Of a stretch of 39,992 nucleotides of DNA, positions 1-39,992 are shown piece after piece; position 1 is the first letter of the stretch; the number at the start of each line of letters is the position of its first letter. The stretch spans positions 1 through 39,992 of the forward strand of contig JBBPIG010000039.1 in NCBI GenBank assembly GCA_038040445.1, written 5' to 3'. The notes beneath the pieces are model-generated. The model saw only the letters and a list, made by a program, of their open reading frames with translations. It did not search any database and was not told where the DNA came from. The DNA comes from Acidobacteriota bacterium. Lineage in GTDB: Bacteria; Acidobacteriota; Blastocatellia; UBA7656. The translations under genes and the position numbers were made by a program.

Positions 1-2468
1 GTTCCAAACGTTATGTTTCCGTTTGAATTCCAGAAGAACCCGTTCCACACACAATTTGCAGTTCCAACGGGCCCGCCAAACAGAAACTCAAACCCACCGT
101 GGAGCAGGCCTGTCAGCGGTGGACTGCCAGCGCCGTCGTTGTCATCGCCCCTGTTCGGCGTGTTCTGATCGTCACCACCGGCGACCTGATGTCCAGGATC
201 GAGTGACTCAAACACAATTGCCGTCGTGAGAGTAGAGTCATCGGCAAGTACTCCCACCGTTTGTCCAAGTGACCCCAAGAGAGCCCCGGTTGAGTCTATC
301 ACGGTTACCGCAGAACCATTAATCCCCAAACCGTTCGGCGCCAACCGGTTCGTATAACGCAGGAACCCTCGCGCCAAGCCGGTCAAGCCCGCGGGCGTCA
401 CCGTGTTGATATCCAACGGAGCCTGGTAGAAGATGTGATCAAACCTGTCTGAATCTCCATCTCCAATGTTACCGCCTGAAGCTGGCGGGTTCGCAAGCGT
501 ATCTCCTCGCAGATCAACGAAGTCTGCTCGGCGATCTGGCGGGCAGATATCCTCAAAACACAACACCTCGCCCAGCATCGGCGAGGGGCTCTTGCCCACA
601 CCTGCCGGCGCGCCGCCGCTGATCACAAACACCGTGCCCTCGCCGCTTACCGCAAGTCCGGCGTGCGCTGGCACGTAGTCTATCTGCATGTCAACCTTGA
701 GCAGTCCTACTGGCGTACTCGGGACAACCGCAGTCCCACCCACGGCAGGAGCCAGATTCGGCCCGTTGCCCTGGACGAATATGCGGAAGTTGTTCACTCC
801 GGCGATGCGGGTCGTAACCGAAGCATTTGCCACGTCGGCGAATCCGTCCGCCCTTGGCAATGTGCCTCCTACGTCCGGATCCACCTGATCGGGGAACGAA
901 GCCTGCCCTGAACACCCATCGACCAGGCCCTGGCAATCGGCGAAACTGATTACCATCGAAGGCGTCCCCGCAGCACCGAATTGAGTCGGCGCCCCGAACA
1001 ACCCCATCGTTAACTGGTCAAAGCTAACGTCGCCCGCCACAAATGAACGGGACACTGCTGCATACAGGACGTTGCAGGGCCCGGTTGCTATGGCGACTAT
1101 GTTACCCCAAAGGCCTACGTTTCCGCCGCCGTAGTTGGTGTTACGTACTCCGTTCGCGGTTACTACCGGGTTCGCGGCAGTACCTACCCAACTGCCAAGA
1201 GTCGGGGGATCGGGTATGGCTGTTATCACCCGATTGATCCGAGGCGAAAGCAGGCCAGGGCAAGCTGTCACCGTCCGGCAAAGCTCGGTCGCCTTGAGAA
1301 TCGCGCCACCAGTCAGCGCACCCGCCTGAGATGTAATCAAATCTACCAACTGATAATACAGGCTGCCGTCATCATCGACCGCCACGCCTGCGAGGTTAAT
1401 GAATTTGCTCTTGAGTATCTGAATCGCTCCGACCGATGTCACGCCAGTTGCGCTATCAACAAAACCGAACGCGAATATCCGCGTTCGCAGCGGTTGGTTC
1501 GCGGCGTTCTTTGCGCACCCTTCGGAGTCTACGACCGATACATAGACTACTTCTCCGATCACCCCGCAGAGCCCCGTACCAAAATCCCCCAGGTCTGCTA
1601 CCGGGTTGACCGCTATCCCGGTCACCACCACCTGATCGTCCAGACAATCACCCGAAGTGGCTGTTCCGCCCACCAGAGCACCGCCCGGCGCGATAAGGTT
1701 CACTTGCCCAAGGGGGCTCGCGACAGCAGTGAAGCCATTGTTCACCAACTCAACAATGTTCACCTGACTAAAGAGGTCTGCGGCTCCGCCCGGCGCCGTG
1801 CTGAGGCCAGGATTCGTGTCCACGGTTACCCACAGATTCCCTACCGAGTCACCGTAATAATAAACATTCTGATTGAACCCGTTGGCTACCGTGTGCTCGC
1901 TGATCGCCGTACGCGTCAATTCTACGTCGATCTCCGTTTCGGCAAACGAGAAATCATCCACCTTCTGTTCGCGATCTGCCACACAGTCCTCGCGTCCGTC
2001 CCAATCAGCTATCAATGCCACTTCTGAAAACTGATTGTCCCGGCCGCCAATCGCGATGGATAGCGCATCACTCAAAGCGCTACGCGCGTCCAACACCAGC
2101 GGCTGCCCAGACTGTATTGAAACTTGTCCCCCGTCCGCTTTCTTACCCTTGTTGAGCAGCCTCTTGCCGAGCTTCTCGCTCGCCGCGCGGGGATTTGCCA
2201 CCCGATTGAGGCCAAGCAACTTGAGCGTCGCGGCTGGAATCTTCCCCTCCAGTGAGCTGTCCGCTTGGACATCTTCACTCACCTCTCTCTGCTGCTGGCT
2301 CTGCTGAACCGCCGCAGTTGCGGCTTTGACAGCTCGAGCCTTGGCCGCCGATGCACTTGCCGGCGCCGCAGAGCCAGAAGCCGCTGCTCGCAGCCCCACT
2401 AGCGGCAATGCCAAGGCGGCTATCGCCACCACCAGCACTGCCATGAAAACTGCTCTCTTTATGTTCAT
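1..2468 (-). CDS. Large secreted protein of unknown function, 3' end cut by window edge
   Basis: The minus strand stays open from an ATG at 2468 to the window edge, giving about 822 residues without a stop. The start is supported by a GGAGAGGG ribosome-binding site 8 nt upstream. The N-terminus is a clear signal peptide: MNIKRAVF, then a hydrophobic stretch to about residue 25, then an Ala/Ser-rich segment. The body is Gly, Val, Ala and Asp rich with no cytoplasmic enzyme motif. It has scattered Cys residues and beta-rich segments typical of secreted adhesin-like or PEP-CTERM-like proteins. The last visible residues, FWNSNGNITFG, resemble the start of a nidogen-like or choice-of-anchor domain, so the protein probably continues well past the edge. 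I cannot assign a function; cell-surface or extracellular matrix is an inference. Confidence 0.8.
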   Translation of the reverse strand, partial: MNIKRAVFMAVLVVAIAALALPLVGLRAAASGSAAPASASAAKARAVKAATAAVQQSQQQREVSEDVQADSSLEGKIPAATLKLLGLNRVANPRAASEKLGKRLLNKGKKADGGQVSIQSGQPLVLDARSALSDALSIAIGGRDNQFSEVALIADWDGREDCVADREQKVDDFSFAETEIDVELTRTAISEHTVANGFNQNVYYYGDSVGNLWVTVDTNPGLSTAPGGAADLFSQVNIVELVNNGFTAVASPLGQVNLIAPGGALVGGTATSGDCLDDQVVVTGIAVNPVADLGDFGTGLCGVIGEVVYVSVVDSEGCAKNAANQPLRTRIFAFGFVDSATGVTSVGAIQILKSKFINLAGVAVDDDGSLYYQLVDLITSQAGALTGGAILKATELCRTVTACPGLLSPRINRVITAIPDPPTLGSWVGTAANPVVTANGVRNTNYGGGNVGLWGNIVAIATGPCNVLYAAVSRSFVAGDVSFDQLTMGLFGAPTQFGAAGTPSMVISFADCQGLVDGCSGQASFPDQVDPDVGGTLPRADGFADVANASVTTRIAGVNNFRIFVQGNGPNLAPAVGGTAVVPSTPVGLLKVDMQIDYVPAHAGLAVSGEGTVFVISGGAPAGVGKSPSPMLGEVLCFEDICPPDRRADFVDLRGDTLANPPASGGNIGDGDSDRFDHIFYQAPLDINTVTPAGLTGLARGFLRYTNRLAPNGLGINGSAVTVIDSTGALLGSLGQTVGVLADDSTLTTAIVFESLDPGHQVAGGDDQNTPNRGDDNDGAGSPPLTGLLHGGFEFLFGGPVGTANCVWNGFFWNSNGNITFG

Positions 2469-2570
2469 TGTTTTATCCCTCTCCAAAGTTTTTGGGAATC
2501 CCATTCAAATTTGTCTAACCCGGCGACGCCGCCGGAGGTCAAGAATCTGGAAGCACTCGCTAAGGGACAT

Positions 2571-2757
2571 TCTCCGAAAACCTCGGAGATTATCGCGCCT
2601 GCTGCGACCCGTCGGCACCGGTCACTCATCCTGGTGACACGGCACTCAAACCAGCGCCACTCGGCGCGAACCGTCTGTCCGACGGCTTTCGTTTCCAGTC
2701 CTTCTGAAACAAGTTATTTGTGCCTTCGGCGCCGTCTTACTTGCGCTTCAGCGCTGG
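2571..2757 (-). other. Hairpin-rich leader, possible structured RNA
   Basis: The 5' leader of the secreted-protein gene holds at least five short perfect hairpins in under 190 nt. They are a 7-bp stem at 2571-2589, GTCAC/GTGAC at 2621-2638, GCGCC/GGCGC around a 4-nt loop at 2654-2667, CCGTC/GACGG at 2671-2685, and GCGCT/AGCGC near 2744-2755. I could not match the conserved cores of the TPP, cobalamin, SAM, c-di-GMP or c-di-AMP riboswitches. The rest of the gap from 2469 to 3283 shows no convincing gene; an 83-codon frame at 2954-3205 lacks any recognisable feature. Confidence 0.3.
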
Positions 2758-2805
2758 GGCTACTAGATAGAAACAGCGAGTCCTAAACCTGCAAAAAGAA
2801 GGCAT

Positions 2806-2834
2806 ATAATATTCGAACCAACGCCTAAAAGCAA
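2806..2834 (-). promoter_or_regulatory. Possible sigma-70-like promoter for the secreted protein
   Basis: On the minus strand a TATTAT -10 box (2811-2806) follows a TTGCTT -35-like hexamer (2834-2829) with a 17-nt spacer. Transcription would start near 2799 and give a leader of roughly 330 nt before the ATG at 2468. The -35 matches consensus at only three positions, so this is tentative. Confidence 0.3.
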
Positions 2835-3213
2835 CGATAAAATCAACCAACTCAAAAAATAAATTGATACAGAACACGGCTACAGTTGGCAAACTGCTGC
2901 CGCTGAACGCACTGCACTAGCCGTGCCACGGCGAGCACTCACCTAAGAACTATTTGCCGCACGAGCTTATAACCTCGATAGACGTAGAAGTTATGGAGTT
3001 TAGTCCTTTACCGCAATGCCGTGCTGCTCGCACGCTGACCTCCGTATTTGGATACAAAGTTTCCGACGGGGTGCCCATTTACTATCCACACGGTAATCAC
3101 TATCCATCTAGTTCCTCCCTCAAACAGATATCGGGGGGCCAGTTAGTAATCTGTGATTTTGGTCCATTGCTTTGTAGGAGCTCGCTTCATTCCTCTGTGC
3201 TCTAAAGGTTGAT

Positions 3214-3243
3214 TTGCCTACATCGGGGCGGGACCACTATAAT
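3214..3243 (+). promoter_or_regulatory. Likely sigma-70-like promoter for the HAD/radical SAM pair
   Basis: A perfect TATAAT at 3238-3243 lies 18 nt after TTGCCT at 3214-3219. The predicted start, near 3250, is downstream of the ATG at 3209 but upstream of the TTG at 3284. This supports the TTG start for the next gene. Confidence 0.5.
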
Positions 3244-3283
3244 TCGCAGTTCACTGCGCACTCCGCGAAAGAGGAAAGTCGAT

Positions 3284-3994
3284 TTGAACCATCAGACACG
3301 AGCAATTCTTTTTGATTTAGATGGCACACTCATAGACACGACCGACCTCATACTGAGATGTTTTCAACACTCATGGGAGACGGTTTGCGGGTTCAACCAT
3401 TCACGCGAAGACCTTATTCAAACGTTCGGCACCCCCTTGCGAGCGGCAATGCATCGATTACTGCTCACGGAGGCTGAATCAAAAAGCGGCAGTCGGGGAG
3501 CCGAGGGCGATCCTGATGTCGTTGACCATTTGCTCGCTGAGTATCGATCATTCAATGTCGCCAATCACGACTCGCTGGCTCGGCCTTTCGAGGGCACTTG
3601 CGAGGTAGTGACGGAACTTAGATGCCGCGGGTACTTGATCGGGGTGGTAACCTCAAAGAGCCGTGAACTCGCGCTTCGCGGGCTCAGGCTATGCGCCCTC
3701 GACGGTCTAATCCACTCGGCTGTCTTCCTGGAAGATACAGATACTCACAAGCCACTTCCCGAGCCGATACACGCCGCGTTGGAAAGGTTGAGCGCCAAGT
3801 CGAGCTCGGCAGCATATATTGGCGATAGCCGCCACGACATCGTAGCGGCGCGCGCGGCCGGGGTCCGGACAGTGGCGGCACTATGGGGTCCGGCGCCTCG
3901 TACCGAGCTTGAACGCGAGCGGCCCGATTTCCTCGCCGAGTCGATCACCGATCTGCTCGAGATTTTCAGTCGAGAGAATAGGGCATTACTATAA
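3284..3994 (+). CDS. HAD-family hydrolase, phosphoglycolate/pyrophosphate phosphatase-like
   Basis: A 236-residue member of HAD subfamily IA, which removes phosphate from small phosphorylated metabolites through an aspartyl-phosphate intermediate. All four HAD motifs are visible: DLDGTL near residue 11 (nucleophile and acid/base Asp), VTSKSR near 123, HKPLPEP (motif III Lys) near 155, and GDSRHD near 180. The helical cap lies between motifs I and II. I chose the TTG start because GAGGAAAG sits just upstream and a TATAAT box precedes it; an in-frame ATG at 3209 would lie before the predicted transcript start. The radical SAM gene begins 13 nt after the stop, so the two are probably co-transcribed. 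The substrate cannot be told from sequence; phosphoglycolate phosphatase (Gph) or PpaX are the closest patterns. Confidence 0.85.
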   Translation: MNHQTRAILFDLDGTLIDTTDLILRCFQHSWETVCGFNHSREDLIQTFGTPLRAAMHRLLLTEAESKSGSRGAEGDPDVVDHLLAEYRSFNVANHDSLARPFEGTCEVVTELRCRGYLIGVVTSKSRELALRGLRLCALDGLIHSAVFLEDTDTHKPLPEPIHAALERLSAKSSSAAYIGDSRHDIVAARAAGVRTVAALWGPAPRTELERERPDFLAESITDLLEIFSRENRALL

Positions 3995-4007
3995 GGACAT
4001 CCCAAGA

Positions 4008-5837
4008 ATGCAGAAGATCAAAGATCGATATCGAAAACTACTTACAAGTGAGGTGGGCCTCGTGAGCCACAAGCCTCGCGGGCGCGGCTTAGACATTGCG
4101 CTTGCTTATCCGAACACCTACTACATCGGGATGTCCAACCTCGGTTTTCAAGCAGTCTACCAGCTCTTCAATTCTCATACTGGCGTAACCTGCGAGCGCG
4201 TCTTCGCGCCCGATGCCGACATAGAACAAGAGCTCGATCGGACTCGCACGCCATTGCTATCGTTAGAGTCAGAAACACCGATCTCTGATTTCGATGTGCT
4301 CGCTATCTCGGTTTCATTTGAAACCGACTATCTCAACATTCCCAAGCTGCTCCGGCTCTCAAAGATTCCCGTCAGGACACGGGACCGAAACCACTGGCAC
4401 CCGCTTGTAGTTATGGGTGGCGCCGCGGCCTTTCTGAACCCTGAGCCGGTGGCCGACTTTGTCGATGTGGTTTGCGTCGGCGAGGGCGAAGTGCTCGTGC
4501 CTGCCCTGGTCAGACTAATGAACGAGGCAGCCTCGCGCGAAGATCTGTTGTTGCGGCTTGCTCGAGAGCCTGGTTTCTACGTTCCCAGCTTCTACAACAT
4601 ACATTACCAAACGGACGGGAGCATAAGGGAACTAATCCCCACCAACGGGGCTCCTCGCCGAGTCTTCACGATGCGCAATCCAATGCGTAAGCAGGAAGGC
4701 AACGGGCACTTCGAGGACGACTTCATCCCAGCAAGTGAGATCATAACCGACAACACCGAAATGAGCGGCCGCTACCTTGTTGAGATTTCGCGCGGCTGCT
4801 CGATGGGTTGCCGCTTCTGCTGGGCGGGCTATTCTTATCTTGCTCCCCGAGTTTTTTCCGCCGAGAAGCTCCTCGCTCGCGCGGCCGAGATGCGCAAGCT
4901 CACCGACAAGATCGGACTGGTAGCCACCGCTGTCTGCGATCATCCTGAGATTCATCAGCTCCTGGCGGGCCTGGAAGAGCTAGACTATCAGGTTTCGGTT
5001 TCGTCTTTGCGGCTTGATCAGATCTCACCCGAGCTGCTTGATGCCTTAGTTCGTCGAAATGACCAGCAGATAGCCATCGCCCCAGAGACCGGCTCTGACA
5101 GATTGCGGCGGGTTATCAATAAGGACCTCACAAACGAGCAGGTGGTGGACATCGCCCGGATGATCTTCGACCGCGGCATCCTGAACCTGAAACTTTACAT
5201 GATGATCGGGCTGCCCACCGAAGAAGATGAAGACATAGATGCGATTGTGTCGCTCACCGAGCGAATACGCGAGCGGATGATCGAGGCAGGGAGACCGAGA
5301 GGAAGAGTCGGTTCGATTATCGTTTCGTTGAATGCGTTCGTGCCTAAACCGCAAACTCCATTTCAGTGGGAGCCGATACAACCCGAGAAAGTGATCGATC
5401 AAAAGATCAAATACCTGACGCGAGCCTTTAAGCAAATCCCCAACGTCGAAGTGCGAGCCATGTCGTCGCGCATCGCTCAGCTCCAGGCGTTGCTCTCTCT
5501 AGGCGACCGGCGCGTTTCCGAGTTCATTCTGGAAGCAGACCGAACCGGCAATTGGCGCCAGGCAATGCGAGGTTGGACTGACTATTCGCTCAGGCGGCGT
5601 TCGCTCGATGAACTGCTGCCTTGGGATGTAGTTGACATCGGACTCACAACCGAATTCATGAAGCGGGAATACCAGCGCGCGATGGCCGAGAAGGTCACAA
5701 AGCCTTGCCCGGCGACCGATCCCTGCGTTCGCTGCGGCGTCTGCGATCCGAGCCATGTGCCTGAAGGTGCTCTGGTGCAGTTGTCCTGGATGAAGCCGCC
5801 CAGCGTGCTCGTCGCTTCAGGCTCGGCCGGCGACTAA
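4008..5837 (+). CDS. B12-binding-type radical SAM protein, TIGR03960-like
   Basis: 609 residues. The N-terminal third resembles the Rossmann-like B12-binding fold of the family (DIALAYPNTYYIGMSNLGFQ, then MGGAAAFLNPEPVADF and a VCVGEGE turn). The radical SAM core carries C264-x3-C268-x2-C271 in SRGCSMGCRFCW, the ligands of the 4Fe-4S cluster that cleaves S-adenosylmethionine. Downstream come IAPETGSDRLRR and MMIGLPTEEDED, both typical of the family. The C-terminus has a Cys cluster near residues 567-582 (CPATDPCVRCGVCDPS) that could hold a second metal site. In many bacteria this family is fused to or followed by a DUF2344 domain and sits near RNase E/G and ribosomal genes; neither is present here. 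The start is the ATG at 4008, after AAGGAC. The reaction is unknown. Confidence 0.85.
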   Translation: MQKIKDRYRKLLTSEVGLVSHKPRGRGLDIALAYPNTYYIGMSNLGFQAVYQLFNSHTGVTCERVFAPDADIEQELDRTRTPLLSLESETPISDFDVLAISVSFETDYLNIPKLLRLSKIPVRTRDRNHWHPLVVMGGAAAFLNPEPVADFVDVVCVGEGEVLVPALVRLMNEAASREDLLLRLAREPGFYVPSFYNIHYQTDGSIRELIPTNGAPRRVFTMRNPMRKQEGNGHFEDDFIPASEIITDNTEMSGRYLVEISRGCSMGCRFCWAGYSYLAPRVFSAEKLLARAAEMRKLTDKIGLVATAVCDHPEIHQLLAGLEELDYQVSVSSLRLDQISPELLDALVRRNDQQIAIAPETGSDRLRRVINKDLTNEQVVDIARMIFDRGILNLKLYMMIGLPTEEDEDIDAIVSLTERIRERMIEAGRPRGRVGSIIVSLNAFVPKPQTPFQWEPIQPEKVIDQKIKYLTRAFKQIPNVEVRAMSSRIAQLQALLSLGDRRVSEFILEADRTGNWRQAMRGWTDYSLRRRSLDELLPWDVVDIGLTTEFMKREYQRAMAEKVTKPCPATDPCVRCGVCDPSHVPEGALVQLSWMKPPSVLVASGSAGD

Positions 5838-5846
5838 AGCGGACTC

Positions 5847-5882
5847 GCCGGGCCAAACCTGTTCGACAACAGGCGGCCCGGC
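5847..5882. terminator. Stem-loop between convergent genes, likely bidirectional terminator
   Basis: GCCGGGCC (5847-5854) pairs perfectly with GGCCCGGC (5875-5882), and an inner CCTGT/ACAGG extends the hairpin. It lies between the stop codons of the convergent radical SAM and livG genes. There is no long T tract on either side, so intrinsic termination would be moderate. Confidence 0.55.
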
Positions 5883-5886
5883 AATC

Positions 5887-6603
5887 TTACTTTCCAAGGT
5901 AGGCTTCAATCACTTCAGGGTCGTTGGCGATTTCGGCTGGCGTTCCCTCAGCGATCTTCCTTCCGTGGTTCAGCACGATGACGCGATCGCTGATGCTCAT
6001 TACCACCTGCATAACGTGCTCGACTCCAGCTACCGCCGAAATACCACGCTCATCCCTCAACCTCTTCAGAAGCTCGATCGCTTCTTTTGATTCCGTGGGA
6101 TTGAGCCCGGACATCACCTCGTCAAGTAGTATCAGCCGGGGACCGGTTGCGAGAGAACGCGCGAGTTCGAGCCGCTTTCGCATGCCGATCGGCAAGCCGT
6201 CCGCCTTGGCGCCGCCGACCTCCTTAAGGTCCGTGAACTCTAGCACGTCTTCGGCGATGCTCCGAGCTTCGTCGCGATCGCCGGTGCGCGCGAAAGCCCC
6301 CACCAGGATGTTTTCGAATACGCTCAACCCGCGAAGCGGCTTCACCATCTGAAACGTCCGGCCCACTCCCGCAAGCGCAATTTTGTGTGGCTTTTTACCG
6401 ACCAGATTCACGCCGTCAAAGATAATCTCGCCGCCGGTAGGCCGATGGAAGCCGGTGATCAAATTAAATACCGTCGTCTTGCCCGCACCGTTGGGACCGA
6501 TAATGCTGACCGTCTCGCCCGCACTTACGTTGAAGGTGAGCGAGTCAACCGCAACCAGTCCGCCGAATCGCCTGGTCAGCTCCTTCACTTCAAGCAGAAA
6601 CAC
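5887..6603 (-). CDS. livG: ABC transporter ATPase, LivG type
   Basis: A 238-residue nucleotide-binding subunit of a branched-chain amino-acid type importer (HAAT family), attached to the cytoplasmic face of the permeases. Walker A is GPNGAGKT at 36-43, the Q-loop Gln is at 85, Walker B is LILLDE at 157-162, and the switch His is at 196 in VEHVM. The C-terminal AEGTPAEIANDPEVIEAYLG tail is diagnostic of LivG. The signature region reads LPIGMRKRLELARSL, with Met-Arg-Lys where most LivG proteins have Gln-Gln-Arg or similar. The gene overlaps livM by 14 nt and is the last gene of the operon before a stem-loop. The usual second ATPase, LivF, does not follow. The substrate may be an amino acid, amide or urea-like compound. 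Confidence 0.9.
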   Translation of the reverse strand: MFLLEVKELTRRFGGLVAVDSLTFNVSAGETVSIIGPNGAGKTTVFNLITGFHRPTGGEIIFDGVNLVGKKPHKIALAGVGRTFQMVKPLRGLSVFENILVGAFARTGDRDEARSIAEDVLEFTDLKEVGGAKADGLPIGMRKRLELARSLATGPRLILLDEVMSGLNPTESKEAIELLKRLRDERGISAVAGVEHVMQVVMSISDRVIVLNHGRKIAEGTPAEIANDPEVIEAYLGK

Positions 6604-7540
6604 GTTGAGATTTCCTCGCTCCGAACCTCAAGAGTCTTCGAAAACCGCCCATCAACCCATCCGGCATGAACAGTATGACTATGACCAGCAGCGCCCCGTA
6701 GATCAGGAGGTTCGCCTGGGCGAATTCATTGCGGAAGATTTCGGACGATAGCTTGAGCAGCACCGCTCCCAGAACCGGCCCGGCAACCGTGCCCAACCCG
6801 CCGATTATCGCCATCAGCACGATCTCAACCGACAGAGCGAGCGGCAGTACAATGGTTGGATCGACGAACATAAAGTAGTTCGCGTAAAACGCTCCGGCGA
6901 TCGCCGTAAGCGTTGCGCTGATCGCGAGGGCAAAGAGTTTGTAACGCGTCGTGTCGATGCCAATCGATTCGGCCGTCTCCTCATCTTCCCGTATCGCCAT
7001 GAAGTAATATCCCAGCTTCCGCCGGCTGATCAGTTGACACAGCGCTACCGTTCCCGACGCGATCATAAGAACAATGTAGTAGTAAGGGATTTTACTCGTG
7101 CCGCTAAATATCGAAGGCCGGATCACCACGCCGACCGCACCGCCTGTCAACGCGCTCCAGTTCAACGCGACCAGCCGCACCACCTCGCCAACCGCAATCG
7201 TAGCCAGCGTGAAGTACGGTCCGCGCAGTCGAAAGCATATCCACCCTACGATGAGCGCAATCGGCAAGACAACCAGCGGACCTGCGATCAACGCCCACCA
7301 CGGCGAAAGCTCGGTCTTGCTGGCGATGATCGCTGCCGTATAAGCGCCTATTCCGAAGAATGCTGCGTGACCCAGCGATAACTGGCCCGCAAAACCTCCG
7401 AGGATGTTCCACGCCGACCCGAGGGTGATGTAGAGGAGAATCAGTATCAAGACATGCTGGGAGTATCGCGCCTGGAAAATAAACGGCGCCGAGATTAGAA
7501 ACAGTGCAAGGATTGATAAATAGATTTTGGCTCTCTTCAT
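6590..7540 (-). CDS. livM: ABC transporter permease, LivM type
   Basis: A 316-residue inner-membrane permease of the HAAT family. It has about eight to ten hydrophobic segments, starting with a membrane anchor at residues 6-24. Family hallmarks include YITLGSAWNILGGFAGQLSL near 37-56, then GHAAFFGIGAY, and the cytoplasmic coupling loop REDEETAESIGIDTTRYKL near 183-201, which contacts the ATPase. IGGLGTVAGPVLGA near 251 is the second conserved glycine-rich loop. The gene is followed by livG with a 14-nt overlap. It is separated from the upstream binding-protein/LivH gene by a 128-nt spacer that contains a heptad hairpin repeat. Confidence 0.9.
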   Translation of the reverse strand: MKRAKIYLSILALFLISAPFIFQARYSQHVLILILLYITLGSAWNILGGFAGQLSLGHAAFFGIGAYTAAIIASKTELSPWWALIAGPLVVLPIALIVGWICFRLRGPYFTLATIAVGEVVRLVALNWSALTGGAVGVVIRPSIFSGTSKIPYYYIVLMIASGTVALCQLISRRKLGYYFMAIREDEETAESIGIDTTRYKLFALAISATLTAIAGAFYANYFMFVDPTIVLPLALSVEIVLMAIIGGLGTVAGPVLGAVLLKLSSEIFRNEFAQANLLIYGALLVIVILFMPDGLMGGFRRLLRFGARKSQRVSA

Positions 7541-7569
7541 AAACTCAGGCTAAGCAAGCAGGAACCCGG

Positions 7570-7637
7570 GAATTGCAAATTGCAAATTGAAAAATGAAGA
7601 TTTGAAATTTTCAATTTGCAATTCTCAATTTTCAATG
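7570..7637. repeat. Heptad-repeat hairpin, ATTGCAA word
   Basis: An AT-rich element between two importer genes, reading in 7-nt steps such as GAATTGC, AAATTGC, AAATTGA on the left and CAATTTG, CAATTCT, CAATTTT on the right. The right arm is the approximate reverse complement of the left. Its AT-rich composition contrasts with the GC-rich genes on both sides. It belongs to the family seen at 22.1, 23.4, 24.7, 29.8, 30.8, 33.3 and 35.3 kb. Confidence 0.8.
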
Positions 7638-7668
7638 TGCGCGCCCTCTTGTTTGCTCTCTGCCTCAT

Positions 7669-9798
7669 TCACACCTTCGACTTCCCCAAAAGCCCCGCCG
7701 GCTTCAGCGTCAACACCAAGAGGAAAATCACAAACGCGATCGCGTCCTTATAACCGGTCGCAATGTAGACCGCGCCGAGCGATTCCGCGATGCCCAACAC
7801 GATCCCGCCCACAAGCGCGCCGGTCACGCTCCCCATCCCGCCGAGAACAACGACGACGAACGCCTTTAGCGTGAACGGCGATCCGGCGTTTGGCTCGACG
7901 CGATAGTAGATCGGCATCAAAAGCGACCCGGCAGCTCCGGCAGCCGCCACCCCCAACCCGAAAGTGAGGGCTTGAACTCGCTTGATGTTGATCCCCAGAA
8001 GGCGGGCGGCTTCAGCGTCTTGAGCTGCTGCGCGGATTTTCCTGCCCATATTCGTTCGCACCAGAAAAAAATAAACGGCAGTGGTGATCACGACGGCGAT
8101 CAAGAAAGCTGCGATCTGCGGCTTGCTCAACGACACCCCGCCGAGGTGAAACGTCGCGCCTGCATAGCCGGTCGTCATCGTCAAATAGTTCGACGTGAAC
8201 AGCAGCAGCGCGGTGTTGATCAACACAATGCTGATGCCTTCAGTGAGCAGAATCTGATTCATCTCCGGCGCCCCGAGCACTCTAGCGATCAGCGTCTTTT
8301 GAATGATGACGCCAGCAACAAACATGGCAGGCATGACAACCAGGAGCGACAGAAACGGATCGATGTGCAAATAGGTAAACAGAAAATAGGTCGCGTACAT
8401 TCCGACCATCACCAGCGCGCCGTGAGCGAAGTTGACCACCCGCATCACTCCGAAAATGATCGTGAGCCCGATTCCGATCAGCGCGTAGATTCCTCCGGTG
8501 AGCAGCCCGCTCGCGGTAGTCTGGAGGAGTTTTTCGCTGCCGGAGACCGATGTCGGCACGTGAGCTTCAGTCGTGCTCGAGCCGCCCGATTCTCCAGCCG
8601 CGCTTCGTGCGCGCCACGACGGCGTGGGCAACACCGGCGGTCGAATGGCGGCCGACGGCGGCCATATAGTCGTGAACTTTCCGTTCAACACCTGAGTGAT
8701 CGCGACCTGATGCTCGTTCTGCCCCACTTCGTTGAAAAGGATCGGACCAAAGATCGAATCCAGCTTCGAGCTCCTGATCGCATCGCGCACCGATGTGTGA
8801 TCGGTTGAGCCCGCCCGCTCGATCGCGTTCGCAAGAATCTTAAGCGACATGTAAGCCTGAACGCTGTGATAGTTAGGTTCGTAGTTGAATCGCCGGCGAA
8901 AATCGTCGGCCCACTCGCGCGAACCCGTCCACTTTGCATCGGGAGTCCATTGAGTCACCGAGATCGTGTACTCAGCCGTGTCGCCCGCGCCTTTCAAAAA
9001 ATCGGGAAGCGAAAACCCGGCGCCGCCGGCCGTGAACACTTTTGGATTGAGGTCGATCTCCTTCGACTGGCGCATCAGCAGCGTGGCATCCGCAAGGTAC
9101 GACACAAAAAGCACCGCGTCAGGGCTTGCCGACTTGACCCGAGTCAACAGCGGCGTGAAATCCGTTCCGCCTTGATCGTACGCTTCGTAAGCAACAATCT
9201 CGATCCCAGCCCTGGGAGCCTGGTCCAAGGCCGCGCGCGCGACACTTGATCCGAACTGAGTGTTCTCATAAACCACGGCGAGTCGGCGAGTCCCGGCAGC
9301 GCTAGTAAGAAATTCCACCAGAGCGCGCCCGTATTCGCTCGCCGGTGCGCAAACACGAAAGATCCACTCGTACCCCTGACGAGTGATCTCATCCGTTATC
9401 GCGCTGGGACAAAGCATGGGTATCTGATAGCGATTCGCTACCGCGGAAGCGGGGAACGTGGCCGAACTGGAATAAGCTCCGATCAGGGCGACGATATCGG
9501 TTCGGTCGCTAAGCTTCTCGACGGTGAGGGTTGCGACTTCGGGCTTTGAGGTGTCGTCTTGATATACGAGCTCCAGTTTCTTCCCTAGTACGGCCACGGC
9601 GTTGATCTCGTCGAGCGCCATTTCGTAACCGTACTTTTGAGCCTGGCCGAACCGGGCCTCAGAGCCGGTGAGCGAAGTGATTATGCCGACGCGAATTGAA
9701 TTCTCGCCGCCTTGATTTCCCTCACGCGCGCAGCCCGATGCGAATGCGCAAAGGGACATCGCGAGGACGGCAATGATCCTCGCAGGATTGAGCCGCAC
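7669..9798 (-). CDS. Fused ABC substrate-binding lipoprotein and LivH permease
   Basis: One open frame carries two importer parts. The N-terminus is a lipoprotein signal (MRLNPARIIAVLAMSLCAF then ASGC). The next roughly 370 residues are a periplasmic binding protein of the LivJ/LivK type (VGIITSLTGSEARFGQAQ, VALIGAYSSSATF, VSYLADATLLMRQ). After a Ser/Pro/Ala-rich linker near 400-425 comes a full LivH permease: GGIYALIGIGLTIIFGVMRV, VNFAHGALVMVGMY, and the coupling loop AAQDAEAARLLGINIKR near 600-616. I placed the start at GTG 9798 because it fits the signal peptide; the frame is open up to a TTG at 9942 and no ribosome-binding site decides between them. Binding protein and permease are normally separate genes. 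A GTG at the linker could also give free LivH. Confidence 0.75.
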   Translation of the reverse strand: MRLNPARIIAVLAMSLCAFASGCAREGNQGGENSIRVGIITSLTGSEARFGQAQKYGYEMALDEINAVAVLGKKLELVYQDDTSKPEVATLTVEKLSDRTDIVALIGAYSSSATFPASAVANRYQIPMLCPSAITDEITRQGYEWIFRVCAPASEYGRALVEFLTSAAGTRRLAVVYENTQFGSSVARAALDQAPRAGIEIVAYEAYDQGGTDFTPLLTRVKSASPDAVLFVSYLADATLLMRQSKEIDLNPKVFTAGGAGFSLPDFLKGAGDTAEYTISVTQWTPDAKWTGSREWADDFRRRFNYEPNYHSVQAYMSLKILANAIERAGSTDHTSVRDAIRSSKLDSIFGPILFNEVGQNEHQVAITQVLNGKFTTIWPPSAAIRPPVLPTPSWRARSAAGESGGSSTTEAHVPTSVSGSEKLLQTTASGLLTGGIYALIGIGLTIIFGVMRVVNFAHGALVMVGMYATYFLFTYLHIDPFLSLLVVMPAMFVAGVIIQKTLIARVLGAPEMNQILLTEGISIVLINTALLLFTSNYLTMTTGYAGATFHLGGVSLSKPQIAAFLIAVVITTAVYFFLVRTNMGRKIRAAAQDAEAARLLGINIKRVQALTFGLGVAAAGAAGSLLMPIYYRVEPNAGSPFTLKAFVVVVLGGMGSVTGALVGGIVLGIAESLGAVYIATGYKDAIAFVIFLLVLTLKPAGLLGKSKV

Positions 9799-9998
9799 GT
9801 TTGAAAGGGATGTGAGCCGCGTCGTCAGTCGGTTGTCCACCCAAAGAATTGAGTCGCCTTGAAGCGCGGCGATTATAGATTCGCCGAGCGCTTTAAGGCA
9901 ACGCGGCTTTGTTGATCGCGAAGGATTTGCACTGGAGTCCAATGCGGGTTCTTGAAGGTGAGTGTGGACCCGCTGAAGTCTCTTACAACTACAGCCGG

Positions 9999-10277
9999 CT
10001 AGGCTGGCTGGTCTTCGGTCAGATCATCAACCGGAATCTCTTCGGCCGGGATGACCACAACTTTTCCGTCTCTCCAACCGGCGACAGGGTTGCCGGCTCG
10101 CTTGTGCATTTGCAACGCCTGACGAACGGCGCAGCGCAATGCTTGTTTGATCTCATCGTGGTAAGCAATAAGCAGATCTTCTGGAAGCTCACGACGTGGG
10201 TTCACCTCTGCCCCCACAAAATCTCTAACCACTGATCCGTCTGGTGTAGCCTTGCCACCCGTGGATTCTCTCTCCAT
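9999..10277 (-). CDS. Small conserved hypothetical protein
   Basis: 92 residues, soluble and rich in charged residues, with no signal peptide. The central part (ALRCAVRQALQMHKRAGNP, then VAGWRDGKVVVIPAEEIPVDD) is a pattern I associate with small uncharacterised proteins in cyanobacteria and Acidobacteriota: an amphipathic helix followed by a short W-x-D-G-K-V beta hairpin and an acidic Pro-containing tail. It is the third gene of a minus-strand run, starting 13 nt after its upstream neighbour, so co-transcription is likely. An antitoxin- or regulator-like role is possible because of size and context, but nothing in the sequence proves it. Confidence 0.7.
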   Translation of the reverse strand: MERESTGGKATPDGSVVRDFVGAEVNPRRELPEDLLIAYHDEIKQALRCAVRQALQMHKRAGNPVAGWRDGKVVVIPAEEIPVDDLTEDQPA

Positions 10278-10289
10278 TTCTGATTCCGA

Positions 10290-10742
10290 TTATTCCTGTC
10301 CGGACGTTCTGGGTCTTCGCAGATAGAGGACAACTTCGCCATATATGCTGCACTCTACGGCCTGCGCTGTGAGATGTTGTATATCCCATTCTGGACCTAA
10401 CTTGCTGGTCCAAGCGCCAGAACCTAGCTGCTTTGCCATATGCTGAGGGCCGTTTGCATTAGCATACAAAGCTACTTTTTCGTATTGGGCCTCGAAATCT
10501 CCATCATCACAAACTTCGTAGCCAAGACGCTGAAAAGCTAAGATGAAGTTATTTACCGTGTTTACGCGCGGCACGCCATCAGGCCAATGATCATCAACCG
10601 AAGGCCACCACCAGTTCTCCGTATCGCCGGCTGCCCACGCGATGCAATTGTATTCGCGCGTTTGCGGGCTCGTCACTTCATATTCCTCATCTTGGAGGTT
10701 CGGGAAATTAGCCTTTATCAATGCATCTGCTTGAGGCGTCAT
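10290..10742 (-). CDS. Conserved hypothetical protein with Cys/His pattern, possibly DUF7689-like
   Basis: 150 residues, no signal peptide or membrane segment. An N-terminal YNCIAWAAGDTENWWWP near residue 32 and a later HMAKQLGSGAWTSKLG near residue 100 are both very specific. A Cys at the start of a helix followed by a distant His on a strand is the order seen in papain-like and NlpC/P60-like folds, so a cysteine hydrolase fold is a reasonable guess. I believe the pattern belongs to the family named DUF7689 but cannot verify this. The start codon overlaps the stop of the upstream gene by 4 nt (ATGA), which indicates translational coupling. Confidence 0.75.
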   Translation of the reverse strand: MTPQADALIKANFPNLQDEEYEVTSPQTREYNCIAWAAGDTENWWWPSVDDHWPDGVPRVNTVNNFILAFQRLGYEVCDDGDFEAQYEKVALYANANGPQHMAKQLGSGAWTSKLGPEWDIQHLTAQAVECSIYGEVVLYLRRPRTSGQE

Positions 10743-11080
10743 ATCTGGTTATGTCTTCTACCCCAATCCAGCCAGGCTTGCGTCATCCTTCTCATATTAC
10801 CCCTGTCTTGTGGATTGACGGGATCGTCCTTTGTCAGCGCTCTAAGCGCCAAAAACCAGTGCCCACCCCGCTCCTGTAGTTCCCGAAGAATAAGGGGAAT
10901 TACTCTTCTTCCCAGGGCAACGATTTGATAATAAGTCTCTTTCGATACAATCTCAGATGTAGAAGACAGGAGCCTCGTTTCTTCGTACCATTGATCTGTC
11001 AATTGGCGGAACTCTCTTTCTAATTCGCGATCTGCTTCGCTAGCCTGTTGTTGCGCCTCTTGAATCGTTAATGTCGCCAT
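10739..11080 (-). CDS. Conserved hypothetical protein, partner of the Cys/His protein
   Basis: 113 residues, mostly helical and charged. Recognisable positions are LTDQWYEETRLLSS near 27, ETYYQIVALGRRVIPLILRE near 48, GGHWFLALRALTKDDPV near 72 and MTQAWLDWGRR near 97. The order (W..ET..SS, then Y..I..LG...IPLIL.EL, then HWF.AL, then P and AWL.WG) is a pattern I have seen in uncharacterised proteins of diverse bacteria. It is the first gene of the three-gene run and is translationally coupled to the next by a 4-nt overlap. The fixed pairing suggests a two-protein module, perhaps toxin-antitoxin or defence related, but this is inference. Confidence 0.75.
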   Translation of the reverse strand: MATLTIQEAQQQASEADRELEREFRQLTDQWYEETRLLSSTSEIVSKETYYQIVALGRRVIPLILRELQERGGHWFLALRALTKDDPVNPQDRGNMRRMTQAWLDWGRRHNQI

Positions 11081-11175
11081 ATGTGATACCCCGCAGGCGA
11101 GTCAAATGTGAGCTTACCCAGAATAGAAGTGCGATCTCCCTACTAACAAACTCCGGCCGAACAACCCGTGGAGCA

Positions 11176-12741
11176 CTAACCCACTGCCTGAACCATTTCG
11201 GGATTCAGCCCCTCCCACTTCGCCATGTATTCGCGCCGTTCGTTCTTCAAGCGTTCTACGATCTGCTCGTATTCGTCCGTTCTGCCTTGCCTCTCGTAGA
11301 GCTTGCGCGGCTGAAGGATCTCGTTGTCTTCGCCGTCCATTCCCGGAACCATTGCGGCGATTTGATAGCCGAAGTCCGGGTCTTCTTGCCACTCGATCGT
11401 TCCTTCGGCGATCCCTTTCACTATTGCCGAAGAGTGCTGAATGCGAACCTTCTTCGACCGCTCATCTTCGTCGCGCCCTCCTACACGGCCGGTGTTCATC
11501 AAGAAGACTTCCATCGGCGACGACTCCAGCAGCTCCCAGAAGCGATTACCTTGCAGCGCATGCTTCAGCGGGAAGAACGGGTTGGTGCCGGGCACCCGCA
11601 GGAACTTGCCGGCTTCGGATGCGCCGCCTGCCGACGTGCCCCGCGTCTCACCCAGCATGAAGTAAGCGGCCGCTTGATGGCGATTGAGCTTTGCGACTCC
11701 CGGAATGATGTTGTCATTGCGATTGAGTATCAAGAGGAAGTCGGCTGACTGGATCTCGCGCGCATCCATAGCGCCGGCGATGTCTTGCATGCGCACGACC
11801 GCGCGGCCGTTCTGCGTGTAGCTGGTGTCGTAGAAATCAAGCTCGCCCGCTTCATTCTGCGAGACGTTTTCCAGATACGCGTGCTCGCTCGTGACTGCGT
11901 TATAGATAGTCGGCTCGTCCTTTTCGTTCAGCGCGAATGTCTTCGCAAAGCAACCGTTTTCCGTAGCGTAGATCTTCCCGCCGGGCATCAGCGCCAGGAA
12001 GTCATCTTGAACCGGAGAAGAGTCGTTCTGTTTGGTGAAGGTGGTAGTAGTCTTACCCGTGCCCGATAGCCCGATGATCAAGCCGACGCGCTTCTGGTCG
12101 CCAACCGGGATGACCTTACAGCCGGCGTGAAGCGCGAGCCCGCCTCGGTCGTAGACCATCTGGTTCCACATTCGCAGGCCGCCCTTTTTCGATTCTCCAA
12201 AATAGTCGCTGTTAAGAACGCGAGTGACGCCGTTCTCCAGATCGACCGCGATCAACCGGTCGGCTGGATAACCCTTCATCTCGATATTCGGAGTGTAGAT
12301 GATCGTCAGGCGAGGCTCGAAATTGCGCAACTCCTCCTCAGTCGCCGGGTAATAGAGGTGCTTCTGCATTCCGGCAACGTTCGCGTTCGACTGCTCGATG
12401 ATCAGACGACTCGGTACGCGAAATTCTGAGTCGTTTCCGATGAAGCCATCTACCAGTATCATCTCGCAGCCGCGAATATAGTCGTTCTGCAGCTTCGCGA
12501 CCCGTTCATACTCCTGGCGAGTGATTGTCGGCGAGTCGTGACGCTCGGGCGTATCGGAAACAACATAGGTTGAAAGCTTCGAGCGCGCGTCGACCCGGGA
12601 CTGAGTGTTGGTATTGTCGTAGCGGGTGACGCGAGTGTTGGGCATCTTTTCTGTGAGCAGGCGCAAATCTTCGGCCGATGGATTCCACACGATTTCTTTC
12701 GGATCGACCGGCAGCGCGGCTCGGGCAGATGGCTTACTCAT
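11176..12741 (-). CDS. pckA: Phosphoenolpyruvate carboxykinase (ATP)
   Basis: 521 residues. PckA converts oxaloacetate and ATP to phosphoenolpyruvate, CO2 and ADP, the entry step of gluconeogenesis, in the cytoplasm. The P-loop is GLSGTGKTT at 224-232 (Lys230). The kinase-2/metal site is QDDF at 245-248, and the substrate region has LALHAGC near 202-208 (His205). NGCFAKTFAL and HAYLENV follow, and the C-terminal half has NTGRVGG and RIQHSSAIVKGIAEG. The sequence is clearly of the ATP type but differs from the E. coli enzyme at many positions (QDD rather than GDDEH in kinase-2), so it belongs to a divergent clade. GGAGG sits just before the ATG. It appears to be a single-gene transcript. Confidence 0.93.
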   Translation of the reverse strand: MSKPSARAALPVDPKEIVWNPSAEDLRLLTEKMPNTRVTRYDNTNTQSRVDARSKLSTYVVSDTPERHDSPTITRQEYERVAKLQNDYIRGCEMILVDGFIGNDSEFRVPSRLIIEQSNANVAGMQKHLYYPATEEELRNFEPRLTIIYTPNIEMKGYPADRLIAVDLENGVTRVLNSDYFGESKKGGLRMWNQMVYDRGGLALHAGCKVIPVGDQKRVGLIIGLSGTGKTTTTFTKQNDSSPVQDDFLALMPGGKIYATENGCFAKTFALNEKDEPTIYNAVTSEHAYLENVSQNEAGELDFYDTSYTQNGRAVVRMQDIAGAMDAREIQSADFLLILNRNDNIIPGVAKLNRHQAAAYFMLGETRGTSAGGASEAGKFLRVPGTNPFFPLKHALQGNRFWELLESSPMEVFLMNTGRVGGRDEDERSKKVRIQHSSAIVKGIAEGTIEWQEDPDFGYQIAAMVPGMDGEDNEILQPRKLYERQGRTDEYEQIVERLKNERREYMAKWEGLNPEMVQAVG

Positions 12742-12788
12742 TTAGTCCTCCGTTGAATCTCTCAATTCGTTAAGAACGCCAAAAACGT

Positions 12789-12817
12789 ATAATAGCCAAC
12801 TGAATTACCTGGGGCAA
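12789..12817 (-). promoter_or_regulatory. Likely promoter of pckA
   Basis: On the minus strand TTGCCC (12817-12812) is followed after 17 nt by TATTAT (12794-12789), about 48 nt before the pckA ATG. Spacing is ideal and the -10 matches five of six positions. Confidence 0.5.
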
Positions 12818-12897
12818 ATGGGCTTGATGGGCGATGTAACAGCCGGGCGAGAGTTTGTTTTCGAACTAGCCGAGGATGTCGTCAACCCTGATTTATT

Positions 12898-13908
12898 CTA
12901 CCGTATGCGCTCCCGATCCGCGCGCGCCGCCAGCACGAAGGCCGCAGCCGCCGGATCGGATGGAACCAGGGAGTCGAGGTCAGTCGCGCGAAACTTAAAA
13001 CTCACGTGTCCCTCTTTATCAAAGTAAAAGCGAAGATCGCCCTCTTGAATATTACCCGGAGCCGCGCTCACCACCATCGTGTTGCCAACTCGCCGCGGCT
13101 TATAGATCCCTCCCGCGTCAGCCGCAATGATCACGTCGGCCTCCAGGTTCTCGGCGGCAAGCTTGAGCGCGGGTTCGAGATCGCAATGGGCAACGATCAC
13201 GAGCACGTCGCACTCCTTGCGGGCCTTTAGGACCAGCGGTGTCGCGCTTGTAAACATGCTAGTCACGGTGGCATCCCTCAGTCCGTCGCCAGGATGACTG
13301 GGCTCGGCGAGACCGACAAACCCGATCTTGAGTTTCCTCCTGCCGTCATAGACTCTAGGGCCGGCGACTTCTTTGATCAGGTACGCAGCAGGCGGCACAG
13401 CATCAGGACCGAAGACGCAGTTTGCCGAGATCAGACGGTTGATCATCGGCAGAGTCCGAACTCGCTCATTCAGACCATCCCGCGCCAGCAGCCTTCGCGC
13501 GTACACTAGGTCTTCGCGACCGAGGTTGATTACGTCGACTGGCCACCGGCTATAGGCGCGCGCTACCTGCTCGTTCTGCAAGTCCGCGGCGGGATAACCT
13601 GCGCTGTTATAAAAGAAAAAGCCGCCTTCGACTTGAACCACCGGCGTCTCTTTGAACTTCTTCTTGAATGCCTCAACATAGCCGACGCGCCGCGCCAGCC
13701 CCCCTCGAGGATAGTTGCAATCACAAACGTCGAGGTTCCCGCGCATGTTCGCGCCGAACAATATCGCCAGCGCCGCGCCGTCGTCGGTCCCAAGCCGCTC
13801 GTCCAGACTCAGCGTGTTGTGGCCAGCCCTCTGCTCCTCGGTCTGGGGCACTGCCCAGACGCAAAGACACGCAACCGCCAGCAACGCCCAAAGTACTCTT
13901 CTCAACAA
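12898..13908 (-). CDS. Exported UshA-like 5'-nucleotidase/metallophosphoesterase homologue with altered metal motifs
   Basis: About 336 residues, beginning with a signal peptide (LLRRVLWALLAVACLCVWAV). The body follows the N-terminal domain of the UshA/5'-nucleotidase calcineurin-like fold: ILFGANMRGNLDVCDC and GGLARRVGYVEAF, then DVINLGREDL, then VLVIVAHCDLE, then DVIIAADAGGIYKP. In active enzymes these places hold DxH, GNHE, H and GHTH. Here the first His-bearing motif is replaced by a CDC pair and GNHE reads GRED, so the usual two-metal site is largely gone. I chose the TTG at 13908 because AAGGAGAG lies 7 nt upstream; a TTG at 13929 is also in frame. It could bind a cofactor through its cysteines or be a non-catalytic binding protein. 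Confidence 0.65.
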   Translation of the reverse strand: MLRRVLWALLAVACLCVWAVPQTEEQRAGHNTLSLDERLGTDDGAALAILFGANMRGNLDVCDCNYPRGGLARRVGYVEAFKKKFKETPVVQVEGGFFFYNSAGYPAADLQNEQVARAYSRWPVDVINLGREDLVYARRLLARDGLNERVRTLPMINRLISANCVFGPDAVPPAAYLIKEVAGPRVYDGRRKLKIGFVGLAEPSHPGDGLRDATVTSMFTSATPLVLKARKECDVLVIVAHCDLEPALKLAAENLEADVIIAADAGGIYKPRRVGNTMVVSAAPGNIQEGDLRFYFDKEGHVSFKFRATDLDSLVPSDPAAAAFVLAARADRERIR

Positions 13909-14117
13909 CCGTTCTCTCCTTTTGAACAATGTCCTTCAACCCTCAGTTTGTCGCGAGGCCCGAATGCTGCGCGCCAACGAGCCGGCAAACTGAAGCTTGT
14001 CGGACTAGCGATCGCAGCCGCATCTTCATTTCAATAATCGCGACCAATCTTGACAGAGTTTTGCCGTGGTTGCCAACCGCGAGCACCACTCCGCGAGCGC
14101 CACTCAGTCGCACCAAC

Positions 14118-14417
14118 GGTGGGCTTGCCCCCGCCCGATCGACTGAACATTGAATCAGATCACAGGTTCGGGAAGGTGGGCTTGCCCCCGCTGTTGCTGT
14201 TGAGTCTTCGAGTTGCTTCCCGAACCAAGACAGCGGGGGCAAGCCACCCTTCCCGACCGCGAGCTTGAAGGGACATCGCCGCTACCGGCAGTCGCATTGC
14301 AGACTTAAAGGTAAGCAAAGTGGTCAAGCTCAGTGCGTTGACAGAAGACCTCAGATGTAATCCCGGCTTGTGATCTGTTTCAACATGTAGACGGCCCGGC
14401 GGGGGCTTGCCCTACTG
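14118..14417. repeat. Cluster of GGGCTTGCCCCCGC repeats with one long hairpin
   Basis: The 610-nt gap between the UshA-like and radical SAM genes contains four copies of a GC-rich word: direct copies at 14118-14134 and 14175-14193, an inverted copy at 14231-14247, and a degenerate copy near 14398-14414. The arms 14169-14193 and 14231-14255 are reverse complements over 25 nt with two mismatches, giving a strong hairpin with a 37-nt loop. Unlike the heptad family there is no 7-nt period. I see no gene in the rest of the gap (13909-14518). Confidence 0.75.
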
Positions 14418-14518
14418 CTTGCTGATCGGTCCTCCTTCAACTAAGATGGCTCCCACTTCGCCAGGCGATGCAGCTCGGACGCGCGGCTTGATCAGACCAA
14501 ATTGAAGGGAAGCGCATA

Positions 14519-16015
14519 ATGAATGTTCTTCTACTCTCGATGCCCGATTCGTTCGAGCATATGCCGTCTATCGTGATTCGTATGCCCAACGGCGCGCTTA
14601 CCTCTCTGGCCGGAAACGTGGACCCTCATCACAAAGTCGCCGTTGCCGATCTCGTTCTTGTCCAGCAGCAAGTGCGCGAAACCGTCGAACGCCTGGTCAC
14701 CGAGCTCTCACCCGACGTAGTCGGTCTGTCGGTAATGACTTTTCAGCGCAAGACAGCGTTCAAGATCATCGACCTGGTGCGCCAACTGAAACCCAACGTG
14801 CGCGTCGCGGTTGGCGGCTACGATCCGAGTCTCGCGGCGGAAGCGTACACCGACAACTCGTCGGGCGTTGTCGACTTTGTCGTGCGCGGCGAAGGCGAGA
14901 TAACCTTCCGCGAACTCCTGCGCGCGATCGAGGAAGAGCGCGGGTTCGATCATATCGGAGGGCTCTCGTATCGAAGCGGCGACCGCTTCTATCACACGCC
15001 GGACCGCCCGGTTAACGGACTCGAGAACGGCGAAATAAGGCTTCCCAATCGCGCCGCGCGCGTGCTGAAGGGCTACACCATACTCGGCCGGCAAGTGGAC
15101 GTGATCGAGACCTCGCGCGGCTGCACCTTCGATTGCAGCTTCTGTTCGATCATCGAGATGCGCGGGCGGAACTTCTTCACTTACTCGTTCGATCGAGTGA
15201 TAGCCGACATTCGCGACGCGCACGACCGCGGCGCGCGGGCTATCTTCATCGTAGACGACAACGTTGTGCTGAACGTGAAGCGCTTCGAAGCTCTTTGTCG
15301 GGCGATCATCGACGCGGGTCTCAACGACATCGACTACACGGTCCAGGCGATGACCTCGGCGATAGCGAATCATGGAGAGACGCTCGCGCCGCTTATGCGC
15401 AAGGCGGGATTCCGCTACGTGTTTCTCGGGATCGAGAACGTGCTCGAAGACGATTTGAAATTCCTCAACGCCAGCTCAAAGAACACCAAACGCGAGAATG
15501 GTCAGAAGGCGGGCAATGCCACGCTCAAGGCGATCGACTACATTCGCAAGAACAAGATGTACGTCGTAGGCGGATTGATCGTCGGAAACCCCGACGACAC
15601 GCGCGAGTCGATCCAGACCAATCTCGAGTTCGCGAAGAAGTACATCGACTGGCCCTACATTCAGCACCCGACGCCTTATCCTCGCACGCCGATGACCAAG
15701 GAGTTTCGCGACCGCGGGCTGATCATCAACGAGCGTCTCGAAGAGTATGACGGCACCACGGCGGTGGTGAAGACCGAACACCTATCAGCCGAAGAAGCCG
15801 AGTACATGAGATGGAAGTCCGAGCGTTGGATGAAGGTCCGGCACATCCCGGCGGCGTTCCGACACAACCCGTTGTTCGTTTTGCGGAACGCGCCGAGGAT
15901 GTTCGGGCACACCTTCCGAGGAAGCACGGTTAAGAACTTCCTGGGTCTTGAAGACGAACGCGAAGCATTTGAACGGTATCGAGAGATTCGCCGCGCCGAA
16001 CGGATGTACGTCTAG
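14519..16015 (+). CDS. Cobalamin-binding-type radical SAM protein
   Basis: 498 residues. The N-terminal 130 residues form a B12-binding-type Rossmann domain (DVVGLSVMTFQRKTAFKIID, then VAVGGYDPSLAAEAY and FVVRGEGEITF), as in the BchE-type P-methylase family. The radical SAM core has C202-x3-C206-x2-C209 in SRGCTFDCSFCS, followed by FIVDDNVVLNVKRF and FLGIENVLEDDL. The usual DxHxxG cobalamin ligand is not obvious, so B12 may bind base-off or not at all. A GAAGGGA ribosome-binding site sits 8 nt before the ATG. The C-terminal 90 residues are Arg-rich and end in RRAERMYV. Family members modify lipids, hopanoids, tetrapyrroles or antibiotics; no neighbour narrows this down. Confidence 0.85.
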   Translation: MNVLLLSMPDSFEHMPSIVIRMPNGALTSLAGNVDPHHKVAVADLVLVQQQVRETVERLVTELSPDVVGLSVMTFQRKTAFKIIDLVRQLKPNVRVAVGGYDPSLAAEAYTDNSSGVVDFVVRGEGEITFRELLRAIEEERGFDHIGGLSYRSGDRFYHTPDRPVNGLENGEIRLPNRAARVLKGYTILGRQVDVIETSRGCTFDCSFCSIIEMRGRNFFTYSFDRVIADIRDAHDRGARAIFIVDDNVVLNVKRFEALCRAIIDAGLNDIDYTVQAMTSAIANHGETLAPLMRKAGFRYVFLGIENVLEDDLKFLNASSKNTKRENGQKAGNATLKAIDYIRKNKMYVVGGLIVGNPDDTRESIQTNLEFAKKYIDWPYIQHPTPYPRTPMTKEFRDRGLIINERLEEYDGTTAVVKTEHLSAEEAEYMRWKSERWMKVRHIPAAFRHNPLFVLRNAPRMFGHTFRGSTVKNFLGLEDEREAFERYREIRRAERMYV

Positions 16016-16068
16016 TTCAACTTTAGTTGCGCCTCCTCCCGGGTGTTTCGACAAACAAGACCCACCTT

Positions 16069-19000
16069 ATGGAGAGCAATTCGAAAATCTTCATCAGCTA
16101 CAGCCACGATTCCGACGCACACCGCGAAAAGGTGCTCGCGCTCTCCGAACGACTGCGCGCGGACGGCATTGAGACTCTCCTCGACCAGTATGTGAATGGC
16201 TCGCCGGAGCAGGGCTGGCCGCGCTGGATGCTCGACCAACTCGATGCGGCGACCTTTGTTCTCGTCATCTGCACCGAAACTTACTACCGCCGATTCCGTG
16301 GACACGAAGCGCCGGGCAAAGGCAAGGGGGCGGATTGGGAGGGCGCACTCATAACGCAGGAGATTTACGACAGCCGCAGCCAGACCTTGAAGTTTGTACC
16401 TGTATTCCTCACCGCTGTGGTTGAGGAACACATTCCCGAGCCGCTGCGCCCGCATACGCACTACGCGCTCACTTCGGAGGATGCTTACCAGCGGCTCTAT
16501 GATTTTCTACTGCGTCAGGCGGGAGTTGAGCCAGGGTCTGTCGGCATGCTCAAGAAGAGCCACCGTCGCAAAGGCACCCCGCTGACTTTCGACGGGCCTG
16601 CCCAAGCCTCTCGCCCTGTCGACATCTCGCGCATCGTCAAATACGCCCCGGCTGAACTCATTGGGCGCGAAGCCGAGACCGCGCTGCTCAACGACGTCTG
16701 GGCCAAAGTCCGCCGCGCTGAGTCACCGCGTCCGCACATCCTCACCCTCGTCGCGCTCGGCGGCGAGGGGAAGACTTCACTCGTAGCGAAGTGGGCGAGC
16801 CAGCTCGCCTATCAAAACTGGCCTGGGTGCGACGCCGTGTTCGCGTGGTCGTTCTACAGCCAGGGCACGCGCGATCAGGTGGCCGCCTCATCCGATCTGT
16901 TCCTCAAGGAAGCGCTCAATTTCTTCGGGGACGACGCGGACAAGGAATTCGCCGCCAGCAACGCCGGGGCTTTCGAGAAGGGTCAGCGGCTCGCTCGCAT
17001 CGTCGGCGAGCGGCGGGCGCTACTCATCCTGGATGGCTTGGAGCCGCTGCAATACGCGCCCACCTCGCCCACGCCGGGCGAACTCAAGGATCAGGGGATC
17101 GCCGCGCTGCTCAAAGGACTGGCCGCCAACAGTCACGGCCTGTGCATAGTCACTACGCGGTATGCCCTCCCCGACCTGCGCGCCTTCATCGGCAACACCG
17201 TCCACGAAGAAAAGCTCACGCGCCTTTCCACCGACGCGGGCGTGGCGCTGCTTCAGTCCTTAGGCGTGCACGGCATTTTACGGAAAACCATTTCGAGCGC
17301 CGATGGGCGGGACCTTTGGAACGAGTACGAGAAGCTGGTCGAAGATGTGAAAGGTCACGCGCTGACTTTGAACCTGCTCGGCACTTACCTGCGCGACGCC
17401 CACGCTGGAGACATCCGCCAGCGCGACCTGATCAAGCTTGAGGTAGCCGATGCCACAAACGAACATCGGGATCACGCATGGCACGTGATGGAAGCTTATG
17501 TGAAGTGGATGGCTCCAACCGGCTTGCACGCTTGGCTGAGGCGTTTGTTCAAGGCGAAAGATCGCGAGCTTCAGGCGGAGGGGAATCGTGCCCTCTCCCT
17601 ACTGAGGCTGCTCGGCCTGTTCGACCGTCCCGCCACGGCGGATTGCCTGAAAGCTTTGTGGCAGCCCCCGGCTATCGCTGGGTTGACCGAACCGCTCGTC
17701 GGGCTCAGCGAAGCGCAGCGCAACCTGTCGCTCAAGCGACTGGAAGACGCGAAGCTGCTGACGGTGAACCGGGCGCAAGGTTCCGGCGAACTCATCGCCC
17801 TCGACGCCCATCCGCTGCTGCGGGAATACTTCGCCCGGCGCGTGCGACAGCAGGAGCCCGAAGCCTGGCGCGCTGCGCACCAGCGGCTTTACGAACACCT
17901 CTGCGCAACCACGCCGGACGAGCCTGAGCCTATGCTCGAAGATCTTCAACCGCTCTACCAAGCCGTGGCCCACGGCTGCCAGGCGGGGATAACCGAGGAA
18001 GCTCGTGCAACGGTTTACCGCGACCGCATCCAGCGTGGGAGAGAAGCCTACAGCACGTTCAAGCTCGGCGCGCTCGGTTCCGATTTGGGAGCCATCGCCT
18101 GCTTCTTTAAGCAGCCTTGGAGCGAACTCTTGCCCGCCATTTCAGAAGGTGGAGAAGCCTGGCTGCTGAACGAAGCCGCCTTCACCCTGCGCGCCTTGGG
18201 TCGGCTAACCGAGGCCCTCGAACCGATGCGGGCGAACCTGAAGATGCGCGTAGAGCGCGAGGAATGGCAGCACGCCCCTTCAAGCGCCAGCAACCTGAGC
18301 GAGTTGGAGCTGACGTTGGGCGAGGTGGCCGGGGCGGTGGGGGACGCCAAGCAGTCCGTGACCTACGCCGACCGCAGCGGCGATGCGTATCAGCGGATCG
18401 CGAGGCGCACAGCCCACGCCGACGCCCTGCACCAGGCGGGCTCCCGGGCCAAGGCGGAGGCGCAGTTCCGCGAGGCCGAGCAGATGCAGGCCGAGCACCA
18501 GCGCGCCTACGCGCTGCTGTATTCCGTGCGGGGCTTCGAGTATTGCGACCTGCTCCTCGCGGAGGGGGAGCGTGCCGCGTGGCAGATGAGAAATGCGGAA
18601 CGAGGAATGCGGAATGCGGAATTGATTGAAGCGTGCCGCGCCGTCTCTCAGCGCGCGGCGCAGACGCTCAAGTGGGTGACCAAAGGAAAGCTTGGCCTCC
18701 TGACCATCGCCCTCGACCATCTCACCTTGGGCCGCGCCGCGCTCTACGCGGGGATTCTTGAAGATTACGACTTCCGACTTCCGACTTCTGACTTCTCGCA
18801 CATAGACGCCGCCGTGTCGGGCCTCCGCCGCGCTGGCACGCAGAACTGGATTCCTGCCGCCCTCCTCACCCGCGCCTGGCTGCGGAGTCTCACCGGCGCG
18901 CGCACCGGCCCCGAGAGCGCGCAGAGCGACCTGGACGAAGCCTGGGAAATCGCCGAGCGCGGCTCGATGCGGTTGTTCCTGGCGGATATTCACTTGCACC

Positions 19001-19218
19001 GGGCGAGGCTCTTCGGATTGCGGATTGCGGATTTCGGATTGCAGAATGAAGAAGCGGATAGCGGTGTGCGGAATGAAGCAGCGGAGCCATATCCGTGGGA
19101 ATCGCCCGAAGCGGATTTGGCGGCCGCTGAGAAGCTGATCAACGATTGCGGCTACCACCGCCGCGACGAAGAACTCGCCGACGCCAAGAAGGCGATTCTC
19201 GGACAAGAACTGATATGA
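16069..19218 (+). CDS. SEFIR-STAND NTPase-TPR protein, NLR-like candidate defence or signalling protein
   Basis: 1049 residues in animal-NLR-like order. Residues 1-150 are a SEFIR/TIR-like domain (KIFISYSHDSDAHREKV, GWPRWMLDQLDAATFVLVIC). A STAND NTPase follows: P-loop GGEGKT at 231-236, Walker B LLILDG near 320, the TTR motif in IVTTRYALPDL, and GHALTLNLLG. A winged-helix-like segment and DAHPLLREYF come next, then tetratricopeptide-like helices to the end. In characterised bacterial NLR-like proteins, C-terminal repeats sense a phage or stress signal and the N-terminal domain is the effector; applying that here is inference. Three heptad repeats are inserted in frame in the C-terminal third (residues about 840-852, 900-909, 982-1004). 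I took the ATG at 16069 over a TTG at 16027. No strong ribosome-binding site is seen. Confidence 0.85.
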   Translation: MESNSKIFISYSHDSDAHREKVLALSERLRADGIETLLDQYVNGSPEQGWPRWMLDQLDAATFVLVICTETYYRRFRGHEAPGKGKGADWEGALITQEIYDSRSQTLKFVPVFLTAVVEEHIPEPLRPHTHYALTSEDAYQRLYDFLLRQAGVEPGSVGMLKKSHRRKGTPLTFDGPAQASRPVDISRIVKYAPAELIGREAETALLNDVWAKVRRAESPRPHILTLVALGGEGKTSLVAKWASQLAYQNWPGCDAVFAWSFYSQGTRDQVAASSDLFLKEALNFFGDDADKEFAASNAGAFEKGQRLARIVGERRALLILDGLEPLQYAPTSPTPGELKDQGIAALLKGLAANSHGLCIVTTRYALPDLRAFIGNTVHEEKLTRLSTDAGVALLQSLGVHGILRKTISSADGRDLWNEYEKLVEDVKGHALTLNLLGTYLRDAHAGDIRQRDLIKLEVADATNEHRDHAWHVMEAYVKWMAPTGLHAWLRRLFKAKDRELQAEGNRALSLLRLLGLFDRPATADCLKALWQPPAIAGLTEPLVGLSEAQRNLSLKRLEDAKLLTVNRAQGSGELIALDAHPLLREYFARRVRQQEPEAWRAAHQRLYEHLCATTPDEPEPMLEDLQPLYQAVAHGCQAGITEEARATVYRDRIQRGREAYSTFKLGALGSDLGAIACFFKQPWSELLPAISEGGEAWLLNEAAFTLRALGRLTEALEPMRANLKMRVEREEWQHAPSSASNLSELELTLGEVAGAVGDAKQSVTYADRSGDAYQRIARRTAHADALHQAGSRAKAEAQFREAEQMQAEHQRAYALLYSVRGFEYCDLLLAEGERAAWQMRNAERGMRNAELIEACRAVSQRAAQTLKWVTKGKLGLLTIALDHLTLGRAALYAGILEDYDFRLPTSDFSHIDAAVSGLRRAGTQNWIPAALLTRAWLRSLTGARTGPESAQSDLDEAWEIAERGSMRLFLADIHLHRARLFGLRIADFGLQNEEADSGVRNEAAEPYPWESPEADLAAAEKLINDCGYHRRDEELADAKKAILGQELI
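18586..18624 (+). repeat. In-frame heptad repeat, GGAATGC word
   Basis: Tandem 7-nt units GAGAAAT, GCGGAAC, GAGGAAT, GCGGAAT, GCGGAAT inside the SEFIR-STAND gene. Because 7 is not a multiple of 3, they are read in all three frames and give the peptide MRNAERGMRNAE. No reverse-complement arm lies nearby. The peptide interrupts helical repeat sequence and has no counterpart in the rest of the protein. Confidence 0.75.
18768..18797 (+). repeat. In-frame heptad repeat, GACTTCC word
   Basis: Four tandem heptads, GACTTCC twice and GACTTCT twice, inside the SEFIR-STAND gene, read as DFRLPTSDFS. On the other strand the word is GGAAGTC, matching the GGANNNN form of the family. Confidence 0.75.
19011..19080 (+). 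repeat. In-frame heptad repeat, GGATTGC word
   Basis: Units TTCGGAT, TGCGGAT, TGCGGAT, TTCGGAT, TGCAGAA, then a degenerate part to about 19080. They are read in frame as FGLRIADFGLQNEEADSGV. I recall similar FGLRIADFGL strings in proteins predicted from other uncultured bacteria, which would fit a recurrent mobile or slippage-made element, but this was not checked. Confidence 0.75.
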
Positions 19219-19367
19219 GAGCTTTATGGAGCAGGTTGAACATGAGCCGCGAGAATCCGTGGACGCCGATCTTAATGCTCTTGCCGCTTCGGCGGAAATG
19301 ATTGCTACCATCGCAAGCGAAAGCTAGAATGGCGGTGACTGCGAAGCCGCTCCACGAGGTGCGCAAG

Positions 19368-19670
19368 ATGACAGACCAGCAAAGCACAATAGTCATGGAA
19401 GAAGTGACTGATCCCCAACGCGTCGCCGAGGCTCACGCGCGACGCGAGCGATTCGACCGAAATTGGCTGTGGCTCCGAGAGCACGCTCAGGAGGTCTACG
19501 AGCGCTACCGCGGGAAGTGTATCTCTGTAGCAGGTGAAGAACTGTTCGTCGGTGATACACCACAAGATGTGATTGCTCGAGCCGCAGCCGCACACCCGGA
19601 GGACGACGGAAGCTTCGTCCATTACATTCCTCACAAGAAAATGGCTCGAGTCTATGGTAATCGCTGGTGA
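19368..19670 (+). CDS. DUF5678-like small protein
   Basis: 100 residues. The core FDRNWLWLREHAQEVYERYR followed by GKCISVAGEELFVGDTPQDV is the pattern I know from DUF5678-type proteins: a Trp-rich helix, then a small beta domain. The end, FVHYIPHKKMARVYGNRW, is also typical. The ATG at 19368 is preceded by GAGGT at a good distance; an upstream frame extension to 19302 is unlikely to be used. It overlaps the retropepsin-like gene by 17 nt, and this two-gene arrangement recurs in cyanobacteria and Acidobacteriota to my knowledge. A role as substrate or inhibitor of the partner protease is a guess. Confidence 0.8.
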   Translation: MTDQQSTIVMEEVTDPQRVAEAHARRERFDRNWLWLREHAQEVYERYRGKCISVAGEELFVGDTPQDVIARAAAAHPEDDGSFVHYIPHKKMARVYGNRW

Positions 19671-20088
19671 ATGGTTTTTTTGCTCCGACGACATCGTGCG
19701 CCCGGTGATTCGGGGTGAGGCTCTTGCGTATAATGGGCGCTGGATCCAAGTTCCCTTTCTTGTTGACAGCGGCGCGGATCGCACGGTGTTTAGTGGCGCT
19801 CTGCTGGCGAAGCTGGGCCTGACGCCCCTTACGGTTCAAGAAGGTATAAGCGGACTTGGCGGAGCGGCTGACTCGGTAGTCGTAGAAACTCAGATACAGT
19901 TCACTCGTGAAACCGGCGGACAAGTCGTTTTCCGAGGCCGCTATGCGGCCGTTACTGGAATAGACACACTGGACATCAGTGTCCTGGGCCGAGACGTTAT
20001 GGATATATTCGCAGTGATAGTCGATCGACCCGGTGATGTGGTCAGTCTTGTCGGCCAGCGCCACCGTTACACCATCGAGCAGATTTGA
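19654..20088 (+). CDS. Retropepsin-like aspartic protease
   Basis: 144 residues. FLVDSGADRTVFSGALLAKL, with the catalytic Asp at 38 in DSGA, is the single-chain retropepsin signature. A second half with YAAVTGIDTLDISVLGRDV supplies the hydrophobic LGRD-type motif near residue 110-120. Retropepsin-like proteases act as homodimers, with one Asp from each chain. No signal peptide or membrane anchor is visible, so the protein is probably cytoplasmic. The ATG at 19654 overlaps the DUF5678-like gene and excludes a long unrelated N-terminal extension in the same frame. Its target is unknown. Confidence 0.8.
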   Translation: MVIAGEWFFCSDDIVRPVIRGEALAYNGRWIQVPFLVDSGADRTVFSGALLAKLGLTPLTVQEGISGLGGAADSVVVETQIQFTRETGGQVVFRGRYAAVTGIDTLDISVLGRDVMDIFAVIVDRPGDVVSLVGQRHRYTIEQI

Positions 20089-20096
20089 AGAGCCCT

Positions 20097-20197
20097 CTTA
20101 ACTAACTCAAGCACGCCACAAGCCGATCTCTTCACCAACACCCCGTTCGCGGGCTGATCTTGAAGACGCGAAGCGCAGTGGCGATGTCTAGTCCGTC
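20097..20197. repeat. Direct repeat flanking the nucleotidyltransferase pair, left copy
   Basis: About 100 nt similar to 21149-21250, with the shared core GATCTCTTCACCAACAC. The two copies bracket the genes at 20248-21067. The right copy is the intact 3' end of the ornithine cyclodeaminase gene plus a few downstream bases. Confidence 0.65.
20107..20197 (-). pseudogene. Frameshifted remnant of the ornithine cyclodeaminase 3' end
   Basis: The minus strand encodes GLDIATALRVFK in one frame and ARERGVGEEIGLWRA plus a stop in another. Joined, these match EDISTALRVYNLARERSVGEEIDLWRR, the C-terminus of the intact gene at 21163-22125. A one-base frame change separates the two parts. The similarity continues a little past the stop codon. 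The copy is in the same orientation as the intact gene, about 1050 nt away. Confidence 0.75.
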
Positions 20198-20247
20198 CGT
20201 CCGGCTCTGTACTTTCATATCGCTCTGTATTCGATTATTCTTGTCGC

Positions 20248-20508
20248 ATGAACGATGAGCCATCTTCTCTAGCCAATTGGACGCCGGAGCAGATCGCATT
20301 AGGTAAACGGTGGGTCGAGACATGGCGGCTCGCGGGCGAGGAACTCGAGCGAATTCACCGGAAGGAGCTTCGGGAGCTCGACAGCTACCGAGCAATCGCC
20401 CTGCTTTGCGGTCCCGCGGATTATACGCGGCCACCCCGCGCGCCTAAACCGACTTCCGGTCTCGTCGAACAGCAGCGATGGTTCATGAAGGCGGCCGGCC
20501 GTGATTGA
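20248..20508 (+). CDS. Small partner protein of the nucleotidyltransferase
   Basis: 86 residues, charged and mainly helical. EQIALGKRWVETWRLAGEEL and ERIHRKELRELD form one long amphipathic helix, followed by a Pro-rich tail with GLVEQQRWFMK. The stop overlaps the start of the next gene by 8 nt, so the two are translationally coupled. Similar short proteins sit before AbiEii-like nucleotidyltransferases in other genomes to my knowledge. Its place suggests an antitoxin or regulatory subunit. No DNA-binding motif is apparent. Confidence 0.75.
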   Translation: MNDEPSSLANWTPEQIALGKRWVETWRLAGEELERIHRKELRELDSYRAIALLCGPADYTRPPRAPKPTSGLVEQQRWFMKAAGRD

Positions 20509-21067
20509 GGTCATCCGGGCGGCGGCTGAGCTACAAGCAGTCTGCCAATCGCAGGGCTGGCAGTTTTGTTTTATCGGCGGACTTGCGCTCCAGCGTTGGG
20601 GTGAACCGCGCGAAACCGTCGATGCCGACCTGACCCTTCTGACCGGCTTTGGCGGCGAGGAGCCGTTCATTCAAATTCTGCTTCAGCACTTTGAAGGGAG
20701 AATTCCAGACGCCGCCCAGTTCGCCCGAGAGCGGCGCGTGCTGCTTCTCCGCTCGAGCAAAGGTGTCGGTCTGGACGTAGCACTTGGGGCGTTGCCGTTC
20801 GAAGAATTGGTAGTGCAGCGTTCCTCTTTCTTTGACTATCCCTCCGACATTGCGCTGCGCACGTGCTCAGCCGAAGACCTGGTTGTGTTGAAAGCTTTCG
20901 CGAGCCGCGGGCAGGATTGGGTGGATATCGAGCGGATCATTGTACGGCAGACCGGCAAACTCGACTGGCGATATATTCGCGACCAGTTGCGTCCACTGGC
21001 TGAGTTGAAGGGCGCTCCGGAAATCCTCGATCAGCTTGAGAGCCGCCGCGCCGAGCTCGAGCAGTAG
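20501..21067 (+). CDS. Nucleotidyltransferase of AbiEii/AbiGii toxin type
   Basis: 188 residues, starting at GTG. CFIGGLALQRWGEPRETVDADLTLL places the nucleotide-binding Gly26-Gly27 and the metal-binding Asp41-x-Asp43 in the order of the polymerase-beta-like fold. A later LDVALGALPFEELVVQRSS supplies the third acidic residue region (near 88). RTCSAEDLVVLKAFASRGQDW, then DIERIIVRQ, is the helical part typical of AbiEii-like proteins. AbiEii toxins transfer nucleotides to target RNAs and are neutralised by a partner; whether this one is toxic is inferred from the fold and the coupled small gene. Direct repeats flank the pair. Confidence 0.82.
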   Translation: MIEVIRAAAELQAVCQSQGWQFCFIGGLALQRWGEPRETVDADLTLLTGFGGEEPFIQILLQHFEGRIPDAAQFARERRVLLLRSSKGVGLDVALGALPFEELVVQRSSFFDYPSDIALRTCSAEDLVVLKAFASRGQDWVDIERIIVRQTGKLDWRYIRDQLRPLAELKGAPEILDQLESRRAELEQ

Positions 21068-21148
21068 CTGAAGCCTTCCAATCCTTGCGACGTTTTATTC
21101 CTCCGCGCACAACGGCGACGCCCGCGACCAAATCCTGAAGCGATCTGT

Positions 21149-21250
21149 CTTAACCAACCATCTCAGCGCCGCCACAAGTCGATCTCTTCACCAACACTCC
21201 GTTCGCGAGCAAGGTTGTAAACCCGCAATGCCGTCGAAATATCCTCGAGC
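21149..21250. repeat. Direct repeat flanking the nucleotidyltransferase pair, right copy
   Basis: The right-hand copy of the 100-nt direct repeat. It comprises the C-terminal codons of the intact ornithine cyclodeaminase gene and about 14 nt after its stop. The left copy is decayed. Confidence 0.65.
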
Positions 21251-22125
21251 GCAATGCCGTTTGATTTGAACACCGTGATATCGTCCTCGCCTCTGCGTCC
21301 CTGATCGCGGCCGGCAACTATGCGCCCGAGCTCGGTCACCGATTCCCAACTGATAACTCCGCGCTCGATCGCAGGCATCAAGTCGCCCGCTTCGATCTTC
21401 GATTGCTCGATTGAATCGACGGCAATAACCGAAGCTCGGCGAATCGTCTCGACATCGATCTCGGCCTTCGATAAGAAGTTCGAGCCCGCCGCGTTGATGT
21501 GAGTGCCCGGCTCGATCCATTCGCCTTTGAATACAGGCTCGCGCGACGTCGTTGCGGTCACGATGATCGAACACCCTCTCGCGGCTTCTTCCGGGGAAGC
21601 TACGGCAAGCACCTCGGTCCGGAGCAGCGTGGTCATTCTTCGAGCAAACGCTAAGCGGCGCTGGGCGTCGCGGCCGTACACCTTGATCGCCTTGATGTGC
21701 CGAACTGCGCACACGGCCATCATCTGGCTCTCGGCTTGCCAACCCGTGCCGTACACCCCAAGCACATCGGCGGACTCGCGCGACATGTACTTCGTAGCTA
21801 CAGCCGACGCCGCGCCCGTTCGCATTTGTCCCAAGCGATCGGCTTCGATCATCGCTAACATATCGCCGGTCTCGGATTCGTAGAGCAAGACCAGGAACCG
21901 CGCGCCCTTTTTCGAAGCAGTGTAGACCTTCAAGCCGTAGACCCCCAGCCTTCGATCGCCGGCCGCAAGCACGTGCAGTTGCGACGTTGGCGTTGCCACT
22001 CGGTAGCGCGGTCTGTTGGTCGCTTGCCCCTCGGCTTGATCGCGCAAGACTTCTTCAACGGCGGCGATCGCCGTCTCGATGTCGAGCAGTTCAGTTACGT
22101 GTTGTTCTCTTAGTAGTAGTGCCAT
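21163..22125 (-). CDS. Ornithine cyclodeaminase/mu-crystallin family protein
   Basis: 320 residues. The family binds NAD(P) and acts on amino or imino acids: ornithine to proline, alanine dehydrogenase, or ketimine reductase. The Rossmann motif is GTGWQA at 126-131 within VLGVYGTGWQAESQM. MRTGAASAVATKYMS at 101-115 and INAAGSNFLSKAEID near 211 are family hallmarks, as is DDITVFKSNGIALEDI near 280. An upstream lysine in YGLKVY (Lys66) fits the catalytic site. Several subfamilies share these motifs, so the exact substrate is undecided. The gene start is followed upstream by the heptad element at 22140. Confidence 0.88.
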   Translation of the reverse strand: MALLLREQHVTELLDIETAIAAVEEVLRDQAEGQATNRPRYRVATPTSQLHVLAAGDRRLGVYGLKVYTASKKGARFLVLLYESETGDMLAMIEADRLGQMRTGAASAVATKYMSRESADVLGVYGTGWQAESQMMAVCAVRHIKAIKVYGRDAQRRLAFARRMTTLLRTEVLAVASPEEAARGCSIIVTATTSREPVFKGEWIEPGTHINAAGSNFLSKAEIDVETIRRASVIAVDSIEQSKIEAGDLMPAIERGVISWESVTELGRIVAGRDQGRRGEDDITVFKSNGIALEDISTALRVYNLARERSVGEEIDLWRR

Positions 22126-22139
22126 ATTCAGTGCGACCG

Positions 22140-22197
22140 GAGACCGATGACCGCCGACCGGTCATCGGTCGTCCGTCGTCCGTCGTCCGTCGCTCCC
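22140..22197. repeat. Heptad-repeat hairpin, GTCGTCC word
   Basis: A perfect 12-bp inverted repeat (22142-22153 and 22159-22170, 5-nt loop) runs without a break in phase into tandem GTCGTCC units to 22192. The other strand reads GGACGAC. It fills the gap between the ornithine cyclodeaminase start and the VWFA stop. Confidence 0.85.
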
Positions 22198-22198
22198 C

Positions 22199-23302
22199 TC
22201 ACTTCGCCCAATACCCCGACCGCGCGCGCACAGTCGCATCGCGCGCGCGAGTCTCGACTCTTATCGATCGCCAGCCGCCATCGCGCGCCTTGTTAGCCGG
22301 GTAGTAGCCGATCGAATACTGCGAGCGCAGATCATCAGCCACCTGCTTGTAGACGCCGGTCAAATCCGTAAGCGATCGCACCGGATAAACCCGTCCCCCC
22401 GTGCGCTCGCCAAGATCGCGCAGCTCGCGCCGCGAAAGCGTGTACAGCCCGGCATTGATCTCGCGAAGCGTCTGCGGCGTCAAGGTTTCACGCGGGCGAA
22501 ACCGCTGCAGCGATTCACGGTCGTGCGCTTCGTAGTAACGATCGATCTGACTTTGAGAAAAGTTAACATAGCCGCTATCGCTCTTCGGCTTGAGCAACCC
22601 TTGAAGCGTCGCGCCCTCGGTGCTCAACTCCAGGAAGTAAACAGATGCGTCGGACTTCTCGGCCAGCGGCGCAATGTCTTTGAATTTCATCTTACTGGTC
22701 GAATCGACTCCGTCAGACATGCAAACGATCGCCTTCCGTCCCTCGACTTGCTTGAACGGGCTCTCTTCAACAGCCAGATACAAGGAATCGTAAAACGAGG
22801 TGCCGGTTTTGTTGGTGAATCGATAGCCGTCTTCGCCTTCGGTGGTGACGATGCCCTCGATCGCGCTGGAGACTTCCGCGCGAGGGTCGGTGAACTCGGC
22901 AATCATCTCGACCTCGCGACTGAAGACAATCACGCCCACGCGGTCATCAAAGCGGAGTTCGCCCAGGAAGTTCCTGGCGGCGCGTTTTATCAACGCGATG
23001 TCGTCGCGCGTCGAGCCCGAGATATCCAGCAACAGCAGCAACGTAAACGGATCTTCAGTGGCTGCGAAATGGGCGATCTTCTGTTTCACTCCGTCTTCGT
23101 AGATGGTGAAATCGCCGGCCTTAAGGGCTTTGTAGGCGTGGCTGTTCGCTCCGGTAACCGAAGCGGTCACCGTTACGAGGTCAGTCTTGAGCCTTATCGG
23201 CTCGTCCTGATCGCGCGATTGCCGGTCCTGCGCGCGGGTGGTGAATTGGAAAGCGAGGATAAGAATGAGAAGCCAGTACGCTGGCCCGCGAGCTCTCGAC
23301 AT
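22199..23302 (-). CDS. Secreted VWFA-domain protein, acidobacterial TIGR03436 type
   Basis: 367 residues. Signal peptide at 1-24 (WLLILILAFQF then TTRAQ). An N-terminal beta segment (IRLKTDLVTVTASVTGANSH, then FTIYEDGVKQKIAHF) is followed by a von Willebrand A domain with the metal-ion-dependent adhesion motif DISGS at 93-97, and a later MSDGVDS. The end, YSIGYYPANKARDGGWRSI and VRARSGYWA, is a hallmark of the TIGR03436 family of VWFA-related Acidobacteria proteins, which are exported and of unknown role. This is one of the better lineage markers in the window. A ligand-binding or surface-assembly function is likely from the MIDAS site. Confidence 0.9.
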   Translation of the reverse strand: MSRARGPAYWLLILILAFQFTTRAQDRQSRDQDEPIRLKTDLVTVTASVTGANSHAYKALKAGDFTIYEDGVKQKIAHFAATEDPFTLLLLLDISGSTRDDIALIKRAARNFLGELRFDDRVGVIVFSREVEMIAEFTDPRAEVSSAIEGIVTTEGEDGYRFTNKTGTSFYDSLYLAVEESPFKQVEGRKAIVCMSDGVDSTSKMKFKDIAPLAEKSDASVYFLELSTEGATLQGLLKPKSDSGYVNFSQSQIDRYYEAHDRESLQRFRPRETLTPQTLREINAGLYTLSRRELRDLGERTGGRVYPVRSLTDLTGVYKQVADDLRSQYSIGYYPANKARDGGWRSIRVETRARDATVRARSGYWAK

Positions 23303-23351
23303 TTCAACCTCAAGAATTTGCCTGATGAATCAATCCTATCCCAGAAAATGT

Positions 23352-23521
23352 CAAAAGGAAAAAGCACATTGAAGTCATTTGGACTGCGGCGGCACCCTGC
23401 TACATTTCGCTCGGGCAACACCTACGCCGCCGCTTTCGCTTCGCAGTCGAGACGATCCACTTTCAACGAGGAGCACGTTTCACTCTTCCCCTTTGCCTTT
23501 TTCCTTTTGCCTTTTCCCTAT
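23352..23521. repeat. Heptad-type purine/pyrimidine arms, CTTTTTCCTTTTG
   Basis: CAAAAGGAAAAAG at 23352-23364 is perfectly complementary to CTTTTTCCTTTTG at 23497-23509. The right arm lies in heptads TTTGCCT, TTTTCCT, TTTGCCT, TTTCCCT up to 23520. The arms are 132 nt apart, further than in other members, in the divergent VWFA/FKBP gap (23303-23597). I see no gene in this gap. Confidence 0.7.
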
Positions 23522-23597
23522 GCTATCGTCTTGTTTCGAAAAAACAACTGTTCGTACCGCGAGGCTGATCCCCGGATCCCAAACAACCGAGACTACG

Positions 23598-24029
23598 ATG
23601 CCAATAGTAAAAGAAGGCGACACCATCACGCTTCACTATAAGGGGTGGCTCGATGACGGCACGGTGTTCGATTCTTCAGAAGCCCGCGAGCCCCTCAGCT
23701 TCAAAGTCGGCGACGGCCAGGTGATTCAGGGCTTCGACGACGGCGTCCGCGGTATGGCGGCCGGCGAGAGTCGGCAGCTCAACATCCCGCCCGATCAAGC
23801 TTATGGCGAGTACTATGAGGAACTGGTCACCGTCGTGCCTCGAAGCGGGTTCACTCCGGATACGCCAGCCATCGGTCTCGCGTTCGAAATGGAAATGCCG
23901 ACCGGAGAGTCAATGACCGTCCACATCATCGACGTCGAAGGCGACGACGTAACCCTCGACGCCAATCACCTGCTGGCCGGCGAGTCGTTGCACTTCGACG
24001 TGCTTCTTGTCAGCATCGATAATGAATGA
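23598..24029 (+). CDS. FKBP-type peptidyl-prolyl isomerase, SlyD-like
   Basis: 143 residues. Isomerises proline peptide bonds; SlyD types also act as chaperones. GDTITLHYKGWLDDGTVFDS begins the FKBP fold. GDGQVIQGFDDGVRGMAAGE near 39-58 and NIPPDQAYGEYYEEL near 63-77 match SlyD, in which an insert-in-flap domain follows (residues about 78-125). The C-terminal His/Cys-rich metal tail of E. coli SlyD is absent. I placed the start at ATG 23598; the frame is open further upstream but that region is repeat-containing non-coding sequence. The stop overlaps the hydantoinase start by 4 nt (ATGA), so the two proteins are translated together. Confidence 0.9.
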   Translation: MPIVKEGDTITLHYKGWLDDGTVFDSSEAREPLSFKVGDGQVIQGFDDGVRGMAAGESRQLNIPPDQAYGEYYEELVTVVPRSGFTPDTPAIGLAFEMEMPTGESMTVHIIDVEGDDVTLDANHLLAGESLHFDVLLVSIDNE

Positions 24030-26122
24030 GCCCCCGCAAGCAGAAGAGTTCGCCTGAACCCATCAGGATTGGAATTGACACCGGCGGTACCTTCACCGAC
24101 TTTGTCGCGGCGCACGCCGGGCGCCTCACCGCCTTCAAAGAGCCTTCGACTCCGCACAATCCCGCCGAAGCAATACTTTCGGGCATCGCGCGGATTCTCG
24201 CGAACGCCGAAGCCGGGCCGTTCGAGATCGTCCACGGCACAACGGTGGCCACCAACGCGCTGCTGGAACGCAAAGGCGCTCGCACAGCGCTCATCACAAC
24301 CGAAGGTTTCGAGGACGTAATCGAGATAGGCCGTCAGGCTCGCCCAGACCTCTACAACTTGATGGTCACACGACCGGCGCCGCTCGTGCCGCGTGAGCTG
24401 CGGCTGGGCGTGAGCGAGCGAACCGGTCCGGCTGGCGAAGTCATCACACTTCTCGACGAACAGTCCGTCGCAAAAGTAGTCAAGCTGATCTCCAATCACA
24501 AACCGAGAGTCGAGTCGGTAGCCGTCTGCTTGCTCTTCTCGTTCGCGAACCCGGCGCACGAACAGCTCATTGCGCGGGCGCTCGAACCGCTCGGTATTCC
24601 CGTTTCGCTCTCTCACAAGATACTGCCCGAGTACCGTGAATACGAGCGAACATCAACGGTAGTCATCAACGCCTATCTGGTTCCGCTGATGTCACGTTAT
24701 CTGAGCGCGCTGACGGAAGGGCTGAAGTCCGTAGTCCGTAGTCCGTCGTCCGTAGCGAAGTCTAAAACCAAGAGCCACGGACTACGGACCACGGACTACG
24801 GACTCCGCGTCATGCAATCCAATGGCGGATCGGTTTCTGCTGCGACCGCCGCTTCCGAACCGGTTCGGGCCATTCTTTCGGGTCCTGCCGGGGGCGTTGT
24901 CGGCGCGTTGCGAGTCTGTGCCGCCGCGGAAATCCGGGACATCATCACTTTCGACATGGGAGGCACCTCGACCGACGTTGCTTTGTGCCGCGGAGAAGCG
25001 CACACCACGAATGAGGCTCTGGTAGCCGGTTTGCCGGTAGCTGTGCCGGTCATCGATATCCACACGGTCGGCGCGGGAGGAGGCTCGATCGCGCGAGTCG
25101 ACGCGGCGGGGGCGTTGCGGGTTGGACCCGGGTCGGCGGGCGCTGATCCTGGTCCGGCTTGCTACGGGCGCGGCGACGAAGTCACCGTTACCGACGCCAA
25201 TCTGGTGCTTGGGCGCTTTGGCGGAGCAAGCTTGCTCGGAGGCGAGATGCCAATCGATACCCAGCGCGCGAGAACGGTTCTCTCGAGACTGGGAGCGGAA
25301 ATGTCGCGCTTCGCTGGAAAGACGGTCACCGCCGAGCAGGCCGCTCTTGGTGTAGTGCGCGTCGCGAACGCCAACATGGAAGCAGCCCTGCGAGTCGTGT
25401 CGGTTGGACGAGGCCAGGACCCGCGACTGTTTACGCTGGTAAGCTTCGGCGGCGCCGGCGGACTGCACGTGTGCGAGCTTGCGGCGGCGCTGCGGGTCCC
25501 CCGCGTGGTGGTGCCGCGCTCGCCCGGCACTCTCTCCGCTCTGGGCGTGTTGCTTGGCGATGTGGTGAAGGACTACTCGCGGACGGTGATGAGCAAGACC
25601 TCCGGGCTCGACAAGCGAAAGCTCGAGCGCGGCTTTGCGGCACTCGAGCGAGAAGCCGTCCGCGATTTGAAGGACGAGGGCTTCGATAAGACCCGGATGA
25701 AGCTGGCGCGATCGGTCGCAATTCGATACATCGGGCAGTCTTTCGAAATCGACGTCGCGTGGAGCAGCCGCTTCGAAGCCGCCTTTCACGCCGCCCACCG
25801 CGAGCGGTACGGTTACGCTGACCGCTCGCGGCCGATCGAGATCGTATCGCTTCATCTGCGCGCGTCGGGTATTACCCAGAAGCCGCGCATAAAACGCCAG
25901 CCCTCCAGCAAGTCGCGCCGCCCGCAGCCTCCGCAGTCCAAGCGCGTTTATTTGACCGAGCGCGCGACGCCGGTGCCTGTTTATGATCGCGAGAACCTGA
26001 GCGCCGGCGATCGATTCGCGGGTCCAGCCATCATCACCGAGTACAGTTCGACTACGTTGATCCCGCCGCGCTTCAGCGTCCAGGTTGATCCGTGGGTGAA
26101 TTTGATCATAGAAGTAGCGTAG
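24026..26122 (+). CDS. hyuA: Hydantoinase A/5-oxoprolinase-type ATPase subunit with a repeat-derived insertion
   Basis: 698 residues. N-methylhydantoinase A and 5-oxoprolinase subunits use ATP to open cyclic imides or oxoproline. IGIDTGGTFTDFVA at residues 14-27, HGTTVATNALLERKGA near 72 and SGPAGGVVGALR near 287 belong to the actin-like ATPase fold. FDMGGTSTDVALC and VGAGGGSIA follow, and PGSAGADPGPACYGRG is the family signature. The usual partner HyuB is not in the window; the gene is instead coupled to an FKBP isomerase. Residues about 233-261 are translated from a heptad hairpin and split the conserved run between LTEGL and VMQSNGG. The protein may still fold if this loop is exposed. Confidence 0.9.
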   Translation: MSPRKQKSSPEPIRIGIDTGGTFTDFVAAHAGRLTAFKEPSTPHNPAEAILSGIARILANAEAGPFEIVHGTTVATNALLERKGARTALITTEGFEDVIEIGRQARPDLYNLMVTRPAPLVPRELRLGVSERTGPAGEVITLLDEQSVAKVVKLISNHKPRVESVAVCLLFSFANPAHEQLIARALEPLGIPVSLSHKILPEYREYERTSTVVINAYLVPLMSRYLSALTEGLKSVVRSPSSVAKSKTKSHGLRTTDYGLRVMQSNGGSVSAATAASEPVRAILSGPAGGVVGALRVCAAAEIRDIITFDMGGTSTDVALCRGEAHTTNEALVAGLPVAVPVIDIHTVGAGGGSIARVDAAGALRVGPGSAGADPGPACYGRGDEVTVTDANLVLGRFGGASLLGGEMPIDTQRARTVLSRLGAEMSRFAGKTVTAEQAALGVVRVANANMEAALRVVSVGRGQDPRLFTLVSFGGAGGLHVCELAAALRVPRVVVPRSPGTLSALGVLLGDVVKDYSRTVMSKTSGLDKRKLERGFAALEREAVRDLKDEGFDKTRMKLARSVAIRYIGQSFEIDVAWSSRFEAAFHAAHRERYGYADRSRPIEIVSLHLRASGITQKPRIKRQPSSKSRRPQPPQSKRVYLTERATPVPVYDRENLSAGDRFAGPAIITEYSSTTLIPPRFSVQVDPWVNLIIEVA
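24722..24808 (+). repeat. Heptad-repeat hairpin inside hyuA, GTAGTCC/GGACTAC word
   Basis: Left arm in steps GAAGTCC, GTAGTCC, GTAGTCC, GTCGTCC; right arm CCACGGA, CTACGGA, CCACGGA, CTACGGA. The arms are complementary and separated by about 20 nt. It is the same word family as the intergenic element at 29802-29898. It is in frame, adding about 28 residues to HyuA without a stop. Confidence 0.85.
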
Positions 26123-26216
26123 ACTTTAGTCTGTGTATTTCACCGTTGAATGAATCTACTACAAAGTGGAAGACGAATTTTTAGCTTCGGGGATACAGAC
26201 TAAAGTCTGTGCTACT
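26118..26216. repeat. Inverted repeat, ACTTTAGTCTGT word
   Basis: AGACTTTAGTCTGTGTAT near 26121 is the approximate reverse complement of ATACAGACTAAAGTCT near 26194. Each arm is itself a near-palindrome. The hyuA stop codon lies inside the left arm. It shows no 7-nt period, so it appears to be a different family from the heptads. Confidence 0.7.
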
Positions 26217-26243
26217 TTACCGCAGTGGGGGCGCTGTGATAAT
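26216..26243 (+). promoter_or_regulatory. Possible promoter for the STAS gene
   Basis: TTTACC (26216-26221), a 16-nt spacer, and GATAAT (26238-26243) preceded by TGT. It lies about 35 nt before the STAS ATG and directly after the inverted repeat. Confidence 0.35.
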
Positions 26244-26277
26244 TTCACCAGCCTTAAGACACGCTTAGGAGGCGGCT

Positions 26278-26619
26278 ATGGACATTAAGGAGCGAGTTGT
26301 TGGAGGAGTCAGCATACTCGATCTGTCGGGCAAAATCGTGCTGGGCGAAGGTGACTTGCAGGTGAAAGAACGTATCAAGGACCTGCTGGGCGACGGGCAA
26401 CGCAAGATATTGTTGAACCTCGCGGAAGTGAACTATATCGATTCGGCGGGACTGGGATCGCTCATCAGCGCCTACACTACCGCGAAGCGCGAAGGCGGAA
26501 GTTTGAAGCTCGTGAATTTGACCAAACGCATCCAGGACCTGCTTGCGATAACCAAGCTGATAACGGTGTTCGAGACTTTTGAGAATGAACCTGATGCGTT
26601 AGCCTCGTACGGCTCTTAG
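26278..26619 (+). CDS. STAS-domain anti-sigma factor antagonist
   Basis: 113 residues, a single STAS domain of the SpoIIAA/RsbV type. Such proteins bind a kinase/anti-sigma factor when unphosphorylated and are switched by phosphorylation of one Ser. The site is Ser56 in NYIDSAGLGSL, with the family's D-S-A-G order intact. GKIVLGEGD near 18-26 and LVNLTKRIQDLLAITKL near 78-94 complete the fold. AGGAGG sits just before the ATG. No RsbW-type kinase is in the window. The RsbU-like PP2C phosphatase at 33443 could dephosphorylate it, but the genes are 7 kb apart, so the link is inferred. It converges on the TPR gene with a 3-nt gap. Confidence 0.92.
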   Translation: MDIKERVVGGVSILDLSGKIVLGEGDLQVKERIKDLLGDGQRKILLNLAEVNYIDSAGLGSLISAYTTAKREGGSLKLVNLTKRIQDLLAITKLITVFETFENEPDALASYGS

Positions 26620-26622
26620 CGC

Positions 26623-27741
26623 TCACGGTTGCTGAGACGCGAGCGCGCGGACCCGGTCGACGGACGACTTGATCGAAGGGTCGCCGGACGCCGCATAGGC
26701 TTTCTCGTAGATCCGCAGCGCCTGTTGATACTGCTTATCGGTCTCGTACACATAACCCAGCTCGGAGAGCGCGGGGATTGAATCGGGCATCAACTGAATT
26801 GTAATCTCCAGCGCCTCCATCGCCTTCCTCATCTTCCCGCTGCGCGACAACGCAATCCCGTAGTAGAGCCATGCCTGCCCGTTATCGGGGTTTGCCCTGG
26901 CAAGCTTCTCGAGCGGGGGCACTGCGCTATCGAACTGCCGCGCGCCCAGATAAGCCCGCCCTAGAGTGTTCGCAGTCTTGAGGTCATCTCGAACCGCTTT
27001 CAGCTTCTCGCCAACCTCGGCGGCTTCGAGCCATCGAGCGTCCGAGCTTGCCTTGCGCGCTTTGCGCATCAAGCTCTCCGCCAGCAACTCCATCGCGGCT
27101 ATGTCTTCGCTATTGCCCCTCATTGCCTCGCGAAGCGCAGCTATCGCGCGGTCGTCATCTTCGCGCTTAAAGTAAACCGCGCCGAGGTAATAGGAGTTTG
27201 CGGCGATCTCTTTCGCCCGCTCGGCGCTGGCAGTCCCCAATTTTTCATTGGCCGCGGCTGCAAGCAACGGGAGGGCTTCGTCGTAACGCTCTAGAAAGAA
27301 ATACGCGCGGGCAAGCGCGGTCCGGGCGCTGGCGTCGATGTCGTGTTTGGCCTTTGAGGTAATCTCGACGTAGCGTTTCAGCGGATCAATCGCTTTGTCG
27401 TAATGAGCCTGCAGATAATGCGAGATGCCTATCGTGTACCACGCGCCGGCGATGTCGGTGCTGGAGGGCGTTTGAATCTCGAGGAGGTCGATCGCGTGCG
27501 AGAGCGGCAGCTCGACCCGTTCGTATCGCTTGAGCCTGAATTCGCACAGGCCGATGTAGTGCCAGGCGCCTGCTGCATCAGGGCGCTCGATCACGATGTC
27601 TTGAAACTCGGCGAGCGCCGCCTGGTATTCGCCCTTGGTGTAGAGGGCAACGCCGCGATCCCAGTCCGAAGCCACGGCGGTCAATGCCGTCACAAGAATG
27701 AGTAAGATTGCCGCTTGAGAGCGATTTACTGCGAGTCGCAT
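26623..27741 (-). CDS. Exported tetratricopeptide-repeat protein
   Basis: 372 residues. A signal peptide (SQAAILLILVTALTAVAS) is followed by seven or so TPR units from residue 26 on, such as GVALYTKGEYQAALAEFQDI, AGAWHYIGLCEFRLKRYE, and later QAWLYYGIALSRSGKMRKAM and PALSELGYVYETDKQYQQAL. These form a right-handed superhelix for protein binding. There is no catalytic domain, so it is likely a periplasmic scaffold or assembly factor. It is convergent with the STAS gene and has no clear operon partner. Confidence 0.88.
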   Translation of the reverse strand: MRLAVNRSQAAILLILVTALTAVASDWDRGVALYTKGEYQAALAEFQDIVIERPDAAGAWHYIGLCEFRLKRYERVELPLSHAIDLLEIQTPSSTDIAGAWYTIGISHYLQAHYDKAIDPLKRYVEITSKAKHDIDASARTALARAYFFLERYDEALPLLAAAANEKLGTASAERAKEIAANSYYLGAVYFKREDDDRAIAALREAMRGNSEDIAAMELLAESLMRKARKASSDARWLEAAEVGEKLKAVRDDLKTANTLGRAYLGARQFDSAVPPLEKLARANPDNGQAWLYYGIALSRSGKMRKAMEALEITIQLMPDSIPALSELGYVYETDKQYQQALRIYEKAYAASGDPSIKSSVDRVRALASQQP

Positions 27742-27811
27742 CAGGCTAAATTATTGCACGGCTGCTTTGAGGTGTCGAAGGGATTCAAACGCAGGGCACA
27801 GCTCCCAACCG

Positions 27812-28051
27812 CTAGACATCACTGGCGGCGTCACGGTGAGGTGGTCTGTTCGCCTTAGCAACCCTTATGAGAAACCGTAGTGCTTCGTTCACTGAGTCCG
27901 CATCCGGGAAGACTTCTGCAACGTCAGGTTCCAACCGGACCACTGACCCCCCGAAACTCTTACGGCCGGAACCGAGCTTTCTTACACGCAAGCTTTTCAG
28001 ATCATATTCTGGCCGAAGCTCATCAATCATTTCGTTGTCAGTTTTCTTCAT
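27812..28051 (-). CDS. Putative antitoxin of a BrnT-like system
   Basis: 79 residues. MKKTDNEMIDELRPEYDLKS, then VRLEPDVAEVFPDADSVNEALRFLIRVA, fits the small antitoxin type found after BrnT-family toxins: an acidic start that may contact the toxin, then a ribbon-helix-like end with the D-x-A-x-V-F-P pattern. It overlaps the toxin gene by 14 nt and follows it, as usual for BrnT/BrnA order. It is not a close match to classical BrnA, so the name is left open. Confidence 0.78.
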   Translation of the reverse strand: MKKTDNEMIDELRPEYDLKSLRVRKLGSGRKSFGGSVVRLEPDVAEVFPDADSVNEALRFLIRVAKANRPPHRDAASDV

Positions 28052-28310
28052 ACTCTTTTCGCTCCTCGGACGTTACCTCCCTCGAGCTTATGATGCGAAT
28101 GGTATCGTCTGCTTCCGTGTACGACACCATCAGTAGCCTACCTTTGTCAGACTCCCCGACAATAATATAGCGATGCTCCAGCTGGGAATGATCCGGATCA
28201 TAGAAGTCAACGTATAGCGCGTCTTCAAAGACGGTCATCGCCTCGTCGAATGAGACTCCGTGCTGTGATGAATTGGCCGCCGCCTTCACAGGATCCCACT
28301 CGAATTCCAT
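28038..28310 (-). CDS. BrnT-family toxin
   Basis: 90 residues. The start FEWDPVKAAANSSQHGVSFD followed by EAMTVFEDALYVDFYDPDHS is the diagnostic BrnT opening (WDP.KA..N...HGV.F..A..VF). RYIIVGESDKGRLLMVSYT and IRIISSREVTSEERKEYEE complete the RelE-like fold. BrnT proteins act as ribonucleases that arrest growth. I chose ATG 28310; an upstream ATG at 28334 is also in frame. A TATACT box lies only about 10 nt upstream of the chosen ATG, so the transcript could be leaderless or begin in the region; no ribosome-binding site is obvious. Confidence 0.82.
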   Translation of the reverse strand: MEFEWDPVKAAANSSQHGVSFDEAMTVFEDALYVDFYDPDHSQLEHRYIIVGESDKGRLLMVSYTEADDTIRIISSREVTSEERKEYEEN

Positions 28311-28570
28311 CGGCCATAGTATAACATCTCCCATACCGCTCGCGGCCTCGACACCCGTCGTAGTTTGTGTAATCTTAGTGTGGAATCCCCCTAGAATATC
28401 TTGAACAGTTCTGTCACTTAGTTTTCGTTGGTCACTTATCCAGAGTCTGAGCAGAATAGTTAGAAGCAGCGCCTTCTAATGTCGCAAATCTGGAAAAGAA
28501 GCGAACCTGACTTTAAGATAAGGGTGATGTCCGGCTGCGTTGGTCGTCTCTAGATTCGCTAACCCTCTGT

Positions 28571-28600
28571 TTGACAGTCGCCGTTCCCGGCGCGTATGTT
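28571..28600 (+). promoter_or_regulatory. Likely sigma-70-like promoter of the ATP sulfurylase gene
   Basis: A perfect TTGACA at 28571-28576, an 18-nt spacer and TATGTT at 28595-28600. Transcription would start near 28607, about 40 nt before the ATG. The rest of the 336-nt gap from 28311 shows no gene or clear structure. Confidence 0.55.
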
Positions 28601-28646
28601 CCAGTCTTGCCCCGTCTGCCCGATCTAATAATGGGGACTGAACTCA

Positions 28647-29798
28647 ATGGAAACGATACCTGCGCACGGCGGCCGTCTGGTTAATCGCGAGCTGGCCGGC
28701 GTCGAGCGAGAGACAATGCTCGAACGTGTGCCGTCAATGCCGCGAATCAACCTGCGGCCGCGCGAAATCTCCGATCTCGAGATGATCGCAAACGGCGCAT
28801 TCAGCCCGCTCGAAGGCTTCATGTGCGAAGACGACTACATCGCAGTGCGTGGCAACATGCACCTTGCAGGCGGGCTGCCGTGGACCATTCCGGTGACGCT
28901 CTCGGCTTCAGAAGAGCGCGCGCGCAGCCTGGCCGAGGGCTCCGACATAGCGCTGTACTCGCCCGGCGATCACCTGTTGGGAGTCTTGCACCTGCGACAG
29001 AAGTTCCATTACGACAAACAACGAGAAGCCGAACGTGTTTATCTGACGACGGACGCGGCGCACCCGGGCGTCAGCGCGCTCTATGAGCAAGGCGAGTGGT
29101 TGCTGGGCGGACCGATCAGCTTGCTGAACCGGCCGAAGAACGCTGCGTTTCCAGACTATAGGCTGGACCCTGCGGGCACGCGTGATGCCTTCAAGAAGAA
29201 GGGTTGGCGGCGAGTGGTCGCGTTTCAGACTCGCAACCCGATCCACCGCGCTCACGAATACATAGTGAAGTGCGCGTTGGAAACGGTGGACGGGTTGTTG
29301 CTGCACCCGCTCGTGGGCGAGACCAAATCAGATGACATCTCCGCCGAAGTGCGAATGCAGTGCTACGAAACGATGCTCGAGCATTACTTCCCGCGGACGC
29401 GAACGCTGCTTGCGGTGAATCCGGCGGCGATGCGCTACGCCGGACCGCGCGAGGCAGTCTTTCACGCGATCATCCGCAAGAATTATGGTTGTACACACTT
29501 CATTGTCGGGCGCGATCACGCGGGAGTGGGCACCTTCTACGGAACTTACGACGCACACTATATCTTCAACGAATTCGATGCCGAGGCGCTGGCGGTGACG
29601 CCGATGTTCTTCGATCATTCGTTCTACTGCCGGCGTTGCGAAGCGATGGCTTCGAACAAGACTTGCCCACACGATTCGGCGGAGCACGTAACGCTGTCGG
29701 GAACCAAAGTGCGGGAGATGCTGTCGCGCGGCGAGATGCCTCCGCGGGAGTTCTCACGTCCGGAGGTGGCAGCCATATTGATCGCGGCGATGAAATGA
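28647..29798 (+). CDS. sat: Sulfate adenylyltransferase (ATP sulfurylase)
   Basis: 383 residues. Forms adenosine 5'-phosphosulfate from ATP and sulfate, the first step of sulfate assimilation (or the last of sulfur oxidation). The active-site motif [10 protein letters not shown] at 194-203 contains the two His that bind phosphate. GRDHAGVG at 288-295 contacts sulfate or adenosine. Cys328, Cys331, Cys340 and His342 form a zinc site as in the homo-oligomeric bacterial/archaeal type. There is no kinase domain, and no cysC, cysH or apr gene lies nearby, so the pathway cannot be fixed. A GGGGAC ribosome-binding site precedes the ATG. Confidence 0.95.
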
Positions 29799-29801
29799 AA
29801 T

Positions 29802-29898
29802 GGTCCGTAGTCCGTAGTCAGTAGCCCCGAAGACCGTGATCACTACTGACTACTGACTACGGACTACGGACTACGGACTACTGACTAATGACTACTGA
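29802..29898. repeat. Heptad-repeat hairpin, ACTACGG/GGACTAC word
   Basis: Left arm GGTCCGT, AGTCCGT, AGTCAGT (29802-29824). Right arm (29842-29898) has eight phased heptads, among them ACTACTG, ACTACGG three times, and ACTAATG. The arms are complementary over about 20 nt and the right one is much longer. It sits after the sat stop and before the promoter of the signalling operon. Confidence 0.9.
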
Positions 29899-29906
29899 CC
29901 CTTTTA

Positions 29907-29935
29907 TTGATACGCCCGAGAAGTCTAGGTATAAT
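29907..29935 (+). promoter_or_regulatory. Strong sigma-70-like promoter of the FHA/kinase operon
   Basis: TTGATA at 29907-29912, a 17-nt spacer and a perfect TATAAT at 29930-29935. This is the best promoter in the window. It lies just after the heptad element, so the transcript (start near 29942) would not include that element. Confidence 0.7.
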
Positions 29936-29988
29936 CCGACTGCAGCTAAAAGCCCTCTGGGAAAAAGGGCCGCCGGAGACCCAACCTC

Positions 29989-30783
29989 ATGACCAGGTGC
30001 GACAACTGCGGGACCAACAACATAGACGGTAGCGAGTACTGCGATGAGTGCGGGATGAAGCTTGACCTGGCCGCGCTGCCGCGCTCGCGCAAGCGCGACG
30101 CTGCGCCGATCTATCAGCCGCCCAGCGCCGTCGAAGGCGAGCCTATCGGCTCGAATACCATGGATGGCCCATTGCCGGCGCCGCCTTCGTTCACGACTTC
30201 GACTAGCGTCCCGAAGCCCGCCACCCCGGCACGCGAGCGCAGACCCGCAGTCGATTCGCGGGTCAGCAACCCAAATGCGCGGCGGGGTCAAACGAATGAA
30301 CGCTCTGGGCCAGCATTCAAATCGAATGAGCAGCGAGCCGACCATTCCGTACCGGCGCCCTCGCCGCAGACCTTCGCTCTCTCCTCGCCGCCGCATACCG
30401 GTCAGCTTGAGGCGGAAATCGCGGCGATTCAGGAGCGGGACGCGTCGCGGGCAATGGCCAGGCTCATAATCGAGCGCGGCGGCAGAATCGGCAAAGAGTT
30501 TCCAATAGCCGGCATTGAGACCAATATCGGCCGCTGGGACGCAGACAGCGGCATCTTCCCAGACGTAGACCTGGATGAAGACGATAGCGAGGCAAAGATC
30601 TCGCGCAGACATGCGCGCATCGTCAATCACAACGGCCAATACTTCATCGAGGACCTGGGTTCGACCAACGGCACTTTTGTGAATCGAGGGCGAAGGCTGC
30701 TTCCCGGCAAACGCCATATGCTCCAGAATGGCGATGAAGTAATAGTCGGCAAGACGTTTTTGAAGTTTCAGATTCTCAAATAA
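29989..30783 (+). CDS. Zinc-ribbon and FHA-domain protein
   Basis: 264 residues. An N-terminal zinc ribbon (Cys4, Cys7, Cys18, Cys21) is followed by about 120 residues of Pro/Ser/Ala-rich disordered sequence. The C-terminal FHA domain (about 155-264) has GRWD for the GR loop, KISRRHARIVNHNGQYFIED and LGSTNGTFVN. FHA domains bind phosphothreonine, so this protein should read marks made by a Ser/Thr kinase such as the next gene's product. The ATG is preceded by CCGGAGA and a strong promoter. It is the first gene of a five-gene plus-strand operon. Confidence 0.9.
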   Translation: MTRCDNCGTNNIDGSEYCDECGMKLDLAALPRSRKRDAAPIYQPPSAVEGEPIGSNTMDGPLPAPPSFTTSTSVPKPATPARERRPAVDSRVSNPNARRGQTNERSGPAFKSNEQRADHSVPAPSPQTFALSSPPHTGQLEAEIAAIQERDASRAMARLIIERGGRIGKEFPIAGIETNIGRWDADSGIFPDVDLDEDDSEAKISRRHARIVNHNGQYFIEDLGSTNGTFVNRGRRLLPGKRHMLQNGDEVIVGKTFLKFQILK

Positions 30784-30784
30784 G

Positions 30785-30884
30785 ACGGTTCCTGGTTTCT
30801 AGTTCTTGGTTTCTGGTTCTGATTTCCAGTGGCGGTTCACAGTTTCAAGTTCCCTCGAACCAGGAACTAGAAACCAGAAACTAG
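30785..30884. repeat. Heptad-repeat hairpin, TAGTTCT/GAACTAG word
   Basis: Left arm in steps CGGTTCC, TGGTTTC, TAGTTCT, TGGTTTC, TGGTTCT. Right arm GAACCAG, GAACTAG, AAACCAG, AAACTAG (30857-30884). It ends 3 nt before the kinase ATG, leaving no room for a separate ribosome-binding site. Confidence 0.85.
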
Positions 30885-30887
30885 TTT

Positions 30888-32516
30888 ATGTTCTGTTCTG
30901 AATGCGGCAGTCATTTGCAGCCGGGAGAGCCACTCTGTGCAAAGTGCGGAGCCACGCATGACCCGATGCCGCTGCCACCTCGGCCAGTCGTCCTGGAAGC
31001 GCGCAGCGTAACGGGCGAGGATCGTATGCCTGATTCGAAGAAGTCCAAACAGATGCCGAGCCAGCAGCTCGAACCGGGAACGCTGCTGCTCGACAGGTAT
31101 TCGATCGTCACCCGCGTCGGCGGCGGCGGGATGGGTTCGGTGTACCAGGCGCGCGACAAGCGGCTGGCCGACCGATTGTGCGCCGTCAAAGAGATGATCG
31201 AGATGTTCGCCGATCAGAGCCAGCGCGCTAAGGCAGTCGAAGACTTCAAGCGCGAAGCGGAAGTACTCGCTCAGCTCGATCACCCCTCGATTCCTACGGT
31301 ATTCGACTACTTCATCGAGGCCGGCAGATACTACCTGGTTATGCGATGGATAGGCGGCGGCGACCTCGCCGAGCAACTGCGTATGCGCGGCGGCATGGCC
31401 GATGAAGCCATCGTCTGCAAGTGGGCGGTTCAGATCTGCGACGTGCTTCACTACATACACACCCAGAAGCCGCCAATTATCTATCGTGATCTCAAGCCCG
31501 CTAATCTGATGCTGGACGACAAGACCGGTCGAGTCATGCTTGTCGATTTCGGAATCGCTCGCATCGTGCGGCCCACGGAAAAAGGTGTGACCGCGATCGG
31601 AACGATGGGCTACGCGCCGCCCGAGCTGTTCGCCGGCAAGGTCGAAGCACGGTCTGACATCTATTCGCTGGGCGCGACCGTTTTCCACATGCTGACCGGG
31701 TCGGACCCGCAGGACAATCCGCTGCTGATCTTCGATTTCAGCAAGAACCCGCGGCCGCGCCAGATAAATCCGAACATCACGCCGGAGATGGAAAGCATCT
31801 TGATGAAGTCGGTCACGCACAAGCCCGAAGACCGGCATGCTTCTGCGCTGGAGTTCATGCGCGCGCTTGAAGCTCACAGCGCGCACCTCGCAACGCATCC
31901 AAGGCCGGAGACCGCGCGGCCCCACACGGTTTCGCCTCGCCCGTCTCGATCCGGTCCGCCGGCGTCACCCTCGCGTGGGGGATCGGTGCCCGGGCCAACC
32001 GGTCAATCGCCTTCGCAGGTTGCGCCCGTGATGGAGTGGGTGTTCTGCGGGCACTGCGGCGAAAAGATTGGCTCCGATGATGTTTTCTGCGCTCACTGTG
32101 GCTCTCGTCAGCCGACTCCCGGAAGTCCAGCCGTTGCAGGCGGCGGCTACGTGGGGGCAGGAGCGCCGGGGCGGATCACCGCCCAGCTTGTGATAGTGGG
32201 CACTAACGACATGGTGAAGCCGTTTGTGATTGACAAAGAGAGCGTGCTGATAGGTCGCACCGACCCTCACACCGAGATTTTTCCCGAGGTCGACTTGACC
32301 ATGTACGACCCGGAAACGAAAGTGTCGCGCAAACACGCGAGAATATACCGGCAGGGCGAGCAGTTCGTGATTGAAGATCTTGGCTCCGTGAACGGAACGA
32401 TAGTCAACTCGGTCACCGGCAGCTCGGTGCGGCTAAACGCCAAGGCTCCGCGCGTGCTGTCGGCCGGCGATGAGCTGAAGCTGGGCGGTACCACCTTGAA
32501 GTTCATGTTGGCCTAA
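30888..32516 (+). CDS. Zinc-ribbon Ser/Thr protein kinase with C-terminal FHA domain
   Basis: 542 residues. Order: zinc ribbon (Cys3, 6, 17, 20); Pkn/Hanks-type kinase at about 71-335; a Pro/Ser-rich linker; a second zinc ribbon near 384-402 (FCGHCGEK and FCAHCGS); and an FHA domain from about 440 (LIGRTD, KVSRKHARIYRQ, DLGSVNGTIVN). Kinase residues present are the Gly loop VGGGGMGSV at 77-85, Lys101, Glu124, Asp201 and Asn206 in YRDLKPANLML, DFG at 220-222, and GYAPPE. The HRD motif reads YRD, a tolerated change. There is no transmembrane segment, so it is cytosolic. Its own FHA may bind its phosphothreonines or those of the neighbours. Confidence 0.93.
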   Translation: MFCSECGSHLQPGEPLCAKCGATHDPMPLPPRPVVLEARSVTGEDRMPDSKKSKQMPSQQLEPGTLLLDRYSIVTRVGGGGMGSVYQARDKRLADRLCAVKEMIEMFADQSQRAKAVEDFKREAEVLAQLDHPSIPTVFDYFIEAGRYYLVMRWIGGGDLAEQLRMRGGMADEAIVCKWAVQICDVLHYIHTQKPPIIYRDLKPANLMLDDKTGRVMLVDFGIARIVRPTEKGVTAIGTMGYAPPELFAGKVEARSDIYSLGATVFHMLTGSDPQDNPLLIFDFSKNPRPRQINPNITPEMESILMKSVTHKPEDRHASALEFMRALEAHSAHLATHPRPETARPHTVSPRPSRSGPPASPSRGGSVPGPTGQSPSQVAPVMEWVFCGHCGEKIGSDDVFCAHCGSRQPTPGSPAVAGGGYVGAGAPGRITAQLVIVGTNDMVKPFVIDKESVLIGRTDPHTEIFPEVDLTMYDPETKVSRKHARIYRQGEQFVIEDLGSVNGTIVNSVTGSSVRLNAKAPRVLSAGDELKLGGTTLKFMLA

Positions 32517-32559
32517 GCGGGCGGCGCCGGGAGTTGTTCAGACCCTGTTATCCAATTCC

Positions 32560-33312
32560 ATGACGAAGTTCTGCCCATACTGCGGCAATCAACTCAACGC
32601 GCGATCGAAGTTCTGCCCGCAGTGCGGCAGGGCGAAGCCCGAACGTCAGCGGCAGGCGGCGGTTGGGGTCGATGTCGCGGTTGAACAATCCCGTGCGCGA
32701 ACGACCAGCAGTTCCGCCGCGGCCGATTCCGCGGGGCTTCAGCGCAACCTTGAGCGCCCACCGCTGGTCAACCGTGCGTCCACTCCGCGCATCGAGGCGC
32801 TGCCACGTAGGACGGTCGTAACTTCGCGGTCCAACGGCGCCGCGCGCGCCGTCGGGCGGCGTTACGCGCCTCCAACCTACGCGCAAATAGGCGCGTTTGA
32901 ACAAGCGGGATTCGGACTGCGCTACGCTGCCTGGATGTTTGATTTCTTGATCACGCTGATTGCGATCATGGGCTTCACGTTCGCGGTGACTGCCGCAAGC
33001 CGGCGGTCAGTGGTTGGCTCGAATGCTGACCTGTTGATCGTAGCAGGTCTGACCCTGCTGTTGTTGGTACTCAACTTCGTAGTGCTTGCCGGCAGAGGAG
33101 GCCAGACTGCCGGCATGCGCATCCTCGGGATCTACATCGTACGAGTTGATGGCAAGCCCTTTACATTTAAGCAGGCAACAGTGCGGCACCTGATAGGTTA
33201 TCCGCTCTCGATGGCTTCGTTCTTCCTTGGCTTCCTGTGGATGTTGTGGGACCCGCAGCAACAAGGCTGGCACGATAAGCTTGCGCGCACTATTGTGGTA
33301 ATAGCGAAATGA
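32560..33312 (+). CDS. Zinc-ribbon RDD-domain membrane protein
   Basis: 250 residues. A zinc ribbon (Cys5, 8, 19, 22) starts the protein, followed by a Ser/Ala/Arg-rich linker to about residue 120. The RDD domain then begins with GFGLRYAAWMFDFLI and has three hydrophobic segments near 128-147, 156-177 and 212-225. GRGGQTAGMRILGIYIV is the family's second motif. The end, GWHDKLARTIVVIAK, is also typical. RDD proteins are poorly characterised membrane proteins, some linked to ion exchange. The shared zinc ribbon ties it to the two upstream proteins and suggests one complex. No heptad element lies in the 43-nt gap before it, unlike the other operon junctions. Confidence 0.88.
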   Translation: MTKFCPYCGNQLNARSKFCPQCGRAKPERQRQAAVGVDVAVEQSRARTTSSSAAADSAGLQRNLERPPLVNRASTPRIEALPRRTVVTSRSNGAARAVGRRYAPPTYAQIGAFEQAGFGLRYAAWMFDFLITLIAIMGFTFAVTAASRRSVVGSNADLLIVAGLTLLLLVLNFVVLAGRGGQTAGMRILGIYIVRVDGKPFTFKQATVRHLIGYPLSMASFFLGFLWMLWDPQQQGWHDKLARTIVVIAK

Positions 33313-33313
33313 G

Positions 33314-33430
33314 GAGTGATGCGTGAAACGTGATGCGTGATGCGTGATGCGTGATGCGTGACCGGATGAGTCTGATTAAAGCGCACTTCGACTGTCGGTC
33401 CGGTCACGAATCACGAATCACGAATCACGG
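33314..33430. repeat. Heptad-repeat hairpin, GCGTGAT/ATCACGA word
   Basis: Left arm GAGTGAT, GCGTGAA, ACGTGAT, GCGTGAT three times and GCGTGAC. Right arm GTCACGA, ATCACGA, ATCACGA, ATCACGG. Arms are joined by a 30-nt loop flanked by GTGACCGGA and TCCGGTCAC. It begins right after the RDD stop and ends 12 nt before the phosphatase ATG. Confidence 0.9.
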
Positions 33431-33442
33431 TTGGTTTTAACT

Positions 33443-35200
33443 ATGTCAACATTCGTCATTCGATCAAAAGACTACGAGCCTTCCATCGTGAAGCTCGACA
33501 GGATGAAGCTCACCATCGGGCGTTCCTCCCGCAACGACATCTGCATAAGCGACCCGTTCGCCTCGCGGCTGCACGCCGAGATCAGACGCGAGAACGATCA
33601 GGTGTCACTGGTCGATAACGGCAGCGCCAACGGTACGTTCGTAAACGGGCAGCGCGTCACCGCGCCACTGCGGCTCCAGCCCGGCGACGTGGTTCGCATA
33701 GGCGAAACCGAGATCGAATATGCCTCCAGCGAGCAAGGCATGCTTTCTGGCGCAACCGTCTATCTGGCAGGTCCGGCGGCAGAGTCGCTTCCGGCCGACA
33801 CCATAACTTCGCCCATCCCCTCGCGCTCGACAAGCGACTTGATCTCTTCCATAAGATCGGGAGCGATCTCCGGTGAAGCGCGCTCCAGTTCGGCCGCTCG
33901 CACTGCTCTCAAGCCCGAGCTGCCGAGCCGTGATCTGCTCAGCATAGTTTCTCAGGTGGGAATAGCACTTCTCCCTCGCACCTCTCTGGAAGACACGCTG
34001 AAGATGACCATCGACCTGGTCTTTCAGGCGATACCCGCCGAGCGTGGATTTCTGTTCTTAAAAGAAGACGGCGAGCTGACCTGCAAGATCGCGCGCGGCG
34101 CCAGTGAAGCCGCGCTGCCGACGGCGTCACAAGTGCAGCTCAGCAGATCGATAACCAACAAGGTCCTTAGCGAGGGAGCTTCGGTGCTGACCTCCGACGC
34201 CATGCACGATCCGCGGTTTCAAGCTCAGCATTCAGTCGTGCTCAGCCAGATAAGATCGGTGATGGCTGTGCCGCTTGCCTCGGGTGAAGAGATTTTCGGC
34301 ATGGTCTATGTGGACAACCCGTTCAACAATCGCTTCAAGGAAGAAGACCTGAAGGTCCTGACGACCATCGCATCGGTCGCTTCCATCAAAATCGAAAACG
34401 ACCGATTGCTGGACGAACGCTTGGAAAAGCGGCGAATGGAAGAAGAGCTCAAAGTAGCGTCTGAGATCCAGATGCGGCTTCAGCCTTTCGCGCCGCCCAA
34501 GATTGACGGCTGGGACATGACCGGCGTGTCGTTCCCCTGCCGCGAGATCGGGGGCGACTATTACGACTTCATTCACCGCAAACGCGACAGTCACCTGATC
34601 GTGGCGGTTGGCGACGTGTCCGGCAAGGGAACCGGCGCGGCGCTGTTGATGTCGTCGCTGCACGCAGCCGTTCGAGCGCAATCACAAACGCGAGCGACGA
34701 TTAGCGAAGTGATGGGCGAGATCAATCAATACATATTCGAAAACTCGCCGTCCAACAAGTTCCTCACTCTGTTCTACGGCGGGCTTGATCCTCAGAATGG
34801 AACGCTCACCTACTCGAACGGCGGTCACAACGCGCCGATGCTCGTGCGGACGTCGGGCGATGTCGAGCGGCTCGACACCGGAGGGCTTCCGATAGGGATG
34901 ATGCAAGGGGTCGCATATGAGGAAGCTTCTATCGTGTTCCAGCCTGGAGACGTGCTTGTAATCTACAGCGACGGAATCACCGAATCGATCAATGAGCGCG
35001 ATGAAGAGTTCGACGAGGAGAGACTGATCGAAGTGGTGAAGAACAATCTCGGCCGCTCGGCGTCGGGCATCCGCGACCGGATAGACGAAGCGTTGTCGCG
35101 ATTCGTGGGAACGACTGCGCCGGTTGACGACATGACGCTGATGATCATCAAGCGCAACGATACCGGCTTCGAGGATAGCGAGCGGACGATGCGGACGTGA
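33443..35200 (+). CDS. FHA-GAF-PP2C (SpoIIE/RsbU-type) phosphatase
   Basis: 585 residues. An FHA domain (about 1-95: IGRSSRNDICISD, RLHAEIR, NGSANGTFVNG), a low-complexity linker, then a GAF domain (about 165-320: TIDLVFQAIPAERGFLFLKE). A short coiled coil (KRRMEEELKVASEIQMRLQP) follows, then the RsbU-type PP2C domain with REIGGDYYDFI, VGDVSGKGTGAALLMS and GHNAPMLV. Metal-binding Asp in GGDYYD and GDVSGKG are present. Such phosphatases act on phosphorylated STAS proteins in partner-switching pathways. The GAF domain could sense a ligand, and the FHA could dock phosphothreonine from the upstream kinase. The ATG at 33443 lacks a clear ribosome-binding site; the heptad arm lies right upstream. 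Confidence 0.92.
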   Translation: MSTFVIRSKDYEPSIVKLDRMKLTIGRSSRNDICISDPFASRLHAEIRRENDQVSLVDNGSANGTFVNGQRVTAPLRLQPGDVVRIGETEIEYASSEQGMLSGATVYLAGPAAESLPADTITSPIPSRSTSDLISSIRSGAISGEARSSSAARTALKPELPSRDLLSIVSQVGIALLPRTSLEDTLKMTIDLVFQAIPAERGFLFLKEDGELTCKIARGASEAALPTASQVQLSRSITNKVLSEGASVLTSDAMHDPRFQAQHSVVLSQIRSVMAVPLASGEEIFGMVYVDNPFNNRFKEEDLKVLTTIASVASIKIENDRLLDERLEKRRMEEELKVASEIQMRLQPFAPPKIDGWDMTGVSFPCREIGGDYYDFIHRKRDSHLIVAVGDVSGKGTGAALLMSSLHAAVRAQSQTRATISEVMGEINQYIFENSPSNKFLTLFYGGLDPQNGTLTYSNGGHNAPMLVRTSGDVERLDTGGLPIGMMQGVAYEEASIVFQPGDVLVIYSDGITESINERDEEFDEERLIEVVKNNLGRSASGIRDRIDEALSRFVGTTAPVDDMTLMIIKRNDTGFEDSERTMRT

Positions 35201-35257
35201 GCGACGCCCCGAGGTTTGGTCTTCCCTCATAACCCCTCAACTCAATTGGAATCGGGG

Positions 35258-35333
35258 GATTTTCCATTTTCCATTTTCCATTTAACATTTGTCTATTTGT
35301 CTATGACAAATGCAAAATGGAAAATGGAAAATC
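35258..35333. repeat. Heptad-repeat hairpin, CATTTTC/AAAATGG word
   Basis: Eleven phased heptads run through both arms and the loop: GATTTTC, CATTTTC, CATTTTC, CATTTAA, CATTTGT, CTATTTG, TCTATGA, CAAATGC, AAAATGG, AAAATGG, AAAATCG. The arms match over about 28 nt apart from an 8-nt to 1-nt change. It ends 10 nt before the GNAT ATG. Confidence 0.9.
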
Positions 35334-35343
35334 GGTTCCGACT

Positions 35344-36312
35344 ATGGCGACGGCAGCGCTTATCAACCCGGAGATAAACATAGTTCCCCTTGCGAACGCC
35401 GACCTCGCTGCCCTGGAGAAGCTCTTCGACGAAGAGTGCGCCGAGTGGCTCGATCTGCTGAAGTGGGACTACAAGGGCGCGAGCATGTTGATTCGGGACG
35501 TTACGCGCCAGCGTCAACTGCTTGGCTTCGTTGCAATGAGCGGCAACGCCACCATTGGTTTTGCCTACTACGTGATCGAAGGTTCGCGTTGCTCTATCGG
35601 CGACATCTATGTGTCCAGGCCCTGGCGCGGCATCGGTGTCGACCGGGAACTGGCGGCTGCCGTCTTGGACAGGCTCGATCGGCTCCCTCGATTGCGCCGG
35701 ATCGAAAGTCAGTGTGTCGGCATTGGCAACTATGAAGCGGATGCTTTGTTCCAGACTCGCGGCTTCGAGCGGCTGGAACGCAATTACATGTTGCTCGAGC
35801 TGGGACCTGATAAGAACAGTGGTCCCAGGGCAGACTCAACCGGCATTTCACTCAGGCAGTGGCAACAGATCGACTTTGGAGACGCCAAACGGGTAATAAA
35901 TCGCTCATACCGTGGGACGCACGACAGCCGTATCAACGGCCAGTATCGAACCGAGGAAGGGTGCGGCGAGCTTCTGACCATACTCACCGACCACATATGG
36001 TGCGGCGATTTTTTGCCGCAGGCGTCGCGGGTGGCGTTTCGCCGTTCGGATGCGATGGCAGGTGTTCTGATTGCGTCGCGAGTATCGAGAGGCGTCGGTC
36101 ACATCGGACAGATCTCGGTTCTCCCGGCTCACCAGGGTCGAGGCATCGGCCGCCTGATGATCGCAAGCTCGCTATCAGAATTCCGCCGAATGGGCTTCAA
36201 GTCGATCACGCTGGCCGTAACGGGGGCAAACACAAAAGCGTTTCACTTGTATGAAACGTGCGGCTTTCGCACGATCCACAGTTTCCCGGTGTTTTATCGC
36301 GAGAAGAAGTGA
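35344..36312 (+). CDS. Double GNAT-family N-acetyltransferase
   Basis: 322 residues with two acetyltransferase halves. The first (about 10-150) holds FVAMSGNATIGFAYYVIEG, DIYVSRPWRGIGVDREL and a long helix. The second (about 155-320) holds MAGVLIASRVSRGVGHIGQ, ISVLPAHQGRGIGRLMI, with the acetyl-CoA loop Q-G-R-G-I-G, and AFHLYETCGFRTIH. The first half's loop, WRGIGVD, is degenerate, so it may be inactive or substrate-binding. I chose ATG 35344; an ATG at 35317 lies inside the heptad repeat. It is the fifth gene of the signalling operon, but a role in signalling is uncertain. The acceptor is unknown. Confidence 0.88.
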   Translation: MATAALINPEINIVPLANADLAALEKLFDEECAEWLDLLKWDYKGASMLIRDVTRQRQLLGFVAMSGNATIGFAYYVIEGSRCSIGDIYVSRPWRGIGVDRELAAAVLDRLDRLPRLRRIESQCVGIGNYEADALFQTRGFERLERNYMLLELGPDKNSGPRADSTGISLRQWQQIDFGDAKRVINRSYRGTHDSRINGQYRTEEGCGELLTILTDHIWCGDFLPQASRVAFRRSDAMAGVLIASRVSRGVGHIGQISVLPAHQGRGIGRLMIASSLSEFRRMGFKSITLAVTGANTKAFHLYETCGFRTIHSFPVFYREKK

Positions 36313-36474
36313 AGGCTGTCCCTGGTCCAACGCCACTCATCTGTCTCATTCCCGACCCAAGAATATTTCGAGAAAACTGAATTGATCGCCTTGCGATTCG
36401 CGTCATGCTTAGTGGCGAACAAATTGGCGCCGGGTATTTGCTCAAGTTAATCGTCGTTCTTCGTTATCCGTTAA

Positions 36475-36515
36475 GCTGGCTGTCGGTGAGCTTTCGGTGC
36501 CAACCGACAACCAGC
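36475..36515 (+). other. Strong hairpin in the leader of the RHS gene
   Basis: GCTGGCTGTCGGT (36475-36487) pairs with ACCGACAACCAGC (36503-36515), 12 of 13 positions, with a 15-nt loop. No T tract follows, so it is not an obvious terminator. It sits 57 nt before the RHS ATG in a 259-nt gap (36313-36571) with no gene. Confidence 0.5.
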
Positions 36516-36571
36516 CGATCGCTTCAAGGTGTTTAGACAAGGCCGTGTCTCTCGCACCAAGGAGGTTCTGC

Positions 36572-39500
36572 ATGCGTGCTTCTAAGGTTGTCTCCCCGCA
36601 TCGCTTTGCCGGCTCCTTCAAGACTTTGACTGCACTGTTCTTTCGCCGGGTCCTCCAAAGAAGAGTCGTTTGCTTTGTGATCGCGTTTAACCTCCTTCTG
36701 TGGCCCGGGCCGGGTCTCGCTGGCCTGAACGTTCTAAGCCTGGCCTCACAGGCACTCAACCTGCTAGGGGGTGTCCACAGCTACGAGGCCTTCTTTCTCA
36801 GACGACTCTTTTCTCAATCCCGTATCAAGCCGCGCCGCGAGACGATGGCGGATCGCGCCTCGGCAGTCGCGCGCATTCGGATAAGCCCCGTCAAATTTGT
36901 CGGATACGAAAATGAGGGCGTGACGTTTACTGCTTTGCCGACGGACTTCCTTGAGCGCAGCGTCGAGGGCGTTAAGTTCACCTGGGAGTCTTCCAATCCC
37001 GAGAAGTTGGAGATAGACGACGCTGGACGAGCAAAGTTTCTTCAGCCGGGGCTCGCTCGTGTAATTTGCAGAACCGGGTCTGCTTCAGCGACAGCAGCCG
37101 TGCTGATCAGGCCTAATCATCGGCCGGTTCAGTCCGATGATGACTGGCGCAACGATCAGAAGCGTCTGGACGCGAGCGGAAACATAGTCGGCGCGTTGGG
37201 CGGCCCCCAGTCTGGTGTTGCGTCTGGCGTTGCGTCAGCCGGATCGCTGCTTAGCTCACTGCTCGATAAGCTGATGCCCACCGCCTACGCCCAGTCTTCA
37301 ACAACCGATCTGGCCTATTCCGAACTGTGGAGCGAACCGCGCAACCTTGTCGGCTCACCGCGGGACCGGGCAATCGAATCGACTGCGATGGGAACGGTGC
37401 TTCCCGAAGGCAGCAACTTCAAGTGGGCAGCCCCGATCATCGAGCTGGGTGGCCGCGGGATCGGCGCCAGCCTCACTCTGTCTCACAACAACCGGGTCTG
37501 GTCGCGGCGCGACAGTCGAGTCGCATACGATGCGATCTCGGGCTGGCCCGCGCCGGGATACTCGCTCGGCTTTGGAAGAATCGTGGTCTACGACATGGGC
37601 GTTACCTGCAAATTCCTGCTCGTAGACCCGGACGGCACGCGTCACTATCTTGGGGCTGGAACATACGACGGTATCGGGTACGCGTTAGGCGGGCCAATTG
37701 AGACTTCTGACGGCACGCATATCGTTTACTCGGGCAACGGGCGCGACGGCGGCGGCTTGCGTTATCCTGACGGCACGACCGTTGAGTTTACCAAGATCAA
37801 TAATCGCTTGCTGCCGGCGACGATCTATGACAGCAACGGCAACTATGTTCAGGTCGCGTACAAAGACCTGGAGGCGGAAATATATTCCCCTGTCGCGATC
37901 GATTACGTCACCGATACTCTCGGGCGGAAGATTCAATTCGTATACGACTCAACCGGCAAGCTGATCTCGATCACAGCACCCGAGTTTGGCGGGACGAGTC
38001 AGAATCCGGTGACTCGAACGCTGGTTCAGTTCGACTACCAGATCGTCACCACCAACGGCGCCTTCAGCGGGTTGACCGTCGAGCGCGCCACCGGGGGCAG
38101 CATCGTCGCGCTCAAGCACATCCACTTCCCCGCGACGAGCACGGGTTATAAGCCGGCTTACTCGGTCTACGGAATGATCACCAGTGTGTCTGCGCGAAGA
38201 CAGATGACATCGAGCACTTGGCCACCCGGCAGTCCTCCGTCAATCACTGACGGAGTCGAGAGCGCCGCAGTGTCGTTTAACTATCCGGCATCCGGGCCGC
38301 TGTCGGACGCGCCGGCCTTCACGCAACGAACCGAGACCGCGGTGAACAGTCCCAGCGCGGTTTATTCCTATTCGACCTCTACTGACACGACCGCTCAGAC
38401 GATGACCTTCACCATCGCACGTCCCGACTCGACTACATTGGCGCTCACTCGCTCGACGAACGCATCATCGCCCGCCAACGGGAGGGTCGTTCAATCGGAG
38501 ATCAAGCTGGGCACGAGTTCGCTGGGCAAGAGCGTGCTCGCTTATGTCAACGATGGGGGCGGCTCAAGGCAGGTTCAGTCGGTGACCAGCTACGACGACA
38601 CGGGCGCGCCGGTGAAGATCGACTTCGACTACGATCAGTACGGCAACGTGACCAACAAGCGCGAGTACGGCAACCAGATCAGCGGCGCCTGGCAAGTGCG
38701 AAGGCGGTCGCACTTGACCTATGGAATTGCTTATCAGCCTCGCGAGGTTGTTACGCTGGTTGAGATATTCGACGCGCTGCAAAACTCCAGTGACGCCGAC
38801 GACGTTTTGATAGCCAAGACCAGTTACGCTTACGACAACTACGCGGCGATGGGAGGAATGGAGGACTACGGAGGAGGCGCCGATCCGCCGGGTCATTTCA
38901 TCGGGTGGAATACGAGCTATACAACGAGGGGCAACGTCACGGGGGTGACCGAGTGGACCGATCTTCAGGCGGGTACGACCGTTCAACATCTGGCGAAGAT
39001 CGACATCTTCGGGAACGTCGTCAAGGCTCAGGTGTCTTGTTGCCAGGAGAAAGACCTGACCATCGCTGAGGAGACCTTGTGGTCTCAAGCCGAGGAAGAA
39101 ATGAGCGGTGATCCTAACGGCGCGCACACGACCACTTCGACCGATTACGACTTCAACACCAGCCTGGCCGCCTCGCACACGAACGCAGCCGGTTTGACTA
39201 CCGAGATCGGCTACAACGCGGCGCTCCAGCCTTCATACGCAATGCTTCCGACAGGCGCGAGCGCTAGTGCGGGCTTCGACTATGGCAATCTGTCGTCGAG
39301 CTCGAGTGTGACCTATGACGATCTGGGCACGCAGAAGACAATCACCAACACCACGCAATACGACGGGTGGGGCCGGGTGATCTTTACCGTGGCGCCCAAC
39401 AGCGCGCGGGTGAACACGACCTATGACGCGATGGGTCGGGTGATCAGCCGGACGAATCCGTTTCAATCGGGAGGCACGCCGGGGCCGGTTACCACGATTC

Positions 39501-39992
39501 AATACGACCTGGCCAACCGGGCGGTGATAACGATGCTGCCCGGAGGCGACATCGTGCGAAGCGATTACAGCGGGAGCACGGTGACCGCAACCGATCAGGT
39601 GAATCGCAAGATCAAACGGGAGACGGACGGGCTGGGGCGGTTGATCAAAGTCACCGAGCAAGATCCGGCTGGCGCGCTGACTCAAGAAACTACATACACC
39701 TATAATCTTCTGGACAAGCTGAGCGGGGTGAATCAAGGCGGGCAGCTTCGCAGCTACAAGTACGACGCGATGGGCAGGCTGTTGTTCGAGAAGATCCCCG
39801 AACAGGCGGCTACGATCAACGACGGAACGGGAACGATGTGGTCGTGTAAATACTCGTACACCGAGTATGGCGCGGTGGCGACGAAGCAAGACGCGCGGGG
39901 CGTGGTGACGACGTACGGCTACGACGCGCTGCACCGCCAGACTTCGATCAGCTACAACACGGCGGGCGCTCCGGGGGTTGCGGCGACAGATA
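36572..39992 (+). CDS. Large secreted YD/RHS-repeat protein, 3' end cut by window edge
   Basis: 1140 residues to the edge with no stop. The start has AAGGAGG 7 nt before the ATG. A hydrophobic segment near 33-47 (VCFVIAFNLLLWPGPG) is the likely export signal. Residues about 98-190 form an immunoglobulin-like (BIG2-type) domain (KFTWESSNPEKLEIDDAGRA). From about 280 on there is an RHS shell: WAAPIIELGGRGIGASL, LSHNNRVWSRR, then many YD-type repeats such as YDDTGAPVKIDFDYDQYGNV, TYDAMGRVISRTNP, YDLANRAVI, TDGLGRLIKVTEQ, YKYDAMGRLLFEK and TYGYDALHRQTSISY. RHS proteins form a hollow shell and usually end in a variable toxin; that end lies past the window, so toxin type and immunity gene are unseen. 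Confidence 0.93.
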   Translation, partial: MRASKVVSPHRFAGSFKTLTALFFRRVLQRRVVCFVIAFNLLLWPGPGLAGLNVLSLASQALNLLGGVHSYEAFFLRRLFSQSRIKPRRETMADRASAVARIRISPVKFVGYENEGVTFTALPTDFLERSVEGVKFTWESSNPEKLEIDDAGRAKFLQPGLARVICRTGSASATAAVLIRPNHRPVQSDDDWRNDQKRLDASGNIVGALGGPQSGVASGVASAGSLLSSLLDKLMPTAYAQSSTTDLAYSELWSEPRNLVGSPRDRAIESTAMGTVLPEGSNFKWAAPIIELGGRGIGASLTLSHNNRVWSRRDSRVAYDAISGWPAPGYSLGFGRIVVYDMGVTCKFLLVDPDGTRHYLGAGTYDGIGYALGGPIETSDGTHIVYSGNGRDGGGLRYPDGTTVEFTKINNRLLPATIYDSNGNYVQVAYKDLEAEIYSPVAIDYVTDTLGRKIQFVYDSTGKLISITAPEFGGTSQNPVTRTLVQFDYQIVTTNGAFSGLTVERATGGSIVALKHIHFPATSTGYKPAYSVYGMITSVSARRQMTSSTWPPGSPPSITDGVESAAVSFNYPASGPLSDAPAFTQRTETAVNSPSAVYSYSTSTDTTAQTMTFTIARPDSTTLALTRSTNASSPANGRVVQSEIKLGTSSLGKSVLAYVNDGGGSRQVQSVTSYDDTGAPVKIDFDYDQYGNVTNKREYGNQISGAWQVRRRSHLTYGIAYQPREVVTLVEIFDALQNSSDADDVLIAKTSYAYDNYAAMGGMEDYGGGADPPGHFIGWNTSYTTRGNVTGVTEWTDLQAGTTVQHLAKIDIFGNVVKAQVSCCQEKDLTIAEETLWSQAEEEMSGDPNGAHTTTSTDYDFNTSLAASHTNAAGLTTEIGYNAALQPSYAMLPTGASASAGFDYGNLSSSSSVTYDDLGTQKTITNTTQYDGWGRVIFTVAPNSARVNTTYDAMGRVISRTNPFQSGGTPGPVTTIQYDLANRAVITMLPGGDIVRSDYSGSTVTATDQVNRKIKRETDGLGRLIKVTEQDPAGALTQETTYTYNLLDKLSGVNQGGQLRSYKYDAMGRLLFEKIPEQAATINDGTGTMWSCKYSYTEYGAVATKQDARGVVTTYGYDALHRQTSISYNTAGAPGVAATD

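What the first reader, a model, noticed from the sequence alone, without database searches (positions are those of the whole stretch)
20097..21250. Nucleotidyltransferase pair bracketed by a duplicated gene 3' end
The AbiEii-like pair lies between a decayed copy and the intact copy of the last ~85 nt of an ornithine cyclodeaminase gene, in direct orientation. This is what integration at a gene 3' end, or a tandem duplication, would leave. No integrase is present, so the pair may have moved by a different route or the enzyme may be lost.
Basis: seen in the sequence. Interest (0 to 1): 0.6.

Follow-up and report, generated by a model that had tools for sequence, protein, structure and literature searches.

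The report
Toxin-like gene pair beside gene stub
A small toxin-like gene pair sits between a whole enzyme gene and a broken-off second copy of that gene's end, and similar gene pairs in related bacteria sometimes sit in the same kind of scar, which suggests that they can move between genomes without carrying an enzyme for cutting and pasting DNA.

Summary
Window 20097-20188 is a second, frameshifted copy of the last ~90 nt of an ornithine cyclodeaminase-family gene (21163-22125, minus strand). The copies bracket a two-gene operon whose second gene is an AbiEii-like nucleotidyltransferase. In G002 (same family) the flanking genes are 242 bp apart with one gene end; no intact second copy was found beside the gene in the five family genomes that hold it.

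The pattern recurs. Of 48 testable homologues of this nucleotidyltransferase and of the neighbouring aspartyl-protease gene, 12 lie between direct repeats (score >=40, cut-off set afterwards); in at least nine of them one copy lies in a longer gene. Controls: inverted repeats 0 of 48; random intervals 48 of 1500. Gene 5' ends occur as well as 3' ends, and no recombinase was matched among 29 window ORFs, which argues against integrase attachment at a gene 3' end.

In 10 loci the differences between copies fall mostly at third codon positions (32/15/77), so the copies are probably different functional alleles rather than a fresh duplicate that decayed. Best reading: integrase-free insertion with long target duplication, as reported for restriction-modification systems, probably by homology-anchored recombination of incoming DNA. 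The molecular route is inferred.

The parts
20097..20188 (-). Left (distal) copy: stub of the last ~90 nt of a cyclodeaminase gene, with a one-base insertion
20156..20188 (-). Inner block of the stub, 19 of 33 identical to the intact gene, 10 of 14 differences at third codon positions
20116..20154 (-). Outer block of the stub, 36 of 39 identical to the intact gene
20248..20508 (+). Small partner gene (86 aa, no Pfam match), overlaps the start of the next gene; putative antitoxin
   Evidence: a small ORF ends near the nucleotidyltransferase start in 27 of 27 loci by a loose criterion
20501..21067 (+). AbiEii-like nucleotidyltransferase (188 aa), GTG start; putative toxin
   Evidence: PF08843 31.8 bits vs cut-off 22.5; weak PADLOC AbiEii match, E 0.0088
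21153..21243 (-). Right (proximal) copy: 3' end of the intact gene plus about 10 nt after the stop
21163..22125 (-). Intact ornithine cyclodeaminase/mu-crystallin family gene
   Evidence: PF02423 E 8.4e-67; orthologues in five family genomes
19302..20088 (+). Neighbouring pair: small gene (no Pfam match) plus retropepsin-like aspartyl protease, ending 8 nt before the stub; homologues elsewhere are often bracketed by repeats
   Evidence: PF13650; bracketing at other loci, not here (L118 score 30)
16027..19218 (+). SEFIR/TIR plus NACHT-like ATPase gene between the radical-SAM gene and the protease pair; probable defence gene
   Evidence: its beginning follows the same radical-SAM gene in same-genus G001

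Best explanation
The nucleotidyltransferase pair is a small toxin-antitoxin-like unit that entered the 3' end of the cyclodeaminase gene as an insertion with a long target duplication: a whole gene remains on one side and a stub of about 90 nt on the other. No recombinase of its own is involved. The likely route is recombination of incoming DNA (for example by transformation) that pairs with the resident gene over a short matching stretch and is joined without homology at its other end, so that one copy of the gene end is resident and the other came with the incoming DNA. Shown: the bracketing, a single-copy site in a relative, the recurrence at other loci, the codon pattern of the differences. 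Inferred: the route, which copy is resident, and the toxin-antitoxin function.
For: Bracketing direct repeat. Single gene end and 242 bp between the radical-SAM and cyclodeaminase genes in G002; no intact second copy found in five family genomes. Recurrence: direct score >=40 in 12 of 48 testable loci (nucleotidyltransferase 4 of 24, protease 8 of 24), inverted 0 of 48, highest 29; random intervals 48 of 1500 direct and 20 of 1500 inverted (Fisher P 9e-8). Differences between copies in 10 loci fall 32/15/77 by codon position (P 5.5e-11); 77:15 for third against second position speaks against 'identical at insertion, then the stub decays' (P 2e-4 with null 2/3). In the window, at 17 differing sites in five relatives, the stub base occurs 32 of 85 times and the intact base 34 of 85 (counted). 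In G113 the kbl-stub base is present in at least 9 of 29 genus loci at 7 of 9 differing sites; tdh ends within about 45 nt of kbl in 4 of 29 relatives' loci but 3.8 kb away in G113. No recombinase family in 29 window ORFs. Movement between families: the nucleotidyltransferase is 83-84% identical in G140 and (partial) G138 of another family, while the partner gene was found in 1 of 7 genomes of the window's own family.
Against: The empty site (G002) is another genus and also lacks the SEFIR and protease genes there, so it does not isolate the insertion of this pair. Same-genus G001 has no assembled sequence here. 36 of 48 loci show no bracket at the cut-off. The cut-off of 40 was set after seeing scores, the window is one of the 12 (and L039 and L118 are the same place), and the random control comes from one genome. 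The codon argument assumes one neutral rate for stub and gene. At one window site all five relatives agree with the intact gene against the stub, and at 2 of 9 G113 sites the stub base is rare or absent, as decay would give. L122 has almost no difference between copies. No donor of the second allele was found. Gene trees did not resolve whether the intact gene is foreign.
Confidence: 0.6

Rival explanations
1. Decayed tandem paralogue: the gene was once duplicated in tandem, both copies worked, and one was later reduced to its 3' end when the pair landed in it.
For: The stub diverged from the intact gene as coding sequence.
Against: No intact tandem copy found in five family genomes with the gene. 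The same scar occurs at several unrelated genes, which would need an independent tandem duplication each time.
Confidence: 0.2
2. Site-specific integration at the gene 3' end by an integrase acting in trans or since lost; the element carried its own version of the 3' end.
For: Direct orientation, and the gene restored by a copy of its end; such elements (established knowledge) also leave two different versions of the end.
Against: No recombinase in the 29 window ORFs scanned. At other loci gene 5' ends are duplicated too, and repeat lengths at score >=40 range from 36 to 253 nt. Targets are different genes.
Confidence: 0.1
3. Plain target duplication: identical copies made at insertion (staggered break filled in, or template switching), then decay of the stub. 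It shares the general claim of the best explanation and differs in the route.
For: L122 has 89 nt with almost no difference; the term used for restriction-modification systems is target duplication.
Against: Codon-position pattern, and allele-like stub bases in the window and in G113.
Confidence: 0.25
4. Chance similarity or assembly error.
For: The assembly is in 72 contigs.
Against: Score far above shuffles; the copies differ too much for an assembly artefact; the same anatomy occurs in other assemblies.
Confidence: 0.02

Closest known systems
Insertion with long target duplication of restriction-modification systems (Nobusato 2000 and Furuta 2010, as cited in PMC3874152; passages of the review read, the originals not read)
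   Same: Small gene unit, not linked to a known mobile element, long and variable target duplications of the order of 100 bp
   Different: Here the units are toxin-antitoxin-like pairs in another bacterial group, and the two copies mostly look like different alleles
Homology-facilitated illegitimate recombination (PMC3240628, start of abstract seen in the listing; PMC5361080, passages read)
   Same: One homologous end and one non-homologous end; proposed in Vibrio cholerae for toxin-immunity modules that leave older genes beside them
   Different: The route is not shown here, and the matching stretch would be short (repeats of 36-253 nt)
Merodiploid formation by transformation in Streptococcus pneumoniae (PMC3784515, abstract read)
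   Same: Transformation can create direct duplications through alternative pairing
   Different: Duplications there are about 100-900 kb
AbiE type IV toxin-antitoxin systems
   Same: Nucleotidyltransferase of the AbiEii Pfam family with a small upstream partner gene
   Different: Toxin is shorter (188 aa; PADLOC AbiEii profile 294) and the partner matches no Pfam, PADLOC or NCBIfam model

Membership tests
Insertion with long target duplication | Inserted gene unit bracketed by direct copies of about 100 bp of the target gene | tested here: met
Insertion with long target duplication | Related genome with an empty site holding one copy | tested here: inconclusive
   G002 has one copy, but is another genus and lacks the neighbouring modules at this site too
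Insertion with long target duplication | No recombinase linked to the unit | tested here: met
   29 window ORFs scanned, none a recombinase; smaller ORFs not scanned
Insertion with long target duplication | Copies identical at the time of insertion | tested here: inconclusive
   codon pattern argues against it over 10 loci; L122 is nearly identical
Integrase-type element at a gene 3' end | Integrase gene in the element | tested here: not met
Integrase-type element at a gene 3' end | Same kind of gene end used each time | tested here: not met
   3' ends (window, L044, L122, L137) and 5' ends (L104, L127) of different genes
AbiE type IV toxin-antitoxin | AbiEii nucleotidyltransferase domain | tested here: met
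   PF08843 above cut-off
AbiE type IV toxin-antitoxin | AbiEi partner with its known domain | tested here: not met
   partner has no match in Pfam, PADLOC or NCBIfam
AbiE type IV toxin-antitoxin | Toxicity neutralised by the partner | not testable with these tools
   needs expression assays

The most novel reading that the evidence does not exclude
Toxin-antitoxin-like pairs of unrelated families in this bacterial class share one recombinase-free way of spreading: the pair travels on incoming DNA with a piece of a host gene, anchors by that short piece in the recipient's own allele, and leaves a whole gene plus an allelic stub. Chromosomal toxin-antitoxin pairs would then be mobile units in their own right, and the stub would record the donor.
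Probability: 0.35. Interest if true: 0.68.

Novelty: new variant of a known kind. Interest (0 to 1): 0.5.

Why it matters
How chromosomal toxin-antitoxin pairs without a linked mobile element spread is, to my knowledge, still open. A recurring scar of known anatomy (whole gene, pair, allelic stub) makes this testable: stubs can be searched in genome collections, dated, and traced to donors. A large search would show whether such pairs use the insertion mode reported for restriction-modification systems.

Tried and rejected
The extension of the repeat past the stop codon into the end of the aspartyl-protease gene was tested and is weak. The window's protease gene has no bracketing repeat (L118), and the 3' ends of the radical-SAM and SEFIR genes have no second copy in the tested stretches. 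Trees of the cyclodeaminase, VWA and radical-SAM proteins were built to ask whether the intact gene is foreign; the forks that matter were unresolved. A weak near-full 5S rRNA match in G140 did not hold up by alignment; only a fragment is there. An Rfam scan of 20 loci gave no match above a curated cut-off.

An unbiased scan of 1.107 Mb of G000 gave 41 direct and 20 inverted repeat pairs at score >=55 with gaps of 300-4500. I picked 18 direct pairs by hand, dropping clustered or palindromic repeats, overlapping rows and longer paralogue pairs. Among the ten proteins I sent from these intervals, Pfam found a nucleotidyltransferase, a PIN and an FRG domain above cut-off and a Phd-type antitoxin below its cut-off. 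Several of the 18 were repeats inside one protein or unexplained, so no enrichment is claimed from this scan.

In the codon count 10 of the 14 loci were used; for L120, L123, L127 and L128 I assigned no frame (L123 and L127 do lie in long frames). L124 has no clear intact copy; I counted its right one as intact. L116 and L129 are below the score cut-off; without them and the window the counts are 21/8/55. Three of 27 nucleotidyltransferase loci lacked flank and could not be tested.

Full report
What is there. The window is contig 39 of a 6.75 Mb assembly in 72 contigs. Three family relatives have contigs of the same lengths as named records of Blastocatellia / Chloracidobacterium (G003, G005, G006), so the window genome very probably belongs to the Blastocatellia (Acidobacteriota). 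From left to right the region holds a radical-SAM gene (14519-16015), a SEFIR/TIR plus NACHT-like ATPase gene (16027-19218; PADLOC bSEFIR E 9e-45), a small gene plus retropepsin-like aspartyl protease (19302-20088), the stub (20097-20188), a small gene plus AbiEii-like nucleotidyltransferase (20248-21067), and the cyclodeaminase-family gene on the other strand (21163-22125).

The repeat. An ungapped core of 55 nt is 84% identical; with gaps it covers about 92 nt. The score is 68 against a maximum of 30 in 100 shuffles, and the next match in the genome has E 0.04. The stub reads DIATALRVFKI and, after one inserted base, ARERGVGEEIGLW, against DISTALRVYNL / ARERSVGEEIDLW in the intact gene. The inner block differs at 14 of 33 sites, 10 of them third codon positions; the outer block differs at 3 of 39 (Fisher P 0.0007). 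So the inner part diverged while it was still coding. Two distant paralogues in the same genome match the stub less well (15-18 identical sites per block against 19 and 36).

Relatives. Five family genomes hold an orthologue of the cyclodeaminase (69-77% protein identity), and no intact second copy was found beside it (a stub-sized piece could be missed). In G002 the radical-SAM and cyclodeaminase genes face each other, 242 bp apart, with a single gene end: a site without the 5 kb of SEFIR, protease and nucleotidyltransferase genes. Same-genus G001 has the start of the SEFIR gene after the radical-SAM gene (92% DNA identity), but its contig ends there and no sequence up to the FKBP gene was found. 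The SEFIR gene is therefore probably older than the split of these two species; the age of the pair is unknown. In the family the partner gene was found only in G000 (1 of 7 genomes), while G140 and G138 of another family hold the nucleotidyltransferase at 83-84% identity (174 and 101 residues, cut by contig ends) and the partner at 68-69%. This points to horizontal movement.

The pattern recurs. I aligned the two flanks of every homologue found: 27 nucleotidyltransferase loci (160 class genomes; 24 testable) and 24 aspartyl-protease loci (118 genomes). A direct repeat scoring >=40 brackets 4 of 24 and 8 of 24; no inverted repeat does (highest 29). Random 560-nt intervals in 1.107 Mb of G000 give 48 of 1500 direct and 20 of 1500 inverted. 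The cut-off was set after seeing the scores, the window is one of the 12, and the random control is from one genome. In at least nine of the 12 (window, L104, L044, L051, L122, L124, L125, L127, L137) one copy lies in a longer reading frame. Recognised by eye, not by a call: an aminopeptidase-like gene (L044), a cupin gene (L122), kbl (L104), a SpoVR-like gene (L127), a HEPN gene (L125), and tdh beside kbl. The duplicated part is the 3' end in the window, L044, L122 and L137, and the 5' end in L104 and L127. In L104 and L051 a further small gene lies between the copies. A second nucleotidyltransferase pair of the same genome (C11, L051) is among the bracketed ones.

Two alleles, not one duplicate. 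In 10 loci to which I assigned a frame, the differences between copies fall 32/15/77 on codon positions 1/2/3. If identical copies had been made at insertion and the stub then decayed freely, second and third positions should differ at about 1:2; the observed 15:77 is unlikely under that (P 2e-4; without the window and two borderline loci 8:55, P 2e-4). The test assumes equal neutral rates in stub and gene. In the window, over 17 differing sites and five relatives, the stub base occurs 32 of 85 times and the intact base 34 of 85; at one site all five agree with the stub and at one all five agree with the intact gene. In G113 the pair lies between tdh and kbl with a 123-nt kbl stub; 29 kbl loci of the genus were compared. 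At 7 of 9 differing sites the stub base is present in at least 9 of the 29; at the other two it is rare or absent, as decay would give; at two sites the intact base is found in 1 of 29. tdh matched in 14 of the 29 loci (flanks are only 1500 bases) and in 4 it ends within about 45 nt of kbl, whereas in G113 the gap is 3.8 kb. L122 (89 nt, almost no difference) looks like a fresh duplicate.

How it may work. The simplest account is that DNA carrying the pair enters a cell, pairs with the resident gene over a short matching stretch, and is joined without homology at the other side, so that a whole gene and a stub of a different allele flank the pair: homology-facilitated illegitimate recombination that leaves a duplication. 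Which copy is resident is not known. A piece of 5S rRNA just upstream of the pair in both G140 and G138 (family matches below the cut-off; alignment scores 62 and 55 to the 5S of G000; sequence) suggests that scraps of earlier sites travel with it. The step from one gene to an unrelated one is unexplained.

Function. A small ORF ends near the nucleotidyltransferase start in 27 of 27 loci, by a loose criterion that chance can meet. This and the AbiEii match make a toxin-antitoxin role likely, but the partner matches no known antitoxin model and nothing was assayed.

Known or new. [quoted passage not shown] the original papers were not read (one look-up failed). A Vibrio cholerae study proposes homology-facilitated illegitimate recombination for toxin-immunity modules (PMC5361080, passages). 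Five paper searches showed no report, in the titles and abstract starts that I saw, of this scar for toxin-antitoxin pairs; many journals are not held. I therefore call it a new variant of a known kind.

Noticed in passing
L199:2247-2271 (G140), L200:2719-2767 (G138): A piece of 5S rRNA, antisense, directly upstream of the nucleotidyltransferase pair in two genomes whose further flanks differ; both contigs end inside the pair, so the other side is unknown.
   Followed up: partly
window 16027-19218: SEFIR/TIR plus NACHT-like ATPase gene; its start is 92% identical in DNA to G001, while the radical-SAM gene before it is 85%.
   Followed up: partly
window 18580-19060: Short simple repeats of the type GGAATGCGG / GACTTCCGACTT lie inside the open frame of the SEFIR gene (seen by eye).
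   Followed up: no
window 24726-24807: A short interspersed repeat inside the hydantoinase gene; most of the 61 matches of a 5.2 kb query in G001 fall on it.
   Followed up: no
L201:9128-11266 (G113): Between tdh and kbl lie a small gene pair that looks TA-like by eye (10749-11266) and another gene besides the nucleotidyltransferase pair; the tdh-kbl distance also varies among relatives.
   Followed up: partly
G000 C4:247159-249389, C4:210478-211112, C16:151689-154644, C8:84140-86545: Direct-repeat-bracketed intervals with a PIN gene, a small nucleotidyltransferase, a Phd-type antitoxin (below cut-off) and an FRG-domain gene.
   Followed up: partly
G000 C4:67637-69420: Cluster of repeats present in both orientations.
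   Followed up: no
L199:1396-2106: A second ORF that looks nucleotidyltransferase-like by eye, beside the pair in G140.
   Followed up: no
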